DNA from: Aquimarina acroporae
GTDB taxonomy: Bacteria; Bacteroidota; Bacteroidia; Flavobacteriales; Flavobacteriaceae
Direction: 5' to 3'
Assembly: GCF_023195925.1 (NCBI RefSeq)
Contig: NZ_JALPRE010000012.1
Coordinates: forward strand, 124,001 to 188,000
Length of the DNA stretch: 64,000 bases
The position numbers were made by a program, and so were the translations under genes. Below the pieces are notes generated by a model. It ran no database searches and was not told the DNA's origin. It was given only the letters and a program-made list of their open reading frames with translations. This document shows positions 1-64,000 of the stretch, piece by piece (position 1 is the stretch's first letter; each line of letters begins with the position of its first letter).

Positions 1-2
1 TT

Positions 3-1013
3 AGGTACGAAGCGTATAATGATTTTGGAGGCCAAACGATAGCGAAACTTTCTGGGCGATATAGGCTTAATGAAAATATTAGTGTACGAGCAGGTTACTC
101 TACTGGATTTAGAGCTCCTTCATTACATCAGGTGTTTTTTCAGAACGTAAGCACCCAGTTTATTAATGGGGAAAGCCTTCAGGTAGGAACATTCAATAAT
201 GAAAGTGCGATAGTAACAGAAGCTTTTGGGATAGAAAAATTAAAACCGGAATTATCGAGCCATCTTAGTGCAGGATTTAGTGGAAAGTTTAATGATAATT
301 TTACCTTCAGCCTAGATTATTATATGATAGATATTGATGATAGAATTGTACTGTCTGGAAGGTTTGCTGAAGGTTATGAGACTATTTTGGAACCATTTAA
401 CGTAGGTGCCGCCCAGTTTTTTACCAATGCCATAGATTCTAAAACGAATGGAGCAGATGCGGTATTGTTTTTTAAAACGCCCTTATATGAAGGTGAGTTT
501 AATGCCTCTTTAGGAGCAAACATAACACAAACCAGAGTAAAAGGAGGTATAAAAGTTTCACAAGCGCTCATAGGACAAGAGGAAGTTCTATTCAATAGAG
601 AAGAAATCTCAAGAGTAGAGGATGGTCAACCTAGTTACAAGGTAAATTCCCTATTGTCTTACGACATAAATAAGTTTAGATTCCAGTTGGTAAACACGGT
701 TTTTGGAGAGGTAAAATTTATTCATCCGCAAGATGGGGATTCAGCAAATTGGGTGCTAAACGAATTTACAGGTTTGGTAGAAACTAGAGATCAAACATTT
801 TCTCCTAAATTAGTTACAGATGCTGCTATTTCTTATCAGTTTAATGACTATTTAAAATGTACAATAGGGGGGAATAATGTATTTAATGTTTTCCCAGATC
901 GACATACGCATTCGGCAAATACCGAAGATGGTAACTTTATGTATAGTAGAAGAGTACAGCAATTTGGAGTAAATGGAGCCAATTATTTTGTTAGAATGTT
1001 ACTTAGGCTATGA
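3..1013 (+). CDS. TonB-dependent receptor, 3' part (5' end outside window)
   Basis: This is the C-terminal half of an outer-membrane TonB-dependent receptor beta-barrel. The frame is open from position 3, so the gene starts before the window. Near the left edge the frame encodes GYSTGFRAPSLHQVFFQN, the typical barrel motif of vitamin B12, siderophore and related receptors. The protein ends with the usual aromatic-rich last strand, NYFVRMLLRL. The plug domain, signal peptide and TonB box are not visible, so the substrate cannot be named. Its stop codon overlaps the start of the next gene (ATGA), which implies co-transcription with the YfiR-kinase gene. Confidence 0.9.
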   Translation, partial: RYEAYNDFGGQTIAKLSGRYRLNENISVRAGYSTGFRAPSLHQVFFQNVSTQFINGESLQVGTFNNESAIVTEAFGIEKLKPELSSHLSAGFSGKFNDNFTFSLDYYMIDIDDRIVLSGRFAEGYETILEPFNVGAAQFFTNAIDSKTNGADAVLFFKTPLYEGEFNASLGANITQTRVKGGIKVSQALIGQEEVLFNREEISRVEDGQPSYKVNSLLSYDINKFRFQLVNTVFGEVKFIHPQDGDSANWVLNEFTGLVETRDQTFSPKLVTDAAISYQFNDYLKCTIGGNNVFNVFPDRHTHSANTEDGNFMYSRRVQQFGVNGANYFVRMLLRL

Positions 1014-2833
1014 TGTTTGATACTCTAAATATTAAAAATCATATCGTTTCAGTACTTGTTGTAACTTTTATGTTGGTGTTTTCTTATGGAGATATCTATG
1101 CTCAAGAGTTAGGAAATGAAGAAGTAAAAAGATTACAAAGAGCAATTTTTACATTTAATTTTGCACAACAAATAGCTTGGCCAAATGCCGAAGATCAAGA
1201 AACGTTTAAGATTGGAGTTCTAGGACCAGACCGAACTATCCTAGACCTTAAAGCCCTCGCTTTAAAGAGAAAAATTAATAATAAACCGGTAGAGATATTG
1301 CGGTTTCAATCTGTAAAAGCAGTCAAAGATATTCAATTATTATATGTTAATCAGAAGTATAACTATAGTATAGATTACATCCTAAGTAAGATTACAGGAA
1401 AAAACATTCTTTTGGTGAGTGAAGATTATAATTTTAATTCTTCTATGATCAATATGGTGAATGTTGGGGATTCTTTTGAATATGAAATCAATGTAGATCG
1501 CATTCAAAAAGAAGGTTTCGTAATCGCTCCTACACTACGCAGAGCGGCGATTACTTCTTCTGAAAAATGGAAACAGCTATATAGAAAAACCGAAAGAACT
1601 CTGCAGGTTGTTCAAGAAGAAAGTAAAGAACAACAATCGGTTATTAAACATAGGGAACAACAAATACAAAATCAAAATACTCAAATTACGGATCAACTTG
1701 AGCAAATAGGAGACCAAAGACAGGAGATTGGGAAGCAAAATAGACGCATAGAAAGTTTATTTACTGAGAGTCAGTTGCAACAGAAGAAGTATGAAGAAAA
1801 AGTGTTGATCGAGCAGGAACTTGAAAAAAATATTCAGGAACAGGTTACTTATATTCAAAATCAACAGATAAAAATAGATAGTAGCAATCTCGAAATTGAA
1901 AAACAGTATGAGGTTCTAGAAAATCAGAAATCTCAAATTGAAAATCAGAAGCTAACACTTGAGAAGCAATCTACAGAGCTCAATAAGCAAAAGAAGATCA
2001 ATATCTTGTTGATATGCCTAGTAGCTTTGTTTTTACTGGTGAGCTTTATGGTATATAGGAGTTACTTGGCGAAGAAAAGATTTAACAAAGAACTACAAGA
2101 AAAAAACCTCGCCATCTACGAGCAATCTTTAGAGTTGGAGAGTAAGAATAAAGAATTAGAACAGTTTGCTTACATCGCCAGTCATGACCTGCAAGAACCT
2201 TTAAACACCATTTCGAGCTTCATAGGTTTAATATCTGAAGATTATGGAGATAGCTTTGACGAAGTCGGTAAAGAGAGTCTTAATTTTATTCAGGATGCTA
2301 GTGAACGGATGAAGAGACTCATTAATGCGTTACTGCAATATTCGAGATTAGGAAGAAGAAGTGATTATGAAAAAGTAGATGTTAATGAAGTTTTTAAAGA
2401 GCTAACAAGCGATCTCAAGACAAGAATTGAAGAGACAGGAGCAAGTATAACGGCTGCAAATTTACCTGTGGTTTTGGGATCTGAAATAGAAATTCGTCTT
2501 TTGCTACAGAATTTAGTAAGCAATGGAATTAAATTTAGGGCCAAAACTACGGTTCCTGAGGTGCATATAAATTGTATAAAAGTCACCGATCTAAGCGAAG
2601 AAAATAGAGATTACTGGAAGTTTTCTGTAACCGATAATGGTATTGGAATTCCTAAAGAACATCAGGATCGAATTTTTGCAATTTTTCAAAGACTACATTC
2701 TCGAGATGAATATCAAGGTACAGGAATTGGTTTGGCACATTGTAAGAAAATCGTTGAATCTCATGGAGGGAAAATATGGTTGAATTCTGAAGTTGGAAAA
2801 GGGAGTACCTTTTATTTTACGATTCCGATTTAA
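1010..2833 (+). CDS. YfiR-like (DUF4154) domain fused to a membrane histidine kinase
   Basis: This is a 607-residue sensor kinase. Residues 1-32 are a signal peptide ending near YAQ. Residues about 40-185 resemble the YfiR/DUF4154 periplasmic domain. A Gln- and Glu-rich coiled coil follows (about 190-328), then one transmembrane helix (about 330-350). The HisKA H-box is FAYIASHDLQEPL, with H392 as phosphoacceptor. The HATPase domain shows N501/N505 in the N box, DNGIG at 542-546 and GTGIGL at 570-575. There is no receiver domain and no response regulator follows. ATG codons at 1010 and 1013 are both possible starts. The overlap with the receptor gene suggests that the kinase senses something linked to that receptor, which is inference. 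Confidence 0.88.
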   Translation: MMFDTLNIKNHIVSVLVVTFMLVFSYGDIYAQELGNEEVKRLQRAIFTFNFAQQIAWPNAEDQETFKIGVLGPDRTILDLKALALKRKINNKPVEILRFQSVKAVKDIQLLYVNQKYNYSIDYILSKITGKNILLVSEDYNFNSSMINMVNVGDSFEYEINVDRIQKEGFVIAPTLRRAAITSSEKWKQLYRKTERTLQVVQEESKEQQSVIKHREQQIQNQNTQITDQLEQIGDQRQEIGKQNRRIESLFTESQLQQKKYEEKVLIEQELEKNIQEQVTYIQNQQIKIDSSNLEIEKQYEVLENQKSQIENQKLTLEKQSTELNKQKKINILLICLVALFLLVSFMVYRSYLAKKRFNKELQEKNLAIYEQSLELESKNKELEQFAYIASHDLQEPLNTISSFIGLISEDYGDSFDEVGKESLNFIQDASERMKRLINALLQYSRLGRRSDYEKVDVNEVFKELTSDLKTRIEETGASITAANLPVVLGSEIEIRLLLQNLVSNGIKFRAKTTVPEVHINCIKVTDLSEENRDYWKFSVTDNGIGIPKEHQDRIFAIFQRLHSRDEYQGTGIGLAHCKKIVESHGGKIWLNSEVGKGSTFYFTIPI

Positions 2834-2961
2834 TATAACCAGTTACTAGCAGAATTAAATATCAAGTTAAGTGTTTGTTAATCAGTATGTTTTTTGTTTT
2901 AAGGTGTAACTAAATACAGTTTGCTAGGTCTTATGTGTAAGGATCTTTTAAAACTAACAAC

Positions 2962-3726
2962 ATGTTTACATCAATCAAAAAAAACAATCATTCACAGATC
3001 ATTCGTTTTCTTATACCCATTATTTTTTGTTTAGGGGTTCAAAGTTATGCCCAGGAACAACTCTTATGGTTTGGTACCTATACGGATGAAGGTGGGAATA
3101 TTTTGCAAGGAAGATATCACATTGTAAAAAAGGGAAGAGCTCTAAAGAAAGTAATTCTTGCTCCATATGGAAAAAGCCCTATGGAATTTAAGGTATTAAA
3201 AAATGATACTGTACAAAGGTTTGTAGAAATTTCTTGGCCAAATAAACCCCAAAGAGTTGCAACACTCATTCAGTATACAAACGGATATTATGCTGGAAAT
3301 TTTGAAGATGGAACTAAAATCTTACCCATGGTCATCAAGGAGTTTAACTTTCAGGATGCTCAATTACAAGGAAATTGGTTTAAACCCAGTGAGGTTGAAG
3401 TGAAAATTATTGAAAATACGATCAAACTACTTAGTTCTGATAAAAAATGGAATAAAAGTGATGATCGTATTTGTGAATCAAATACTACTTACAGTTTGTT
3501 TTGCGCACTTTATCAATCATCTGTTACTATAGATGGCGAATATCGGCATTTAAGACCAGCGATAAAGTATGTGAGAGAGGCTATTCAAAAGAAATACCCT
3601 AAAAAATACGATCACGTTTTAGTAGATTTCAATAATGCTCAAGACATCACATTACGAGATGTGCACGCTATTTTAAATACAGCCAAAGAAAACCTCTTGA
3701 AAGCAATTGGAAAATCTAAAAATTAA
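2962..3726 (+). CDS. secreted protein of unknown function, DUF6197-like C-terminal half
   Basis: This is a 254-residue protein with an N-terminal signal peptide (hydrophobic stretch about 14-30, cleavage likely after SYAQ). Residues 30-140 look like beta-rich repeats of charged and aromatic residues and match nothing I recognise. The C-terminal half (about 155-250) contains W-x(3)-DDRICE, a LFCALY stretch and FNNAQDITLRDVHAIL. These recall the DUF6197 pattern of a Cys-containing helix followed by a wND-type loop and a final helix. That assignment is tentative. It stands alone, 128 bp after the kinase and converging with the DUF1080 gene. Confidence 0.65.
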   Translation: MFTSIKKNNHSQIIRFLIPIIFCLGVQSYAQEQLLWFGTYTDEGGNILQGRYHIVKKGRALKKVILAPYGKSPMEFKVLKNDTVQRFVEISWPNKPQRVATLIQYTNGYYAGNFEDGTKILPMVIKEFNFQDAQLQGNWFKPSEVEVKIIENTIKLLSSDKKWNKSDDRICESNTTYSLFCALYQSSVTIDGEYRHLRPAIKYVREAIQKKYPKKYDHVLVDFNNAQDITLRDVHAILNTAKENLLKAIGKSKN

Positions 3727-3744
3727 CTTATTGTAGAGTTCTGT

Positions 3745-4551
3745 TTATAGTTCTCTTAACCAGATATTTCGGTATTGTACAGGGTTACTATGATCCTGTA
3801 GTTTTATTGGGCCTTTTCCGTGTGCCGGGTTTTTAGGAGGTCCAATATACTCTGTAGTTCCCAAAATCTCTACATGGTCCTGAACCAATACGCCATTATG
3901 AATTACAGTAAATGTACCAGACTTTGTTTTATTACCTGCCTCATCAAACTCTGGAGCATGAAAGATAATGTCATAGGTTTGCCATTCTTCGGCAGATTTG
4001 GTTGCATTCACAAGAGGTATATGTTGTTTATATACTGATGTAGCTTGCCCATTAGAATAGGTTCTGTTTTGATAGCTATCTAAAATTTGAACTTCATATT
4101 TATTTTGGAAAAACACCCCGCTATTTCCACGTCCTTGTCCTTCACCTTCTATAACATCTGGAGCACTCCATTCTAGGTGTAATTGCACACTACCAAAGCT
4201 TTGTTTTGTTTGTATATCTCCTGTTCCGGGTTTTACAGTCATCGATTTATCGTTATGAATGACCCAATTTGCAGAAGAAACTGAATCCTTAGCAGAGACC
4301 CAAGCTTCTAAATTAGAACCATCAAACAAAATAATAGCATCAGAGGGTACATTATTATCATTAAAAGAAATAGCTTTGGGTTCAGGCTCCCAAACCTCAG
4401 TTTCTTTGGGGTCTGTAATTTCTTTTTCAGGAGTTTTAACTTCCACTTTTTCTGCGGTTTCTTTCTCCTCTTTAATATCTACGTTTTTAGTTTCTTGCTT
4501 ACAAGCTATAGCTATGGCTAAAACAAAAAATAGATAGCATAATTTTTTCAT
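3745..4551 (-). CDS. DUF1080 family lipoprotein, probable 3-keto-glycoside hydrolase
   Basis: This is a 268-residue lipoprotein. The signal peptide ends in the lipobox AIAIAC, so Cys17 is the likely acylated residue. A Glu/Lys-rich linker runs to about residue 65. The rest is a DUF1080 (PF06439) beta-sandwich with typical landmarks: ILFDGSNLEAW at the start, RGNSGVFFQNKYEVQILDSY in the middle, and GPIKLQDHSNPVQYRNIWL at the end. Members of this family were renamed 3-keto-disaccharide hydrolases because several cleave oxidised glycosides. It is the last gene of the eight-gene sugar operon, which fits cleavage of a 3-keto glycoside made by the upstream dehydrogenase. Confidence 0.88.
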   Translation of the reverse strand: MKKLCYLFFVLAIAIACKQETKNVDIKEEKETAEKVEVKTPEKEITDPKETEVWEPEPKAISFNDNNVPSDAIILFDGSNLEAWVSAKDSVSSANWVIHNDKSMTVKPGTGDIQTKQSFGSVQLHLEWSAPDVIEGEGQGRGNSGVFFQNKYEVQILDSYQNRTYSNGQATSVYKQHIPLVNATKSAEEWQTYDIIFHAPEFDEAGNKTKSGTFTVIHNGVLVQDHVEILGTTEYIGPPKNPAHGKGPIKLQDHSNPVQYRNIWLREL

Positions 4552-4574
4552 AAAAGTAAGTTCTTTGCGATAGG

Positions 4575-5627
4575 TTATAAACCTAATATTTTTTTGAGTT
4601 GTTCCTTATCCGTTTCCGCTCCGGCAAAATCATCAAACGCCTTTTGAGTAGCTTCAATAATATGTCTTTGAATAAAAGGCGCTCCTTCTCGGGCACCTTG
4701 TTCTGGTGATTTGATACAACATTCCCATTCCATAACTGCCCAAAGATCACATCCATATTCAGTTAGCTTTGCAAAAATAGTTTTGAAATCGATTTGTCCA
4801 TCCCCGGGAGAGCGATATCTCCCAGCACGATCTACCCAATCACTATAACCACCAAAAACTCCTTTTTTACCAGTAGGGTTAAATTCTGAATCTTTTACAT
4901 GGAAGGCTTTAATGAATTCATGGTAGTGATCAATATATTCGATGTAATCTAACTGTTGAAGTACAAAATGACTTGGATCATACAGAATGTTCACTCTTTT
5001 ATGATTTCCTGTGGCTTCTAGGAAACGCTCAAAGGTAACTCCATCGTGTAGGTCTTCTCCAGGATGTATTTCATAGCAGACATCGACTCCTTCATTATCG
5101 AAATGATCTAAAATAGGAAGCCAACGTTTTGCAAGTTCAGAAAATCCCATTTCTACAAGTCCAGAAGGTCGTTGTGGCCATGGATGCATGGTATGCCAAA
5201 GCAAAGCTCCAGAAAAAGTAGCATGTGCTTTGATTCCTAACCGTCTACTAGCAGTAGCAGCGTTTTTAACTTGTTGAATAGCCCATCGAGTTCGTTCTTG
5301 AGGGTTGTTTTTACAGTTATCTGGAGCAAAATTATCGAACATGATATCATAGGCCGGATGAACGGCTACAAGTTGCCCCTGTAAATGCGTTGAAAGTTCA
5401 GTGATTTCTAACCCGTAATCTCCTATCTTACCTTTTAATTCGTCACAATATGTTTGACTCTCTGCTGCTTTATCCAAATCGATAAGTCTGGTTTCCCAGG
5501 TAGGAATTTGGATCCCTTTGTATCCTAAATCTGACGCCCATTTACATAACCCATCAAGGGAGTTAAACGGAGCTTTATTATCCATAAATTGTGCTAAGAA
5601 AATAGCTGGCCCTTTAATTGTTTTCAT
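4575..5627 (-). CDS. cytoplasmic sugar phosphate isomerase/epimerase-like TIM-barrel protein
   Basis: This is a 350-residue protein of the xylose isomerase-like TIM-barrel family (AP_endonuc_2 fold). Visible landmarks are WASDLGYKGIQIPTWE at the first strands, YEIHPGEDLHDG (Glu and His metal ligands), NILYDPSHFVLQ, FHVKDSEF and WAVMEWEC. It has no signal peptide, unlike the related lipoprotein two genes upstream, so it should act in the cytoplasm. I chose the ATG at 5627 (MKTIKG) because it lies four bases past the stop of the preceding gene. The in-frame ATG at 5654 would overlap that gene. The likely substrate is a keto-sugar intermediate of the operon. Confidence 0.88.
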   Translation of the reverse strand: MKTIKGPAIFLAQFMDNKAPFNSLDGLCKWASDLGYKGIQIPTWETRLIDLDKAAESQTYCDELKGKIGDYGLEITELSTHLQGQLVAVHPAYDIMFDNFAPDNCKNNPQERTRWAIQQVKNAATASRRLGIKAHATFSGALLWHTMHPWPQRPSGLVEMGFSELAKRWLPILDHFDNEGVDVCYEIHPGEDLHDGVTFERFLEATGNHKRVNILYDPSHFVLQQLDYIEYIDHYHEFIKAFHVKDSEFNPTGKKGVFGGYSDWVDRAGRYRSPGDGQIDFKTIFAKLTEYGCDLWAVMEWECCIKSPEQGAREGAPFIQRHIIEATQKAFDDFAGAETDKEQLKKILGL

Positions 5628-5631
5628 GTGG

Positions 5632-6777
5632 TTAAATTTTTGTCCAAGAAGCATTATTTTTACTACTTTCTACGGCGGCATATATAAATTTCATTCCTCG
5701 CACACCATCATCTACAGTTGGGAAATCTCTTACAGTAGAAGGCGATTCTCCCTTTTTTATCTGAGATAATTCTTTTGCAAAACTTCTGTAGATCGTAGCA
5801 AACCCTTCTAAATATCCTTCTGGGTGACCTGCCGGTATCCTAACATACTCTGAAGACTCAGGATAGCTTCCGTTTCCTCCAGGAGTATATATTTGTTTGG
5901 GTTGGTCTAACCATCTTACTGTAAGTTCGTTGGGGTTTTCCTGATACCATTCTACACTACCTTTAGTACCATACACACGTATCCCAAGATTATTTTCTTC
6001 GCCAGTTGCGATTTGAGAGAAAGAAAGAGTACCCTTTGCTCCATTTTCGAATCGAAGTAGAATGTTCCCATCATCATCAAGAGTACGACCATCTCCAAAT
6101 GCAGAAAGATCTGCTGCCAATTCTGAAATTTGCATACCAGTAACATATTCTATTAGGTTTTCGGCATGTGTGCCTATATCTCCCAAAGCACCGCCAATAC
6201 CAGAACGTTTAGGGTCAACACGCCAAGCAGCCTGTTTTTGTCCGGTTTTTTCAACAGCTGTGGCTAACCATCCTTGTAGATATTGAGCATTTACCTTTCT
6301 AATTGTGCCTAGATCTCCTTTAGATATCATTGCTTTTGCCTGTTTTATCATAGGATACCCGGTATAGTTATGTGTAAGAGCAAAGACTTTATTTGAAGAA
6401 TTTACCACCTGTTTTAAGGTCGTTGCCTCATCGAGGGTTAGTGTCATGGGTTTATCACAAATCACATGAAAACCATGTTCCAGTGCCATTTTTGCTGGCG
6501 GGAAATGCATATGATTTGGAGTGACTATGGAAACGAAATCCATACGTTCTTCTTGCGGAAGTTTTGCTTCTTCCAAAATCATTTCTTCAAAACTTTTATA
6601 GGCTCGTTTTTTTGGAATGCCAAGTGCTTCGGCAGAGGCAATACTCTTTTCTTCACTGCTAGAAAAAGCTCCGCATACCAAATCTATCATTCCATCAATA
6701 CTGGCAGCTTTACGATGAACATCTCCAATAAAAGAGCCTATTCCCCCGCCAACCATTCCCATTTTAAGTCGGGTCAT
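5632..6777 (-). CDS. Gfo/Idh/MocA family NAD(P)-dependent oxidoreductase
   Basis: This is a 381-residue oxidoreductase. The N-terminal Rossmann fold begins with GMVGGGIGSFIG (residues 7-18). The family lysine is in CDKPMTL (K109), where most relatives have EKP. The C-terminal substrate domain carries GGALGDIGTHAENLIEYV, which supplies the Asp and His of the active site. In glycoside 3-oxidation pathways enzymes of this family reduce 3-keto sugars back to the parent sugar, and that role fits the neighbours. Its stop codon is followed four bases later by the next gene, so translation is probably coupled. Confidence 0.9.
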   Translation of the reverse strand: MTRLKMGMVGGGIGSFIGDVHRKAASIDGMIDLVCGAFSSSEEKSIASAEALGIPKKRAYKSFEEMILEEAKLPQEERMDFVSIVTPNHMHFPPAKMALEHGFHVICDKPMTLTLDEATTLKQVVNSSNKVFALTHNYTGYPMIKQAKAMISKGDLGTIRKVNAQYLQGWLATAVEKTGQKQAAWRVDPKRSGIGGALGDIGTHAENLIEYVTGMQISELAADLSAFGDGRTLDDDGNILLRFENGAKGTLSFSQIATGEENNLGIRVYGTKGSVEWYQENPNELTVRWLDQPKQIYTPGGNGSYPESSEYVRIPAGHPEGYLEGFATIYRSFAKELSQIKKGESPSTVRDFPTVDDGVRGMKFIYAAVESSKNNASWTKI

Positions 6778-6780
6778 AAT

Positions 6781-8010
6781 TTATTCTTTATATTCTATTT
6801 TTTCATTTTTAAAAAAGATGGCAAATAATAACATCACCACTCCCGCAAATACGGCAGGGAATACCCATATGTTGTTCCATTCATGTACACCTACGCTAAT
6901 AAGATTGTTATCGGTAATTTTACCTGCCACATAAAAACCAATTAGCATTCCTAAACCATATGTAGCCAAAGTAATCAATCCTTGTGCAGCACTTTTTACT
7001 TTTTCTCCGGCCTTGCTATCGGTATAAATTTGTCCCGAAACAAAAAAGAAATCATAACAAATACCATGTAGCGCGATTCCAGTAAGTAACATAAAGGCCA
7101 ATTCACCTGAGTTTCCAAAAGCAAAGAGTAAATATCTAACCGTCCACGCCAGCATTCCTACCATTAATGTTTTTTTAAAACCAAACTTCTTAAAGAAAAA
7201 AGGTAATAGTAACATGAATAGCACTTCCGAGGCTTGCCCTATGGTCATTTTTCCAGTTGGATTGGGTACCTTTATTTCGCTCAAAAACTGATTAGTATGC
7301 TGGTAGTAGAATGCCAAAGGAATACAAATTAGAATAGACGAGAGGAAAAATATAAGAAAATTGCGATCCTTCAAAAGTTTCAAGGCATCTAACCCCAAGA
7401 TGTCTGCAATTGTTATTTTTTGGCTTTTGTCGACCGTAGGAGGGGTTTTGGGTAAAGTAAAACTAAAAACTCCTAAAAAGGCAGAAGCTATAGCGGTCAT
7501 CAAAAATGTATTTTTTAGCATACCACTTGCTATACCTTCTTCAGAATCCCAATGAAAGGCATAACTAATAAGTAAACCAGCAATAATCCAACCTATGGTT
7601 CCGAAAACTCGTACTAAAGAAAACTGTTTAGCGGGATCATTCATTTGATTAAATGAAACCGAATTTACTAGAGCAAGGGTGGGCATGTAGGCAATCATAT
7701 ATCCTAAAACATATGGATAGAAAACTGCAAAATCGGTAGCATTGGCCATTTGATACATTAAAAATGCTCCAATGAGATGAAGTACACCTAATATTCTTTC
7801 GGCATTAAAGAAACGATCTGCAATTAATCCTATAATAAAAGGAGCAATAATAGCACCCCAGGACTGGGTAGAGTAGGCCATACCCGTTTCTACACCTGTT
7901 GTTTTTAATGTGTTGGGTAGATATATACCCATAGTAACGAACCACCCTCCCCAAATGAAAAACTCGAGAAACATCATTAAGGATAGTTGGATTTGTGTGC
8001 TAATTTTCAT
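6781..8010 (-). CDS. MFS transporter of the nucleoside:H+ symporter (NupG-like) family
   Basis: This is a 409-residue membrane carrier with about 12 transmembrane helices and no signal peptide. The N-terminus (LSLMMFLEFFIWGGWFVTMG) and the segment VRVFGTIGWIIAGLLISY are characteristic of the nucleoside:H+ symporter branch (PF03825) common in sugar-utilisation operons of Bacteroidetes and Planctomycetes. Three bases separate it from the oxidoreductase gene. In this setting it more probably imports a sugar or keto-sugar than a nucleoside, which is inference from context. Confidence 0.88.
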   Translation of the reverse strand: MKISTQIQLSLMMFLEFFIWGGWFVTMGIYLPNTLKTTGVETGMAYSTQSWGAIIAPFIIGLIADRFFNAERILGVLHLIGAFLMYQMANATDFAVFYPYVLGYMIAYMPTLALVNSVSFNQMNDPAKQFSLVRVFGTIGWIIAGLLISYAFHWDSEEGIASGMLKNTFLMTAIASAFLGVFSFTLPKTPPTVDKSQKITIADILGLDALKLLKDRNFLIFFLSSILICIPLAFYYQHTNQFLSEIKVPNPTGKMTIGQASEVLFMLLLPFFFKKFGFKKTLMVGMLAWTVRYLLFAFGNSGELAFMLLTGIALHGICYDFFFVSGQIYTDSKAGEKVKSAAQGLITLATYGLGMLIGFYVAGKITDNNLISVGVHEWNNIWVFPAVFAGVVMLLFAIFFKNEKIEYKE

Positions 8011-8025
8011 CCTAATCTAGTTAAA

Positions 8026-9012
8026 TTATTTAGAAAGATTAATTAATAAATCTCGTGTAGCAATTATACCTTCTATTTCGCTAAGGCGCTCTCCCTCATA
8101 TTCTACTCCTACAAAACCATCATAACCTGATTCTTTGATAATGTCTAACATCCTTTTGTAGTCTATGGTAGTTTCATTTCCTTCTGTATCGAAATCATAA
8201 GATTTTGCACTTACCGCTTTGGCATAAGGCATCATTTGTGCTACACCTTCATATTTAGGGTATTCTTTTACACATTTTGATCCCCAACGTTCTCCGCCTT
8301 CTCGCTCAAGACAAAAGTTGCCAAAATCTGGCAATGTTCCACAGTTGGACATATTTACTTTTCTCATAACTTCAGAAAGCATTGCAGCATTTGAAGATAG
8401 ATACCCATGATTCTCTACGATTACATTTACATTTTTGGTAGCAGCATATTCCGATAATTTACTTAAACCATCGATCGATACTTCCATCCATTTTTCTGGA
8501 TTATTGGTGCCGAATAGGTTAACTCGAATAGAGTGGCACCCTAGGAATTGAGCTGCATCTACCCATTTTTTATGATTTTCTACGGCTTTGTTTCTTTCTT
8601 TTTCATCCTCAACTGCAAGATCTCCTTCGTGATCTACCATAATCATAAGGTTTTGTATATCGTGCTCTTCGCTTTTTGCTTTTAACGTTTCCAGAAGTTG
8701 TTGCAATGCCTTTTTAGGATCTTCATCTTTTTTGAGCTCATCGTCATAGAGTTGACTTACATACTCTACACCTTCAAACCCAAGTTCTTTGGCTTTTTCT
8801 GCGAAATCTAATGGACTTAAGTCTCCATTTTGAATTGCTTTATGAAGAGACCATTGCGCCAAAGATAGTTTGAAAAAAGGCTTAGACTCTGATTGTTGCG
8901 CAGTTTCTTCCATTGGTTTTTCCTCTTGAATTTCAGTTTTTTCGGTATTATTCTGTTTACACGAACTAATAAACAAAAGAATAAGCAACCCTTTGCAAAT
9001 GATTTTAAACAT
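8026..9012 (-). CDS. lipoprotein of the sugar phosphate isomerase/epimerase (TIM-barrel) family
   Basis: This is a 328-residue exported TIM-barrel protein. The leader ends in the lipobox LFISSC (Cys18) and a Glu/Gln-rich linker runs to about residue 45. The domain shows AEKAKELGFEGVEYVSQLY at the first strands, IMVDHEGDL, SIRVNLFG, VIVENHGYLS (metal-ligand Glu) and GFVGVEYEGERLSEI at the end. It is therefore a periplasm-facing relative of the cytoplasmic barrel encoded three genes downstream. It probably acts on the oxidised sugar before uptake. The spacing (27 bp to the previous gene) supports a single operon. Confidence 0.87.
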   Translation of the reverse strand: MFKIICKGLLILLFISSCKQNNTEKTEIQEEKPMEETAQQSESKPFFKLSLAQWSLHKAIQNGDLSPLDFAEKAKELGFEGVEYVSQLYDDELKKDEDPKKALQQLLETLKAKSEEHDIQNLMIMVDHEGDLAVEDEKERNKAVENHKKWVDAAQFLGCHSIRVNLFGTNNPEKWMEVSIDGLSKLSEYAATKNVNVIVENHGYLSSNAAMLSEVMRKVNMSNCGTLPDFGNFCLEREGGERWGSKCVKEYPKYEGVAQMMPYAKAVSAKSYDFDTEGNETTIDYKRMLDIIKESGYDGFVGVEYEGERLSEIEGIIATRDLLINLSK

Positions 9013-9039
9013 AACCTTGAATTTATACGATATATTAAT

Positions 9040-9678
9040 TTAAAGAGACCAATCTCTTCCTTGAGTTAAATTTTCTAACGAATCACATCCTACTTGCTCT
9101 CCCGGAACCGGTAGATAGGCAAGAACATTTTTACCTATTTCTTCACTAGTTTTAAATCCCCAAATAGATAAACCACGAATCCAGGATAAATATGTGAAAA
9201 ACAAAGCGTCTTTTGATACTTTATCTAGGTCTTCTGGACCAGTAAGCTGTTCCATTTCCTCTTCATAGGCTTCTTGTTGCTCTTTTGATGATTTAAGATA
9301 CTTAGCTAAAAGAGCATCATAGGTTTCAGTTTTGATCTTTTTTACCGGGTTTTCTTCGCTAATCCCAAGGTTATCATTAAACATACCCGCTATTTTCTTA
9401 AACATATATGCTTCTTCTTCCTTAGACGCGTTATTCACAAATCGATCTACAAACATGGGAACATTTAGTGCTTTCGCACCGGGAATGTTTTCGGTTTCTG
9501 GAATAATTAAATCTACCAGCTGATCTAACACTTTGGCTTCATCTTCAGAAAGTAATTCTGGAGTCCAGGTCAATTGTATTTCTCTAGTACAACTTTGTAG
9601 TATACTTAACATTGTTGGTGTTACGGCAAGTGCTCCGGCCGTAATCCCAATATTTCTTATGGCTTCTCTTCTTTTCAT
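9040..9678 (-). CDS. gluconate 2-dehydrogenase subunit 3 family protein (small subunit)
   Basis: This is a 212-residue protein of the gluconate 2-dehydrogenase subunit 3 family (PF13618). The leader MKRREAIRNIGITAGALAV has a twin arginine followed by a hydrophobic stretch, so Tat export is likely. A Cys at residue 30 (LQSC) could be lipidated. The body contains LDQLVDLIIPETENIPGAKALNVPMFVDRFV, the usual family core, here cited in part. These small subunits partner a GMC flavoprotein that has no leader of its own and is carried across the membrane with it. The GMC gene lies 11 bp upstream, which matches that arrangement. Confidence 0.88.
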   Translation of the reverse strand: MKRREAIRNIGITAGALAVTPTMLSILQSCTREIQLTWTPELLSEDEAKVLDQLVDLIIPETENIPGAKALNVPMFVDRFVNNASKEEEAYMFKKIAGMFNDNLGISEENPVKKIKTETYDALLAKYLKSSKEQQEAYEEEMEQLTGPEDLDKVSKDALFFTYLSWIRGLSIWGFKTSEEIGKNVLAYLPVPGEQVGCDSLENLTQGRDWSL

Positions 9679-9689
9679 ACTCTATAACA

Positions 9690-11381
9690 TTAAGCGTTTT
9701 TTTGAATTTGTTTTGCAGCATGATCTGCAGCTCTGGCAGTAAACGCCATATAGGTCAGGGAAGGGTTTACACAACTTGCAGAAGTCATGAAAGAACCATC
9801 GGTCACATATACATTGGGAACTGCATGAATCTGATTGTGCTTGTTGAGTACAGAAGTTTTGGGATCGTGTCCCATTCTAGCTGTTCCCATTTCATGAATT
9901 CCGAGTCCGATACCACCAATGTCATCTCTAGCTTCTATATCTTTGAAACCGGCTTTCTCAAGCATATCCATCGCTTGTTTGATCATATCCTTTCTCATTG
10001 CTAGTTCATTTTCTTTGAATTCAGCATCAAAAGTCACCGTTGGAAGCCCCCATTCGTCTAATTTTTCATAGTCCAGGGTCATTTTGTTCTCGTGATAAGG
10101 CAAACACTCACCAAAACCATTTAGCCCCATTCTCCATTTTCCTGGTTTTAATATTTCTTCTTTTAGTTCTTTTCCATAACCAAGTTCAGCAACCATGTCT
10201 TCCCAGTCGTGTCTGCTGGCTCCACCTTGAAAACCATATCCACGTTTAAAAGTCTCCTGATCGGTATCTCCTCCAATATTTCTAAATCTTGGGATGTAGA
10301 TACCATTTGGTCTTCTTCCTTTATAGTACTTATCTTCGAATCCGTCGAATGTACCATAGGCTCCTGCTTTAAAATGATGGTCCATAATATTATGTCCCAG
10401 CTCACCAGAATCATTTCCCATTCCATTAGGGAAGCGTTCAGACTTGGATTGTAAAAGAATACTTGCCGAAGCAATAGCTGAAGCACATAGAAAAATAACT
10501 TTTGCAGTGAATTCCATTTTTTCTTTGGTTTCTGCATCGATCACTTTTACTCCTGTAGCTTTTCCGGTTTTATCATCATACATTACTTCATAAACCACAG
10601 AGTGAGGGCGAAGGGTCATATTACCCGTACGTTCTGCTGCAGGTAAGGTAGATGAGTTACTGCTAAAATATGCACCAAAAGGGCATCCTCTCATACATCG
10701 ATCGCGAAACTGACAGTTCATGCGACCTTCAAACTTTTTCGTGCCTGTAATATGAGCAGATCTACCTATGGTCATAAGTCGATCTTCGTAATTATCTGCA
10801 ATATTAGATTTTAAGTGCTCCTCTACACAATTTAGTTCCATAGGAGGAAGAAATTGTCCGTCGGGTAATTGTTCAAGCCCTAATTTTTCTCCACTTACCC
10901 CGATATATTCTTCTACCTTATCATACCAAGGCGCAATATCTTTATAGCGCACAGGCCAGTCTACGGCTATTCCTTCTTTTTTATTAGCCTCAAAATCGAT
11001 ATCACTTAACCGATAACTTTGTCTACCCCACATCAATGATCTACCTCCAACGTGATATCCTCGAATCCAATCAAATCGTTTAGTTTCGTTATATGGGTGT
11101 TTTAAATCATTCACAAAAAAGTGGCGATGCGCTTTTGAGGTTACATATCCTGTTCTATGCTGTTTTTCCTGCTCTTGAATTTCTTTTCGAGAAGGTTGCC
11201 CTTTATATTTATAATCCCATGGATCGTCATTCATTGTCGGGTAATCTTCGACATGTCGTACCATGCGTCCACGTTCTAAAACAAGTGTTTTTAGGCCTTT
11301 TTCACAAAGTTCTTTTGCCGCCCAGCCTCCACTAATTCCGGTGCCAACTACAATGACATCATATTGCGGTTCTTTTTGCAT
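9690..11381 (-). CDS. GMC family FAD-dependent oxidoreductase (sugar dehydrogenase large subunit)
   Basis: This is a 563-residue flavoprotein. The FAD-binding motif is VVGTGISGGWAAKELCEKG near the N-terminus, with LVLERGR as the next strand. A cluster of Cys residues (CQFRDRCMRGCPFGAY) is typical of the gluconate and glycoside dehydrogenase branch and could bind a metal or an iron-sulphur cluster. The C-terminal GMC domain carries HEMGTARMG (catalytic His) and SCVNPSLTYMAF. There is no signal peptide, consistent with Tat hitch-hiking on the small subunit encoded next. The likely reaction is oxidation at C3 of a sugar or glycoside, with electrons passed to the cytochrome encoded upstream. Confidence 0.92.
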   Translation of the reverse strand: MQKEPQYDVIVVGTGISGGWAAKELCEKGLKTLVLERGRMVRHVEDYPTMNDDPWDYKYKGQPSRKEIQEQEKQHRTGYVTSKAHRHFFVNDLKHPYNETKRFDWIRGYHVGGRSLMWGRQSYRLSDIDFEANKKEGIAVDWPVRYKDIAPWYDKVEEYIGVSGEKLGLEQLPDGQFLPPMELNCVEEHLKSNIADNYEDRLMTIGRSAHITGTKKFEGRMNCQFRDRCMRGCPFGAYFSSNSSTLPAAERTGNMTLRPHSVVYEVMYDDKTGKATGVKVIDAETKEKMEFTAKVIFLCASAIASASILLQSKSERFPNGMGNDSGELGHNIMDHHFKAGAYGTFDGFEDKYYKGRRPNGIYIPRFRNIGGDTDQETFKRGYGFQGGASRHDWEDMVAELGYGKELKEEILKPGKWRMGLNGFGECLPYHENKMTLDYEKLDEWGLPTVTFDAEFKENELAMRKDMIKQAMDMLEKAGFKDIEARDDIGGIGLGIHEMGTARMGHDPKTSVLNKHNQIHAVPNVYVTDGSFMTSASCVNPSLTYMAFTARAADHAAKQIQKNA

Positions 11382-11412
11382 AATAAAAATTGATTTTTGA
11401 GTTAAATTGAGA

Positions 11413-11904
11413 TTATTCTAGAGTCCTAAACCATTCTGCCATAGCTCTTGCTTCTTCTTCAGGAATATTTTGATTTAGCATTATCGTATTGTTGTATTCT
11501 TTAAGTAGGGCCATGGCTACAGGGTCTTTCTTTAGCATTTCATCGGGATTCATAATCATATTCATGACCCACTCTGGACTTCTTTTTTTATAGATTCCGA
11601 CCATTGGAGGTCCGATGAATTTTTGAGTTGCTTTATGACAAGCGAGACATTTAGACTTAAACAGCTGTTCTCCTTTACTAGCTAATACTGTATTGATATT
11701 TTCATCAAAGGTAACTTCTGTAATAGGGCCTATACCTTTGTTGTCCAACATGACAGGTGTGGTAGTTTTTTTTTCTGTAGTTACTTTTTTATCCTCGGTT
11801 TTTGTTCCTATCGTAATGGTTTCTTTTTCCTTTTTTTCTTTGGAAGAACAAGCTGTGGCAATCATAAGACAAACTACCCCCAGAGTTAAATAGAGTGATT
11901 TCAT
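11413..11904 (-). CDS. c-type cytochrome lipoprotein
   Basis: This is a 163-residue monohaem cytochrome. The lipobox is MIATAC (Cys19) and a Lys/Thr-rich linker runs to about residue 55. The haem motif is CLACH (C86, C89, H90). The following segment FIGPPMVGIYKKRSPEWV is typical of class I cytochromes next to sugar dehydrogenases. An axial Met probably lies in TIMLNQNIPEEEA. It is the first gene of the operon and would carry electrons from the GMC dehydrogenase to the respiratory chain on the periplasmic side. Confidence 0.9.
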   Translation of the reverse strand: MKSLYLTLGVVCLMIATACSSKEKKEKETITIGTKTEDKKVTTEKKTTTPVMLDNKGIGPITEVTFDENINTVLASKGEQLFKSKCLACHKATQKFIGPPMVGIYKKRSPEWVMNMIMNPDEMLKKDPVAMALLKEYNNTIMLNQNIPEEEARAMAEWFRTLE

Positions 11905-11978
11905 AAATTGTGATCTTCTTTTACAGACGGTTTACTTTTTTATAATTGTATAATCTTTTTAGGTTTTTGATGTTGACA

Positions 11979-12009
11979 CACTATCCCCTAAAATTAGAGA
12001 AGGATAGTG
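11979..12009. promoter_or_regulatory. inverted repeat in the divergent cytochrome c / AraC intergenic region
   Basis: Eight-base arms CACTATCC (11979-11986) and GGATAGTG (12002-12009) are separated by 15 bases. It lies 75 bp before the cytochrome c start and 173 bp before the AraC start, in the only regulatory space shared by the two. It could bind the AraC-type regulator, but two 8-base arms may also arise by chance. Confidence 0.35.
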
Positions 12010-12181
12010 ACGGGATATAGACATATTTTATGATGTATATTTTGTTGTTTTATGGGTGTGTGTTGAAAAACATTAGATTATCATCAAATTTATTGTGAAA
12101 ACTTTACACTATTTTTAACTTGTTGTGCATTTTTTTGCATTAAATTGTCTTTCAGTTCTAGTTAGTCAGATAATTAAGAGT

Positions 12182-13066
12182 ATGAGAAAAGCTTCTTTTG
12201 AGAAAGTGATTCCCCCAAAGGGATCCTCGTTTAAGGTATTTTATTCAAAAGCCCCCTTTTTGCCATATGGAGGTCGTTGGCATTTTCATCCAGAATATGA
12301 AATAGTGTATTTACCATCGGGTAAAGGGAAACGGTTTATTGGGACTAAAATAAGTCGATTTGAAGATGGAGATCTAATATTGTTGGGGCCTAATATTCCT
12401 CATAATTGTTTTAACGTAGGTTTTGAATCCGAAGTATATGAGGAATATGTTATTCAGTTCAAAGGAGAAGATATAAAAGAAGCGAGTAAGTTTTTTACAG
12501 AATTTGAAGATATTCAAGAATTACTTGTGAATTCGAATGCCGGGTTAACGTTAACCTCAAAAGATAAACATGATATAGGTGAGATTATTAAAAGTATGAT
12601 AGGGCTTTCTCCTCTAGAAAAACTGCTACAGTTGTTTAGAGTATTACAGAAATTAGCTAATACTAGTTATGAGAGTTTGGAAGTGAAGCAGTTTTTAACA
12701 CTCTCAGTAAATCATACCGAAAGAGTTAGAGATATTTATAAAATCATTCAGGAGAATTATCAAACAGCTATTTCGACAAGACAAGTAGCTCAACAGATAG
12801 GAATGACAGAAAGCTCTTTTTGTCGTTTTTTCTTGAAAAGTACTGGTAAAACATTTAAACAGGCACTCACAGAAATTAGAATTCAAAATGCATGTAATTT
12901 ACTGGTGAATACCGATGCTACTATTACTAGTATAGCATTTGATTGTGGGTTTAATAGCTTGTCTCTTTTTAATAGATTGTTCAAACGTGTTATAGAAGAT
13001 ACTCCTAACAAATACAGGCAAAAATATGTAAATCATTTGCAGGTATCTTTCCCTAAAACAGCATGA
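12182..13066 (+). CDS. AraC family transcriptional regulator with cupin sensor domain
   Basis: This regulator of about 294 residues has an N-terminal cupin domain (WHFHPEYEIVYLPSGKG, then DGDLILLGPNIPHN) and a C-terminal pair of helix-turn-helix motifs (ISTRQVAQQIGMTESSFCR and ITSIAFDCGFNSLSLFNR). I chose the ATG at 12182 (MRKASF). An in-frame ATG at 12125 would add 19 residues that do not resemble the family. The gene is divergent from the eight-gene sugar operon, so it probably senses a sugar and controls that operon. That link is inference from position. Confidence 0.9.
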   Translation: MRKASFEKVIPPKGSSFKVFYSKAPFLPYGGRWHFHPEYEIVYLPSGKGKRFIGTKISRFEDGDLILLGPNIPHNCFNVGFESEVYEEYVIQFKGEDIKEASKFFTEFEDIQELLVNSNAGLTLTSKDKHDIGEIIKSMIGLSPLEKLLQLFRVLQKLANTSYESLEVKQFLTLSVNHTERVRDIYKIIQENYQTAISTRQVAQQIGMTESSFCRFFLKSTGKTFKQALTEIRIQNACNLLVNTDATITSIAFDCGFNSLSLFNRLFKRVIEDTPNKYRQKYVNHLQVSFPKTA

Positions 13067-13073
13067 AGAACTT

Positions 13074-13110
13074 TAAAACTTAGAGTTTTATAAGGAATTT
13101 TGTAATTTTG
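13074..13110 (+). promoter_or_regulatory. promoter -7 element with upstream palindrome before the metal-efflux operon
   Basis: TAATTTTG at 13103-13110 matches the Bacteroidetes -7 consensus TAnnTTTG and lies nine bases before the HYC_CC_PP start. Just upstream, TAAAACT and AGTTTTA (13074-13090) form a perfect inverted repeat around TAG, where the -33 element should be. No clear TTG is present at -33. The palindrome could be an operator for a metal regulator or part of the AraC gene terminator. Confidence 0.45.
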
Positions 13111-13118
13111 TAGTATAT

Positions 13119-13535
13119 ATGAAGAAAATCATTCACAATAGTTGCGCTTCTTTGTTAGCCGTATTGGTATTGTTATCGACAATGTCTTTTTCGGTGAACA
13201 TGCATTATTGTGGAAAAACACTAGTAGATGTTTCTGTTTTTAATGTGGCAAAAAGCTGTGAGATGCCACAAATGAAATCTACACAGGAATGTAGTGTTGA
13301 AACGAAAAAGAAATCTTGTTGTACAGATAAGCAGATAATAGTAGAGGGTAAAGAAGACCTGAAAGATATTGTCAAAAATCTTACTTTTGAGCAACAGGTT
13401 TTCTTAGTAAGTTTTACCCATTCGTACATATATCTTTTTTCTGCTAAGGATACTGCGATAACATCATTTATAGAGTATCCTCCTCCATTACTCGATAAGG
13501 ACTATCAGATCCTTTACGAGACCTTTTTGATTTGA
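13119..13535 (+). CDS. HYC_CC_PP family protein, metal-efflux associated
   Basis: This is a 138-residue exported protein with an N-terminal hydrophobic leader (residues 8-25). It carries the three marks of this Bacteroidetes family: HYC (MHYCGKTLVDVSV), the paired cysteines in KKSCCTDK, and the Pro run in EYPPPLLDKD. Cys, His and Met content suggests metal binding. Families of this type sit at the head of copper/silver efflux operons, as here, where the RND pump gene follows. The biochemical role is unknown. It may be a periplasmic metal chaperone or sensor. Confidence 0.8.
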   Translation: MKKIIHNSCASLLAVLVLLSTMSFSVNMHYCGKTLVDVSVFNVAKSCEMPQMKSTQECSVETKKKSCCTDKQIIVEGKEDLKDIVKNLTFEQQVFLVSFTHSYIYLFSAKDTAITSFIEYPPPLLDKDYQILYETFLI

Positions 13536-13556
13536 TTTTATTAGATATTGGAAATA

Positions 13557-13583
13557 AGCCCAACAGAACTCTGTTTTTGGGCT
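13557..13583 (+). terminator. hairpin between HYC_CC_PP gene and RND pump gene
   Basis: The arms AGCCCAA (13557-13563) and TTGGGCT (13577-13583) form a hairpin with a partly paired loop, 22 bp after the HYC_CC_PP stop. A T-tract lies inside the right arm but none follows it. It may attenuate or process the operon mRNA rather than fully stop transcription. Confidence 0.4.
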
Positions 13584-13641
13584 AAACGTATAGTGTATAT
13601 ATAACATACACTTTTTCAGTACATATCTAATTACATTCAAA

Positions 13642-16600
13642 ATGCTGAACAAGCCAATTAAATTTTTAATAGAAAACAAAATAGTAGCAGTATTATTGTT
13701 AGCAGTCTTCGTAGGCTGGGGAATATTGCACGCTCCATTTCAATGGGATTTCGGTTTTTTTCCAAGAGATCCGGTAGCAGTAGATGCGATACCTGATATT
13801 GGAGAAAACCAACAAATAATTTACACAAAATGGGAAGGTCGTTCACCTCAAGATATTGATGATCAGATCACATATCCTCTTACCACAGCATTAATGGGAA
13901 TTCCCGGTGTAAACACCATAAGAAGTTCTTCGATGTTTGGTTTTTCAAGTATCTATATCATTTTTGAAGAAGATGTAGAATTTTACTGGTCAAGAAGTCG
14001 AATATTAGAGAAGCTAAATTCTTTACCTGTGGGGTTACTTCCAAAAGGAGTTAATCCAACCTTAGGACCAGATGCAACTGGTTTAGGGCAAATTTTTTGG
14101 TATACGCTAGAGGGACGTGATGAAAAGGGTAATGTTACCGGCGGTTGGGATCTTCATGAGCTTCGTAGTATACAGGATTATTATGTAAAGTATTCGCTTT
14201 CTTCTGCAAGTGGAGTATCGGAGGTAGCTTCTATTGGAGGTTATGTTCAAGAATATCAGGTTGATGTAGACCCAGAGCTCATACGCCAATATAATATCAA
14301 CCTTAATGATATTGTCAAGGCATTAAAAAAATCTAACCAGGATACAGGAGCTCAAACTTTAGAAATTAACCGAGCAGAATATTTGGTTAGAGGTTTGGGT
14401 AACGTAAAATCGATATCAGATATTGAGAATACAGTTGTAGGGTCAGAAAATTATACTTCTATTCTAATAAAAGATGTGGCTAATGTACACTTGGGACCGG
14501 CTCCGCGACGTGGGATATTAGACAAGGAAGGAGCTGAGGTGGCTGGAGGGGTAGTGGTAGCTCGTTATGGAGCTAATCCTATGGAGGTAATCGACAACGT
14601 GAAAAATGAGATAGCAAAACTATCTGCCGGTTTACCTACAAAAGTACTGACAGACGGTAGAACTTCTCAAGTAACTGTAGTACCTTTTTATGATCGCACC
14701 GAATTAATAGAAGAAACTATAGGAACTCTAAGTGAGGCTTTAACATTGGAGATATTGATCACTATATTGGTTATTGTTATTATGGTGTTCAATCTAAGAG
14801 CTTCAGTTCTTATTTCGGGATTGTTACCAGTATCAGTTTTAATGGTGTTTGTTGCCATGAAATTGTTTAATGTCGAAGCTAATATTGTGGCACTATCAGG
14901 TATCGCAATTGCCATAGGAACCATAGTCGATGTAGGTGTTATTCTTTCAGAAAATATCGTTCGACATTTAGAGGAAAATGAAAACAAAAAAGAAAAAGAT
15001 CAGCTTGCTATTAATCTAATGGTATATAATGCTACAGCAGAAGTTTCTGGAGCAATATTTACTGCAGTACTTACTACGATTATTAGTTTTTTACCTGTTT
15101 TTACTATGATAGGAGCCGAAGGAAAATTATTTCGTCCATTGGCATTTACAAAGACGATGGCACTAGTATCTTCCATTGTAGTGGCATTATTTTTAATTCC
15201 GCCCTTTGCGGCTTATTTTTTTAAGAGAAAAAGTCTAAGGACGTTTTATAAATACGTGCTTAATGGAGTTTTAATCGTCCTAGGTTTTTTAGCAATTATA
15301 TTTGGTTATTGGTTGGGGCTGGTATTGATTGGTTTTGGAATTTTAACGATACTATCATTGCTAGATAAACTTTCTCAAAAACAGTTTAATTTGAGTACTA
15401 TAATACTGTCGTCGGTTACGATTGTTTTTCTGCTTGCTATTTATTGGAGACCTTTAGGATTCGAACAGAACTTGGTATTGAATTTATTCTTTGTGGGGAT
15501 AATTTGCTTTGGACTTTTAGGAATCTTTTGGGTGTTTAAAATGTACTACAGCCGTATGTTACAATGGGCGCTTAATAACAAGTTTGTATTTCTATCAATT
15601 CCGTTTTACATTGTTATTTGCGGAATATTGATCATGAAAAATACAGGAAAAGAATTTATGCCATCACTTAACGAAGGTTCATTTTTGCTCATGCCCACAT
15701 CATTACCACACGCTGGGGTAGAAGAGAACAAACGTGTACTGCAGCAGCTTGATATGGCGGTGGCTTCAATTCCTGAGATAAAAACTGTGGTTGGTAAAGC
15801 AGGAAGAACAGAATCTGCTCTAGATCCTGCACCTTTGTCGATGTATGAAAATATGATTCAATATCATTCAGAATATGAATTGAACAAAGAAGGAGAACCA
15901 CAACGATTTAAAGTAGATAGTAATGGTGATTTTGTATTGAAAAATGGAAGCATGGTTACTAATCCCAATTTAAAAGATAATTCAAAGGCCTCGAATATGG
16001 GAGGAGATTTATTAAACCCATACCGTATTGACAGAGGTTTATTGATAGAAGATGAGGGAGGTGAATATTTTAGGAATTGGAGACCAGAGATTCAATCTCC
16101 CGATGATATTTGGAATGAAATTATAAGGGTAACTAAATTACCGGGAGTAACATCAGCTCCTAAATTACAGCCTATTGAAACCAGATTGGTGATGCTACAA
16201 ACAGGAATGAGAGCACCTATGGGAATAAAAATAAAGGGACAGAGTTTAGAAGAGATAGAAGCTTTCGGTTTACAACTAGAGAAGATTCTAAAAACAAGTA
16301 CAGGAATAAAGAAAGAAGCTGTTTTTGCAGATAGAATAATTGGTAAACCCTATATACTTATGGACATAGATCGGGAAAAGTTAGCCCGCTATGGTATTAC
16401 TATTGAAGATGTACAACGTATAATAGCAACAGCAGTAGGAGGAATGCCCGTCACACAAACTGTTGAAGGTAGAGAACGTTATGCATTAAGAGTACGATAT
16501 CCCAGAGAATTAAGAGGTACACCAGATGATTTAGAAAACATATATGTACCTATTATCAAAGGAAGTCCAATACCACTTAGTGAGCTTGTTACGATTCGAT

Positions 16601-17394
16601 ATGAACAAGGTCCGCAGGCCATTAAAAGTGAAGATACTTTTCTAGTTGGTTATGTGCTATTTGATAAACTAGATGGTTTTGCAGAAGTAGATGTAGTTGA
16701 AAATGCACAACGGGTTATTCAAAATAAGATAGAAATTAATGAGCTTACTATTCCAAAGGGAATTAACTATGTCTTTACCGGAACGTATGAAAATCAGTTG
16801 CGAGCAGAAAAGACGATGTCTTTGGTAGTGCCCATAGTACTGTTCATAATTTTCATGATACTCTACTTTCAATTTAGAAGTGTAGCTACCTCTTTTATGG
16901 TGTTTACTGGTATAGCAGTGGCATTTGCCGGAGGGTTTATTCTGATCTGGCTATATGGTCAGGATTGGTTCTTAAATTTTAATGTATTCGGAGAGAACTG
17001 GAGGGATTTGTTTCAGATACAAACCATTAACCTAAGTGTAGCGGTTTGGGTTGGTTTTATTGCGCTCTTTGGTATCGCTACCGATGATGGAGTGGTAATG
17101 GCTACTTATCTAACTCAAACTTTTGAAAGAAATAGGCCTTCAGATATAAAAGAAATACGCGCAAGTATCATAGAAGCTGGGGAGAAACGTATACGACCTT
17201 GTTTAATGACCACTGCGACGACCATATTGGCATTGCTACCTATTTTAACCTCTACCGGAAGAGGAAGTGATATAATGATACCTATGGCAATACCCAGTTT
17301 TGGAGGAATGCTCATTGCACTTATTACTCTTTTTGTGGTACCCGTGCTATATAGCTGGAGACAAGAAGTTCAACTAAAAAGAATCAAAAAATGA
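13642..17394 (+). CDS. CusA/CzcA family heavy-metal efflux RND transporter
   Basis: This is a 1250-residue inner-membrane pump. It begins with an N-terminal helix, followed by the porter motifs DAIPDIGENQ and WEGRSPQDIDDQITYPLTTAL typical of heavy-metal RND proteins. Later landmarks are GIAIAIGTIVDVGVILSENI in the membrane domain, EFMPSLNEGSFLLMPTSLP, and GGMPVTQTVEGRERYALRVR, which is shared with CusA. It is about 200 residues longer than Escherichia coli CusA because of extra membrane helices near residues 530-650 and a soluble insertion near 740-830, as is common in Bacteroidetes. The stop overlaps the next gene (ATGA). Confidence 0.93.
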   Translation: MLNKPIKFLIENKIVAVLLLAVFVGWGILHAPFQWDFGFFPRDPVAVDAIPDIGENQQIIYTKWEGRSPQDIDDQITYPLTTALMGIPGVNTIRSSSMFGFSSIYIIFEEDVEFYWSRSRILEKLNSLPVGLLPKGVNPTLGPDATGLGQIFWYTLEGRDEKGNVTGGWDLHELRSIQDYYVKYSLSSASGVSEVASIGGYVQEYQVDVDPELIRQYNINLNDIVKALKKSNQDTGAQTLEINRAEYLVRGLGNVKSISDIENTVVGSENYTSILIKDVANVHLGPAPRRGILDKEGAEVAGGVVVARYGANPMEVIDNVKNEIAKLSAGLPTKVLTDGRTSQVTVVPFYDRTELIEETIGTLSEALTLEILITILVIVIMVFNLRASVLISGLLPVSVLMVFVAMKLFNVEANIVALSGIAIAIGTIVDVGVILSENIVRHLEENENKKEKDQLAINLMVYNATAEVSGAIFTAVLTTIISFLPVFTMIGAEGKLFRPLAFTKTMALVSSIVVALFLIPPFAAYFFKRKSLRTFYKYVLNGVLIVLGFLAIIFGYWLGLVLIGFGILTILSLLDKLSQKQFNLSTIILSSVTIVFLLAIYWRPLGFEQNLVLNLFFVGIICFGLLGIFWVFKMYYSRMLQWALNNKFVFLSIPFYIVICGILIMKNTGKEFMPSLNEGSFLLMPTSLPHAGVEENKRVLQQLDMAVASIPEIKTVVGKAGRTESALDPAPLSMYENMIQYHSEYELNKEGEPQRFKVDSNGDFVLKNGSMVTNPNLKDNSKASNMGGDLLNPYRIDRGLLIEDEGGEYFRNWRPEIQSPDDIWNEIIRVTKLPGVTSAPKLQPIETRLVMLQTGMRAPMGIKIKGQSLEEIEAFGLQLEKILKTSTGIKKEAVFADRIIGKPYILMDIDREKLARYGITIEDVQRIIATAVGGMPVTQTVEGRERYALRVRYPRELRGTPDDLENIYVPIIKGSPIPLSELVTIRYEQGPQAIKSEDTFLVGYVLFDKLDGFAEVDVVENAQRVIQNKIEINELTIPKGINYVFTGTYENQLRAEKTMSLVVPIVLFIIFMILYFQFRSVATSFMVFTGIAVAFAGGFILIWLYGQDWFLNFNVFGENWRDLFQIQTINLSVAVWVGFIALFGIATDDGVVMATYLTQTFERNRPSDIKEIRASIIEAGEKRIRPCLMTTATTILALLPILTSTGRGSDIMIPMAIPSFGGMLIALITLFVVPVLYSWRQEVQLKRIKK

Positions 17395-18608
17395 AGTATA
17401 TGAAAATCATAGGCTGCTTGATATTCGTTGTACCTACTTTTGTTCAGGCGCAACAGTTGCAGTCTTATATAAATGAAGCAGATAAAAACAATGAAAGTAT
17501 TAAAGCATATGAGATGCGATATAATATCGCTCAGGAAAAAATAAACGAAGTTACTTGGTTGCCAAATACAGAATTTAGTGCTGGATATTTTGTTAGAGAA
17601 CCAGAAACAAGAACAGGAGCACAAGTAGCAAAATTTTCGGCTAAACAGATGTTACCCTGGTTTGGTACTGTGGAAACCCGGCAGAACCATGCCAGCGCAA
17701 TGGCAGAAATCGATTATGTAGAATATATCATTGCCAAGCGAAAATTAGCTTTGGCTGTTACAAAATCGTACTACCAACTTTATAGGTTGAACGCGAAGCG
17801 TAGTGTTTTGACCAAAAATATAGAACTTCTTAAGACCTATGAAACCTTAGCTTTACGATCTATAGAAGTAGGAAAAGCAGGAGCGGTAGATGTGTTACTT
17901 TTACAAATTCGACAAAATGAACTTCAACAAGAATCTGAAATCCTTCATGAACAAATTTTAGGAGAGACAGTTAATTTCAATAATTTATTGAATAGAGATG
18001 TTGCTTTACCGATAGATGTAAATACCGCAATTACTATCCCCCATCAGGATCCAGCATTTATTGATAGCTTAAGTTTGAATCCAGAACTACTTCGTTTTGA
18101 TAAGATGTTTGCATCAGTTATTCAGGAAGAATTATTAAATAAAAAGAAAGGTTCTCCAAAGATCGGGTTTGGATTAGATTATGTTCCCGTTCAGGAACGA
18201 CCAAATATGGTATTTGACGATAATGGTAAAGATATAGTAATGCCTATGGTTTCTGTTTCTATTCCTATTTTTAATAAGCAATATCGCTCTGTAACCAAAC
18301 AAAATGAACTTCGCAAACAAGAGATAACTTTTCAGCAAGAGGAACGTTTGCATAGACTAGAGTCTCTTTTAGCAAAGTCGATAGCACTTAGAAATAAAGC
18401 CCGTATCTCATTTAATACTCAAGATAAAAACCTAAAACGGGCCAAAGACGCAGAGCAAATTTTAATGAAAAATTATGAGACTGGTACGATCAATTTTAAT
18501 GATTTGCTAGATATTCAAGAACTTCAATTAAAGTTTGAGGTCAATCAAATTAATGCTATCGAAGATTATTATGTGCAATCTTCGATGATAAACTATTTAA
18601 GTAACTAA
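17391..18608 (+). CDS. TolC family outer-membrane efflux protein
   Basis: This is a 405-residue outer-membrane channel subunit with a signal peptide ending near FVQAQ. Two OEP-type halves are visible with long amphipathic helices, for example AKRKLALAVTKSYYQLYRL and a later LKRAKDAEQILMKNYETG segment. It forms the exit duct for the RND pump whose gene overlaps it by four bases. The start ATG at 17391 gives MKYMKIIGCL, and the second ATG at 17400 is equally possible. It is slightly shorter than CusC, which is usual for this branch. Confidence 0.9.
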   Translation: MKYMKIIGCLIFVVPTFVQAQQLQSYINEADKNNESIKAYEMRYNIAQEKINEVTWLPNTEFSAGYFVREPETRTGAQVAKFSAKQMLPWFGTVETRQNHASAMAEIDYVEYIIAKRKLALAVTKSYYQLYRLNAKRSVLTKNIELLKTYETLALRSIEVGKAGAVDVLLLQIRQNELQQESEILHEQILGETVNFNNLLNRDVALPIDVNTAITIPHQDPAFIDSLSLNPELLRFDKMFASVIQEELLNKKKGSPKIGFGLDYVPVQERPNMVFDDNGKDIVMPMVSVSIPIFNKQYRSVTKQNELRKQEITFQQEERLHRLESLLAKSIALRNKARISFNTQDKNLKRAKDAEQILMKNYETGTINFNDLLDIQELQLKFEVNQINAIEDYYVQSSMINYLSN

Positions 18609-18610
18609 GA

Positions 18611-19348
18611 ATGATTTTAAAATATAACATCAGCGGGATGACCTGTAATGGTTGTCGAAATAATGTAGAACAGAAACTACGTAATCACCAAAAAATTCTC
18701 AATCTATCTGTAGATTTAGAAAAATCGGAAGCCATTATAGAAACAGATTCATACATCGAATTAAATCAATTAAGACTGTTGTTGCCAGAAAAATATACCA
18801 TAACAGAGAAAAAAGACCATGGTGAAAATCTGGATATTTTGAAGGATAATCCTAATTCGGTATCTGTGTCTAGTAAAGCCAAGCAATTACGACCTCTCTT
18901 TATCATTTTTGGGTATATCGCTATAGCTAGTGTTTTGCTGAATTATGAAGATTGGAACATTCAAAACATGATGCTCGATTTTATGGGGCTTTTTTATGTG
19001 GTATTCAGCTTTTTTAAATTGTTGGATCTTAGTGGGTTTCCGGAGTCGTTTAGAATGTATGATCCATTGGCCAAATTGGTGCCTTTTTATGGCTGGATAT
19101 ATCCTTTTATAGAATTATCTCTTGCTATTTTGTTTTTAATGCGTCTGTATATTCCTCTCGCGTTGGTAGCGACATTACTAATTTTAGGAATTACCACTTT
19201 TGGAGTAACAAAAGTGTTATTTGATAAAAAATCTATTCAATGTGCGTGTCTTGGTACTACTATGAATTTACCGATGACCGAAGCAACGTTTATCGAGAAT
19301 ATCATCATGATCTTGATGTCAATTTTTATGTTAATTCAAATGGCTTAA
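18611..19348 (+). CDS. heavy-metal-associated domain fused to a MauE/DoxX-like membrane domain
   Basis: This is a 245-residue protein. Residues 1-65 are an HMA domain with the metal site GMTCNGC (C12, C15). Residues about 95-245 hold four transmembrane helices of the MauE/DoxX type, with a short loop containing CACLG (C211, C213) and MNLPMTEATFIEN. It starts two bases after the channel gene and is followed two bases later by the adaptor gene, so it belongs to the efflux operon. It may hand copper or silver ions to the pump or reduce thiols at the membrane. The function is not established. Confidence 0.82.
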   Translation: MILKYNISGMTCNGCRNNVEQKLRNHQKILNLSVDLEKSEAIIETDSYIELNQLRLLLPEKYTITEKKDHGENLDILKDNPNSVSVSSKAKQLRPLFIIFGYIAIASVLLNYEDWNIQNMMLDFMGLFYVVFSFFKLLDLSGFPESFRMYDPLAKLVPFYGWIYPFIELSLAILFLMRLYIPLALVATLLILGITTFGVTKVLFDKKSIQCACLGTTMNLPMTEATFIENIIMILMSIFMLIQMA

Positions 19349-19350
19349 TT

Positions 19351-21057
19351 ATGAATAAGAAAATAGTAATATTCTGTGCAATTTCGATTGGGCTAGGGCT
19401 ATTCATAGGATATTTAATTTTTAAGAGCCCCAAAGAGACTTCAAATCATATTGAGGCTCATTCTGATCATAATGAACAATGGACCTGTTCTATGCATCCT
19501 CAAATCGTGAGAGACGAACCTGGTGATTGTCCCATTTGCGGAATGGATTTGATACCTGTAGAAGGAGGATCAAACGGATTGTCTCAAGAACAATTCAGGT
19601 TAACAGAGAATGCAATTGCACTTGCCAATATACAGACGACAGTGGTGGGAAATACACAAAGAGATGGTAATAATGGTATTTCCATATCGGGTAAGATAGC
19701 TGCGAATGAAAAAGCTATAGCCGTGCAAGCGAGCTATTTTGATGGAAGGATAGAGCAATTGAATGCGAATTACGAAGGTCAGAACATTAATAAAGGACAA
19801 TTACTGGCCACTATATATTCTCCAGAATTGGTGGCTACGCAGCAAGAACTTATTACGGCGGCTTCGCTCAAAGAATCGCAACCGAGATTGTATGAAGCGG
19901 TTCGCAATAAACTAAAATTATGGAAGCTGTCTGATGCTCAAATACAATCAATAGAAAGCTCAGAAAAGGTTCGTGACAAATTTCCTGTATATGCCACGGT
20001 TTCTGGAACCGTAACAGAGGTAATTGCAGTTGAAGGAGACTATGTGAAAAGAGGACAACCCATTATTAAAGTGAGTAACTTAGGTACAGTATGGGCCGAG
20101 TTTGATGTGTATGAACGGCAATTATCACAATTTAAGAAAGGGCAAAACATAGCGATAACAGCCAATGCTTATCCAGATCAAACATTCAAAGGTGTAGTGT
20201 CTTTTATTGATCCTGTCTTAAATACTGCTACCCGAACAACATCCATTCGCGTTGTTCTTACTAATAATAACGCTCTTTTTAAACCTGGAATGTTTGTAAA
20301 TGGTATAGTCGAAACGAAAAGTGATATTGAGCATGTATCAAAATTACTGGTTCCTGCGTCATCTGTAATGTGGACCGGTAAACGTTCTCTGGTATACGTG
20401 AAAATAAAACCTGATGAACCAATTTTTGAAATGAAAGAAGTGGTTTTGGGGGTGAAGAATGGTGATAATGTTGAGGTTTTATCTGGTTTGCAACCAGGTG
20501 AAGAAATCGTTACTAATGGTACTTTTACTGTCGATGCGGCTGCACAGTTGCAAGGAAAAAAATCAATGATGAATAAAAAAGATGAGAATAATGTAATGGA
20601 TGCAACACCAAAAACCGAGATGTCAAGAGCATTTCAAAAAAGCTTTTTGGAGGCACTCTCATCTTACTTTGAATTTAAAAATGCCTTTGTAGACTCTAAC
20701 GTAGAAGAGGTTTCAAATTTTGGTAAGACACTATTATCAAATTTTAATGATACTGATATTACGTCCTTATCAAAGTCAGAAAAATCATATTTTGATAATT
20801 GTAAAAAAATACTGGGAGAAATGTTGAAAACTACTAATATTGATACGAGAAGAAAGTACTTTGTTAACTTCAATAAAAATATGGTTGAGCTGGCGATGTT
20901 AATAGAAGGTACAAATCAGGCTATATATGTACAAAAGTGTCCTATGGCAGATGGCAATAAAGGTGCAATTTGGCTGAGTGAAAGTAAAGAAGTAAAAAAT
21001 CCGTATTACGGAGACTTAATGTTGAATTGTGGAGAAGTGATAGAAACCATCAAATAA
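19351..21057 (+). CDS. CusB-like RND efflux periplasmic adaptor with HMBD and DUF3347 domains
   Basis: This is a 568-residue membrane-fusion protein. After an N-terminal membrane anchor (about 4-24) comes a heavy-metal-binding domain, WTCSMHPQIV to CPICGMDLIPV (C46, H49, C60, C63). The hairpin, lipoyl and beta-barrel domains follow (about 100-390). The C-terminal DUF3347 domain (about 420-568) ends in CPMADGNKGAIWLSE and LNCGEVIE, a likely extra metal site. I chose ATG 19351, two bases after the previous stop. A frame extension to 19240 would run through the preceding gene. It completes a tripartite copper/silver-type pump. Confidence 0.92.
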   Translation: MNKKIVIFCAISIGLGLFIGYLIFKSPKETSNHIEAHSDHNEQWTCSMHPQIVRDEPGDCPICGMDLIPVEGGSNGLSQEQFRLTENAIALANIQTTVVGNTQRDGNNGISISGKIAANEKAIAVQASYFDGRIEQLNANYEGQNINKGQLLATIYSPELVATQQELITAASLKESQPRLYEAVRNKLKLWKLSDAQIQSIESSEKVRDKFPVYATVSGTVTEVIAVEGDYVKRGQPIIKVSNLGTVWAEFDVYERQLSQFKKGQNIAITANAYPDQTFKGVVSFIDPVLNTATRTTSIRVVLTNNNALFKPGMFVNGIVETKSDIEHVSKLLVPASSVMWTGKRSLVYVKIKPDEPIFEMKEVVLGVKNGDNVEVLSGLQPGEEIVTNGTFTVDAAAQLQGKKSMMNKKDENNVMDATPKTEMSRAFQKSFLEALSSYFEFKNAFVDSNVEEVSNFGKTLLSNFNDTDITSLSKSEKSYFDNCKKILGEMLKTTNIDTRRKYFVNFNKNMVELAMLIEGTNQAIYVQKCPMADGNKGAIWLSESKEVKNPYYGDLMLNCGEVIETIK

Positions 21058-21070
21058 GAAATTGGCGATT

Positions 21071-21511
21071 CTAGGCAGCATTGTGCTTATTCTTTTTGGA
21101 TAAGCTTTTGGCCCAAGTAATGGCATCGGTTATGTTATTGAATGTTTGTAATTTATTTCTCATAAATAATTTTTCCAATAAGGTGTTTAATAATCCTTTT
21201 TGGTCATAACTAACGATAGCATAACCTTTAAGCATATATCTATATTTGTAAAAACTTAACCAATCACTTGGAACTACAGAGTAGGGGTTAATTCTATTAG
21301 AGATATATACAAGATTTTTTCCGTTTTGATCATAGAGTTCAGTGATTTCTTCAACCACCTGTTTTGCATGTTGTTCCCAGTTAAATACAACATCTTTATG
21401 CACTTCGCCCACAATGAAAGTGTCAAAAAGGTAATAATCTCCAAAAGGATAATTAATAACTTGAATAGCGTTGTGATAAAAAGAAGTGTCTTTGATACTT
21501 GCCATATTCAA
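21071..21511 (-). CDS. hypothetical protein, possible STAS-like fold
   Basis: This is a 146-residue soluble protein with no signal peptide. I do not recognise a specific family. Alternating strands and helices (YLFDTFIVGEVHKD, then VVEEITELYDQNGKNLVYIS, and a final helix with ITDAITWAKSL) recall the STAS/SpoIIAA-like proteins of Flavobacteriaceae, but this is only a resemblance. Start choice lies between Met codons at 21511 and 21505. It converges with the efflux operon and has no obvious partner. Confidence 0.6.
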   Translation of the reverse strand: MNMASIKDTSFYHNAIQVINYPFGDYYLFDTFIVGEVHKDVVFNWEQHAKQVVEEITELYDQNGKNLVYISNRINPYSVVPSDWLSFYKYRYMLKGYAIVSYDQKGLLNTLLEKLFMRNKLQTFNNITDAITWAKSLSKKNKHNAA

Positions 21512-21747
21512 AAGTATGTTAAAAACTGTTAAAAATCAATACTTTGATTTGAAAAAACAGGACTAAATTCGACTAACAGAATTAATAATCGACAAGTGGT
21601 TGTAAGTAAAGTGTTTAACAAAAAGAATGTTGATTGCTTTAAAATTATATGTTTTAGAAGTATTGTTTATAATTATGAAGAAGATTTGTGGTTTATCTGC
21701 TTAAAAATTACGCTGATTTAACCAATTTTATGATTTTAAAACGCTTC

Positions 21748-21772
21748 TTGTAAAGAAAGAGCATTATCTTTG
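21748..21772 (+). promoter_or_regulatory. probable promoter of the COG2426-like gene
   Basis: TATCTTTG at 21765-21772 matches the -7 consensus TAnnTTTG exactly. A TTG at 21748-21750 lies 14 bp upstream, shorter than the usual 19-21 bp. The position implies that transcription starts near 21779, which argues against a TTG start codon at 21770 and for the GTG at 21794. Confidence 0.55.
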
Positions 21773-21793
21773 TCGTCCCAAAAAAAGGAAGTA

Positions 21794-22252
21794 GTGATTG
21801 AAGAATTTGTAATAGCCATGCTATGGAGTATTTCTCCTTTTGGAGAAGCTAAGGTAGGTATACCTTATGGGCTCATTAATGGTCTCAATATCTATTTGGT
21901 ATTTATTTTGTGCTTCTTAGCCAATGTTTTGGTATTCCCTATTATGATCTTTTTTCTTGAAAAAATTAATAACTACTTATTACGCTGGAATCCTTATAAG
22001 AAAGCTGCAATTTTTGTTGCACGCAGAGCAAAAACCGGATCTGGAGACAAAATTAAAAAATATGGGTTTTGGGGGTTGTTATTGTTCGTAATGATACCAT
22101 TACCTGGAACCGGAGTTTATGCCGGTAGTATAGCTACATATCTATTTAAGATAAAAAGAAGAAAAGCTTTTGTTGCAAACAGTGTAGGTATCTTCTTGTC
22201 TTCTGTAATTGTATGGTCTACAACATTGTTAACTATGCAAGGAGTTTCTTAA
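21794..22252 (+). CDS. small multidrug export family membrane protein (COG2426-like)
   Basis: This is a membrane protein of about 152 residues with four or five helices. The N-terminal PFGEAKVGIPYGLI and the later FWGLLLFVMIPLPGTGVYAG are characteristic of PF06695, annotated as putative small multidrug export protein although transport has not been shown for most members. The frame is open from a TTG at 21770, but a consensus -7 promoter element overlaps that codon. I therefore place the start at GTG 21794, preceded by AAGGAAG. Its role here is unknown. Confidence 0.78.
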   Translation: MIEEFVIAMLWSISPFGEAKVGIPYGLINGLNIYLVFILCFLANVLVFPIMIFFLEKINNYLLRWNPYKKAAIFVARRAKTGSGDKIKKYGFWGLLLFVMIPLPGTGVYAGSIATYLFKIKRRKAFVANSVGIFLSSVIVWSTTLLTMQGVS

Positions 22253-22394
22253 AAACTACCTATTCACCTTTTTAATCAATTTTTGTTCATAACCAAGTTG
22301 CCTATGTAACAATATCATTTTTAAGTTGGTATGGTTTTTGAAAATTGCTTTGTAAGTTCACAATAAAAGCGTTTGCGAAAAAATGTGCTCAGGC

Positions 22395-22425
22395 TTTGAA
22401 AACAATTTGTGAAATTATAAATTTG
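22395..22425 (+). promoter_or_regulatory. consensus Bacteroidetes promoter
   Basis: TTTG at 22395-22398 and TAAATTTG at 22418-22425 are separated by 19 bp, a textbook -33/-7 pair. Transcription would start near 22432, about 22 bases before the ATG at 22454. Confidence 0.65.
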
Positions 22426-22453
22426 AAGTATTAATAATTACCCCCTTATTGAC

Positions 22454-23056
22454 ATGACAACAAACATCAAAAAGTTTTTACTTATTCTACCAGTTTTATG
22501 CTTTATTACCCAGGTTTATGGGCAAAATGAGCAAATTACCATACGTCAAAATAGTTCCCAAGATTTTAGTATCACAAGTGCAAATGGAATTCCTTTTACT
22601 GTTGTACTAGAAAACAGTAAAAAAGATGGACAATATCTTTTAGCCTCCGATGGTGAACTTGTATTCAATATGAGTGATATTACTCCCGAAAGTACTGCAA
22701 GATTAGTGTTTCAGAGAGGGATTTACGATCAGATGGAAGAAAAAGTGATGGTGCAGTATAGGATAGATGTTGAGTGGATTAAAGCAAGACTTGGGATTTC
22801 AGATGATCAATCAAAATTATTCCCAACACGTCCTATATTTGACGATCCGTCTTTAGAAAAACTTAAGCAAAAGGTTTATCAATATACCGAGACTCCCAAA
22901 AAAGAAGCGTATTTTAATGAGTGGATTGATAAAATAAACTATTCTTATGGTGTAGTTTTGTTTTTACGTGAAATGTATGCCGCGTCTAATGGAACCAGTA
23001 ACGGACAAAGCCATAATTTCACTCCGGTAAATCTTTATCAGGCACTTCGTTTGTAG
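22454..23056 (+). CDS. secreted protein of unknown function
   Basis: This is a 200-residue protein with a signal peptide (cleavage likely after VYGQ near residue 24). The first half is beta-rich (ITIRQNSSQDFSITSANGIPF) and the second half is helical, ending in NFTPVNLYQALRL. I recognise no catalytic motif or named domain. It has its own consensus promoter and converges with the PPOX-family gene, so it is a single-gene unit. Confidence 0.65.
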   Translation: MTTNIKKFLLILPVLCFITQVYGQNEQITIRQNSSQDFSITSANGIPFTVVLENSKKDGQYLLASDGELVFNMSDITPESTARLVFQRGIYDQMEEKVMVQYRIDVEWIKARLGISDDQSKLFPTRPIFDDPSLEKLKQKVYQYTETPKKEAYFNEWIDKINYSYGVVLFLREMYAASNGTSNGQSHNFTPVNLYQALRL

Positions 23057-23139
23057 TGACCTTAAAATTCTTAATTATCAAAAGCATTTGGGTTATTTGT
23101 CGTAAAGGCCAAATTTAGATTTGTGATACCTTTAGAAAA

Positions 23140-23754
23140 TTACTTGTTTTGATTTTGGAATTCTTCTAACTGTTTTTCCAACATCGATATCTTCTTTTCT
23201 AATTGTTCAATTCTAGGTTGAAACTCATCAATAGTATATCGTTGTTCTATGTGTTGAGGACAATTTACGTCCCATGCGTTGACCTTAATTTTGATAATTC
23301 GTTCAATAGAACTTATGTAGTTTTCGTCTTTTACAAGGTCCAATAGGCTATCATCTGGTTGGTGAGCAACTACTTCTCCCCAAATTTTGATACGCATCCT
23401 ATTAGGATAATCCATCAGAAAAAGGTGTACTTTGTTATTGACATCAAAATTACCAACAGAGATATATTGTCTGTTGCCAGAATAATCTGCAAAAGCAAGA
23501 TGTTTCTCGTCTAAAACCTTAAGAAATCCTTTTGGCCCACCTCTGTGTTGTATATAAGGTTGACCATTGGCATTTACAGAGGCCATATAAAATGAATTTC
23601 TAAGACTAATAAATGATTTTAGGTTCTCGGTAATAAGATGTTGCCAGTCTCTTTTTTCGGCCATTTTTTGGTAGGTTCCTCTAGAACCCATTTCCTCTTG
23701 TCTTTTTTTTACCTCTGGGCTAAAAGCAATATCACTTACAAAATCTTTACTCAT
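23140..23754 (-). CDS. pyridoxamine 5'-phosphate oxidase family flavin-binding protein
   Basis: This is a 204-residue protein with a split-barrel flavin-binding core. Landmarks are SFYMASVNANGQPYIQHRGG, LAFADYSGNRQYISVGN and VHLFLMDYPNRMRIKIWG, typical of the pyridoxamine phosphate oxidase-like (PPOX) family of flavin nucleotide-binding proteins. The C-terminus is a coiled coil of about 25 residues (QLEKKISMLEKQLEEF). The substrate is not predictable. It lies 115 bp downstream of the HisC-like gene, so joint transcription is possible but not evident. Confidence 0.85.
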   Translation of the reverse strand: MSKDFVSDIAFSPEVKKRQEEMGSRGTYQKMAEKRDWQHLITENLKSFISLRNSFYMASVNANGQPYIQHRGGPKGFLKVLDEKHLAFADYSGNRQYISVGNFDVNNKVHLFLMDYPNRMRIKIWGEVVAHQPDDSLLDLVKDENYISSIERIIKIKVNAWDVNCPQHIEQRYTIDEFQPRIEQLEKKISMLEKQLEEFQNQNK

Positions 23755-23869
23755 GGTTACAGTTTTTTAATGGTATATGAGTAGTCTGTTTAATTGCGAA
23801 TAACTTTCATTTTTTGGTTTGATACTAAGCTATAAGTTTAAAAATTAAAACAAGAACAGAAAGAAATGG

Positions 23870-25021
23870 TTATAACCATTTCTTTCCTTTCATTTTATCA
23901 AACAAGAAACTTATATCCTCTTCTGATCCCATGGTAACTCGAGCCCAATTAGGTTTTGTAGGCCAGCCCCCAGCAAGCAGAATATTGTTTTTAAGCATAA
24001 GTTCTTTATATGGTTTAAAATTTTTCACATCAAAATATACGAAGTTAGCCTCACTACCCAGGTAATTTAGTCCCATGGCGTCAAGCGCATTACAGAACTC
24101 CTTACGTATTTTGGTGTTGTTATTTCTTGATGTTTCTAAAAACGCATCGTCTTTTAAAGAGACAATGGCAGAGGCGACACTAAGTGAATTAGGCATGTTG
24201 CCCGGGAATCCTAATGTGAATTTTTTTTCCATCTCGGCTATAATTGATTCTGGTCCTAGCATAAAACCAATTCGTAAACCAGCTAAACCATATATTTTGG
24301 AAAACGTGCGAGTTATAAGAATGTTTTTTCCTTCGGTAATAAGCGGTGCCATTGATTTCTCTTTCCAGGAATTCATAAAATGAATGTAAGCTTCATCAAC
24401 AAGTATGGTAGTTTTATCAGAAACCATCCTACAGAATGATTTTAGGGTATCGGTTTCTATAGCTGTTCCTGTAGGGTTATTAGGATTACAGAGGGTTAAA
24501 AGGCTTGTTTTAGGATTTATCCTGGATTCCATTTCTGTCAAGTTCATTTTAAAATCAGAATCAACTTCTACAGGAACTACGTTGGCACCGATCTTTCTGG
24601 CAAAAAGTCCGATCACATCAAATGTTGGGGAAGGCACAATTATTTGTTCCCCTTTACTTCCAAAATGAGTAGCTGTCCAAATTAGCGGCTCAAAAGACCC
24701 GTGCCCAAGTAAAACATTTTCAGGTTTTAACCCTTCTTGTTCAGCGATTAACTGTTTTAATGCGTTTGCATCATATTCATAAAATGTAGAATATCTGTTA
24801 CTACGAAATGTAACTTGCTTGATTATATCTTCAACACTTTTGCTTGGACCCAAATGATTTTCATTGTAAAGTAATCTCCTAACCGAGTCGTTGTTATCAA
24901 TTTGATTTTTCCTTGTATGGGCTGTGTCAGTTTCAGAAAAGACGTTCAGGGGGAGCAGGCTTAAACCTGCAGAAGTTGCTAAAGAATTTTTTAACCATTG
25001 TCTTCGATTTATTGTATCCAT
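23870..25021 (-). CDS. exported HisC-like pyridoxal phosphate aminotransferase
   Basis: This is a 383-residue fold type I aminotransferase closest to histidinol-phosphate aminotransferase. The PLP lysine lies in TRTFSKIYGLAGLRIGF, and other family motifs are LCNPNNPTGTA and ILVDEAYIHF. Unlike true HisC it begins with a twin-arginine leader (NRRQWLKNSLATSAGLSLL), so it is probably exported folded by the Tat system. No histidine biosynthesis gene is nearby. The physiological substrate is unknown. Periplasmic aminotransferases of this kind are found in several Bacteroidetes genomes. Confidence 0.87.
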   Translation of the reverse strand: MDTINRRQWLKNSLATSAGLSLLPLNVFSETDTAHTRKNQIDNNDSVRRLLYNENHLGPSKSVEDIIKQVTFRSNRYSTFYEYDANALKQLIAEQEGLKPENVLLGHGSFEPLIWTATHFGSKGEQIIVPSPTFDVIGLFARKIGANVVPVEVDSDFKMNLTEMESRINPKTSLLTLCNPNNPTGTAIETDTLKSFCRMVSDKTTILVDEAYIHFMNSWKEKSMAPLITEGKNILITRTFSKIYGLAGLRIGFMLGPESIIAEMEKKFTLGFPGNMPNSLSVASAIVSLKDDAFLETSRNNNTKIRKEFCNALDAMGLNYLGSEANFVYFDVKNFKPYKELMLKNNILLAGGWPTKPNWARVTMGSEEDISFLFDKMKGKKWL

Positions 25022-25107
25022 AATGTTTAAAATTTATGCTAAATCAACTAAAAATCAGAGATACAGTCTATCGAATTCATGAATCCAATAGGGATTTAAT
25101 ATTAAAT

Positions 25108-26133
25108 TTAGGAGACTACTTTGGTTGCGTGTTTCAACCGATATTGCGAGGGCGTAGATTTTGTCAATGATTTAAACGCCACGTTAAAAGAAGAAAGGCT
25201 ATTGAAACCAGAGTCTAAAGCAATAGCCAAAATTTTTGTATTCATATGACTACCTACCAGAAGTTCTTTGGCTTTTTCTATTCTGTACTCATTAATGAAG
25301 TTTGAAAAGTTTTTATTGGCGTATTTATTTATAATCATAGATATATCTCTGGGAGATAAATTAAGTTTTGCAGATAATGATGCTAGTTTTAAATCGGGAT
25401 CCAAATAAAGAGCTTCACCTTCTATTAATTCTTTTATCCGGTTTAGCTGTAACTTGCCATCTTCTAGCGTAATATTTGAGTTTATGTATTTTTCTTTAGG
25501 ATCTTCATAAAACATTGTTTTTCTGTCGAACGCTAAAAAGAGGATAATAAACATGAGAATTGAGAATGCAACGATACCTGCAGAATAGATAGGGATTAAC
25601 TTAACAAATATTAATGTGTAAACTGTCCAAACTGCGCAAAGAGCATACACCAAAAGCTTATACCATTCTCTTATTTTTTTGTCTACTTCAATGGTTTTTT
25701 TTCGGGCCATAAATAAACTTGCAATTACATAAAAAAATGAGTGTGCCAGAATAAAACTATAGCTCAATTTCCAAAAATTACTATTGGTATCATTAGGGAT
25801 TTTAAAGCAGAAAACGATGTAGAGTAAACAAGGGATAAAATGCGGTGCAGCCCACTTTAATTGAATTTTGGCGCTTACGAAAAGAGAACGCCCATATAGA
25901 TATAGTAATGGGCCAATGGCTAAATTTGCTGCTAGCCCCAGGTTTTTAATAAAAACAGGGAGTTCTACAAAATTATAAAACACCGATTTGGTAATTCTTA
26001 ACGTAAGTACAACTAGCAATATTCCTAAGATAGTATTCTGAATCTTTTTACCTTTAAGTAGATAGATACCAAAGAATAGACTTATCCCAAGTCCAATACC
26101 ACTTATAATTGCTATTAATAATTTAATCACCAT
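25108..26133 (-). CDS. membrane-bound AraC family transcriptional regulator
   Basis: This is a 341-residue regulator. The first 200 residues hold about seven hydrophobic helices, with GPLLYLYGRSLF as the usual family landmark. A linker follows, then the AraC DNA-binding domain with LASLSAKLNLSPRDISMII and ILAIALDSGFNSLSSFNVAF and the terminal TPSQYR. This architecture is common in Flavobacteriaceae and may sense a membrane or periplasmic signal. It lies 86 bp upstream of the HisC-like gene on the same strand and could control it. Confidence 0.88.
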   Translation of the reverse strand: MVIKLLIAIISGIGLGISLFFGIYLLKGKKIQNTILGILLVVLTLRITKSVFYNFVELPVFIKNLGLAANLAIGPLLYLYGRSLFVSAKIQLKWAAPHFIPCLLYIVFCFKIPNDTNSNFWKLSYSFILAHSFFYVIASLFMARKKTIEVDKKIREWYKLLVYALCAVWTVYTLIFVKLIPIYSAGIVAFSILMFIILFLAFDRKTMFYEDPKEKYINSNITLEDGKLQLNRIKELIEGEALYLDPDLKLASLSAKLNLSPRDISMIINKYANKNFSNFINEYRIEKAKELLVGSHMNTKILAIALDSGFNSLSSFNVAFKSLTKSTPSQYRLKHATKVVS

Positions 26134-26196
26134 ATTTTTGAAAACCTATCTATTAAGATAAAACTGCTAGATCATAGAATTTGAATTTCACTTTTA

Positions 26197-26520
26197 TTAA
26201 TTTGTCTCATTAGAAAACTTTTTGATTTCTTCTATGATAGGAAATACTTTTTTACCTCTTTCAGAAACATAATATTCAACTCTTGGAGGAATCTCTTTAT
26301 ATGCTTTTCTGATGAGTATTCGGTATTCTACCAATACTTTTAATTCCTGGATTAGCATTTTTTCACTTATTTCAGGAATTAGGCGTTTTAATTCACCGAA
26401 TCGCCTTTTATCTTCACCAATTTCGTGAATGATTCGTAACCTCCATTTGCCACCAATTATCTTTAGAGTATTGTTAACTGGACATGTTTCTAAATTATTT
26501 TCATTTTTTTTTGCCTTCAA
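26197..26520 (-). CDS. HxlR family winged-helix transcriptional regulator
   Basis: This is a 107-residue regulator with the HxlR start CPVNNTLKIIGGKWRLRII (Cys14 is the redox-type cysteine found in many members). Further landmarks are RRFGELKRLIPEISEKML and VEYYVSERGKKVFPII. It is divergent from the NmrA-like gene, with two palindromes between the genes, so it very likely represses or activates both genes in response to an electrophile or a redox signal. The signal itself is not deducible. Confidence 0.9.
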   Translation of the reverse strand: MKAKKNENNLETCPVNNTLKIIGGKWRLRIIHEIGEDKRRFGELKRLIPEISEKMLIQELKVLVEYRILIRKAYKEIPPRVEYYVSERGKKVFPIIEEIKKFSNETN

Positions 26521-26543
26521 AACACCTTTAAATTTAAAATTTT

Positions 26544-26576
26544 TACCTAATAGTAGGTACCTTACCTTAAGGTAAG
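26544..26576. promoter_or_regulatory. paired palindromes, probable HxlR operator
   Basis: TACCTA and TAGGTA (26544-26549 and 26554-26559) flank four bases, and directly after them CTTACCTTAAGGTAAG (26561-26576) is a perfect 16-base palindrome. Both share the half-site TACCT. They lie between the divergent hxlR-type and NmrA-like genes. The -7 element TAATTTTG of the NmrA-like gene follows at 26603-26610, so the large palindrome sits close to the -33 position. Confidence 0.65.
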
Positions 26577-26634
26577 TACTAGAATATTAGTAAGCTAAAT
26601 TATAATTTTGCATTGAATTTAAAAAATAGTAATA

Positions 26635-27516
26635 ATGAATGCGAAGAAAATATTTGTAAGTGGGGTAACGGGATTTCAAGGAGCGGCAATCGCGCGACTT
26701 TTACTGGAGAGAGGCTTTAATGTATCATCCCTGGTACGCAATTTAAAAAGTGATACTATTGATAGTAGAGTAGAGGCAATTCCTGGAGAGTTCGAAAATG
26801 TAAATGAGGTATCATCTGCGTTAAGAAATGTAAATGGAGCCGTATTTACATTGCCGTTGATTTTTGATAAAGATAAGGCGATATCTATAACCAAAAATTT
26901 TATCGAAGCTGCTAAAAAGGAAAATGTGCCATTAGTTGTATTTAATTCTGGTTTTGATTTACCAAAAGAGAAAGCAAATTTACTTGGTGTAGATATCAAA
27001 GTGATCTTGAAAAAAGAGTTTGACGAATCTGGGTTAAACGTGATAACAATAAGTCCTGATATTTATTTAGACAATTTAACGGCTCCCTGGTCAATACCTT
27101 TGATTATCGAAAAAGGGATTCTTCCTTACCCTATTAAAGAAGGACAAAAAGTACCTTGGATTAGTCATACGGATCTTGCGAAATATATTACTGCTGCCAT
27201 TGAGAAACCTGAGTTAGCAGGACGAACACTTTTTGTTGGTGGAAATCTTCTTGCCGGGGAACAAATAGCACAGGAAATTAGTGCCAAAATAAACAAGCCT
27301 GTACACTTTGTTAGCCTATCTCCTGATGAGTTTGAACAAAATCTAAGTCCTAGTTTTGGAGCAATAGCCGCCAAGGAAATTTCAAACTTATATCGTTTTT
27401 TAGATCTTAATATTGATAGAATCTTAGCCAAAGATTATAAAGCTTCTCAGGAAATACTTGATGTAACACCACAATCATTATCGGAGTGGGTTGAAAACAT
27501 ACGATGGAATTATTAA
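26635..27516 (+). CDS. NmrA-like NAD(P)-binding protein
   Basis: This is a 293-residue atypical short-chain dehydrogenase of the NmrA/HSCARG type. The nucleotide-binding motif is VSGVTGFQGAAIARLLLERG at residues 8-27, followed by VSSLVRN. The C-terminal part contains VPWISHTDLAKYITAAIEKP and a substrate-loop GRTLFVGG. Such proteins either reduce quinones or act as NADPH sensors. Control by the divergent HxlR regulator fits quinone or electrophile detoxification, which is inference. Confidence 0.87.
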   Translation: MNAKKIFVSGVTGFQGAAIARLLLERGFNVSSLVRNLKSDTIDSRVEAIPGEFENVNEVSSALRNVNGAVFTLPLIFDKDKAISITKNFIEAAKKENVPLVVFNSGFDLPKEKANLLGVDIKVILKKEFDESGLNVITISPDIYLDNLTAPWSIPLIIEKGILPYPIKEGQKVPWISHTDLAKYITAAIEKPELAGRTLFVGGNLLAGEQIAQEISAKINKPVHFVSLSPDEFEQNLSPSFGAIAAKEISNLYRFLDLNIDRILAKDYKASQEILDVTPQSLSEWVENIRWNY

Positions 27517-27690
27517 AAAAATAAGGTAACACTATATGAGGTTTATCTTGGCTATCTTAATTGAGAAAGTCAAGAAGATGTTCCTATGAATTACTTACTT
27601 ATTGGTTTAGTTTAATAAAGCTTTGGTTATATATAAATTGTATTATATTGTGTAAAGAAATTAGAAATCATCAATAAATGTTTATTATAA

Positions 27691-28668
27691 ATGAGTAAAG
27701 CATCCTTTATTAACGAATTAACCTTGCCAGCGGTAGCGGCACCCATGTTTTTAATCTCAGGACCTCAGTTGGTTATTGAGTGCTGTAAGAATGGAATTGT
27801 AGGGACTTTTCCTGCTTTAAATCAACGAACTTCTGAAGGTTTTGAAGAATGGCTTATTGAGATTAAAGAAGCTCTTTCAGATTTTGAAAAAGAAACAGGA
27901 AAAAAACCAGCGCCATTTGGTGTAAATCTAATCGTTCATCATTCAAACCCGAGATTAAAAGCAGATCTTGCTTTATGTGTAAAGCATCAAGTACCATTAA
28001 TTATTACATCGCTAGGTGCGGTTTCAGAATTGGTAGATACGGTTCATAGTTACGGAGGATTGGTTTTTCATGATGTCATTAAAAAACGTCATGCCGAAAA
28101 AGCGAGTGAAGCAGGAGTAGATGGGTTAATCCTGGTGGCAGCCGGAGCCGGAGGACATGCAGGAACATTAAATCCTATGCCGTTCATTTCAGAAATTAAG
28201 CAGTTTTTTAAGAAAACGATATTACTTTCAGGATGTATCAGTAACGGAAGAGATATTGCCTCGGCAAGGCAGATGGGGGCAGATTTGGCATATATGGGAA
28301 CTCGTTTTATAAATACAGAGGAGAGCAAAGCGCCAAAAGAATATAGAGATATGATAATCAATTGCGGAGCAAGTGATATTGTCTATACTGCCGCTATTTC
28401 TGGAGTTGCTGCAAATTTCTTGGGACCGAGTTTAGAAGCCATGGGGATTACCGAAGAGATGCTAACCCGAAAGACCAAAGTAGATTTTGGTGAAGAATTA
28501 ACGGTAGATGAAAATGAAGCAAAAGCCTGGGCAACCATATGGTCGGCAGGGCAGGGAGTAGCCGCTATTAATGATGCGCCTAGCGTAAAAGATCTGATTG
28601 CTAATTTGAAAGAAGAATTTAGAAGTGCGATTCAAGAGCAAAACGAGCTATTAAAAACCTATGAATAA
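27691..28668 (+). CDS. nitronate monooxygenase (2-nitropropane dioxygenase family)
   Basis: This is a 325-residue FMN-dependent TIM barrel. Family landmarks are LPAVAAPMFLISGPQLVIEC at the N-terminus, DGLILVAAGAGGHAG (the His of GGHAG is the usual catalytic base) and GADLAYMGTRFINTEES at the phosphate-binding loop. The enzyme oxidises alkyl nitronates such as propionate 3-nitronate. No signal peptide is present. It is 174 bp downstream of the NmrA-like gene and may be transcribed separately. The long palindrome at 28742 follows its stop codon. Confidence 0.9.
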   Translation: MSKASFINELTLPAVAAPMFLISGPQLVIECCKNGIVGTFPALNQRTSEGFEEWLIEIKEALSDFEKETGKKPAPFGVNLIVHHSNPRLKADLALCVKHQVPLIITSLGAVSELVDTVHSYGGLVFHDVIKKRHAEKASEAGVDGLILVAAGAGGHAGTLNPMPFISEIKQFFKKTILLSGCISNGRDIASARQMGADLAYMGTRFINTEESKAPKEYRDMIINCGASDIVYTAAISGVAANFLGPSLEAMGITEEMLTRKTKVDFGEELTVDENEAKAWATIWSAGQGVAAINDAPSVKDLIANLKEEFRSAIQEQNELLKTYE

Positions 28669-28741
28669 TATAGGTATGATCAAAAATTGATACTGCTGCG
28701 TTAAACGTTAGAACATATCGGCCATGTAATGGGCCGTTTTA

Positions 28742-28923
28742 ACCTTCTGTTGGGCTATTCTTACGAAGTGTTAGACACCGATAGTCTAAAATTGAGACGA
28801 CCTTGTCTAAATTTTGACGTCTTAGGTCTAATTTTAGACCCTTGAGACTCAATTTTTGACTCTTAGGGTCTAAATTTGATTATATTAAGTCTAATAGAAG
28901 GCCTTTTTGGCCCAACAGAAGGT
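28742..28923. repeat. 182-bp symmetric palindrome with about 21-bp periodic units
   Basis: Perfect 14-bp inverted repeats bound the element: ACCTTCTGTTGGGC (28742-28755) and GCCCAACAGAAGGT (28910-28923). The palindrome GGTCTAATTTTAGACC (28825-28840) lies at exactly the same centre, 28832.5. TTAGAC (28771-28776) and GTCTAA (28889-28894) also mirror each other exactly. Units opening with GTCTAA or a variant begin at 28784, 28805, 28826, 28846, 28868 and 28889, that is every 20-22 bp. It occupies most of the 336-bp gap between converging genes. It may be a MITE-like element, a bidirectional terminator or a structured RNA. No coding frame is evident. Confidence 0.75.
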
Positions 28924-29004
28924 ATTTTGCTTATAGAATTGTAATAGTGACAAAACGTTTTTAAAGCTGTTTACTTTTTTAGATACTGCGTTTATCACCT
29001 TTTT

Positions 29005-29412
29005 TTAGAATATGTCTTTTTCATCATTAAAACTCTTAAATTCTATCGGATTATTGCTGAAATCTAATACAAACATTGTCTGTTGCTCTCCTTGAGTTTC
29101 TTTATATCTTATCTGTGGTTTTACGATAAATTCAATTTTATTGGATGCTAAAGTATTTTTTATTTTTTCAAATTCTTCCGGTTTTAAAATGCACCCAAAA
29201 TGTGGAATAGGTACATCTACTTCGTCTACTTTTCCGCAATAATCTAACGAGGAGGTTTTATCAGAAACATGTGCAGATAATTGATGTCCAAAAAAATCAA
29301 AATCAACCCAGTTATCAGTTTTTCGTCCTATTTTACATCCTAATATTTTGTGATAAAATTTGTACGTGCTCTGTATATCTTTAACCTTAAATGCTAAGTG
29401 AAATCTATTCAT
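29005..29412 (-). CDS. VOC (glyoxalase/bleomycin resistance) family protein
   Basis: This is a 135-residue protein with the VOC beta-alpha-beta-beta-beta fold. It starts with NRFHLAFKVKDIQSTYKFYHKILG and ends with TMFVLDFSNNPIEFKSF, in which His5 and the final Glu are candidate metal ligands. Other features are FDFFGHQLSAH and a central linker containing VPIPHFGCIL. It starts two bases after the stop of the 2-hydroxyacid dehydrogenase gene, so the two form an operon. The substrate is unknown. Related short proteins act on glyoxal-type or aromatic compounds. Confidence 0.87.
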   Translation of the reverse strand: MNRFHLAFKVKDIQSTYKFYHKILGCKIGRKTDNWVDFDFFGHQLSAHVSDKTSSLDYCGKVDEVDVPIPHFGCILKPEEFEKIKNTLASNKIEFIVKPQIRYKETQGEQQTMFVLDFSNNPIEFKSFNDEKDIF

Positions 29413-29414
29413 AT

Positions 29415-30344
29415 CTAATACCCTTTTTTTAATGAAACAATATTTATCAATTCTTTCCCTTTTAAGAGGTTTTGGTAATTTGTTACTACAATGTCAGAAG
29501 CAGTATCTACATTGGTAATGGCTGCAATGTGAGGCGTGATTCTAATTTTATCATGCTGCCAAAAAGGATGTTCTATCGGTAATGGCTCTGTCCTAAAAAC
29601 ATCTAACAAAGCTCCTGATAAATGATTGTTATTTAATAATATAAGTAAATCTGAATCCACTAAATGTTCACCTCTTCCAACATTGATTAAATACCCATTT
29701 TTATTGAGTTGCTCTAAATGTCTAATGTTTAATATATTTTCTGTTTCCGCTGTTAATGGTAAAATATTTATCAAAATATCGGTATTGTATAAGACATTGC
29801 TTAAACCATCATGACCATGTAAGCATAAAATATTTTTAACAGATTTTTCTGATTTCGACCAAGCTTTGACTTTGAAACCGAGCTGTTCGAGTTTTACAGC
29901 AACATGAGTACCTATTTTACCCAGACCTAAAATACCTATACGTGTATTGTCTATTCTTTTATAAGGTTTTTGATCCCAAGGTTTTTGTTTTTCGTCAAGT
30001 TGATATTCAGGTAATTTTTTAAGGTGAGACATAATTCCGGCAAGAATATATTCAAACATATCTTGCGACAATTGATGATCAATAATTCTTGTTAGAATAC
30101 AATCAGGAGAAAGATTTTGACTTTGAATAATATGCTCAACTGAAGCTCCAACAGATTGAACAACTTTTAAATTACTAAACTTTGATAATGCATTCTTATC
30201 AGGTTTCCAGCACAATGAGAAAGTTACTTTTTCAGGTTCTTCTACCTCTGGGTAAATTTCAATGTTCACCCCTTTTAGTTTTGACGCCAATGCATTCTGC
30301 CAAGGTTTTGGGTCTTTGTTGTTAAAACAAATTACGATACTCAT
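29415..30344 (-). CDS. ghrA: glyoxylate/hydroxypyruvate reductase A-like 2-hydroxyacid dehydrogenase
   Basis: This is a 309-residue D-isomer-specific 2-hydroxyacid dehydrogenase. The NAD(P) motif is IGILGLGKIGTHVAVKLEQLG, cited in part as GLGKIG near residues 139-144. Catalytic residues appear in NVGRGEHL (Arg of the R-x-G pattern), LDVFRTEPLP (Glu) and ITPHIAAITN (His). Size and the last motif place it in the GhrA branch, which reduces glyoxylate or hydroxypyruvate. The gene symbol is given by similarity only. It is divergent from an Lrp-type regulator that may control it. Confidence 0.82.
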   Translation of the reverse strand: MSIVICFNNKDPKPWQNALASKLKGVNIEIYPEVEEPEKVTFSLCWKPDKNALSKFSNLKVVQSVGASVEHIIQSQNLSPDCILTRIIDHQLSQDMFEYILAGIMSHLKKLPEYQLDEKQKPWDQKPYKRIDNTRIGILGLGKIGTHVAVKLEQLGFKVKAWSKSEKSVKNILCLHGHDGLSNVLYNTDILINILPLTAETENILNIRHLEQLNKNGYLINVGRGEHLVDSDLLILLNNNHLSGALLDVFRTEPLPIEHPFWQHDKIRITPHIAAITNVDTASDIVVTNYQNLLKGKELINIVSLKKGY

Positions 30345-30401
30345 AACTCATATATTTTTAACAAATTTCCGATATACTTACCATAATTAAAAGACGAATC
30401 G

Positions 30402-30427
30402 TTTGTCATAAATTAGTTTTACCTTTG
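30402..30427 (+). promoter_or_regulatory. probable promoter of the Lrp-type regulator gene
   Basis: TACCTTTG at 30420-30427 matches TAnnTTTG, with TTTG at 30402-30405 fourteen bases upstream (shorter than usual). GACGAAT and GTTTGTC, overlapping the upstream element around one base, form an imperfect dyad that could be an Lrp-type binding site. Confidence 0.45.
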
Positions 30428-30463
30428 AATCAATTAAATTTAAGCTATTAAATAATTGTTTCA

Positions 30464-30889
30464 ATGATTGATGATATTGATGTTTCTATTTTAAAGCAAT
30501 TACAAAAAGATGCTCGACTTTCTTTTGCAGAAGTAGGACGAACAATTAAACTATCTGCTTCAGCGGTTAGAGAGCGAATACTAAAAATGGAAGATACCGG
30601 TGTAATTAAAAAATATGGTATCGAAATTGACCATTCTAAAGTTGGATATGATTTAGAAGCCTTTATTTTGGTAAAAGTATTTCATGGAAAATTAAAATTA
30701 CTGCTAAGTACAATACCTTCTATTTCGGAAATTGAAAAGGCTTATAGAATTACTGGTAATCAAAATATTCACTTAAAAGTGATATTAAAAAACCAACTTC
30801 ACTTACAACAATTAATTGACAAGTTGATGCCTTTTGGAGATACTCATACACTATTGATTTTGTCTGACGTTTCGTCAAATGATTCGTAA
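30464..30889 (+). CDS. Lrp/AsnC family transcriptional regulator
   Basis: This is a 141-residue regulator. The N-terminal AsnC-type helix-turn-helix is DVSILKQLQKDARLSFAEVGRTIKLSASAVRERI (residues 4-37, cited in part). The C-terminal RAM domain contains VGYDLEAFILVKV and AYRITGNQNIHLKV. It is slightly shorter than typical Lrp (about 150-165 residues). It is divergent from the ghrA-like and VOC genes. Its stop codon lies eight bases before the truncated attC-like site that ends the cassette array. Confidence 0.88.
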   Translation: MIDDIDVSILKQLQKDARLSFAEVGRTIKLSASAVRERILKMEDTGVIKKYGIEIDHSKVGYDLEAFILVKVFHGKLKLLLSTIPSISEIEKAYRITGNQNIHLKVILKNQLHLQQLIDKLMPFGDTHTLLILSDVSSNDS

Positions 30890-30896
30890 TTTTGCA

Positions 30897-30948
30897 TGTA
30901 TGAATCGTTGTGGCGTTTAGTCGCTATGATTTATACATCTTGTTACCC
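30897..30948 (-). other. truncated attC-like site at the array end
   Basis: TGTATGAATCGTTGTGGCG and a right arm CGCTATGATTTATACA with terminal TTGTTACCC closely match the intact site at 39146-39208. The outer AACG core that should precede the left arm is absent, so the site appears cut at its outer end, beside the Lrp gene. Confidence 0.65.
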
Positions 30949-30956
30949 ACAGTACT

Positions 30957-31703
30957 TTATCTTTCCCAATTTTGAAGTTGGTCGAGATAAAGATAGCTTT
31001 CAACAAATTCTCTATGTTCTAGACTTGTCATTTTCTCCAGTAGATTTAAGGCGGAAATATAACTGGCTAAATTTCCATTAGATGAGCTAAATTTTCCGTC
31101 TTCTACAAAAGCTACCAGACTGTCGTTTTGTACCTTTAAATTCGGATAGTCCTTTTGTAAGTTTTCTCCACCACCAATCCAAGTAACGATTTTATGTCCG
31201 TCTGCAATTCCTGATTTTCCGATTAGTTGAGCTCCTGCACAATTGCTTACCATATATTTCGTCTCTTGATTTTTGTTCCTAATGAATTCGATAATTTTTT
31301 TGTTGTTTACTTGTGCGTGCATATCATAGGCACTTGGCACGAACAAAGCTGTCAATTGTGGACAATTATCAAAAGAGTAATCGGGAACAAATTTCATTCC
31401 TTCTTCTGTTACAATTGGTTCATTGGTTTCCGCTATTGAGATGACATTAAAAAGCTGATTGCCATTCTGGTCCAATTTTGCAAAAACATCAGATGTAGCG
31501 ATTACTTCTCCTTGCAAAACACCGTTATACATCAATAGTCCGATTGTTGGAAGTTCTTTTTTGTATGGTCTAATGTGTTTATCTTGGATATCCGTTTCGT
31601 TTTTAGCTTGACTCGTATGCTCGTTTGTAAGATTAGGGTTTGATTTCTCTGATTGGCAACCGATAATTGTTAGAATTACCAATAGTTTAAGTGTTTTTTT
31701 CAT
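30957..31703 (-). CDS. DJ-1/PfpI family lipoprotein (cassette cargo)
   Basis: This is a 248-residue lipoprotein of the DJ-1/PfpI superfamily. The lipobox is LTIIGC (Cys16), followed by a polar linker to about residue 50. The domain begins PTIGLLMYNGVLQGEV and has the nucleophile elbow in MVSNCAGAQLIGKSG, with Cys as candidate nucleophile. EEGMKFVPDYSFDNCPQL precedes it. Members in the periplasm are often annotated as AraC-associated or isonitrile hydratase-like proteins, but no specific activity can be claimed. It shares one cassette with the Crp-like gene upstream, because no attC separates them. Confidence 0.83.
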   Translation of the reverse strand: MKKTLKLLVILTIIGCQSEKSNPNLTNEHTSQAKNETDIQDKHIRPYKKELPTIGLLMYNGVLQGEVIATSDVFAKLDQNGNQLFNVISIAETNEPIVTEEGMKFVPDYSFDNCPQLTALFVPSAYDMHAQVNNKKIIEFIRNKNQETKYMVSNCAGAQLIGKSGIADGHKIVTWIGGGENLQKDYPNLKVQNDSLVAFVEDGKFSSSNGNLASYISALNLLEKMTSLEHREFVESYLYLDQLQNWER

Positions 31704-31774
31704 ATTTAATCTGGTTTGGGGTAAAGGTCGATACTTTCTGAATGAAAAAACTTAATTAAGATTAAGAAATAGGT

Positions 31775-32347
31775 TTACTTTATTTTTGCTCTTATTTTAC
31801 TAACGAATTCTGGTGACATTCCCAAATACGAAGCAATCATATATTGAGGTACTCGTTGTGTAAACTCAGGATTTTCAGATATAAAAAGACGAAATTGTTC
31901 TTCACCTTTCAGGCTGTAGATATATTCGATTCTTTTTAGAATAGGTATATAGGTTCGTTCCATTACTTTTCTAAATAATCGCTCGGTCTGTGGCACTTTA
32001 TCACACAGTTCGTCAAATTTTTCTTGTGGCAGTTCGAGCAATTCTGTAGGCTCTATTGCTTGAATGTTTAGAGTAGTAGGTTTATTGGTAATCAAACTTT
32101 CATAGTCGGTAATCCACCAATTGTCAATTCCGAAATGTATAATCTGTTCGTTGCCTTTATTGTCAATATAAAACAAGCGAACACAGCCTTTTGTAATGAA
32201 AAATCTTGATTTGCAAAACTGACCGGCTTTTAGTAGAAATTCTTTTTTCTTTAATTTAATTGGTTTTAGGTAAGATTGAAAAAGGTTATTTTCTTTTTCT
32301 GAAAAAGTCACATATCTTTTTATATATTCAGTCAAATTTGGATTCAT
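31775..32347 (-). CDS. Crp/Fnr family transcriptional regulator (cassette cargo)
   Basis: This is a 190-residue regulator with an N-terminal cyclic nucleotide-binding fold (KEFLLKAGQFCKSRFFITKG, then IIHFGIDNWWITDYESL) and a short C-terminal DNA-binding region with RVPQYMIASYLGMSPEFVSKI. The size and these motifs match the short Crp/Fnr proteins common in Bacteroidetes, which usually lack the residues needed to bind cAMP. It is upstream of the DJ-1 gene by 71 bp on the same strand, and the two appear to form one cassette. It may regulate its cassette partner. Confidence 0.87.
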   Translation of the reverse strand: MNPNLTEYIKRYVTFSEKENNLFQSYLKPIKLKKKEFLLKAGQFCKSRFFITKGCVRLFYIDNKGNEQIIHFGIDNWWITDYESLITNKPTTLNIQAIEPTELLELPQEKFDELCDKVPQTERLFRKVMERTYIPILKRIEYIYSLKGEEQFRLFISENPEFTQRVPQYMIASYLGMSPEFVSKIRAKIK

Positions 32348-32383
32348 TCATTTTTTTATTTCGGTTTAGATTTTTGGTGTTGT

Positions 32384-32455
32384 GGGCAACGTTCCTTATA
32401 TGATATGTTCGCTTCCCGAAGGGAATATGACCATATGAAAATAAGTAGCAAACGT
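32384..32455 (-). other. attC-like site with degenerate right end
   Basis: The left core GGGCAAC (32384-32390) is followed by CGTTCCTTATATGATATG, with a central TTCCC-GAA-GGGAA hairpin and a right arm CATATGAAAATAAG. The expected GTTRRRY box at the right end is missing (AGTAGCAAACGTG instead), so the site may be inactive or recombined. Confidence 0.6.
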
Positions 32456-32458
32456 GTT

Positions 32459-33313
32459 TTATTTCCATTTAGTTCTTAACTCAGTTCCAATAGGATATTT
32501 ATCAGGGGTAAAATCAGGCATATAATATTTGCCATAACTACTATTTTTTAGAACCGAATCAATATCAATAAAAAACATATCATCCTTGGTGGTCATTGTT
32601 AGACGACTGTATACTCCATGGTCTTCTCCTTTATTCAATTCTATTTGCCACCAAAAATTTTCATGGTCTTCTTGGTCAATCACTTTTCTTAAACTTTTTA
32701 TTTTTGCTGTGATAGGTTCTTTTAGAAAGTATTTTTGCCATTTTTCGGGTATCTGACTTAAGTCAAATTGTGAGGTAATAGAATCTTTAGTTCCTTTAAC
32801 TAAATACCTTCCACTCGTTTTAGGTTCAAATCCAGAATTTAAATAATCTGCAAATCTTATATAATCATTTTCTTTTTCACTGCTCCAGACTGAATCATAA
32901 AAATCAGATAAAAGATATTTTTTATTTCCCCAAGTAACAATTTGGTATTCAGTTTTAATAGTAAGAGAGTCAATTCCGTACGGAACCTTAGTAGTAGTTG
33001 GTTCTGACTGCATATCCATAGGATATTGTATAAATTCCACTTTTTGAGGAATTAATATTAGTTTAATACTATCCAATTTATAAGTACCGAATACTTTCTT
33101 ACTTTCCCCACCACCAGTGCAACCAAATAAATAATTTTCGTTTACAAAAGTACCATCACTTAATAAATCAAGTTTAAGTCCATTATTGAATCCGCTATAA
33201 TGATAGCTTATGGTATCAATATTTTGTTCTGGAATATTTGTGTGATTCGATTTAGTTTTGGTGTTCGAACAACTAAGCGTTATAAGTATTAGTAGAAAGT
33301 TAATATATTTCAA
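32459..33313 (-). CDS. hypothetical lipoprotein (cassette cargo), probable TTG start
   Basis: This is a lipoprotein of about 284 residues and unknown function. With a TTG start at 33313 the leader reads MKYINFLLILITLSC, a perfect lipoprotein signal. The upstream in-frame ATG at 33382 lies inside the neighbouring attC site and would add 23 residues of site-encoded sequence. The body is beta-rich, with a GCTGGGESKKVFGTYKL segment and a C-terminal FTPDKYPIGTELRTKWK. I recognise no named domain. The gene ends three bases after the attC-like site at 32384, so it is a single-gene cassette. Confidence 0.72.
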   Translation of the reverse strand: MKYINFLLILITLSCSNTKTKSNHTNIPEQNIDTISYHYSGFNNGLKLDLLSDGTFVNENYLFGCTGGGESKKVFGTYKLDSIKLILIPQKVEFIQYPMDMQSEPTTTKVPYGIDSLTIKTEYQIVTWGNKKYLLSDFYDSVWSSEKENDYIRFADYLNSGFEPKTSGRYLVKGTKDSITSQFDLSQIPEKWQKYFLKEPITAKIKSLRKVIDQEDHENFWWQIELNKGEDHGVYSRLTMTTKDDMFFIDIDSVLKNSSYGKYYMPDFTPDKYPIGTELRTKWK

Positions 33314-33328
33314 TTTTTCAAGAGTGTT

Positions 33329-33422
33329 TGCTAATGATTTGTATAAAGTAAGTAGGGCAGGGAAAAGGTGTTGAGCTTTCATAGACCACTAAATGCCTTA
33401 TTTGTTATATACAGTGTTACCC
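33329..33422 (-). other. attC-like site
   Basis: The left core is GCTAATG (AAT instead of AAC) at 33330-33336 and the right core is GTTACCC at 33416-33422. Arms TGTATAAAGTAAGTAGGGC (33340-33358) and GCCTTATTTGTTATATACA (33395-33413) pair over 19 positions with a few mismatches. The stop codon of the EF-Tu-like gene lies inside this site. Confidence 0.72.
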
Positions 33423-34090
33423 GCCGCTGGCTTTTCTAATTTTTCATTCACGATATATTCAATCTTACCTTTTCCTATTATTGTCGCACCTTCCCTAAAT
33501 TCAAACTCCATTCCTTCTGCTAAAGTATTTGCAAAATGGTCAGGTGACAAAATTTTTATTTTCGCTTTTACATTCTCATCTGGATTTACTAATTCTTTAT
33601 TAATAAAAGTCAGTTGTCCAGAAGTCTGCATTTCGTCAAAATCAAATTTAACTTGTGGTCTATATCCAGATTTTGTAGGTGTTTTTCGCCCACCTTCTTC
33701 AGTCGTTAAATATCGAAGTTCGGCAATAAAGTCCACCTTGTTAAATTCTTTATTGTAATGATTGAGAATGTTGTTTAGGATTTTATCAAAGTCTGATTCG
33801 TTGCCAAACCTTGTTGAAATGTCTATTAGTTCAGCAATTGAGCTTCCTGCTTCTAAATTCCAAGCGTTTTGTCCGTTGAATTTATTCATATTTAATTTTT
33901 CAATGGTCAGTGGCGTTCCGAAAAAGGTTTTAAGTTCTCCTATAAATTCAACAATAAGAGTTTGATTCATGGTTGGCCAATCGTTCATTGCATTTAAAAA
34001 CAATGTTGTAATGTCTTTTACCTTGTGTTCTTTTGTGTCAAGGTCAACTAAACTCCAAAGAGTGTCATATGTTTCTATTTTGTTGTCCAC
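33398..34090 (-). CDS. protein with C-terminal EF-Tu domain 3-like region (cassette cargo)
   Basis: This is a 230-residue protein that starts with GTG at 34090. The N-terminal part (1-115) is soluble and unrecognised. Residues about 125-220 resemble the third beta-barrel domain of elongation factor Tu: FIAELRYLTTEEGGRKTP, SGYRPQVKFDF, TSGQLTF, then EFEFREGATIIGKGKI, equivalent to the EF-Tu iREG-rtiG-G motif. No GTPase domain is present. The last residues and the stop codon are encoded by the attC site that ends the cassette. Such a free EF-Tu barrel might interact with tRNA or ribosomal partners, which is speculative. Confidence 0.78.
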   Translation of the reverse strand: MDNKIETYDTLWSLVDLDTKEHKVKDITTLFLNAMNDWPTMNQTLIVEFIGELKTFFGTPLTIEKLNMNKFNGQNAWNLEAGSSIAELIDISTRFGNESDFDKILNNILNHYNKEFNKVDFIAELRYLTTEEGGRKTPTKSGYRPQVKFDFDEMQTSGQLTFINKELVNPDENVKAKIKILSPDHFANTLAEGMEFEFREGATIIGKGKIEYIVNEKLEKPAAGNTVYNK

Positions 34091-34111
34091 TTAGTTTTTT
34101 TGGTGCTCGTA

Positions 34112-34178
34112 GGTAATGTTTAATGTATAGTGTGTTTGCTTCCCAAAGGGAATAAGACTTCATACATTAGTGTTAGGT
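34112..34178 (-). other. attC-like site
   Basis: The left core is GGTAATG (AAT form) at 34112-34118 and the right core is GTTAGGT at 34172-34178. Arms AATGTAT (34122-34128) and ATACATT (34162-34168) pair, and the centre TTCCC-AAA-GGGAA matches the centres of other sites in the array. Confidence 0.72.
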
Positions 34179-34190
34179 ACTGTTTTCTTA

Positions 34191-34781
34191 TTAATTATTT
34201 GTTTTAACTCCCTTGATGTAAAATTCTTCTTTTTCTAATTGTCCATTTTCAAGAAATTTTAATTGCCTTCCATGTAATTCATCATCTTGAAAATTTCTAA
34301 TTCTGATAAGAGTTCCGTTATCATTCCAATCTTTCCATTCTCCATTTCGAACAGAAGATTGGAAGTTTAGATAATCTTTATATTTATGTTGATATTCTAA
34401 TACCAATATTCCTTTTTTATTCCAGTATCTTTCATATCCATTTTGTTCGCCATCTAGGAATTCATATTCACTTTGTTTACCTCCGTTAAAGTAAAATTGA
34501 GTTGATTTTCCATTTAGCTTACCATTTTTTACTTCAAATATACTGGCAACTTTAGAACTGTCTTCTTCAAAAAAACTTATCCATTTTCCGTCTTTTGCGA
34601 ATTTACCATCTCGACTTAACAAATCAGTTGGAAACTTGAACGGAGTATTGTTCAAGGAATCTACAGATTCATATTTCCAATAATTCTCATCGTTATATGT
34701 AGTTTGTTTTATTTGACTTTTTTGAGCGCTCAAATAAAAACTTGAAAACACAATTGATATTATTATTAATATTTCCCTCAT
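34191..34781 (-). CDS. exported MORN-like repeat protein, YwqK antitoxin family (cassette cargo)
   Basis: This is a 196-residue protein with a signal peptide (MREILIIISIVFSSFYLSAQ). Its body has at least four MORN_2-type repeats of about 22-24 residues: NGKLNGKSTQFYFNGGKQ, DGEQNGYERYWNKKGILV, RNGEWKDWNDNGTLIRIR and DDELHGRQLKFLENGQL. Proteins of this pattern are often named YwqK family antitoxins, although the export signal here makes an antitoxin role doubtful. No toxin gene is in the same cassette. The function is unknown. Confidence 0.78.
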   Translation of the reverse strand: MREILIIISIVFSSFYLSAQKSQIKQTTYNDENYWKYESVDSLNNTPFKFPTDLLSRDGKFAKDGKWISFFEEDSSKVASIFEVKNGKLNGKSTQFYFNGGKQSEYEFLDGEQNGYERYWNKKGILVLEYQHKYKDYLNFQSSVRNGEWKDWNDNGTLIRIRNFQDDELHGRQLKFLENGQLEKEEFYIKGVKTNN

Positions 34782-34794
34782 TTGATTTTATAGT

Positions 34795-34862
34795 ACCTAA
34801 CGTCCCTTGTATGGTGCGTTTACATCCCTCAAGGAACATACGTACTATACAAATTGTTGTAA
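34795..34862 (-). other. attC-like site
   Basis: Left core ACCTAAC (34795-34801) followed by GTC, right core GTTGTAA (34856-34862). Arms TTGTATGGTGCG and CGTACTATACAA pair around a short central hairpin. It is nearly the same in both arms as the site at 40274. It contains the stop codon of the GNAT gene. Confidence 0.78.
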
Positions 34863-35312
34863 GTTGGCTTTATTTTTTTTACAAAGCAGTAATACCTTCT
34901 TTCCATAATTACTTTCAGAATTACACCATTCCAGCTTTCTAATTATTTTTTCAGGAACTTTTATACTGTTATAAATTTTAAATCCAAATTTTGAGTAAAA
35001 ATTCAATAAATTTTCAAATGGTAGGCACCAAATATTAGATTCCCCAAATGGTTTCTTTTCACATAAATTCTGAACTATGTTTTCAGCAACTCCTAAACCT
35101 CTAAAATTGGGAAAGGTATAAATTCCTCCAAGTTCTGCATTATTGTCATCAATTTTCACCAATCTACCAAGTCCAGCATTTTCATTTTCAACTTTAGCAA
35201 TAACAATATATTCATTTTCATAATTAGATTCAACAAAATCAATTTCATTGTATTTTGCGTTTATCCAATCTAACTCATGTTTTTCAGCATGTTTTATAGT
35301 TACTGTTTTCAT
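34845..35312 (-). CDS. GNAT family N-acetyltransferase (cassette cargo)
   Basis: This is a 155-residue acetyltransferase. The acetyl-CoA motif A is IYTFPNFRGLGVAENIVQNL and motif B is FYSKFGFK. The substrate is not predictable. The C-terminal residues LQQFV and the stop codon are encoded inside the attC site at 34795-34862, a common situation for integron cassette genes. GNAT proteins are frequent cargo of integron arrays. It is the only gene of its cassette. Confidence 0.88.
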   Translation of the reverse strand: MKTVTIKHAEKHELDWINAKYNEIDFVESNYENEYIVIAKVENENAGLGRLVKIDDNNAELGGIYTFPNFRGLGVAENIVQNLCEKKPFGESNIWCLPFENLLNFYSKFGFKIYNSIKVPEKIIRKLEWCNSESNYGKKVLLLCKKNKANLQQFV

Positions 35313-35338
35313 ATTTACATCTCCTTTGATCAGCTTAT

Positions 35339-35535
35339 ACGCAACGTCTCAGTGCATGAAACGTAGCGTGCAAAAAGGTACTAACTTTTCGAATTAACAC
35401 AGAGCCGAATTTTTATATTTTGTTTTTAATTTTTCTATTCTAAAAGCCAAATTTAAAAATTTGGCGGTTTTTGCAAATAAACACAAACCTTTCGGTTTAG
35501 TACTTATTAGCTATGTTGTATACACCGTGTTACAG
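35339..35535 (-). other. long attC-like site (197 bp)
   Basis: Left core ACGCAAC (35339-35345) with GTC, right core GTTACAG (35529-35535). The inner arms include GGTACTAACTTTTCG and CGGTTTAGTACTTATTAGC, with CCAAATTTAAAAATTTGG as a central palindrome. It resembles the long sites at 37991 and 41019. Confidence 0.68.
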
Positions 35536-35549
35536 CCAGTTTTTATTTA

Positions 35550-36764
35550 CTAATTCAATTGTAAAGCAACATCCCATAAGTCAAAATCTCCACTATAATA
35601 TTTCAGTGAATTGCCACAGTGAACGATTACAGTTTCTTTTTGGGGGATAATGTAAATATTCTGTCCTAGGTTCCCATTTGCATAGTAATGAAAAGAACCA
35701 TCTTTATTTACGTGACCCCACCATTGGTAATTATAATAAATTCTTTTCTCACTTCTTCCAAACCATTTTGGGTATATATCTCTAGGAATTGATTTGTTTT
35801 CTCTAGTTGATTCAAGAACCCAATCCTTTGATATGATCTGATCGCCATTCCAATTTCCTTCTTTTAGCATTAACTGACCGAAACGTGCATAATCAATAGC
35901 TCGGGCAATCAAACGACTTGGCATATATTCAAAATTTGATTCTTCGCTGTCTATAGAAAAAAGTGCATCATACTCCATTATTTCTGACCACAATTTCTGC
36001 TCTAAATAATTGGATACAGTTAATTTAGTAGCTCTTTCAAGAATTAATCCCAGATAGCTTGTATTGTAATTAGAATATTGAAAAATTTTCCCCGGTTCAG
36101 AAGAAACCTTTACATTCTCAAGTAGTAGCTTTCGAACATTAGGGTGGTAGTAACCAACCGCTTCATCATGCCAAGGAGAATGAATGTTAGTGAAGGGTAT
36201 ATGACTGGTATTGTACTCAAGTCCAGAACGCATTTCGAGTAAATTTTTGATAGTTATTTTTTTAAAGCGTTCATCACGCTCTAAAAGTTCAGGGATGTAA
36301 TTTGTTATAGGGTCATCTATACTTTTAATTAGACCATCATCAATAGCAGTTCCTATTAAAAATGATATAAAAGATTTTGCTACAGATTGAGAATGAAAAT
36401 AGGAATCTCTACTAAAACCATTAAAGTATTTCTCATAAATGATTGTATCTTTTTGTATAACAATAAGTGCAGTAGTTTGAGACTGAATGGCCCACTCATC
36501 AAAACTATTAAATCCAGTTTTAGTTACTAGTTCCTCAAATAGTGACTCAACATACTTCTCTTTAGGCTGAGAAATGAATGTATTGGTACTCTTCGCTCCC
36601 TGAATCTCGTGATTTTCAAAGTTCTTATAATCATAAACATCTGCGACATTCATTGTTATAAGTCGATAAACATAGGTAGGTGTATATTGAATGGAAAGAA
36701 GTACTAAGAGGAATAGGACTAATGAAAGTATTGTAAGAAATATAATTTTTAGTTTTTTTCTCAT
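35550..36764 (-). CDS. serine hydrolase of the class C beta-lactamase family (cassette cargo)
   Basis: This is a 404-residue membrane-anchored hydrolase. An uncleaved or cleaved N-terminal hydrophobic helix spans residues 5-28. The beta-lactamase-type active site is visible: S127-V-A-K130 in FHSQSVAKSFISF and Y230-S-N in FQYSNYNTSYLG. The third motif is probably VIVHCGNS near the C-terminus, and a WWGHVNKDGS segment precedes it. Enzymes of this family are mostly esterases or peptidases, and beta-lactam hydrolysis cannot be assumed. It is a single-gene cassette. Confidence 0.87.
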   Translation of the reverse strand: MRKKLKIIFLTILSLVLFLLVLLSIQYTPTYVYRLITMNVADVYDYKNFENHEIQGAKSTNTFISQPKEKYVESLFEELVTKTGFNSFDEWAIQSQTTALIVIQKDTIIYEKYFNGFSRDSYFHSQSVAKSFISFLIGTAIDDGLIKSIDDPITNYIPELLERDERFKKITIKNLLEMRSGLEYNTSHIPFTNIHSPWHDEAVGYYHPNVRKLLLENVKVSSEPGKIFQYSNYNTSYLGLILERATKLTVSNYLEQKLWSEIMEYDALFSIDSEESNFEYMPSRLIARAIDYARFGQLMLKEGNWNGDQIISKDWVLESTRENKSIPRDIYPKWFGRSEKRIYYNYQWWGHVNKDGSFHYYANGNLGQNIYIIPQKETVIVHCGNSLKYYSGDFDLWDVALQLN

Positions 36765-36803
36765 TTAAGTTTTTTACTATTTATAAAGTATTTAGGGTAT
36801 TGC

Positions 36804-36936
36804 CTATAACGGTTAGTGTATGAGTAGTAGCGCATTTATACTCAACTAACTTTTCAGTTTAGTACAGACCCTTGTTTTTATAGTTATACTTTCCCTTCAT
36901 CACTTAAACCGCTATTACTTATACACATTGTTAGCA
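36804..36936 (-). other. attC-like site
   Basis: Left core CTATAAC (36804-36810) and right core GTTAGCA (36930-36936). The arms GTGTATGAGTAGTAGCG (36816-36832) and CGCTATTACTTATACAC (36910-36926) pair over 17 positions with few mismatches. This is one of the clearest sites. Confidence 0.8.
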
Positions 36937-36957
36937 ACTGGTTATGATTTTTCGTTG

Positions 36958-37374
36958 TTATATTGTTCGATTAACAACGGGTTTAATGATGCGAACTATT
37001 GAGTATCCAATTATTAGACCGACAATAGAAAATATCACATCATTTTTGTCAAACACATTGTTTCCTCCTAGGTTGTGAATTTTAAATTCTTGAGTGAGCA
37101 CATATATTCCAGCCAAAATTAATGCTACTGCATATACTAACTTCGTTCCAATTTGTTTGTCGGGACTAAACACTTTAATATTTAAATAAAGTCCTAATCC
37201 GGTCAAAATCAAAACTCCAATAATTCCTTCAAAGAAATTGGGTAACGATAAAAGAGTAATTTTTATCCATTCGGAGTAGTTTCCTTCTATGATAGAAGGT
37301 CTAATAAATTTGAAAAAAATGAAAAGCACGATAAGAACAATTTGTATTCGCGCTAATTTTAGAATATCATTCAT
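36958..37374 (-). CDS. hypothetical membrane protein, four helices (cassette cargo)
   Basis: This is a 138-residue protein with four predicted transmembrane helices (near 10-25, 43-65, 77-95 and 115-132). Landmarks are LPNFFEGIIGVLILTGLGLYL and DVIFSIVGLIIGYSIVRII. I recognise no named family. It is the only gene between two attC-like sites. Membrane proteins of this size are typical integron cassette cargo. Confidence 0.7.
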   Translation of the reverse strand: MNDILKLARIQIVLIVLFIFFKFIRPSIIEGNYSEWIKITLLSLPNFFEGIIGVLILTGLGLYLNIKVFSPDKQIGTKLVYAVALILAGIYVLTQEFKIHNLGGNNVFDKNDVIFSIVGLIIGYSIVRIIKPVVNRTI

Positions 37375-37384
37375 TTTTTCTTGT

Positions 37385-37517
37385 TGCTAATGGTTGGTAT
37401 AAGAATAGTTGCGGGTTTGCGTGCGAGGATTTTCCGAAGGAAAATCAGACGTAGTAAACTTGCAACTACCTTTAGTTAAGCCCAGAATTGAGCAATTATT
37501 TTTATACATTGTTGTAA
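37385..37517 (-). other. attC-like site
   Basis: The left core is TGCTAAT (AAT form) at 37385-37391 and the right core is GTTGTAA at 37511-37517. Arms GTATAAGAATAGTTGC (37397-37412) and GCAATTATTTTTATAC (37492-37507) pair, with an inner GGATTTTCC-GAA-GGAAAATC hairpin. It contains the stop codon of the next gene. Confidence 0.77.
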
Positions 37518-37984
37518 ACAGTTATTTTTTCCGCAATGTATTTCTCAATTTGTTCTTTATCTGTTTTGTTTTTTAATATTAATAATTCGTTGTTTTTATG
37601 TGTCCGATAATTCATTAAGAATTTAGTTTTTCCACTTCGAGTCAATTCCGAGTATTCAAATCGGTTTGGGTCAAACTTATCGCTTATCAATTCCGTTTTT
37701 TGAGTTCGGTCAAGAATTTTCTTCAGTCGGATTATTTTTCCGCTTTTCTCGTCTATTTTTAATTCTGAGTAGTAAATCCAAGAGGCAAATCGATAAATTG
37801 TGTATCCGATTAAAGTCAAAATCGCAACAAAAATTCCGATTCCAATTCCGAGAAACCAAATCAGAAATATGAATGAAGTAGAAGTCCAAATCAATAGTTC
37901 TGTCCAGTTAAATGGAATTCTATCGCTCAACGTGTGAACGTGTCCATTTTTGGAAATTCTAAAGTAGTCTTCGCGTTCGTTCAT
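37502..37984 (-). CDS. hypothetical membrane protein, two helices (cassette cargo)
   Basis: This is a 160-residue protein with two adjacent transmembrane helices (about 27-47 and 48-68, WTELLIWTSTSFIFLIWFLG then GIFVAILTLIGYTIYRF). The C-terminal part is cytoplasmic and PH-like in residue pattern (YYSELKIDEKSGKIIRLKK). No family is recognised. Its last residues, YNNV, and the stop are encoded inside the attC site at 37385-37517. Confidence 0.7.
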   Translation of the reverse strand: MNEREDYFRISKNGHVHTLSDRIPFNWTELLIWTSTSFIFLIWFLGIGIGIFVAILTLIGYTIYRFASWIYYSELKIDEKSGKIIRLKKILDRTQKTELISDKFDPNRFEYSELTRSGKTKFLMNYRTHKNNELLILKNKTDKEQIEKYIAEKITVYNNV

Positions 37985-37990
37985 AATTGT

Positions 37991-38184
37991 TTACAACGTC
38001 TCGTATAAGAAACGTGGGGCGGTTGATAAGCGATACGTTTCGGATTGGTAATAAGCCAAATATAATATTTTGCTTTTATCTTTTTTGTTGAAAATGCCAA
38101 ATTTTATATTTGGCGACTTTGTAAAGAAAGACAGACTTTCAAGTTTAGCCTAAACCGCCCTATGTTTTTTATACCTTGTTGTAT
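37991..38184 (-). other. long attC-like site (194 bp)
   Basis: Left core TTACAAC (37991-37997) with GTC, right core GTTGTAT (38178-38184). The arms begin GTATAAGAAACGTGGGGCGG at 38003 and end AACCGCCCTATGTTTTTTAT at 38153-38172. A central GCCAAATATAATAT / ATATTTGGC pairing resembles that of the site at 35339. Confidence 0.75.
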
Positions 38185-38190
38185 GGCGTT

Positions 38191-38538
38191 TTACTTATTC
38201 TTCAATTCTATTTTCCGTCCGTCTAAATCTTGAATAACTGCTATTATTCCCCATTCAGTTTTTTTAATATCAGATTTTATTATCCAGTCAGTTCCTCTTA
38301 ATCTATCAATAACAGAACTTAAATTAGATATGTCAAACCCTAGCCTAAGATTTCCATCCGCTTTTGTCATTGATTTGGTCAAAGGATAAATCTCGAAAAC
38401 AAATCCATTGTACTCACAGGCATAATGATAGGGACCTTTTCCGTGTTGATGATAATCAAATTTAAAACCAATTTTCTCATATTGAGTTTTTAAAAGTTCT
38501 GGATTACTCGTTCTTATTACAAGAAGGTTAAGGTTCAT
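38191..38538 (-). CDS. VOC family protein (cassette cargo)
   Basis: This is a 115-residue glyoxalase-fold protein. It begins LNLLVIRTSNPELLKTQYEKIG, has HYACEYNGFVFEIYPL at the first repeat end, and finishes with AVIQDLDGRKIELKNK. His, Glu and Glu at these positions are candidate metal ligands. The substrate is unknown. It follows a membrane protein gene by only 20 bp without an attC between them, so this cassette seems to carry two genes. Confidence 0.82.
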   Translation of the reverse strand: MNLNLLVIRTSNPELLKTQYEKIGFKFDYHQHGKGPYHYACEYNGFVFEIYPLTKSMTKADGNLRLGFDISNLSSVIDRLRGTDWIIKSDIKKTEWGIIAVIQDLDGRKIELKNK

Positions 38539-38558
38539 TTTAAATATCAGTTTATTAT

Positions 38559-39125
38559 TTAAGTAATTATTTTTCTTTTTTGTCTCAAGCTATAAATAAT
38601 TCCAATTATTAGTCCTATTAGTCCACCTAAATAACTGAAATTATGCATTGAACCAACCATAATAAAGCTATCAAAATCATTTAAGTGCTCAGGTAAATTC
38701 CAATTGGGTCGATTGTCTGTCAAAAATGATTTTCCATATACAAGTCCAGTAATCCCTGTTATTAGAGCAATTACTATTGTTAGAAGAAATGCTTTCATTG
38801 TCGTTTTAAACATCATTTTTCCATTCTTGTGTATCAGCCCAACGAATCCTAGAATTACTCCTATAATCATTCCAACCCACCAAGTAGCTAAAGTTCCGAC
38901 AATACTTGCTCCAAATCGTGGGTTATCTAATATAATTTCAGGTTTTTCTGTTGTTCCTATGTTTTGTCCTAACCCCCAATTCTCTAGTCCGAATTGAATG
39001 AATTTAAATTTTGAATAATATTCTTCAGAGATTGAATAAGTAATCTGGTCGTGTAAAATTCCATAAACTCCGCCTAAAATTGGTGCAATTATTAGAATCA
39101 ATATTAGAGCTGTAAATTTATTCAA
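38559..39125 (-). CDS. hypothetical membrane protein, four helices (cassette cargo)
   Basis: This is a 188-residue membrane protein with helices near 5-25, 80-100, 113-135 and 155-180. Features are IIGVILGFVGLIHKNGKMM and YLGGLIGLIIGIIYSLRQKRK. The N-terminal loop after the first helix is soluble (YSISEEYYSKFKFIQFGLENW). No family is recognised. It shares its cassette with the VOC gene downstream. Confidence 0.7.
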   Translation of the reverse strand: MNKFTALILILIIAPILGGVYGILHDQITYSISEEYYSKFKFIQFGLENWGLGQNIGTTEKPEIILDNPRFGASIVGTLATWWVGMIIGVILGFVGLIHKNGKMMFKTTMKAFLLTIVIALITGITGLVYGKSFLTDNRPNWNLPEHLNDFDSFIMVGSMHNFSYLGGLIGLIIGIIYSLRQKRKIIT

Positions 39126-39145
39126 AGAGTTTGTTTTTTAATGAC

Positions 39146-39208
39146 ATACAACGTCGGGTGTATGAATCGTTATGGCGAAGCCACTATGATTTATACACCT
39201 TGTTAGCG
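39146..39208 (-). other. short attC-like site (63 bp)
   Basis: Left core ATACAAC (39146-39152) with GTC, right core GTTAGCG (39202-39208). The arms GTGTATGAATCGTTATGGCG and CCACTATGATTTATACAC pair almost completely around GAAG. It closely resembles the truncated site at 30897. Confidence 0.8.
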
Positions 39209-39215
39209 GTTTTTT

Positions 39216-40172
39216 TTACAATTTTATTAATTCGTCAGTTGTTTCATCATAAATCAGCGTACTAGGTTTAGGTTGCCAACCTTCCTCGTTAGAATTATAG
39301 GAAAAATAAATAGAATATTTATAACCTCCGAGGTGTTCTAACTTGTATGGCCGATAATTCAATTCAGCGTTATTAATGGTCCATTTTTTTGATATAATTT
39401 CTGGTCTTCTACCATATGTTTTGTTTACAGTGTAAAAGTCAGAAATTGAAGTAAAAACAAAGGTGCAATTCCCAACTTTTTTGAAGTCATAAAGCTCCTC
39501 AAATTCTTTTACAATTCTCTCTTTACCATAGACATCCCTATCAATAATTAAATATTTATCATTTTGCCAATAGTATGTATAACCAAATTTAAAATCTTTA
39601 TCTGGTCTTTCAATTCTAGTAGACATTATAGATTTTATTTCTTGACTTGTTGACTCTTCAACTGATTGCTTAATTTTCATCATATCTATTGTTTGAATTT
39701 TCCATTGGCAATAGTTCTCATTATATACAATGTAATTTTGATTAGATTTAATTTCAGGTAAGTTTTGGATCGCGTACTCCACAAGTTTTAATGTTGTTTC
39801 TGCATTAAATTTTCTCGAAACTTGTCGAATTACGATTGATTTGTTTCTTAAAAGTGATTTTTGGTCAGTCGAACCATTCCAAGTATATTCAATAGCTCCT
39901 TTGTCATAGGAAATAAAATAATCTGATTCACATTCGCCAGTATAATGATGATTAAAATCTAGAAAGATTTGATCTTTATATCCTAGTTCAATAGCTAATT
40001 TTTCAGCCAATTGTCCATAAATAAAAACTTTATTAATTTCCTCGTATTGATATCCTGTTTTAATTCTGACTTTGATATTCCCATAGTCTTTAATCATCCA
40101 GAAATCTTGATGAGCAAAAGTGTTTTGTATAGAAAATATAATAATTATGGATAGAAGTGTTTTTTTCATCAT
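39216..40172 (-). CDS. secreted hypothetical protein (cassette cargo)
   Basis: This is a 318-residue protein with a signal peptide (MMKKTLLSIIIIFSIQNTFA). The mature part is rich in aromatic and charged residues and beta-like in pattern (FKFGYTYYWQNDKYLIIDRD, then YKLEHLGGYKYSIYFSYN). I recognise no domain. It is the only gene between two attC-like sites. A second ATG three bases later is an equally good start. Confidence 0.68.
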   Translation of the reverse strand: MMKKTLLSIIIIFSIQNTFAHQDFWMIKDYGNIKVRIKTGYQYEEINKVFIYGQLAEKLAIELGYKDQIFLDFNHHYTGECESDYFISYDKGAIEYTWNGSTDQKSLLRNKSIVIRQVSRKFNAETTLKLVEYAIQNLPEIKSNQNYIVYNENYCQWKIQTIDMMKIKQSVEESTSQEIKSIMSTRIERPDKDFKFGYTYYWQNDKYLIIDRDVYGKERIVKEFEELYDFKKVGNCTFVFTSISDFYTVNKTYGRRPEIISKKWTINNAELNYRPYKLEHLGGYKYSIYFSYNSNEEGWQPKPSTLIYDETTDELIKL

Positions 40173-40273
40173 TTAAACTTTCAAATTTTCACGAAACTAC
40201 ATTAAACTTCTTCTGAAGAAAATCTATATTAAGTGAAATGATCATTTGAATTAGTAAGAGTATTTTTTATTAC

Positions 40274-40341
40274 CCCTAACGTCTCTTGTATGGTGCGTTT
40301 GCTTCCCGAAGGGAGCAAATGAACTATACAAATTGTTATGC
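40274..40341 (-). other. attC-like site
   Basis: Left core CCCTAAC (40274-40280) with GTC, right core GTTATGC (40335-40341). The arms CTTGTATGGTGCGTTTGC and GAACTATACAAATTG pair around TTCCC-GAA-GGGA. Outer arms match the site at 34795 almost base for base. Confidence 0.8.
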
Positions 40342-40346
40342 TTTTT

Positions 40347-40568
40347 TTAATAATTTCCAATTCTCCAATTTAGGTCAATTTCTTCTAAATCCACATCTGG
40401 GTATTGAAATTCGGATTTTATAGTTTGCAAGTCAATTTCTCTTTTTTGAGGGTCTATTATTAACCATAAAGTTTCGTCAATTTTATTAAGATTTTCGTTT
40501 ATAGTTTTCTTTAATTCGCTTTGAAGATACTTACTGTAAATCAATCCTACAGCAAAACCTTCGTCCAT
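40347..40568 (-). CDS. 3' part of a frameshifted hypothetical gene (cassette cargo)
   Basis: This is a 73-residue frame that starts MDEGFAVGLIYSKYLQ and ends DLNWRIGNY. It overlaps the end of the upstream frame by 22 bp. Read in this frame, the sequence just before its ATG gives KIAYPWGG, which continues smoothly from the upstream protein. It therefore looks like the C-terminal third of one original protein of about 220 residues. The function is unknown. Confidence 0.6.
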   Translation of the reverse strand: MDEGFAVGLIYSKYLQSELKKTINENLNKIDETLWLIIDPQKREIDLQTIKSEFQYPDVDLEEIDLNWRIGNY

Positions 40569-41008
40569 ACCTCCCCATGGATAAGCAATTTTAATATTTC
40601 TTGTCTAAAGTTCATAAGGTCATTAAACATCCATCCAATATGAATTGGTCTATTCATTCTACTTTCAGGGGGATTTTTATATAACTCTTTTATTTTGTCG
40701 AAAGCACATGTAATTAATTCTTTATTTACATCATATTCTCGATCATTTAGAAATTCTCCTTGCTCAAAATATTGTATATCAGATAATTTATTTAAATGTT
40801 GGGAACGATTTAATTCTTTTTTTCTTCCTGACAGGAAGTATTTCATCTGCACCAAAGGATTCATATGTTTTTTAGAAAGACCAAAAGCATCTAACAATGA
40901 GTTTAGTTGCTGTCGTCTAATAATACTGGGTTTTTCATTTAATCTGTCCGAGTTTGACCACAAATATTTATAATCAAGATATTTATAAAGTAAATCTTTC
41001 CCAGTCAT
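40547..41008 (-). CDS. 5' part of a frameshifted hypothetical gene (cassette cargo)
   Basis: This is a 153-residue soluble protein, beginning MTGKDLLYKYLDYKYLWSN, with no recognised domain. One extra base in the A-run at 40589-40592 (minus-strand AAAA) would join it in frame to the 73-residue product downstream, replacing the present C-terminus LLIHGEVWTKVLL. The pair may be a pseudogene, a sequencing error or, less likely, a programmed shift. No canonical slippery heptamer is present. Confidence 0.6.
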   Translation of the reverse strand: MTGKDLLYKYLDYKYLWSNSDRLNEKPSIIRRQQLNSLLDAFGLSKKHMNPLVQMKYFLSGRKKELNRSQHLNKLSDIQYFEQGEFLNDREYDVNKELITCAFDKIKELYKNPPESRMNRPIHIGWMFNDLMNFRQEILKLLIHGEVWTKVLL

Positions 41009-41018
41009 TTTTCATTAA

Positions 41019-41187
41019 GCATAACGTTTAATATATGTATCGTAGCAGAACAAAATGTTACCTTACGTTTTGATTTTTCTGCGCATTGATTGCTAATTTT
41101 TCCATTCTGAGAGCATTGCGCCTTCATAAATATAGAACAACCCACCGATTAATTACTTTGCTGCTATGATCATATATTGTGTTAGCA
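41019..41187 (-). other. long attC-like site (169 bp)
   Basis: Left core GCATAAC (41019-41025), right core GTTAGCA (41181-41187). The arms TATATGTATCGTAGCAG and CTGCTATGATCATATA pair. Central palindromic segments include GAGAGCATTGCGCCTTC and GCGCATTGATTGC. Its outer layout matches the other sites. Confidence 0.75.
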
Positions 41188-41194
41188 ATAGTTT

Positions 41195-41590
41195 TTATTT
41201 TTTCAGTTCAATTTTAATCTTGCGATTCCTTTCGGATTTAGAGTTTCCAAACCCACTCGCTTCTAGAGTCAATTTATTTGGATTCAGCTTGGTAATTTTG
41301 AGTGGTATTCCATAATCACTGTAAATTAGAATTAAATCATTCTTTTCCAGTTCATAGTAATATGATTCACTTAAAGTATCTTTTAAATAGAAGTCTAATT
41401 TCCCGTTTTCAGTAATTCTTAGTTTTGAGTGTTTGTCCAATTTAGCATCATCATAATTTGTTATATAAAGTGGATATTCACTCAAAGAAGTTACGTTCCA
41501 CTCTCCAATTAATTCTTCTTTCTTATGATAACAACTTAAAGTTATGGTAGAAAATAGAGATAATAATATCAAATTTTGGAGTTTACTCAT
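41195..41590 (-). CDS. hypothetical lipoprotein, lipocalin-like (cassette cargo)
   Basis: This is a 131-residue lipoprotein with the lipobox TITLSC (Cys20). The mature part begins ELIGEWNVTSL, the G-x-W start common in lipocalin-like proteins, and continues as a small beta-barrel pattern ending in RNRKIKIELKK. It is the cassette closest to mnmE, that is, the first in the direction of transcription. The function is unknown. Confidence 0.7.
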   Translation of the reverse strand: MSKLQNLILLSLFSTITLSCYHKKEELIGEWNVTSLSEYPLYITNYDDAKLDKHSKLRITENGKLDFYLKDTLSESYYYELEKNDLILIYSDYGIPLKITKLNPNKLTLEASGFGNSKSERNRKIKIELKK

Positions 41591-41601
41591 TATAGTATTA
41601 T

Positions 41602-41660
41602 TGCTAATAAGTGTATATAATTACTAAAGGTAACTATATTTCTTATATATGGTGTTGTAA
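41602..41660 (-). other. attC- or attI-like site at the mnmE side of the array
   Basis: The left core is TGCTAAT (AAT form) at 41602-41608 and the right core is GTTGTAA at 41654-41660. TATATAA and TTATATA pair, but the arms are short and weak. Because it lies upstream of the first cassette gene it could be a remnant attI or the attC of a lost cassette. Confidence 0.5.
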
Positions 41661-41670
41661 CTGTTTGTAA

Positions 41671-41705
41671 CTAATTTTAAGTGTTTACAAACACTTAAAA
41701 ATTAG
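41671..41705 (-). terminator. probable mnmE terminator (bidirectional hairpin)
   Basis: AAGTGTTT and AAACACTT flank AC, and the stem extends to CTAATTTT and AAAATTAG with one unpaired base. On the minus strand a U-rich run lies within the outer stem. It is 51 bp after the mnmE stop codon and separates mnmE from the cassette array. Confidence 0.6.
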
Positions 41706-41755
41706 ATATATTATAATATTTACTACAGGTATGAATGCTTTTCTGTAAAAAAAAG

Positions 41756-43147
41756 TTACTTCCCGATACAGAAATTTGCAAAAATATTACCTAATAAATC
41801 ATCACTAGAAATCTCGCCTGTAATCTCACCAAAATGATATAGAGCCTGTCGAATATCTATAGCCATTAAGTCACCAGATAGTCCTGAGTCTAGCCCATAT
41901 TGAACTTTTTGTATTTCCTCAAGAGCTTTCAAAAGTGCATCGTAATGTCTGGTATTGGTCACAATAGTTTCGTTATTACGAAGTGCACCTGTGTTTACAA
42001 AATCTAAGAGTTTGTTTTGTAATTCTTCAACACCCAAACCAGATTTTGCAGATAACAAATGAATATTTTCAATTTCTGAAACCATATGATCAATCTCGTT
42101 CTGCTCAAGTTTGTCTACTTTATTCGCAACAATTACCAAAGGTTTTTGTGGGTACTTATTCTTGATTTTTCCAATTTCAGTCTTTAAGTCTTTTAGACTA
42201 TCTGGGGTAAGTAATGAGCTATCGACCAAATAAATCACCACCTTTGCCTGCTCTATTTTTTCAAAGGTTTTTTGTATCCCGATACTTTCAACTACGTCTT
42301 TGGTGTCTCGTATACCAGCGGTATCTATAAATCTAAACCCTATACCTCCAATAGTAATTTCATCTTCAATCGTATCTCTAGTTGTTCCTGCTATATCAGA
42401 AACAATAGCTCTTTCTTCATTGAGTAGGGCATTAAGAAGTGTAGATTTTCCAACATTGGGTTCTCCTACAATAGCTACCGGAATCCCATTTTTAATCACA
42501 TTTCCTACAGCAAACGAATCTATCAGACGTTTTAAAACATTGGTAATTCTAGCTATGAGTTCTTTAAATTGGGTTCTATCGGCAAATTCAACATCTTCTT
42601 CTGCAAAGTCGAGTTCTAACTCTATAAGAGAGGCGAAGTTAAGAAGTTCGTCTCTTAGTTTTTTAATCTCATTAGAGAATCCTCCTCGCATTTGTTGCAT
42701 GGCAATTTGGTGCGAAGCCTCAGAGTCTGAAGCAATCAAATCGGCAACGGCCTCTGCTTGTGACAGGTCTAGTTTTCCATTTAAAAAAGCTCGTAATGTA
42801 AATTCTCCGGCATCTGCCATTCGGCATCCTTTACGAAGTAAAAGTTGAATGATTTCTTGTTGAATATACGTAGACCCATGACACGAAATTTCTATAGTGG
42901 GTTCTCCGGTATAGGAGTTGCTCCCTTTAAAAATAGAAACCAATACTTCATCTAGTACACGTTCTTCATCTATGATATGACCTAAATGAATGGTATGACT
43001 TTTTTGTTTCTTTAATTCTTTCCCGCTTATAGACCTAAAAAGAGGAGAGCAAATAGTAATAGCGTCTTTTCCTGAAACGCGTATCACTGCAATAGCACCC
43101 GCTCCAGAGGGTGTCGCCAATGCTACTATGGTATCTTGTGAAATCAT
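41756..43147 (-). CDS. mnmE: tRNA uridine-5-carboxymethylaminomethyl modification GTPase MnmE
   Basis: This 463-residue enzyme works with MnmG to modify U34 of certain tRNAs. The N-terminal tetrahydrofolate domain begins DTIVALATPSGAGAIAVIRVSG, cited here in part. The G domain has GEPNVGKSTLLNAL (G1), DIAGTTRDTIEDE (G2), DTAGIRDT (G3) and NKVDKLE (G4). The protein ends with the diagnostic C-terminal FCIGK, whose Cys is required for activity. Length is standard. It is the chromosomal anchor at one side of the cassette array. Confidence 0.97.
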   Translation of the reverse strand: MISQDTIVALATPSGAGAIAVIRVSGKDAITICSPLFRSISGKELKKQKSHTIHLGHIIDEERVLDEVLVSIFKGSNSYTGEPTIEISCHGSTYIQQEIIQLLLRKGCRMADAGEFTLRAFLNGKLDLSQAEAVADLIASDSEASHQIAMQQMRGGFSNEIKKLRDELLNFASLIELELDFAEEDVEFADRTQFKELIARITNVLKRLIDSFAVGNVIKNGIPVAIVGEPNVGKSTLLNALLNEERAIVSDIAGTTRDTIEDEITIGGIGFRFIDTAGIRDTKDVVESIGIQKTFEKIEQAKVVIYLVDSSLLTPDSLKDLKTEIGKIKNKYPQKPLVIVANKVDKLEQNEIDHMVSEIENIHLLSAKSGLGVEELQNKLLDFVNTGALRNNETIVTNTRHYDALLKALEEIQKVQYGLDSGLSGDLMAIDIRQALYHFGEITGEISSDDLLGNIFANFCIGK

Positions 43148-43424
43148 ATCGTTTACTGAATGGCAAAAATAGAGATTAATATATTCACTTTAAACACGCA
43201 AGATCAAACTTTTTTTGAGGTGTTGTTTTTCTTTCCTATCTTGTAAAGCAAAGGAGATAAGCCACTTAAGAAATTAGTGTGTAACATCCCTCTTGGGGAG
43301 AGAATAAGAGAAAACTGGTCGAAGGATCAGATGGTATTGGAATACGATGTTGTAGTTTGACTGTCTACAGCATTTTTTGACAGCTAATTTAATGTCTAAC
43401 CAATAATAAATAATTCTTATTCGT

Positions 43425-45875
43425 ATGAATTTACACAACACAAACTCAATTCACTCTACGAAAAGGTATTCTTATTCCGCACTAGGAATACTCATTTGCA
43501 CAGTATTTTTATTAATGCCCCTTATCAATTGGGCGCAAACCGATCCTTTGCCAACACGATACAAAGATGTAAACTTGTCTTTATGGACAAAGGGAACTAG
43601 TGGTAGTGGTGGTAAAAGTAATGCCGAAATTTTAACAAAAACGGTAACAGAACCAGGAGCAACATGGTTGCGTTTATTTTTTGAAGATATCAACCTAGGG
43701 AAAAATAGTTCCCTTACTATCACTTCAGAATTAGACGGGGGAACGCAAAAGTTAACTTCAGCTAATATTAAAGACTGGAAAAACACCAGTGCTTATTTTA
43801 ATGGAGATAAAATAACGTTACGACTTTATGTTGCCAAAGGAGAAAATTCTATTGGTCTCAACGTAAAAGAGCTGGGTATCGGGATTAAAGATCCTAACAC
43901 AAAATCTCAGTGTGGATCTAATGACGATAGGGTAGACTCTACCGATGATGCTATCGGAAGAATCGTTCCTATTGGATGTACGGGTTGGATCATTACCAAC
44001 GGAAGATTAGTAACAGCTGGTCACTGTATAGGTAGTCGTGCACAGATTATAGAATTTAATGTACCGAAATCTAATCCAGATCGTACTATCGTACACCCTG
44101 GGCCAGAAGATCAATATCCTATTGGTAATTTTGTTTCTCCATATCCTAATAGTCCAAGCCAAGCTAATGACTGGGGTGTTTTTACAGCTAGCGCCAATAC
44201 TCAAACTGGACTTACGCCAATTCAGGCGCAAGGAAAATCTTTTAATGTGGTGCAATCTGCACCTGGTAATACAATTCGAATCACTGGATTTGGAACTGAT
44301 ACTGGTATCGATAACCAAACTCAGCAAACACATTCTGGGCCTCTTTCTTCGGTGACCAATACTTTTGTGCGTTATAGAGCCGATACTACTGGAGGAAACT
44401 CTGGTAGCCCGATTATAGATGAGGCGACAGGTAATGCAGTGGGAGTTCACGCCTATGGAGGATGTTCAGGTTCTGGGGGATCAAACTCTGGAGAAAGAGC
44501 TACAATTCCTGCCTTTTGGGATGCTATGGGATTGGGAACAACTCCACCGCCACCACCAAATGAAGACTGTTCTGGGAATGTTACATCATATCCATTTAGT
44601 GAAAGTTTTGAATCTAATTTCGGGCAATGGGAGCAAGCCAGTTCTGGAGATGATTTAAACTGGTCTAGAAATTCTGGAGGTACGCCTTCGAGTGGAACAG
44701 GACCAAGCAGCGCAGCAGATGGTAGCACGTATATCTATGTAGAAGCTTCTGGAAACGGAACGGGGTATCCCAACAAAAGAGCAATTTTAAATTCACCATG
44801 TTTGAATTTTGGAAGTCTATCTGATCCTAATCTAACATTTGAATATCATATGTTAGGAAGCGCAATTAACAGTTTGACCGTTGAGGCAAGGACCAATAAC
44901 TCAGGAAGCTGGGCAAGTGTTTTCAGCAGAACAGGAGAACAAGGAAGTAACTGGAATCAAGCCAGCGTAGATCTTTCTGCTTATGCAGGAGAAAGCAGCG
45001 TTCAGCTTAGATTTAATGTAGTTACAGGTTCTGGAGGAAGCGGATGGCAAAGTGATATTGCTATCGATGCCGTGAGTATACAAAATGGATCTAGTACTCC
45101 ACCACCTACTTGTAGTGATTTAGACTTCAACGATTTTCAAATCGTAGGATTCTCGAATCAGGATGCTGCAGGTAATTCTTCTGTTGGAGGAGGAGGGGCT
45201 TCCTTAACTTTAACTAACAATACCTGGAAGTATATTGCATTTAATTATACAGTAACTCCAAATACGGTTATAGAATTCAATTTCAGTAGTTCTTCTCAAG
45301 GAGAGATTCATGCTGTTGGTTTCGAAGATGATAATACCTTAACATCGACCAGATATTTTAAAGTTCATGGATCTCAAAATTATGGAGTGACCAATTATGA
45401 TAACTACTCTGGTGGTACTACCACCTATGTAATTCCTGTTGGTAACTTTTATACGGGAACCATGGATAGGTTAGTCTTCATAAACGATAATGATGCTGGA
45501 TCTGGCAATAATTCTACCTTCTCTAATGTAAAAGTTTATGAAGGATCTTGTGGGCAATCTGCTTTGGCAGAGCGTGCTGCAACTTTAGAAAATGTTACTC
45601 CGGTTCTAGGTACCGAAGATGAAGGCGATTTATTTGGACTTCGTATTTCTCCTAATCCAACAAAGGATGTGTTTTCTATCTATTTAAGTGGATTTACCAA
45701 AGGAAGCACAAATGCTTTTGTTTACGATATTCTTGGAAGAAAACAAGCGCAAATCACCTTACAACCTGGCGAAAACAGAATTTCAACGCGAAGTTTGTCT
45801 CTGGGACAAGGTATTTACATGATTAAACTGGATACTAAAGAAAAATCATTAACTAAAAAATTAATTATAAACTAG
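43425..45875 (+). CDS. secreted trypsin-like serine protease with MAM-like and T9SS sorting domains
   Basis: This is an 816-residue exported protease. A signal peptide ends near NWAQ (residue 38). After a propeptide-like region, the trypsin-like domain (about 165-375) carries the triad H200 in LVTAGHC, D249 in ANDWGVF and S326 in TGGNSGSP. A proline linker leads to a MAM-like domain (about 385-560) with SFESNFGQWEQ and FRNVV-type ends, then another beta domain (565-715). Residues about 735-816 are a type A type IX secretion sorting domain (ISPNPTKDVFSIYLSG to TKKLIIN). It should be secreted or attached at the cell surface. Confidence 0.92.
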   Translation: MNLHNTNSIHSTKRYSYSALGILICTVFLLMPLINWAQTDPLPTRYKDVNLSLWTKGTSGSGGKSNAEILTKTVTEPGATWLRLFFEDINLGKNSSLTITSELDGGTQKLTSANIKDWKNTSAYFNGDKITLRLYVAKGENSIGLNVKELGIGIKDPNTKSQCGSNDDRVDSTDDAIGRIVPIGCTGWIITNGRLVTAGHCIGSRAQIIEFNVPKSNPDRTIVHPGPEDQYPIGNFVSPYPNSPSQANDWGVFTASANTQTGLTPIQAQGKSFNVVQSAPGNTIRITGFGTDTGIDNQTQQTHSGPLSSVTNTFVRYRADTTGGNSGSPIIDEATGNAVGVHAYGGCSGSGGSNSGERATIPAFWDAMGLGTTPPPPPNEDCSGNVTSYPFSESFESNFGQWEQASSGDDLNWSRNSGGTPSSGTGPSSAADGSTYIYVEASGNGTGYPNKRAILNSPCLNFGSLSDPNLTFEYHMLGSAINSLTVEARTNNSGSWASVFSRTGEQGSNWNQASVDLSAYAGESSVQLRFNVVTGSGGSGWQSDIAIDAVSIQNGSSTPPPTCSDLDFNDFQIVGFSNQDAAGNSSVGGGGASLTLTNNTWKYIAFNYTVTPNTVIEFNFSSSSQGEIHAVGFEDDNTLTSTRYFKVHGSQNYGVTNYDNYSGGTTTYVIPVGNFYTGTMDRLVFINDNDAGSGNNSTFSNVKVYEGSCGQSALAERAATLENVTPVLGTEDEGDLFGLRISPNPTKDVFSIYLSGFTKGSTNAFVYDILGRKQAQITLQPGENRISTRSLSLGQGIYMIKLDTKEKSLTKKLIIN

Positions 45876-45904
45876 AATAAATTAAGTAGGGCATTAGATT
45901 GATT

Positions 45905-45939
45905 AAAGAGTTATCTGTAAAAGGATGACTCTTTTTTTT
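45905..45939 (+). terminator. rho-independent terminator after the protease gene
   Basis: AAAGAGTTATC and GGATGACTCTTT pair around a short loop and are followed by a run of eight T. It lies about 30 bp after the protease stop codon. Confidence 0.75.
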
Positions 45940-46073
45940 GTGTTTAACTTTTACCTAATTGATTTGGATGTACAAAAGCAAATCTTTTGTTAAACATGAA
46001 TTAGGAGGGTAACGTTATCTTGAGGTCGTATATAAACATTAAATAGCCCACTTTATCCTAGGTGTAGAGGTTG

Positions 46074-46104
46074 TTTAAAAGACATAAACCTTGAGTGTCT
46101 TTAA
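46074..46104 (+). promoter_or_regulatory. inverted repeat in the leader of the peptide gene
   Basis: TTTAAAAGACA and TGTCTTTAAA pair with a single bulge, around a loop of 10-11 bases. It lies about 35 bp before the start of the lanthipeptide-like gene and may be an operator or an mRNA leader hairpin. Confidence 0.35.
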
Positions 46105-46138
46105 ATGTTCAGGGGACTCATAATTAAAACCTTATAAA

Positions 46139-46330
46139 ATGAAAAAAAACAAAAAGATCAGTCTTTCTTTAAACAAGAAAGTAATTACTAAACTTGAAGA
46201 AAACAGTATTCGAGGAGGTCAAGCTTATGGTATTTCTTATCATAATGGACAAGGAGAATTATTATACGATTGCGCTTCTCACTTTGGATGCGGTCCAGAA
46301 AGTTTAGAAGCAAGTTGCCCCATAGGATAA
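46139..46330 (+). CDS. class I lanthipeptide-like (GG-leader) natural product precursor
   Basis: This is a 63-residue peptide. Residues 1-27 form a Lys-rich leader, KKISLSLNKKVITKLEENS, ending in IRGG, the double-glycine cleavage site seen in Bacteroidetes lanthipeptide and GG-type precursors. The core of 36 residues has three Cys (DCASHFGCGPE and ASCPIG) with several Ser that could form thioether rings. No LanB, LanC, radical SAM or ABC transporter gene is close by, so modification and export enzymes would have to be elsewhere. A strong terminator follows directly. Confidence 0.78.
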   Translation: MKKNKKISLSLNKKVITKLEENSIRGGQAYGISYHNGQGELLYDCASHFGCGPESLEASCPIG

Positions 46331-46350
46331 CGATAACAGTCTCTTATCAA

Positions 46351-46385
46351 GGCATAGATCAAAATTGATCTATGCCTTTTTTTTT
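46351..46385 (+). terminator. strong rho-independent terminator
   Basis: GGCATAGATCAA and TTGATCTATGCC form a perfect 12-bp stem with a two-base loop, followed by at least nine T. It ends the lanthipeptide-like transcript 21 bp after the stop codon. Confidence 0.9.
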
Positions 46386-46450
46386 GCCTTATTATGAAAA
46401 ATCTAAGCCAGGTCTTATTTTTTAAAAAGTTCAACTAAAAATGTAACAAA

Positions 46451-46500
46451 TTGCTATTATTTTCGTCATATAAGTATATTTGCTAATATTTTTAGCAAAT
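46451..46500 (+). promoter_or_regulatory. consensus promoter with an overlapping inverted repeat
   Basis: TTG at 46451-46453 and TATATTTG at 46475-46482 are separated by 21 bp, a good Bacteroidetes promoter for the DUF4870 gene. ATTTGCTAA (46478-46486) and TTAGCAAAT (46492-46500) form a perfect inverted repeat that covers the -7 element and the expected transcription start, so it could be an operator. Confidence 0.6.
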
Positions 46501-46529
46501 AATTCAATCATCAATCAAAAAACAAAATC

Positions 46530-46868
46530 ATGAGACAAGACAAATCATTATTGGTAATCACACATTTATCACAGTTGCTGGATTTAGTTACCGGTTTCGG
46601 TGGGTTTGTGGTTCCTCTTATTCTTTGGCTAACCCAACGTGAAAGGGTTTTGGCTATGGATGAACATGGGAAATCTATTATGAATTTCCAGATCAGCATG
46701 TTTATTTATGCACTTATTTGTATTCCTTTAGTATTACTATTTGGTTTAGGGATTTTAGGGTTTATTGTAATTGGTATTTTGTATTTAGTTTTTCCAATTA
46801 TCAATGCGATTAGAGCGAGTAACGGTGAACAACCTTCGTATCCACTTTCGATAACTATTATTAAATAA
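46530..46868 (+). CDS. DUF4870 domain membrane protein
   Basis: This is a 112-residue membrane protein with three helices. It has the DUF4870 layout: ITHLSQLLDLVTGFGGFVVPLILWL at the start (cited in part), the polar MDEHGKSIMNFQISM between helices, and a terminal FPIINAIRASNGEQPSYPLSI. The family is widespread and of unknown function. The gene has its own promoter and shares a terminator with the converging amtB gene. Confidence 0.87.
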   Translation: MRQDKSLLVITHLSQLLDLVTGFGGFVVPLILWLTQRERVLAMDEHGKSIMNFQISMFIYALICIPLVLLFGLGILGFIVIGILYLVFPIINAIRASNGEQPSYPLSITIIK

Positions 46869-46871
46869 AAA

Positions 46872-46895
46872 AAAGGGCAGTATTTACTGCCCTTT
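46872..46895. terminator. bidirectional terminator between DUF4870 gene and amtB
   Basis: AAAGGGCAGTA and TACTGCCCTTT form a perfect 11-bp stem with a TT loop. A run of eight A precedes it on the plus strand, which gives a long U-tract for amtB transcription on the minus strand. The plus-strand T-tract is shorter. Confidence 0.85.
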
Positions 46896-46944
46896 CTATT
46901 GCAATACACAATTTAAATCTTGTGTTGATTAATTTTGTATGAAT

Positions 46945-48219
46945 TTATTCTCCATATGCATTAATACCATGTTCGTGCACATCAAGACCATCAATTTCTT
47001 CTCTTTCAGAAACTCTTAATCCAATCGTTTTCTTTAAGATAAATAATACTATAAAACTAGTAAGTACTGCCCATCCTATATAAGAAAGAGAACCTAGGGT
47101 TTGTACTCCTAATAGTTTGGCTCCTCCTCCGTAGAAAAGACCACCATCTGTTGCCAAAAACCCTATCAACACAGTTCCTAAGAAACCACATACTCCATGT
47201 ACAGAAATTGCACCTACAGGATCGTCGACCTTTAATTTCTTGTCTATAAACTCAATAGAAAGTACAACAACAATTCCGCAAATTAAACCAATTACAAGTG
47301 CGCCAAACTGGCTTACTGCACCACAACCAGCTGTAATTCCTACCAAACCAGCAAGAGCTCCATTTAGAGTCATAGAGACATCTGGCTTACCATACTTAAT
47401 CCAAGTAAATAATAATGCTGCAATAGCTCCAATAGCGGCTGCTATATTTGTGTTGATAATAACACTTCCAGCACCTACAGTATCACTGCCTCCCCAAGCT
47501 AATTGAGAACCTCCGTTAAATCCAAACCAACCTAGCCAAAGAATTAGAACTCCAAGAGCACCAAAAAGCATGTTGTGACCTGGGATTACATTAACTTTAC
47601 CATCTTCATATTTTCCAATTCGTGGCCCTACCAGTTTGGCAGCTACGAATGCTGCTGCACCACCTACAGCGTGCACTACAGATGAACCTGCAAAATCAAC
47701 AAACCCTAGTGTGTTTAGCCATGCATCATCATCAAATGGCCAGTACCAGCTACCTGAAATAGGATATATGATAGCAGTTAATATAAAAGAGAAAATTAAA
47801 TAGGTAGAAAATTTTGTACGCCCTGCAATGGCTCCAGATACAATAGTAGCAGCTGTAGCACAAAAAACAGTTTGAAAGAATAGGTTATACCAGTCATCAG
47901 CATGAAAAAAAGCATACCCTTGATCACTCGAACTCCATCTAAAAAAACCACCGGCTATAACCTCATCTCCATACATGATGGCATACCCAATAGCCCAGAA
48001 TATAATTGAACCTATAGAGAGATCCATTATGTTTTTCATTACAATATTAGCAGCGTTTTTACCTCGAGTAAAACCAACTTCTACTAATGTGAATCCTCCT
48101 TGCATGAAGAATACTAGAATAGCAGAAAGCGTAATCCATAAAGCTGCCATGTCACCGTTGATCCCTTCGACAGCAGCTTCGACGGCTTTTTGTACATCTT
48201 GTTGTTCTATATTATTCAT
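46945..48219 (-). CDS. amtB: ammonium transporter AmtB
   Basis: This is a 424-residue channel with about 11 transmembrane helices. Family signatures include DFAGSSVVHAVGGAAAFVAA (first conserved His), WLGWFGFNGGSQLAW and GAISVHGVCGFLGTVLIG (second His). There is no cleavable signal of the proteobacterial type. It conducts ammonia across the inner membrane. It is 53 bp downstream of the P-II gene, the classic glnK-amtB arrangement, in which P-II blocks the channel when nitrogen is plentiful. Confidence 0.96.
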   Translation of the reverse strand: MNNIEQQDVQKAVEAAVEGINGDMAALWITLSAILVFFMQGGFTLVEVGFTRGKNAANIVMKNIMDLSIGSIIFWAIGYAIMYGDEVIAGGFFRWSSSDQGYAFFHADDWYNLFFQTVFCATAATIVSGAIAGRTKFSTYLIFSFILTAIIYPISGSWYWPFDDDAWLNTLGFVDFAGSSVVHAVGGAAAFVAAKLVGPRIGKYEDGKVNVIPGHNMLFGALGVLILWLGWFGFNGGSQLAWGGSDTVGAGSVIINTNIAAAIGAIAALLFTWIKYGKPDVSMTLNGALAGLVGITAGCGAVSQFGALVIGLICGIVVVLSIEFIDKKLKVDDPVGAISVHGVCGFLGTVLIGFLATDGGLFYGGGAKLLGVQTLGSLSYIGWAVLTSFIVLFILKKTIGLRVSEREEIDGLDVHEHGINAYGE

Positions 48220-48272
48220 AAAATATGTGTTTTAATTTTAAGTTTTAGTTGATTTTTAGTTGTTACAAAGGT

Positions 48273-48611
48273 TTATTTTAAAGTATCCCCACCTTTTTCG
48301 CCGGTACGAATTCGATATGCATCCTTTACATCAGATACAAATATTTTTCCGTCTCCGACTTCTCCCGTTTTGGCAGCTTCAAGTATTGCAGAAATGGTAG
48401 CCTCTTCGAAATCATCATTTACCACAATTGATAAATATCTCCTTTGTATATCTGTAGTACTGTAAGAAATACCTCTGTAAACACTTCCCTTTTGTTCGTG
48501 ACCAACTCCGGTTACATCCCAATATGAGAAAAACAATACACCCTTATCATGTAGTGCTTCTCTAACCACACGGTATTTTGATCTCCTAATGATTGCCTCT
48601 ATTTTCTTCAT
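48273..48611 (-). CDS. P-II family nitrogen regulatory protein
   Basis: This is a 112-residue P-II signal protein. It begins KKIEAIIRRSKYRVVREAL. The T-loop reads GVGHEQKGSVYRGISYSTTD, in which Y45 and Y50 correspond to Y46 and Y51 of enteric GlnB/GlnK, so the uridylylation-type Tyr is retained although the loop sequence is divergent. The C-loop TGEVGDGKIFVSDVKDAYRIRTGE is typical (cited in part). It should bind ATP, ADP and 2-oxoglutarate and regulate the ammonium channel encoded next. Confidence 0.94.
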   Translation of the reverse strand: MKKIEAIIRRSKYRVVREALHDKGVLFFSYWDVTGVGHEQKGSVYRGISYSTTDIQRRYLSIVVNDDFEEATISAILEAAKTGEVGDGKIFVSDVKDAYRIRTGEKGGDTLK

Positions 48612-48647
48612 AAAGAATAAAAGTTAAAATTAATGTTAAATTCAGAT

Positions 48648-48746
48648 CAAAAATATGTGAAATTGTTTTTTACATCCAAATTTTATGGGGTTATCACGTA
48701 ATTTTTATCATTTTGTAATAAATACCCCCTAAAAAATTAGGGGTAT
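48648..48746 (-). promoter_or_regulatory. promoter of the P-II/amtB operon with upstream inverted repeat
   Basis: On the minus strand TTG (48679-48677) and TATTTTTG (48655-48648) are separated by 21 bp, matching the Bacteroidetes consensus. About 43 bp further upstream, ATACCCC-C-TAA (48722-48732) and TTAGGGGTAT (48737-48746) form an inverted repeat that could bind a nitrogen regulator. The rest of the 472-bp gap to gltB (48747-49083) is very T-rich, and I see no gene in it. Confidence 0.6.
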
Positions 48747-49083
48747 GTATTTTTAGAAGAAAAAAATGATGATTCTTCACTTCAAAAATTCGGTTTTTTT
48801 ACGAAAACGTTTGAAATACATTTTTTTGATAAAAAAGTGATCAATTTTTTACGTAAACCCGCATGAAATTTGGTTTTTTTTGAAAAAATCGCATTATCAA
48901 ATTCTTAAATAGAGGACCTTATTTTGTGATTATTTTATTCAAGTGACCTTTTTTTTGGATAGCCCGGAAAAGTGATGTTGATTACTTCGGTTTTCTTTCT
49001 CCTTCCTTAACGATTTGTTAATTTCATACACATAAAACACCGAACTTTTCTTAACGAGTTCATAAAATAAGTTGGAAATTATT

Positions 49084-52000
49084 ATGAAGAAACAAGGAAT
49101 GTATTTGCCAGAGTTCGAGCATGATGCTTGTGGTGCTGGATTTATATGTAGCCTCGAAGGTAAAAAGTCAAATGACATTATACATAAAGCTTTAGAAATT
49201 TTAGAAAAACTGGAGCATAGAGGTGCAGTAAGTGCTGATGGGAAAACGGGTGATGGAGCCGGTATATTAATAGATATTCCTCACGACTTTTTTGTTGAGA
49301 ATTGTGATTTTGATTTACCTAAAGCTGGAGAATATGCAGTGAGTAATGTGTTTTTGCCAAAGAAAGAGAATCAAAGGCAGTTTTGTATAGACACTTTTGA
49401 AAAGAATATAGCAGATCAAGGACTTGTTTTGTTAGGGTGGAGAGTAGTTCCCGTAGATCCTATACATCTGGGAGAAATTGCAGCCACTACAGAACCATTT
49501 ATTAAACAAATATTTATAGGTAAAGAAAGAGAAGATCAAAGTTATTTTGATTTTAATCTAAAATTATTTACTGCCAGAAAAATGACAGAACATACTATTT
49601 ATAGTTCTAAGTTATCTGAAAGTAAATTTTTCTATTTGCCTAGTTTATCTACAAAGACCTTAATATTTAAAGGATTATTAATGCCAGAAGATATTAAGTT
49701 GTATTATGAGGATTTACTAGATCCAAAAGTGGTAACTAGACTGGCATTGGTACACCAGCGTTTTTCTACCAATACATTTCCAACCTGGGATTTGGCACAA
49801 CCTTTTCGTTACATGTGTCACAATGGCGAAATAAATACGTTAAGAGGAAATGTTACTAGAATGCGTTCTCGTGAAGAATTATTGGAGAGCGATTGGTTTG
49901 GTGAGGATATAAAAAAGGTACTTCCTGTGGTTTTACCAGGGAAGTCTGATTCTGCCTCTATGGATATGGTAGTTGAGTTATTGTTAATGACAGGGAGGTC
50001 ACTTCCTGAAGTGATGATGATGATGGTGCCAGAAGCCTGGGAAAAGAACCCTGAAATGTCTGAAGCTAAAAAGGCCTTTTACGAATTTAATTCTTGTGCG
50101 ATGGAACCATGGGATGGACCAGCTTCTATTCCGTTTACTGATGGGAATTACATCGGTGCTGTATTAGATAGAAATGGTCTGCGACCATCTCGATATTCGG
50201 TTACAAAAAATGGATATGTAATCATGTCTTCAGAAACTGGAGTGGTCGATATTGATCCACAAAATATAGAATATCACGGTAGACTAGAACCAGGAAAAAT
50301 GTTCCTGGTAAATATGGATGAAGGTAGAATCGTTAATGATGAGGAGATTAAAGAAGAGATTGCGGCAAAACATCCATACAGAGAATGGTTAGACAAAAAT
50401 CTGGTTCACTTAAAAGATATACCTTATAATGACTGTCCACTGTTCTTAGGAGAAGAAACCATAGCTAAGAGAAAAGAAGTATTTGGATATACTCAAGAAG
50501 ATATTGATACTATTATATCGCCTATGGGACAGGGTGGTAAAGAACCTATTGGTTCTATGGGGTCAGATACTCCTATAGCAGTGCTTTCAGAAAGACCACA
50601 GCTTATCTATAATTACTTCAAACAATTATTCGCTCAGGTTACGAATCCACCATTAGATGGTATTCGAGAAGAATTAATTTGTGATATAAGTTTAACATTA
50701 GGAGCAGATCATAATATTTTTGATACCAGTGATAAGCATTGTAATAAGCTTAAAATTCAAAACCCGGTAATTTCTAAAGAGGATTTAGATAAAATTAAAA
50801 CGTATACAGATAAAGGGTTTAAGGCTTCTTCAATATCAATGCTATATAATATTAACAGAGGACTAAATGGATTAGAAGATGCCTTGCAAATCATGTTAAA
50901 TAAAGTTTCTGAAGCTATCGATGAAGGAAACAATATTATTATCCTTTCTGATAGAAATGTGAGTAAACATAGAGCTCCGATTCCGGCGTTATTGGCGTGT
51001 TCTTTTGTGAATAGTGGTTTGCAGAAGTTAGGCAAACGTTCTAAGGTGAGTATGATTATCGAATCGGCTGAGCCAAGAGAAGTACATCACTTTGCACTGT
51101 TATTTGGTTATGGAGCAAGTGCGATTAACCCATATATGGTAAATGAAATTATCGGGGAACAGATCGCAGAAAAGAATATTGTAGATCTTAGCTTTGAAGA
51201 AGCTATCAATAATTATAATAAAGCAGTTGGAAAAGGAGTGTTGAAGGTGATGAACAAGATTGGAATTTCTACCTTGAATTCTTATCGAAGTTCACAACTG
51301 TTTGAGTGTATTGGGATTAATACTACCGTAGTAGAAAAATATTTCCCGAATACGGCTACAAGAATTCAAGGAATTGGATTATACGAAATAGAGAAAGAAA
51401 TCTCCAAAAGGCACCATAGAGCCTATGTAGAAAGAGAGGTAGAAGCCAATCTCGATCTTGAAATTGGAGGGCAATACCGATGGAGACGAAACGGAGAAAA
51501 ACATCAGTTTAATCCGTTGTCTGTGGCAAAGTTACAGAAATCGGTACGTGATAATGATCCTAAGACCTATAAGGAGTATGCCGAGCTTATCAATGAGCAA
51601 TCAAAAAGCTTAATGACCATTCGAGGGTTATTAGAATTTTCAAATTATGACCCTATTCCTTTAGATGAAGTTGAACCTTGGACCGAAATAGTTAAGCGAT
51701 TCAAGACTGGAGCAATGTCTTATGGTTCAATAAGTAAAGAGGCCCATGAAAATTTGGCTATTGCCATGAATCGTATAGGAGGGAAGAGTAACTCTGGAGA
51801 AGGAGGAGAAAACCCAGAACGTTTTTACAAAAATGTTGGAGGAGATTGGAAAAATAGTGCTATTAAGCAGGTAGCTTCCGGTAGATTTGGAGTATCATCA
51901 AACTACCTAACTAGTGCTGCCGAGATTCAAATAAAAATGGCACAAGGAGCAAAACCTGGAGAAGGGGGACAGCTTCCGGGTCCAAAAGTAAATCCTGAGA

Positions 52001-53583
52001 TTGCCAAAACGAGAAATTCTACTCCGTATGTTGGTTTAATCTCACCTCCACCGCATCACGATATTTATTCTATTGAGGATTTATCGCAGCTTATTTATGA
52101 CTTGAAATCGGCGAATAGAGATGCTCGAATTAATGTGAAGTTGGTTTCTGAGGTTGGAGTAGGGACTGTTGCAGCCGGAGTAGCTAAGGCTAAAGCCGAT
52201 GTTATTCTTATTTCTGGATTCGATGGAGGTACCGGAGCTTCGCCATTAACATCACTAAAGCACGCAGGATTACCTTGGGAGTTAGGTATTGCAGAAGCGC
52301 AACAAACTTTAGTAGGAAATAACCTTAGAAGTAGAGTAGTAGTAGAGTGTGATGGACAGCTAAAAACTGGTAGAGATGTAGCAGTAGCTTGTTTATTGGG
52401 AGCTGAAGAATTCGGATTCGCAACAGCACCTTTAGTAGCTTCAGGATGTATAATGATGAGAGTGTGTCACCTTAATACATGTCCAGTAGGTATAGCAACT
52501 CAAAACCCGGAATTGAGAAAAAAATTCAAAGGAAAACCAGAACATGTTGTAAACTATATGTATTTCGTTGCTCAGGAGCTTCGAGAGATTATGGCACAAC
52601 TTGGATTTAGAACCGTAAACGAAATGGTAGGCCAGGTAAGTAAACTGGATCATAACAGGGCTATTGCCCATTATAAAGCTGCGGGAATTGATCTAACACC
52701 AATTCTACATCAGGTTGAAGCGCCAGAAGGAGTTGAAATCTATAATACCGAAATTCAGGATCACGGATTAGGGAAATCAATAGATTTTGAAATTATTGAG
52801 CAAGCGCATCCTGCGTTATTCCGTAAAGAGAAAACCACTTTAGATTTTGATATCTGTAATACTGATAGAGCTGTAGGTGCAATTTTAAGTAATGAAATTT
52901 CAAAGATTTATGGTGCCCACGGTTTACCAGATAATACTTTAAAGTTAAATTTTACTGGAGCAGCAGGTCAAAGTTTTGGAGCTTTTGCTACCAAAGGATT
53001 AACTATGATAGTCAATGGAAACACTAATGATTATTTAGGAAAAGGTCTCTCTGGAGCAAAGCTTATTATTAAAGTTCCAGATCAAGCGACGATCGTTCCT
53101 GAAGAAAATATTATTACCGGTAATGTAACCTTATACGGAGCAACTGCAGGTGAGGTATACATTAATGGAAAAGCAGGAGAAAGATTCTGTGTTCGTAACT
53201 CGGGGGCCAAAGCTGTTGTAGAAGGCATTGGTGACCACGGTTGTGAATATATGACTGGAGGAATAGCGGTAATTCTGGGAGAGGTAGGAAGAAACTTTGG
53301 AGCCGGTATGTCTGGAGGAATTGCTTATATCTATGATGATAAAAAGACTTTTGAAGCACATTGTAATAAAGAAGCGCTCAACCTTGATCCTGTTATCGAA
53401 CAAAACGATGTTGAAGAACTGAAAACGTTAATCGAAAACCATTACAACGCGACATTAAGTCCTTTGGCACAAAGAATACTCGAAAATTGGGAAAAAGAAT
53501 TACCAAAGTTCATTAAGATATTCCCAGAGGAGTATAAGCAGGCTTTAAAACGATTAGAAGAAGAAAAATTAGCACAAGCATAA
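49084..53583 (+). CDS. gltB: glutamate synthase large subunit
   Basis: This is a 1499-residue enzyme. It makes glutamate from glutamine and 2-oxoglutarate. Residues 1-15 are a propeptide, and Cys16 in HDACGAGFI becomes the N-terminal nucleophile of the glutaminase domain. The synthase domain includes MSYGSISKEAHENLAIAMNR, KPGEGGQLPGPKV and the 3Fe-4S site CIMMRVCHLNTCPVG. The C-terminal GXGXG beta-helix carries repeated G-x-x-G-x-x-x-G units. I chose ATG 49084. A TTG at 49072 in the same frame would add four residues. The small subunit gene follows by 14 bp. Confidence 0.97.
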   Translation: MKKQGMYLPEFEHDACGAGFICSLEGKKSNDIIHKALEILEKLEHRGAVSADGKTGDGAGILIDIPHDFFVENCDFDLPKAGEYAVSNVFLPKKENQRQFCIDTFEKNIADQGLVLLGWRVVPVDPIHLGEIAATTEPFIKQIFIGKEREDQSYFDFNLKLFTARKMTEHTIYSSKLSESKFFYLPSLSTKTLIFKGLLMPEDIKLYYEDLLDPKVVTRLALVHQRFSTNTFPTWDLAQPFRYMCHNGEINTLRGNVTRMRSREELLESDWFGEDIKKVLPVVLPGKSDSASMDMVVELLLMTGRSLPEVMMMMVPEAWEKNPEMSEAKKAFYEFNSCAMEPWDGPASIPFTDGNYIGAVLDRNGLRPSRYSVTKNGYVIMSSETGVVDIDPQNIEYHGRLEPGKMFLVNMDEGRIVNDEEIKEEIAAKHPYREWLDKNLVHLKDIPYNDCPLFLGEETIAKRKEVFGYTQEDIDTIISPMGQGGKEPIGSMGSDTPIAVLSERPQLIYNYFKQLFAQVTNPPLDGIREELICDISLTLGADHNIFDTSDKHCNKLKIQNPVISKEDLDKIKTYTDKGFKASSISMLYNINRGLNGLEDALQIMLNKVSEAIDEGNNIIILSDRNVSKHRAPIPALLACSFVNSGLQKLGKRSKVSMIIESAEPREVHHFALLFGYGASAINPYMVNEIIGEQIAEKNIVDLSFEEAINNYNKAVGKGVLKVMNKIGISTLNSYRSSQLFECIGINTTVVEKYFPNTATRIQGIGLYEIEKEISKRHHRAYVEREVEANLDLEIGGQYRWRRNGEKHQFNPLSVAKLQKSVRDNDPKTYKEYAELINEQSKSLMTIRGLLEFSNYDPIPLDEVEPWTEIVKRFKTGAMSYGSISKEAHENLAIAMNRIGGKSNSGEGGENPERFYKNVGGDWKNSAIKQVASGRFGVSSNYLTSAAEIQIKMAQGAKPGEGGQLPGPKVNPEIAKTRNSTPYVGLISPPPHHDIYSIEDLSQLIYDLKSANRDARINVKLVSEVGVGTVAAGVAKAKADVILISGFDGGTGASPLTSLKHAGLPWELGIAEAQQTLVGNNLRSRVVVECDGQLKTGRDVAVACLLGAEEFGFATAPLVASGCIMMRVCHLNTCPVGIATQNPELRKKFKGKPEHVVNYMYFVAQELREIMAQLGFRTVNEMVGQVSKLDHNRAIAHYKAAGIDLTPILHQVEAPEGVEIYNTEIQDHGLGKSIDFEIIEQAHPALFRKEKTTLDFDICNTDRAVGAILSNEISKIYGAHGLPDNTLKLNFTGAAGQSFGAFATKGLTMIVNGNTNDYLGKGLSGAKLIIKVPDQATIVPEENIITGNVTLYGATAGEVYINGKAGERFCVRNSGAKAVVEGIGDHGCEYMTGGIAVILGEVGRNFGAGMSGGIAYIYDDKKTFEAHCNKEALNLDPVIEQNDVEELKTLIENHYNATLSPLAQRILENWEKELPKFIKIFPEEYKQALKRLEEEKLAQA

Positions 53584-53596
53584 AACGATTAGAAAC

Positions 53597-55060
53597 ATGG
53601 GAAAGATAACTGGATTTTTAGAATTTGAAAGAGAAATTGAGCAGTACGAACCTGTTAAAGATCGTATAAAAGATTATAAAGAGTTCACCGTGGCAATGCC
53701 TGAAAAGAAACTCAAAAATCAAGGTGCACGTTGTATGGATTGTGGTATACCGTTTTGTCATAGCGGTTGCCCGTTAGGAAACTTGATTCCCGATTTTAAC
53801 GATGCTGTATATAGAGGAAAATGGGAGAAAGCTGCTTCTATTTTGCATTCTACCAATAATTTTCCAGAATTTACAGGGAGATTATGTCCTGCTCCTTGTG
53901 AAGAAGCTTGTGTATTAGGAATTAATGAAGACCCGGTTACAATCGAGAATATTGAAAAAAATATTGTAGAGCAGGCTTTTGAGAATGGATGGATTAAAGC
54001 AAACCCACCTAAAGAGAGAACAGGAAAAACGGTTGCGGTAGTTGGTTCTGGACCAGCTGGGTTAGCAGCTGCACAACAGTTAAATAGAGCTGGGCATTTA
54101 GTAACCGTTTTTGAAAGAGATGAGAAAGCAGGAGGATTATTGCGCTATGGAATTCCAGATTTTAAAATGGAAAAACATATTATAGATCGTAGGCTGGCAG
54201 TTCTTGAAGAAGAAGGGATTGTATTTAAAACAAACACAGAAATAGGGAAAAGCATTTCTGCCGATCAACTTAAAGAAGATTATGATGCTGTAGTGCTTTG
54301 TACAGGAGCTACAGTTCGACGTAATCTACCTATAAAAGGAGCAGATCTTAATGGGGTAGTACAGGCTATGGATTTCTTACCACAAAATAACAGAAGAGTA
54401 GATGGTATAAAAGACTTGGGAGAAGAGATTTTGGCGACTGGCAAAGATGTGATTGTGATTGGAGGAGGAGATACTGGGTCAGACTGTATAGGGACCTCGG
54501 TACGTCATGGAGCAACTTCTGTTACCAATTTTGAAATTATGGGTAAAGGCACTACAGAACGACCTGCGAATCAACCCTGGCCATTTTGGCCAATGAGACT
54601 AAGAACAAGTTCTTCACATCAAGAAGGTGTAGATCGTCATTGGAGTATCTCTACAAAAGAATTTTTAGGTGATGAAAATGGAAATCTGAAAGGACTTATT
54701 ACAACTGAGGTAGAGTGGGTAAAACAAAACGGACGTTTTACACTTAAAGAAGTTTTAGGAACAGAGAAAGAATGGAAGTGTGAATTAGCATTATTAGCAT
54801 TAGGGTTTACTGGTTCAGAGCCTACAATTGCAGAACAGCTGGGAGTAGATATGGATGCCAGAACAAATTTAAAAGCTAGTGATGAAAATTATACTACCAA
54901 TGTAAAAGGTGTTTTTGCAGCTGGTGATAGTCGAAGAGGACAGTCCTTAATTGTTTGGGCAATCTCTGAAGGAAGACAAGCTGCGCATCATGTAGATAAA
55001 TATTTAATGGGAAGCTCTAATCTACCGTTGAAAGGGGATGGAGATTTACCAAGAATCTAA
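53597..55060 (+). CDS. gltD: glutamate synthase small subunit
   Basis: This is a 487-residue FAD protein that passes electrons from NAD(P)H to the large subunit. The N-terminal 4Fe-4S sites are RCMDCGIPFCHSGCPLGNLI and CPAPCEEACVLGI. The FAD motif is VAVVGSGPAGLAAAQQLNRAG (cited in part as GSGPAG) and the NAD(P) motif is VIGGGDTGSDC. Length and motifs are standard. It is co-transcribed with gltB, and a terminator follows. Confidence 0.97.
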   Translation: MGKITGFLEFEREIEQYEPVKDRIKDYKEFTVAMPEKKLKNQGARCMDCGIPFCHSGCPLGNLIPDFNDAVYRGKWEKAASILHSTNNFPEFTGRLCPAPCEEACVLGINEDPVTIENIEKNIVEQAFENGWIKANPPKERTGKTVAVVGSGPAGLAAAQQLNRAGHLVTVFERDEKAGGLLRYGIPDFKMEKHIIDRRLAVLEEEGIVFKTNTEIGKSISADQLKEDYDAVVLCTGATVRRNLPIKGADLNGVVQAMDFLPQNNRRVDGIKDLGEEILATGKDVIVIGGGDTGSDCIGTSVRHGATSVTNFEIMGKGTTERPANQPWPFWPMRLRTSSSHQEGVDRHWSISTKEFLGDENGNLKGLITTEVEWVKQNGRFTLKEVLGTEKEWKCELALLALGFTGSEPTIAEQLGVDMDARTNLKASDENYTTNVKGVFAAGDSRRGQSLIVWAISEGRQAAHHVDKYLMGSSNLPLKGDGDLPRI

Positions 55061-55095
55061 TTGCGGATCTAATATTTTAATTATTAGTGTTAAGA

Positions 55096-55136
55096 AAAGG
55101 CTGCTAAAATGGGAATTAGCAGCCTTTTGTTTTTTA
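55096..55136 (+). terminator. rho-independent terminator of gltBD
   Basis: AAAAGGCTGCTAA (55096-55108) and TTAGCAGCCTTTT (55117-55129) form a 13-bp perfect stem with an eight-base loop, followed by GTTTTTT. It overlaps the last codons of the converging S41 peptidase gene. Confidence 0.88.
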
Positions 55137-56621
55137 TTGATTTTTATTGGAGGTCGTCAACAGGTTTTTCAATGCAAATTGTAGAATAACATCCTTACCA
55201 TCAACAATATCTCTAATGGAACTAGAAACATTGTAATCTGGGACTACTGTTCTTTTCTGAATATGTTTGTTTATGTTGTATTTAGCGTGTAGCAGAGGTA
55301 AATAGATTGCTACCTCAGTATGATCCCCTTTAACCGAAATTTGACGAATACCATTGCTAATGCCGGCATACCCATAGGTCTCTGTTCCAACTAAGCTGGC
55401 ATTTGTATATTGTTTTAGTAAGCCGGCAGCAATACCTGCTGCAGAGGAAGTTCCTCCATTGATAAGAACGATTAACTTCCCTTTAAATTGATATTCTTCA
55501 ATAGGGGCGTAGTTCATCAAATCTCTTAATAATTTGTGGTCTGTAACTTTGTATGTGCCATCTTTTTTTTGTTTTAACCCAAAGGGCTCATTCAGGTTAA
55601 GACTGTCTCCAAGAATGTTCAAGAAGTACTTGTCATCCCCCATGGTTGTGATTTCTTTAGCAGGGGTGAAATTTTGATTAACAAGGTATTGCAGTAGATA
55701 AGCAGCGTTACTTGCTTTTCCACCCCCATTATTCCTTAAATCGATAATAAGGTTTTTGATATTTTTATAAGCAATTTCTTTAAAACATTGTTTGTAGAAA
55801 ATGGGATAAGTATTTTCGGGTTCATCATAACTTGTCTTAAAGAAGCGGTTTATTTTTAAATACGCATAATTGTCATTTTTGTTAATATCAAAACTAAAAG
55901 CCTCTTCAGTTGTTGCTTTTGTTGTATACCTTATAGACTCTCTTTTTTTATAATCCTCTTTTGAAATAGATTTAACCTTGGTCTTTGCGATTTTATGGGT
56001 CTCAACATCTCGATACACCAAATCATATGTAGCTTGCTCTCCAAAAATTTCAGGATAGATGTTGTAGAAGGGTTTATATGGTCCTCCCAGCCAATGTCGC
56101 ATTCCGTTATGACTTTTACCATCTGAAGAATAATGTTCTAATATTTCGAAAATTATCTCATTACTTAAGTTCCCGTTTATAGAAAGAATTTCTGATCCCT
56201 CTATGATTTCTTGTAAACTTAAATTTTTTACGATGAATAATCGTTCATCTTTAATGTATATCTGAAACGGGAACCTTTTTTGGTTATTAATGATATTTCC
56301 AAGTTTACCGAATGAATATGCTTGGGTATGTCCATCATGCAGATTTGCGACAAGTCTAAGAATAACTTTATAGAATTCTTTGGCTTGCATTGGTTTGGAA
56401 GTTTGAAACTTCAATACATTTACCATTTGATCAAACTCTTGATAAGTTTGATGAGTAAAGGTTCCAGGGTGTACTTTAGTCAAAACATTTTTAAACTTTT
56501 TCAAATCTGCCAGCATTTGTCCGGGCTCGTAAATTAAATGCTCTTGAGCTCTTGCGGTTTGCATCACGATTAGTAAACTTACAAGTATTGACCGGTAAAT
56601 TCTGTTCTTATTCATTAACAT
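55134..56621 (-). CDS. S41 family peptidase (C-terminal processing protease-like)
   Basis: This is a 495-residue exported protease with a signal peptide ending near ARAQ (residue 26). An N-terminal helical region contains ANLHDGHTQAYSFG. The S41 catalytic domain shows NLIIDLRNNGGGKASNAAYL and IVLINGGTSSAAGIAAGLL, where the second Ser is the likely nucleophile, followed by VGTETYGYAGISNG. No PDZ domain is obvious, although residues 130-175 may form a reduced one (GSEILSINGNLSNEIIFEIL). The first Met pair (MLMN) leaves the start uncertain by two residues. Confidence 0.87.
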   Translation of the reverse strand: MLMNKNRIYRSILVSLLIVMQTARAQEHLIYEPGQMLADLKKFKNVLTKVHPGTFTHQTYQEFDQMVNVLKFQTSKPMQAKEFYKVILRLVANLHDGHTQAYSFGKLGNIINNQKRFPFQIYIKDERLFIVKNLSLQEIIEGSEILSINGNLSNEIIFEILEHYSSDGKSHNGMRHWLGGPYKPFYNIYPEIFGEQATYDLVYRDVETHKIAKTKVKSISKEDYKKRESIRYTTKATTEEAFSFDINKNDNYAYLKINRFFKTSYDEPENTYPIFYKQCFKEIAYKNIKNLIIDLRNNGGGKASNAAYLLQYLVNQNFTPAKEITTMGDDKYFLNILGDSLNLNEPFGLKQKKDGTYKVTDHKLLRDLMNYAPIEEYQFKGKLIVLINGGTSSAAGIAAGLLKQYTNASLVGTETYGYAGISNGIRQISVKGDHTEVAIYLPLLHAKYNINKHIQKRTVVPDYNVSSSIRDIVDGKDVILQFALKNLLTTSNKNQ

Positions 56622-56743
56622 AACTTCAGGAACTGAAATTTCTTGGGCTATTTATTTTAATGTAGCTGATTAGGCTGTTTTTGCACAAGAATTAGCAATA
56701 TTTCGTTTTTTGATTGATGAATGTTTGTTAAACCATAAAATGT

Positions 56744-59491
56744 TTAAAAGTGAATCTTGATTCTTATGGCTTGATCTAATGAAATATCTTTATCCTGCTC
56801 TTTTAATGATTTTACAAATTCAGGAGTAACTCTATGAATTCTTAGACTTTGTGCCTGGTCTGCAGTAATGTTTTTATACCCTAGATCTTCAAAAGACTTT
56901 ACAAATTCTGGAGTAACCTTGTGAATCTTAAAAGATACAATTTCATTTAATGGTAGATCTCCAAATCGAGACTTTTTGAATTCTGCAACATATTCTGGAG
57001 ATACGCGGTGTATCTTTAATGATCTCAATTGATCTAATGAAATGTTGGTATACCCAAGCTTTGCGTAAGCTTCTGCAGCATCTGGCGAGATGTTATGTAT
57101 TTTTAAGCTTCTAGCATCATTAAGGGATATGTTTTTGTAGCCCGCTTTTTTGAAGGAATTTATAAATTCCGGAGTTACATTGTGAATCTTTAAACCTACA
57201 ACTTCATCAAGAGGAATGTTCTTATATCCAGCATTGTTAAACATTTTAATGAACTCAGGAGTTACATTGTGTATTTTTAACGAAATGATTTGATCTACAG
57301 AAACATTGTCATACCCTAGAGTCTTAAATTGTTTGATGTAATCATTTGGAGTGTTTTGAAACTCTTGTTTACTACTTCCAAAGCTATTGGTTGAACTTGA
57401 TTCAGAATCTGAATCTTGGGATTCGTAAGAATAATTTTTTGCACCTTTTACCTGGCCTGGAGTTACATTATGAATTTTTAATTTAACAGCTTCATTTAAA
57501 GAAAGATTCTCTTGGCCAGCTTTTTTGTAAGCATTAATTAACTCTGGAGTTACATTATGGATTTTTAATTTTTTTGCTTCTTGTAATGTAACATTAGGAT
57601 ATCCAATTTTCTTGATACTTTTAATAAAAGTAGGAGTGACATTATGAATCTTGAGCTCTTTTGCTTCTTTAAGAGTAATATTGTTATATCCCACAGCTTT
57701 AAAAGAATTAATGAACTTTGGTGTTACGTTATGAATTTTAAGATTTTTAGCCTCCTTGGTAGAGATGTTTCCGTAACCTTCCTTCTTAAAAGTAGCAATA
57801 TAATCGGGAGTTACATCGTGAATTTTTAATTTTATATATTCATCTAGCGATAATTTTCCGTAGCCTTTGTCTGAATAAGATTTTATAAATTCAGGGGAAA
57901 GGTTATGAATTTTAGCCTTGGTAATTTTTCTTAGAGAAACCTTGTTACCATTAATTTTGTTGATAAACTTGATATAGTCTATATCAACATCAAATAAGTT
58001 AAGTTTGCTAATTTCTTCCATTGTATACTCGGTATAGCCTAACCTTTTTAACTCTTTTCTGTATAGTTTTAATTTGTCTAACGGAAGTGCTTTGTGAATA
58101 ATATCTTCAAAGTCATCTTGGTTGATGTCAAGATTTTCTGCTTTTAGGTATGCCAGGTATGTATTATCAAAACCAGTAAGAAAGCAGTGAACAAGATCTC
58201 CTCCTTCGGCTTGTAATCCGTAGGCTTTAAGAGATTTTACAAAACGCTCATCGGCGGTAAAGGTGTATCTTCCATCACCAATTTTGTTATCAAATTCGCC
58301 TGTGTAGGTCATGGTACCAGCGTCACCGGTTATTTTAAGCTCTCGACGGTCTCCTTTAGGAAAGTTGCTAAAATATGAAGGGTCATAGCATCTTGTCGTG
58401 GACCAATAACTTCGTTTTAGAGGCTCTGCACTTCGGTACATCACACATAGTTTTCCTCCACCCAGTTCGGCATCCCATACTCCTTTGGTGAAATCTCGAG
58501 TATCTTCGGTTATAGTTTCAGAATTTACATCCAATGGCATATCTGAAGAAGTATCTTCATGGGTTAATGTTGTGTTTGGCTTTATCGGGTTAAAGGAAAA
58601 TACAGATAAAGCAAGTAATGGAATAATGATTAGGTATTTCCATCCTGATTTTGCGGTTGATTTTTTAGAATTCATCATAAGGATTCGTTTTTTGAGAAAT
58701 GATTGATTGTAACTTGTTGCCAAACCCGTTGGCATATTAGGAGTCGAAACTTTTAAAAGATTCAACTGGTAATTTTCTTTGTCTTCGCCAATATTAAGCA
58801 TACCGTCGTCGGTTAGATATTCTAGGTTGTTATCTATAGCTTTTCGATACAACCATGCAAAGGGATTAAACCATTGCAGCATCACTAATAATTCTACCAA
58901 AAGCATATCGAGGCTATGTTTTCCTTTAATATGCATTTGTTCATGTTTCAGAATCTGTAGATACGTATCGGGATTGTATTGACTCGGATTCATAAATATG
59001 CGATTCCAAAACGAGTAAGGCGCATGTTTTTTATTGGTTTCGATAATCTTATAATCATCGACTTCAATGGTTGGGTATTTCAATATTCTGTATAAAAGTA
59101 CTCCAAGTTGGATTAGGAAATGAATACCAAATACCAACATTCCGAGAAAATAGATATATTTCAGAATAGTTTTCCACCCTATTGCGCTGCTTGTTGATTC
59201 ATAAGTTGAAGGTGAAGTTTCAACATTAGGAACTTCTTCCATTGTCATTGTACCTTGCGAAATTTCAATTGAAGAAGAGTCGGTGAGTGGAGCAATAATA
59301 GCCTCTTCCTCTACCAAATTTCTAAAAGATAAACTTTCGGGAACAGCTATTAACGGTAAGGTAAACGAAAGAATTACCAATGTTAATAATACCCATCGGT
59401 TTAAGCCGTAAAAAGTCTCTTTGGAAAGAAAAAAACGATAGATGATATATGAAAATGCTATTAATCCCGAGCTATGAATAATATAGTCCAT
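56744..59491 (-). CDS. BlaR1-like M56 metallopeptidase with 29-residue repeats
   Basis: This is a 915-residue membrane protein. Helices near 5-22, 33-50, 110-135 and 284-300 frame the M56 domain, whose zinc motif is H183-E-Q-M-H187 followed by NNLEYLTDDGML. After a periplasmic domain (300-525) come about 13 repeats of 29 residues (527 to the end), each with the pattern KIHNVTPEFI-x(5)-GY-x-NISLDEA-x(2)-L. A Ser-rich break (SYESQDSDSESSS) splits them after the sixth. BlaR1 proteins cleave the BlaI repressor on sensing a signal. Here the C-terminal penicillin-sensor domain is replaced by the repeats. Confidence 0.88.
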   Translation of the reverse strand: MDYIIHSSGLIAFSYIIYRFFLSKETFYGLNRWVLLTLVILSFTLPLIAVPESLSFRNLVEEEAIIAPLTDSSSIEISQGTMTMEEVPNVETSPSTYESTSSAIGWKTILKYIYFLGMLVFGIHFLIQLGVLLYRILKYPTIEVDDYKIIETNKKHAPYSFWNRIFMNPSQYNPDTYLQILKHEQMHIKGKHSLDMLLVELLVMLQWFNPFAWLYRKAIDNNLEYLTDDGMLNIGEDKENYQLNLLKVSTPNMPTGLATSYNQSFLKKRILMMNSKKSTAKSGWKYLIIIPLLALSVFSFNPIKPNTTLTHEDTSSDMPLDVNSETITEDTRDFTKGVWDAELGGGKLCVMYRSAEPLKRSYWSTTRCYDPSYFSNFPKGDRRELKITGDAGTMTYTGEFDNKIGDGRYTFTADERFVKSLKAYGLQAEGGDLVHCFLTGFDNTYLAYLKAENLDINQDDFEDIIHKALPLDKLKLYRKELKRLGYTEYTMEEISKLNLFDVDIDYIKFINKINGNKVSLRKITKAKIHNLSPEFIKSYSDKGYGKLSLDEYIKLKIHDVTPDYIATFKKEGYGNISTKEAKNLKIHNVTPKFINSFKAVGYNNITLKEAKELKIHNVTPTFIKSIKKIGYPNVTLQEAKKLKIHNVTPELINAYKKAGQENLSLNEAVKLKIHNVTPGQVKGAKNYSYESQDSDSESSSTNSFGSSKQEFQNTPNDYIKQFKTLGYDNVSVDQIISLKIHNVTPEFIKMFNNAGYKNIPLDEVVGLKIHNVTPEFINSFKKAGYKNISLNDARSLKIHNISPDAAEAYAKLGYTNISLDQLRSLKIHRVSPEYVAEFKKSRFGDLPLNEIVSFKIHKVTPEFVKSFEDLGYKNITADQAQSLRIHRVTPEFVKSLKEQDKDISLDQAIRIKIHF
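56747..57913 (-). repeat. tandem repeats of about 87 bp within the M56 gene
   Basis: About 13 in-frame copies of an 87-bp unit encode the 29-residue KIHNVTPEFI-type repeat. The units have diverged at the base level but keep their length. One unit near 57440-57320 is interrupted by a Ser/Asp-rich insertion. Confidence 0.85.
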
Positions 59492-59850
59492 TATTTTTTC
59501 TTTTTGATCAGTTGTATAATTTCTTCTAATTCTTTGGTGTTTATTTTCTCTTCTTTAGCAAAAAATTTCACCAAGGCTAGGGGAGAGTTATCAAAATAAT
59601 TGTTTACCACGTCGCCCACAACTTCTTTTTGATAATCATCTTTAGAAATTAATGGATAATATTGAAAACTGTTTCCATAGGCCACATGACTAATAAAACC
59701 TTTTTCTTCAAGAATTTTTACAATAGTAGCAGTGGTATTGTAATGTGGTTTAGGATCTGGTAACTCTGCAATAATTTCTTTTATGAAAGCTTTATTAAGT
59801 TTCCATAAACTTTGCATAATTTGTTCTTCTCTCTTGGCTAATTTTTGCAT
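59491..59850 (-). CDS. BlaI/MecI family transcriptional repressor
   Basis: This is a 119-residue winged-helix repressor. Landmarks are REEQIMQSLWKLNKAFIKEI, HYNTTATIVKILEEKGFISH and the dimerisation helix with VVNNYFDNSPLALVKFF. It overlaps the M56 gene by one base (stop and start). Its own promoter region holds three matching palindromes, so it surely autoregulates. The M56 protein is expected to inactivate it by proteolysis on receipt of a signal. Confidence 0.95.
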   Translation of the reverse strand: MQKLAKREEQIMQSLWKLNKAFIKEIIAELPDPKPHYNTTATIVKILEEKGFISHVAYGNSFQYYPLISKDDYQKEVVGDVVNNYFDNSPLALVKFFAKEEKINTKELEEIIQLIKKKK

Positions 59851-59867
59851 GATTCAATTTTATAACA

Positions 59868-59898
59868 CAAACATACTACTAATTTTTTAGTAGTACAA
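59868..59898 (-). promoter_or_regulatory. promoter of the blaI-like/M56 operon
   Basis: On the minus strand TTG (59898-59896) and TATGTTTG (59875-59868) are separated by 20 bp, a consensus Bacteroidetes promoter. The first palindromic operator (59878-59891) sits in the spacer between the two elements. Confidence 0.75.
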
Positions 59899-59931
59899 CT
59901 AATTTATTAGTAATACAACTAATTAATTAGT
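59878..59931. promoter_or_regulatory. three BlaI-type operators spaced exactly 20 bp
   Basis: ACTAATTTTTTAGT (59878-59891), ACTAATTTATTAGT (59898-59911) and ACTAATTAATTAGT (59918-59931) are 14-bp palindromes with the ACTAA and TTAGT half-sites. Their centres are 20 bp apart. The first lies between the -33 and -7 elements and is extended to TACTACTAA and TTAGTAGTA. The DNA to 60110 beyond them shows nothing else that I can name. Confidence 0.85.
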
Positions 59932-60110
59932 ATTGATGTATGTAAAGCATTGTAAATAAAGACGTTTTGGTGCTCTGTTAAAAAAATAATAAATTCTTTT
60001 GTAAGAAGGGATAAGCAAATAATAACGAGTAAAAATGAAATATTACTAGATCTCGAACTTGAAGATTCAGTAAAAAGAGGATCTAAACTCTTAAAAATTT
60101 ATTTTTGTAT

Positions 60111-61046
60111 TTAGAAGGGGAGATTACCTAAATCAACATTCCCACCTGAAAGGATAATGCCTATTTTTTTATTTTTAAACCTATGTTTATCCTTTAATAA
60201 TGACGCAAAGGGAACTGCACATGAAGGTTCTATAATAATTTTCATACGCTCCCAGATGAGTTTCATGGCATCGATTATTTCTTGCTCCTCAACTCTAATG
60301 ATTTCTGAAACATGTTCTTTTATTATAGGAAAGTTAATATCACCCAATTGAGTTTTTAATCCATCGGCAATAGTATTTGTGGAGGTATTGGTTTCAATTT
60401 TACCACTTTTTAAAGATCGATAGGCATCGTCAACTTCAAAGGGTTCTCCACCAATCACAGTACAATTATTTCCAAAAAAATGTGCGGCAAGTGCGGTACC
60501 TGCTATTAATCCACCGCCTCCTACGGGGGTGAAGATATATTCTAGATCTGGATGATCTTCTAAAAGTTCAATAGCAGCAGTTCCCTGACCAATTATAACA
60601 TCAAGATCATCTGATGGATGAAGAAACGTAGCTCCTTTTTCCTCTTGAATACTTAAGGCGGTTTTTTCCCTATCCTGTAAGGTAGGTGGGCATTCTATAA
60701 TATGACCTCCATAGCCTTTCACAGCATCTTTTTTTACCTGCGGAGCGGTAGAAGGCATAACAATATATGCCGGTACATTAAGACTATGAGCGGCCAGAGA
60801 TAAAGCTTGTGCAAAATTCCCAGAAGAGTGTGTAACGACTCCTTTGTTCCTTTGTTCTTTGGTTAGCTGTAGAATAGCATTGGTAGCTCCTCTCATTTTA
60901 AAAGCTCCCATACGCTGAAAATTTTCGCATTTAAAGAAAATGGTAGCACCAGAAATTTTATTCAATAATCTCGAAGTTAATACTGGCGTTCTATGTATAT
61001 GAGGTTGTATTCTAGAATGACCATCTTTAATATCTTGTAGTGTCAT
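60111..61046 (-). CDS. threonine/serine dehydratase-like PLP enzyme
   Basis: This is a 311-residue fold type II PLP enzyme of the threonine dehydratase/serine racemase branch. It has FKCENFQRMGAFKMRGATNA (the Lys of FKMRG binds PLP), SSGNFAQALSLAA, TPVGGGGLIAGTAL (phosphate-binding loop) and GIILSGGNVD at the end. There is no C-terminal ACT regulatory domain, so it resembles the catabolic, short form. Reactions could be threonine or serine dehydration, or racemisation. The gene lies 11 bp downstream of the hydrolase gene. Confidence 0.87.
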   Translation of the reverse strand: MTLQDIKDGHSRIQPHIHRTPVLTSRLLNKISGATIFFKCENFQRMGAFKMRGATNAILQLTKEQRNKGVVTHSSGNFAQALSLAAHSLNVPAYIVMPSTAPQVKKDAVKGYGGHIIECPPTLQDREKTALSIQEEKGATFLHPSDDLDVIIGQGTAAIELLEDHPDLEYIFTPVGGGGLIAGTALAAHFFGNNCTVIGGEPFEVDDAYRSLKSGKIETNTSTNTIADGLKTQLGDINFPIIKEHVSEIIRVEEQEIIDAMKLIWERMKIIIEPSCAVPFASLLKDKHRFKNKKIGIILSGGNVDLGNLPF

Positions 61047-61057
61047 AGTATTTTATT

Positions 61058-61912
61058 TTAGATAGCATTAAACCATGTTAATGTTTGTTGCCAGAGAGAC
61101 TCTTTAAATTTTCTACTGAAAAAACCAAAATGACCAATTTTAGTGGTAGGAACTTCTACTAATTTTATTATGCTCAATTCTTTATCACAGGATTCAAAAG
61201 CGTCATGAATTCTTTTGATTGCAATCTCTGTACCTATAGGATCATCTTCAACGCCCAATGTTAGTAGTTTGTTGAGGTAAGTATGGTAATAGAATTTAAT
61301 ACCGTTGGATTCTAATTGCATTCTCATATTTTCATGTAATCTTCTACCATGCCATTGTGTAATTACTCCTTTCGGGATATCCTCTAACATTCTAAGCATT
61401 TTTCCAGGGAAATACCCAAAAATAGCGGTAATGAATGGTAGAACAATATGCCATAGAAAATAGATTTTTCTTCGCTGTTTTTTGTCCCAGTCTTTATAAT
61501 ATGCGGTTTGTGCTCCAATATTAATCACACCACTAATGATCTTGTTTTTTTCGGTCATGCCGATAATAGTACCTCCTATACTATGTCCAAAAACTACTAC
61601 TTTTTGAGATGGGAATTTTTGAGAAACAAAATTTAGAACACCTTCAAAATCTTTTTTCCCCCAGTCTAAAAAGGAGGCTTCAAAGCCTCTTAATTTTTTG
61701 GGTCTTGAGTTTGCAATGCCCCTATAATCATAGGTGATAACCATATACCCCTGCTGTGAGATATACATAGCATAATGATGATATAATTTTTTATCAACTG
61801 CAGTTGCAGAATTAATAATGAGCACTTTGTTTTTATCTATGCTTAAATTGGCAGCATAAATATTAGCCGATAGCAGATATCCATCTGTAGCATGAATTTG
61901 TGCTTCTATCAT
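61058..61912 (-). CDS. alpha/beta hydrolase
   Basis: This is a 284-residue hydrolase with the nucleophile elbow GHSIGG (VVVFGHSIGGTIIG). The N-terminal strands show VLIINSATAVDKKLYHHYA and VITYDYRGIANSRP. The catalytic Asp is probably in TLGVEDDPIGTE and the His in KIGHFGFF. No signal peptide is present. It overlaps the preceding epimerase gene by four bases (ATGA), so the two are translationally coupled. The substrate is unknown. Similar proteins are annotated as serine aminopeptidase-like hydrolases. Confidence 0.87.
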   Translation of the reverse strand: MIEAQIHATDGYLLSANIYAANLSIDKNKVLIINSATAVDKKLYHHYAMYISQQGYMVITYDYRGIANSRPKKLRGFEASFLDWGKKDFEGVLNFVSQKFPSQKVVVFGHSIGGTIIGMTEKNKIISGVINIGAQTAYYKDWDKKQRRKIYFLWHIVLPFITAIFGYFPGKMLRMLEDIPKGVITQWHGRRLHENMRMQLESNGIKFYYHTYLNKLLTLGVEDDPIGTEIAIKRIHDAFESCDKELSIIKLVEVPTTKIGHFGFFSRKFKESLWQQTLTWFNAI

Positions 61913-62910
61913 TTTGTGTCTATATAATTTTGACTTTTAAACCAATCTAAGGTTTTTTTGATAGTTGTATCTATATTGGTTTTGGGTTCATACCCAAGTT
62001 CTATTTTGGCTTTTTCACCATTTAAAAACTGACCAGCAGACATTACTGCGATTGCAGTATCATTAAGTAAAGGTAATTCTCCTCCAAGTAATTTGTATTT
62101 GGTCATTTTGATCTTTGATACAAGTTTAGCTACATGTAGTGGGATTTTTCTTGGCATTTCTGATATTCCACCAATTAATGTAATTTTTTTGATTAATTCT
62201 GCCATCGAGATATTCTCACCGGTTATTAAATATCGTTCACCGACCCTTCCCTTTAAACATGCCAAAATTAATCCACGTGCAGCATCACCAGCATATACCA
62301 CGTTTCTATTGCCATTTACAAAACCTGGTAAGGTTTGGTTTACGGTATTGGTAATAATTCTCCCGGTAGACGGACCATAATCATATTCACCAAAAGTCAT
62401 TGATGGTATGCCTATTACTATAGGAACTCCAATCTTACCCGCTTTTCTGGCAATTTTGTCCATCAACCATTTTACCTGAACATAAGCAGATCGATTCCCA
62501 GGGGTACTTTTGTATCTTAACTCTTCATCGGCAATACCATTTTCAGATTTAGGAATAGCGATAGATCCTCCTAAGTATAGTGCTTTTTTTATGTTGTTTT
62601 CGGTAATAGCATTTACAAAGTTTTTCATTTGTAAGTTCGCAATTTTAAGTTCTTCCTTTAGAGGTTTAGGTACAGTAGGGTAGTAAGCAGCGCAGTTCAA
62701 AACATAGTCTAATTCTTTGAAAGCGTTATTTAAACTCTCAAAATTGTTGAGATCTGCAACTCTTGAAGTGTAATTTAAATCGCTTATGGTAGATAGGTTT
62801 GAGGTTTCTCTATGAATAACTACTAGCTCATTTTCTGGATAACTTTGAATTAGTTTGGCAACATGATGCCCAAGCATTCCAGTAGCTCCAATAACCCCAA
62901 TTTTTTTCAT
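61909..62910 (-). CDS. NAD-dependent epimerase/dehydratase (extended SDR)
   Basis: This is a 333-residue extended short-chain dehydrogenase. The nucleotide motif is IGVIGATGMLGHHVAKLI at the N-terminus, with VIHRETS as the next strand. The active site is SAYVQVKWLMDK, giving the Tyr-x-x-x-Lys pattern. GIPSMTFGEYDYGPSTG and NVVYAGDAARGLILA are typical of dihydroflavonol-4-reductase-like members. It precedes and overlaps the hydrolase gene. The operon (epimerase, hydrolase, dehydratase) has no clear pathway. Confidence 0.88.
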   Translation of the reverse strand: MKKIGVIGATGMLGHHVAKLIQSYPENELVVIHRETSNLSTISDLNYTSRVADLNNFESLNNAFKELDYVLNCAAYYPTVPKPLKEELKIANLQMKNFVNAITENNIKKALYLGGSIAIPKSENGIADEELRYKSTPGNRSAYVQVKWLMDKIARKAGKIGVPIVIGIPSMTFGEYDYGPSTGRIITNTVNQTLPGFVNGNRNVVYAGDAARGLILACLKGRVGERYLITGENISMAELIKKITLIGGISEMPRKIPLHVAKLVSKIKMTKYKLLGGELPLLNDTAIAVMSAGQFLNGEKAKIELGYEPKTNIDTTIKKTLDWFKSQNYIDTK

Positions 62911-63006
62911 ATAATCGTATCCTGTTTACTATTAAATAAATATAGCGCTTTTCGAAGCGCTATATAAGATTGTGTTATTTTATTTTTTGTATTGAATACT
63001 CATAGT

Positions 63007-63408
63007 TTATTGAGCAGCACCACATTTGCCATCGGGGCCTGCATACAGTGTAATAGTTTTGGTTTCTTCATTAACCGATGAAGCTCCTGTTTTTTTCTTC
63101 CCGTCTACTAAGCCAATTATAGTACCTTGTATTGTTTTTTTGTCTGAATAGGTATCAATTGAGATAACATGTGTTCCATCTAATAGTGTTTTCTCAAAAG
63201 GAGTTTGTACATTATTTAACACTATTTCTTTAGATTCAGTTTTACCATATGGCGTACTTACAATTTTTAAACTGAATGTCTCCGGTTTTCCTGTTAATGA
63301 CTCTACATCTAGTTGATAGACGATGCCATCATAAACTTCTTTTTCGGTCGTAAATCCGCTTGCTATAATTCCTGCAATAAAAAGAATTGCTATTAATTTA
63401 AATTTCAT
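63007..63408 (-). CDS. exported small hypothetical protein
   Basis: This is a 133-residue protein with a signal peptide (AILFIAGIIASGF, cleavage near residue 20). The mature part is beta-rich (GIVYQLDVESLTGKPETFSL, then VISIDTYSDKKTIQGTIIG) and ends in a Cys-containing tail, GPDGKCGAAQ. No family is recognised. It is a separate unit, 96 bp upstream of the epimerase gene start. Confidence 0.65.
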   Translation of the reverse strand: MKFKLIAILFIAGIIASGFTTEKEVYDGIVYQLDVESLTGKPETFSLKIVSTPYGKTESKEIVLNNVQTPFEKTLLDGTHVISIDTYSDKKTIQGTIIGLVDGKKKTGASSVNEETKTITLYAGPDGKCGAAQ

Positions 63409-63751
63409 GATCGATACGTTTGGGTTATATAATTCTATGTTTTGGGTTATTTCTGTTGTCTTATTTACTTTTTAAGTGCTTCGGTTTGCTCATTAAGACC
63501 AGTCCTTACAACTTAATAGTTTTGACTCATTTTTTTGGTGTTCATTTACCAAGTCGATTCTATTGTTCGATATAGTCTGCTTCAAAATGCTTAATTACAT
63601 ATCACTATAATCATACCAAAATTCTGGTCATGGCTATATAATATACATTATAAACATACTATAAAAACGGGTAGATTCCAAAGAAAACCTAAAAACCAAA
63701 AAATCCAACCCCGTATAGGATTGGATTTTATGTATTATAAAAATATTATTT
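63409..63751. other. intergenic region without a recognisable gene, carrying the dnaN terminator
   Basis: This stretch of 343 bp separates the small exported protein gene from dnaN. I see no coding frame, tRNA or attC-like site in it. Its only clear element is the hairpin at 63700-63729. Confidence 0.6.
63700..63729 (-). terminator. probable dnaN terminator
   Basis: On the minus strand AATCCAATCC and GGGGTTGGATT pair around a short loop and are followed by TTTTGG and another T-run. It lies about 22 bp after the dnaN stop codon. Confidence 0.7.
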
Positions 63752-64000
63752 CTAATTATTTAGCATTACTGGCATCACCAACATTGTCACAAATTCTCCT
63801 TCATCAAGCCCATCTACAGGAGTTAGAATTCCGGCACGATTGGGTAATGACATTTCTAGTTGTACATCATCTGCATTTAGGTTACTAAGCATTTCACTCA
63901 AAAATCGAGAATTAAACCCAATTTGCATATCATCCCCTTGGTAATCACAAGTTAATCGTTCTTCAGCTTTGTTTGAGTAATCGATGTCCTCGGCAGAAAC
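63752..64000 (-). CDS. dnaN: DNA polymerase III subunit beta, C-terminal part (5' end outside window)
   Basis: The minus-strand frame is open from the window edge to a TAG at 63754-63752 and gives 82 residues. It includes CDYQGDDMQIGFNSRFLSEM and ends LVMPVMLNN, the typical end of the bacterial sliding clamp. The middle part reads DDVQLEMSLPNRAGILTPVD. It encircles DNA and tethers the replicase. The first about 290 residues lie beyond the window. Confidence 0.95.
   Translation of the reverse strand, partial: VSAEDIDYSNKAEERLTCDYQGDDMQIGFNSRFLSEMLSNLNADDVQLEMSLPNRAGILTPVDGLDEGEFVTMLVMPVMLNN

Follow-up and report, generated by a model that had tools for sequence, protein, structure and literature searches.

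The window analysed here, a stretch of 64,000 nucleotides from Aquimarina acroporae, carries between positions 30,886 and 41,666 a series of minus-strand genes, flanked by mnmE on one side and an Lrp/AsnC regulator gene on the other (Table 1). Thirteen palindromic sites were found in this region, all in the gene (minus) orientation and in the order R''...R'. As the earlier note had described, each of them sits just 3' of one gene or gene pair, with site 1 lying behind mnmE. Relatives of some units (c1 to c12) are present in congeners: the two c2 proteins have 94 and 96% identical counterparts in an array of congener G534, the second ORF of c4 has a 70% identical relative, without the first ORF, in a stretch of congener G559, and c7 has relatives in seven congeners. 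The array in the window is one of several in its genome.

Table 1 Cassettes, flanking genes and recombination-like sites in the window.
Feature	Position	Strand	Description or support
mnmE	41756..43147	-	chromosomal flank
Possible attI relic	41671..41702	-	dyad ATTTTTAAGTGTTTGTAAACACTTAAAATT, then A + GTT, ~54 nt past mnmE
Site 1	41597..41666	-	junction of the first cassette past mnmE; AAC ending at 41654, ATT at 41608
c1	41026..41608	-	lipoprotein-like, weakly lipocalin-like (below Pfam cut-off)
Site 2	41019..41187	-	attC-like; unit-end complementarity, partial covariance-model match
c2	40281..41025	-	two ORFs, no known family
Site 3	40274..40341	-	attC-like; arm alignment, covariance model, finder
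c3	39153..40280	-	exported-looking protein, no family
Site 4	39146..39208	-	attC-like; arm alignment, covariance model, finder
c4	37998..39152	-	membrane protein and VOC-like ORF (label without Pfam match)
Site 5	37991..38184	-	attC-like; partial covariance-model match, finder
c5	37392..37997	-	160-aa membrane protein
Site 6	37382..37517	-	attC-like; covariance model (E 2.1e-10, untrained site), finder
c6	36811..37391	-	weakly VanZ-like membrane protein
Site 7	36804..36936	-	attC-like; finder, without covariance-model match
c7	35346..36810	-	serine hydrolase (Pfam Beta-lactamase family)
Site 8	35339..35535	-	attC-like; partial covariance-model match, finder
c8	34802..35345	-	GNAT acetyltransferase
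Site 9	34795..34862	-	attC-like; arm alignment, covariance model, finder
c9	34118..34801	-	exported-looking MORN-repeat protein
Site 10	34104..34178	-	attC-like, degenerate; unit-end complementarity, covariance model
c10	33336..34117	-	protein with EF-Tu domain 3
Site 11	33325..33422	-	attC-like, degenerate; covariance model, finder
c11	32391..33335	-	no family
Site 12	32384..32455	-	attC-like, degenerate R''; unit-end complementarity; missed by finder and covariance model
c12	30891..32390	-	cNMP-binding (Crp-type) protein and DJ-1/PfpI protein
Site 13	30886..30948	-	attC-like, last, adjoining Lrp/AsnC gene; arm alignment, covariance model, finder
Lrp/AsnC regulator	30464..30889	+	chromosomal flank

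Of the 13 window sites, 12 retain the outer AAC and eight the outer GTT, with ATT replacing the latter at sites 1, 6, 10, 11 and 13; the length from AAC to GTT is 46-184 bases. The outer arms align closely in the pairs 40274/34795 and 39146/30897, which bears out the near identity previously noticed for them. The cores had also been assigned to the classical RYYYAAC / GTTRRRY kind, an assignment that failed, since only one of 13 R'' and one of 13 R' boxes fit these 7-mers. A covariance-model search, which the earlier note had proposed, was run with a model trained on eight sites, and it does match in the array. Three full-length matches lie outside the training set, namely 37385-37517 (E 2.1e-10), 33329-33422 (E 5.1e-4) and 34111-34178 (E 0.041). 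On the expected strand, the model at E<=1 touched ten of the 13 sites, three of which it matched partially, and it also matched two window sites on the opposite strand. A site finder combining a motif with a stem score (an earlier stem finder without sequence weights was discarded as too noisy) gave eight window sites scores of at least 21, whereas scores peaked at 19 in ten mononucleotide-shuffled versions of the region and at 20.5 outside the array on both strands of the window. Sites 11, 2 and 10 scored 20.5, 17 and 15, respectively, and sites 1 and 12 of the window array were missed. Scores of up to 25 on the opposite strand of the array arise because palindromes read so on both strands. 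Site 1 has a weak stem, and its R' (ATTAGCAATA) fits the R'' of site 2. An Rfam search of the window returned no match. The predicted folding was more stable for the bottom strand in 10 of the 13 sites.

The results further showed that, within the window units, one end is complementary to the other at 80 of 132 bases (42.0 ± 5.6 after shuffling), a value reached in none of 200,000 shuffles. In contrast, the two ends of one and the same window site gave 48, with 45.9 expected. In 10 of 12 window units no foreign partner surpassed the own one, and a foreign partner fitted better in the other two. For a wider comparison, 353 distinct site places were collected, 20 of which had a spacer difference below 2 and were excluded from strand counts, leaving 333 strand-resolved sites at 75 loci. 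Here, neighbouring units matched at 7 or more of 9 bases in 106 of 179 cases, against 9 of 331 for own sites and 5 of 187 for skip-one pairs. Complementarity of unit ends, not of site ends, is what points to circular cassettes joined at GTT, as far as sequence can tell. All thirteen of the palindromic sites claimed previously are present, and the covariance model, the finder and the unit-end complementarity each gave results above chance.

The whole c5 unit is identical (610/610) in congener G566, whose mnmE is 79% identical to that of the window genome. The ends of the shared unit fall at the predicted crossover points, with junctions at GTT and ATT(A). In G566, c7 (86% identical) lies directly beside c5, with c6 absent between them, and c5 itself stands behind an attI-like site consisting of the dyad ATATGTGTACCGGTACACATAT and ACAATT/GTTG. 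Behind mnmE, no conserved array was found in 20 congeners; in G558, c7 is near mnmE, but inverted. These comparisons indicate movement of one or more cassettes between species, in agreement with the mobility considered in the earlier note. Neither a lack of model matches nor a conserved array, which that note had named as refuting its reading, was observed. Both genomes sharing c5 are now without the recombinase described below, so the transfer may predate its loss or have used another route.

The same data bear on the view that the palindromes are transcription terminators or REP or MITE-like repeats, and that the genes are not mobile as units. The palindromes are indeed intergenic, and the long ones are ~78-91% identical repeats in the genus (among the copies listed, 78-87% for site 2, 81-91% for site 5 and 80-91% for site 8, which has many). 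However, the complementarity joins unit ends and not the ends of one palindrome, a wobble bias (see below) marks the strand opposite the gene strand, and one unit is common to two species with its breaks inside palindromes. Terminators or repeats are refuted as an account of the whole array and keep almost no probability, although sites 1, 10, 11 and 12 could singly be otherwise.

The earlier note had left it to a genome search whether an integrase acts on these sites. In the window's genome, a PF00589 search yielded XerC, XerD and one 419-aa transposon-type recombinase only; no integrase for the array was found in this 53-contig draft, where a copy may lie in a gap. A Zn-finger paralogue in this genome was considered as a marker of a lost integrase and rejected, since no site is near it in its 3.2-kb locus. 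The possible attI relic past mnmE has a dyad score of 11. Dyads alone were also scored in 20 congeners, up to 170 nt from mnmE; the top score was 4-9 in 18 of them, one had none and L210 reached 14, indicating that AT-rich dyads arise there by chance and that the relic is weak. The IntI model TIGR02249 exceeded its cut-off in none of 395 genomes of the order, the window's included, and gave 369-443 bits on four IntI proteins used as positive controls (Chloroflexota, Planctomycetota, Pseudoalteromonas). The top match of the order (L004, 147.5 bits) has a transposase-like gene behind it, in a neighbourhood that we take to be IS91-like, and was rejected as an integron integrase.

In relatives, such sites stand beside another tyrosine recombinase. 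After exclusion of five of the 46 recombinase loci with less than 1 kb of room, 35 of 41 loci had same-strand sites 3' of the gene. The 41 include five loci (L085, L100, L105, L269 and L273) fetched because a site was already known there, and the count without these is 31 of 36. In the other six of the 41 loci, same-strand sites are lacking behind the gene (L105 has six sites elsewhere), and the nearest site is ~9 kb away in some positive loci (L153, L297). Among named loci, from which L119 (an unclassified bacterium) was excluded, sites lie behind the recombinase in 17 of the 29 Bacteroidota loci with room and are lacking in 12, versus none of 43 homologues from other phyla (39 with room), where the finder called six sites in five loci, none of them 3' on the same strand. 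Altogether 149 sites lie behind recombinases and 14 elsewhere in the same loci, figures that cover unequal areas and are unfair as an area comparison because little upstream sequence was fetched for L281-L300. A related recombinase (E<=1e-45) is present in 90 of 296 Bacteroidota genomes and 60 of 140 genera. For 20 listed matches, mostly high-ranking and from outside the family, flanks were taken; of the 16 with 1 kb of room or more, 14 had sites behind the gene. With the site model R1 (E<=0.001), 61 of 149 genomes of the family gave sites (34 candidates scored per genome), a lower bound since R1 misses long-centred sites, and so did two of six named array-bearing genomes, against none of 13 non-Bacteroidota genomes (one at 0.008). 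Within the genus, the recombinase occurs at 55% identity or more in 37 of 52 congeners, some copies being broken, and the window's genome belongs to the 15 that lack it.

This recombinase differs from IntI in several respects. The commonest flavobacterial type, of ~375 aa, has an extra N-terminal domain of ~105 aa. The recombinase gene is co-directional with the cassettes, whereas the IntI gene runs opposite to them in most IntI integrons. The array-heading recombinases tested scored 206-216 bits on TIGR02249, under the cut-off of 265, and that of L085 aligns to IntI4 at 13-181 and 242-317, skipping 182-241, which means that the IntI patch, held necessary for IntI, is absent. The closest solved structures are the archaeal XerA-type 4a8e and 5hxy and IntI4 2a3v, and NCBIfam NF040815 (XerA, cut-off 220 bits) gave 218.4, 221.7 and 212.2 bits for L085, L097 and L118, respectively. 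The enzymes resemble XerA and the 'integron-like' simple tyrosine recombinases in closest structures, with model scores on both sides of the XerA cut-off; XerA, however, resolves chromosome dimers according to PMC8138268, while the present gene stands at the head of a cassette array. Behind the recombinase, an attI-like dyad plus GTT scored at least 8 in 13 of 29 loci, compared with 0.5% of shuffles; there were candidates in 22 of the 29 overall, nine of them low-scoring, and the remaining seven loci examined had none. The R' of the attI-like site matched the R'' of the first site at 5.6 of 9 bases (n=22), against 3.0 ± 0.33. The presence, next to such sites, of a patchless tyrosine recombinase with an attI-like site of its own fits the alternative, already raised in the earlier note, that the array uses another recombinase.

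Movement of the units in the window's genome by the host XerC/XerD, with the sites being dif-like, is conceivable in that elements exploiting Xer exist and the PF00589 search showed little else. Nevertheless, a separate recombinase heads the array in most loci with room, and dif, at 28 bp, is unlike these sites, which form long folded palindromes; we regard host Xer as a highly improbable agent.

The wider set of sites also reveals how they are built. They are palindromes of the R''-L''-L'-R' layout with a variable centre and, by predicted folding, a preference for the bottom strand, which was the more stable in 96 of 117 sites. An A·C on the gene strand (T·G opposite) stands at stem position 7 in 236 of 333 sites (reverse wobble in 2) and at position 12 in 274 of 333 (two C·A included; reverse wobble in 0), counts that are partly circular because the finder consensus contains A·C pairs; the other stem positions show a weaker bias (174 versus 64). 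Two sites with cut ends were left out of core counts, and RYYYAAC and GTTRRRY fit 14 and 18 of the resulting 331 sites, both in three. In a crude test on 325 sites, a one-base bulge in the 5' arm gave a better stem at 16 of them and one in the 3' arm at 39. Extrahelical bases are among the classical attC features according to PMC8946536, and G·T wobble pairs are found here in their place.

Compared with IntI integrons (class 1, the Vibrio superintegron, archaeal), the system is alike in having a gene and a palindromic site per cassette in one orientation, crossover points that carry AAC/GTT triplets, a bottom strand that folds better, and cassettes that would be circular by end complementarity; in relatives, the first cassette is likewise adjoined by a tyrosine recombinase and an attI-like site. 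By the IntegronFinder definition of a CALIN (at least two attC sites and no integrase near), the region has 13 sites and no such recombinase nearby or found in the genome, with site cores that are non-canonical for attC and a missing integrase that is not IntI. The CALIN reading of the earlier note holds in that the array of cassettes has no integrase, but a classical IntI integron does not look like its source. An ordinary CALIN, left by a patch-bearing IntI integron now lost or located elsewhere, would explain the R''-L''-L'-R' layout, the one gene or pair per unit, the single orientation and the unit circularity, but the R boxes are of another kind, no genome of the order exceeds the TIGR02249 cut-off that true IntI proteins clear, and the sites co-locate with a different recombinase; this origin appears improbable.

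Overall, the region is very probably a CALIN of about 12 swappable gene cassettes that belong to a Bacteroidota integron-like system with a different recombinase, the own integrase being gone. In relatives, this system comprises a patchless XerA/IntI-like recombinase, an attI-like site past its stop codon and a co-directional array, each cassette consisting of one or two genes with an attC-like palindrome behind. Judging from its gene position, the array-heading recombinase may act on each site as a folded bottom strand, marked by the two conserved G·T wobbles, cut at the AAC/GTT core, circularise cassettes and insert them at attI. With the recombinase presumably lost from the window's genome, the cassettes would be frozen there unless the enzyme comes from outside.

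On a broader scale, we lean towards an integron class of Bacteroidota's own, phylum-wide and either a sister lineage or independently invented, in which patchless XerA-like recombinases would act on sites that fold from single strands and follow a second design, with two G·T wobbles for extrahelical bases, non-canonical cores and a dyad attI. A literature search, with subscription papers and preprints outside its scope, found no description of this system in the titles, abstracts and passages that it covered. Should the recombinase work in the way proposed, a large pool of cassettes has gone unnoticed in a major phylum, and the roles of the IntI patch and of extrahelical bases would become testable by comparing two systems that have solved the same problem differently.

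The window (C4:124001-188000) belongs to a 5.18-Mb draft genome of 53 contigs. Unrelated minus-strand genes fill the interval between mnmE and an Lrp/AsnC gene and, as the earlier note had claimed, 13 palindromic sites are present 3' of them. The gene products include weakly lipocalin-like, weakly VanZ-like, serine hydrolase, GNAT, MORN, EF-Tu domain 3, Crp-type and DJ-1 proteins as well as several without family, and GC content is 0.310 in the array versus 0.351 elsewhere in the window. In the usual site, two complementary arms of about 15 bases enclose a centre; 2-5 bases separate AAC from the first arm, and 3-7 bases separate the second from GTT (or ATT). Across all arrays, AAC-to-GTT lengths fell into classes of about 40-60, 110-129 and 180-189 bases with no continuum (both-strand duplicates counted in). 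Sites of the same type occur elsewhere in this genome (C1:492-510 kb, C23:250-253 kb, C23:824-833 kb and C34:1.1 kb), and no recombinase match was found near them within the stretches examined (L033-L037).

Features of the window array and of recombinase loci (L numbers in this table denote DNA stretches from relatives)
Feature	Location	Strand	Remark
mnmE	41756-43147	minus	array flank
Lrp/AsnC gene	30464-30889	plus	other array flank
Dyad + GTT resembling attI	41702-41671		about 54 nt behind mnmE (window)
Divergent zinc-finger gene	L085:17949-18338		weakly DUF2116-like, under Pfam cut-off (the one tested)
Zinc-finger gene upstream of recombinase	L092, L093, L094, L096, L098, L099, L102, L109, L112, L269, L273, L277, L278, L279
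Single-strand-binding protein (SSB) gene	L087:5090-5431		divergent, beside recombinase
Single-strand-binding protein (SSB) gene	L103:11039-11371		divergent, beside recombinase

Integron cassettes are circular, and the site of each forms where the two ends of the unit join; therefore, pairing of the outer boxes is expected between R' before a gene and R'' after it, not within one site. The ends of the twelve window units matched at 80 of 132 positions (11 bases beyond GTT), compared with 42.0 ± 5.6 under partner shuffling, which reached 80 in none of 200,000 trials, and the own partner was unsurpassed by any other in 10 of the 12. In contrast, the thirteen own-site pairs gave 48 matches, with 45.9 expected by chance. 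The same comparison was extended to 333 strand-resolved sites from 75 loci, where at least 7 of 9 bases matched in 106 of 179 neighbouring units (mean 6.15; shuffled 2.97 ± 0.11). Only 9 of 331 own-site pairs, and 5 of 187 pairs skipping one site, matched this well. These comparisons indicate that pairing lies between unit ends rather than within one site, and hence that this is a cassette array, as expected of integron circles.

Site strand was assigned by spacer asymmetry, independently of pairing. On the gene strand, 236 of 333 sites had A opposite C at stem position 7, and 274 had A·C or C·A at position 12; these counts are partly circular since the finder consensus favours A·C there. Both positions become wobble pairs on the opposite strand, and the reverse wobble occurred 2 and 0 times; beyond positions 7 and 12, the wobble bias was 174 versus 64. 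Among the scored window sites, 8/8 and 7/8 had the wobble at positions 7 and 12, respectively. The bottom-strand fold was the more stable in 96 of 117 sampled sites and in 10 of the 13 window sites. In classical attC sites, according to the available text of one study, extrahelical bases and other imperfections direct bottom-strand choice (PMC8946536), whereas in the Bacteroidota sites a bulge improved the stem in just 16 and 39 of 325 cases by a crude test, wobble pairs being found instead.

The PF00589 matches in the window's genome are XerD, XerC and one 419-aa recombinase, and an IntI (TIGR02249) match above cut-off is absent from all 395 genomes searched in the order. Sub-threshold TIGR02249 matches of about 375 aa head site arrays in relatives. 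Forty-six such loci were gathered from the family, order, genus and phylum; same-strand sites lay 3' of the recombinase at 35 of the 41 with at least 1 kb beyond the gene (31 of 36 without L085, L100, L105, L269 and L273, which were chosen for a known site there), and one genome (G291) carries 22 sites in 18.5 kb. In a contrast scan, named genomes were searched with the recombinase alignment, yielding at least 80 loci. Same-strand sites followed the gene at 17 of 29 Bacteroidota loci with such room, including Winogradskyella, Seonamhaeicola, Flavobacterium aciduliphilum, Algibacter, Algoriphagus, Aquiflexum, Rufibacter and Alkalitalea, and at 0 of 43 loci in other phyla (39 with room, four true IntI), zeros that are uninformative on classical attC because the finder is tuned to the Bacteroidota site type. 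The recombinase was matched at E<=1e-45 in 90 of 296 Bacteroidota genomes, and in a sample of 20 such matches sites lay behind 14 of the 16 with room.

The L085 protein aligned with IntI4 (2a3v) in two pieces, skipping IntI4 residues 182-241, in place of which it has 18 residues. L085 and L097 scored 211 and 216 bits as IntI (cut-off 265), and 218 and 222 bits as XerA (cut-off 220). A predicted model of the Maribacter recombinase (pLDDT 85, pTM 0.56) best matched XerA (5hxy) and IntI4; the N-terminal part of the 375-aa type, about 105 residues, gave no Pfam match. A tree of 79 recombinases placed the four IntI in a single clade (support 100/99); the array-heading proteins lay outside it and fell into several lineages (6 changes, 3 forced) on a backbone without resolution; for this reason, we claim neither one origin nor several for them.

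At many loci, the recombinase stop is followed 3' by a dyad, 2-6 bases (often CCAATT or part of it) and GTT. This attI candidate was found at 22 of 29 loci and scored at least 8 in 13, a score reached by 0.5% of shuffles; the arms of these 13 dyads span 10-13 bases, and 8 are gapless. Between the bases after its GTT and the first site's R'', 5.6 of 9 positions agreed (shuffled 3.0 ± 0.33). In 20 congeners, the top-scoring dyads behind mnmE differ in sequence and are mostly weaker than that of the window; because one (L210) is stronger, the window dyad is at most a possible relic attI.

A comparison of the array DNA also covered 52 genomes of the genus, among them that of the window. Cassette c5, encoding a membrane protein (37997-37388), is identical at 610 of 610 positions in the congener G566, with mnmE 79% and the next cassette after c5 86% identical between the two genomes. 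The identity starts at the G of GTT and stops within ATTA of site 6, and the bases right before c5 in G566, ATATGTGTACCGGTACACATAT-ACAATT-GTTG, have the attI form. There, the serine hydrolase cassette c7 directly adjoins c5, and c6, present in the window, is missing as one clean unit. Among the matches listed, c7 has relatives in seven congeners, around which no other window cassettes were found in the stretches compared, except c5 in G566 and distant Crp homologues. Moreover, c2 recurs within an array of G534, the second ORF of c4 has a relative in G559 that occurs without the first, and the long sites 2, 5 and 8 have many copies across the genus, 78-91% identical among the matches listed. 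Overall, these results indicate that cassettes move between genomes.

At the level of sequence, the units, their boundaries, one whole unit in common, the recombinase linkage and the attI-like site are established. Mechanistically, the recombinase would bind the folded bottom strand, cut within AAC/GTT, and excise circles that would then be inserted at attI; an array would be frozen once the recombinase gene is lost. At 15 of 25 loci, a zinc-finger gene (about 125 aa) diverges from the recombinase, 32-104 nt from the recombinase start, and its product is possibly a partner or regulator of the recombinase. The divergent zinc-finger and SSB genes would suit a system handling single strands.

Messier and Roy (2001) reportedly found the additional domain of IntI necessary for activity. 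Surveys picked IntI by this domain, as far as their available text tells (PMC2426708, PMC9668308). Taxon-specific attC models cover 11 taxa, with no Bacteroidetes in the accessible part of that paper (PMC8352920), and The Natural History of Integrons, in the portion available, names Bacteroidota among integron-bearing phyla without detail (PMC8618304). Searches of an open-access library found no description of this Bacteroidota cassette system. The system would function like an integron but lacks the IntI patch and canonical cores, and therefore lies outside the classical integrons.

The recombinase, at no less than 55% identity, is present in 37 of the 52 genomes from the genus, a few of them with a copy that is broken or ended by a contig edge; 15, including the window's genome and G566, are without it (three of the 15 are less than 90% complete). 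Copies with internal stop codons or fragments occur in G528, G533, G553 and G568, as expected of repeated loss. In 4 of 20 congeners (L212, L213, L217 and L225), a recombinase gene is present in the stretch 3' of mnmE, which may be an insertion hotspot. Since most of the genus has the recombinase and the window's genome does not, the window array is best read as left behind after its loss.
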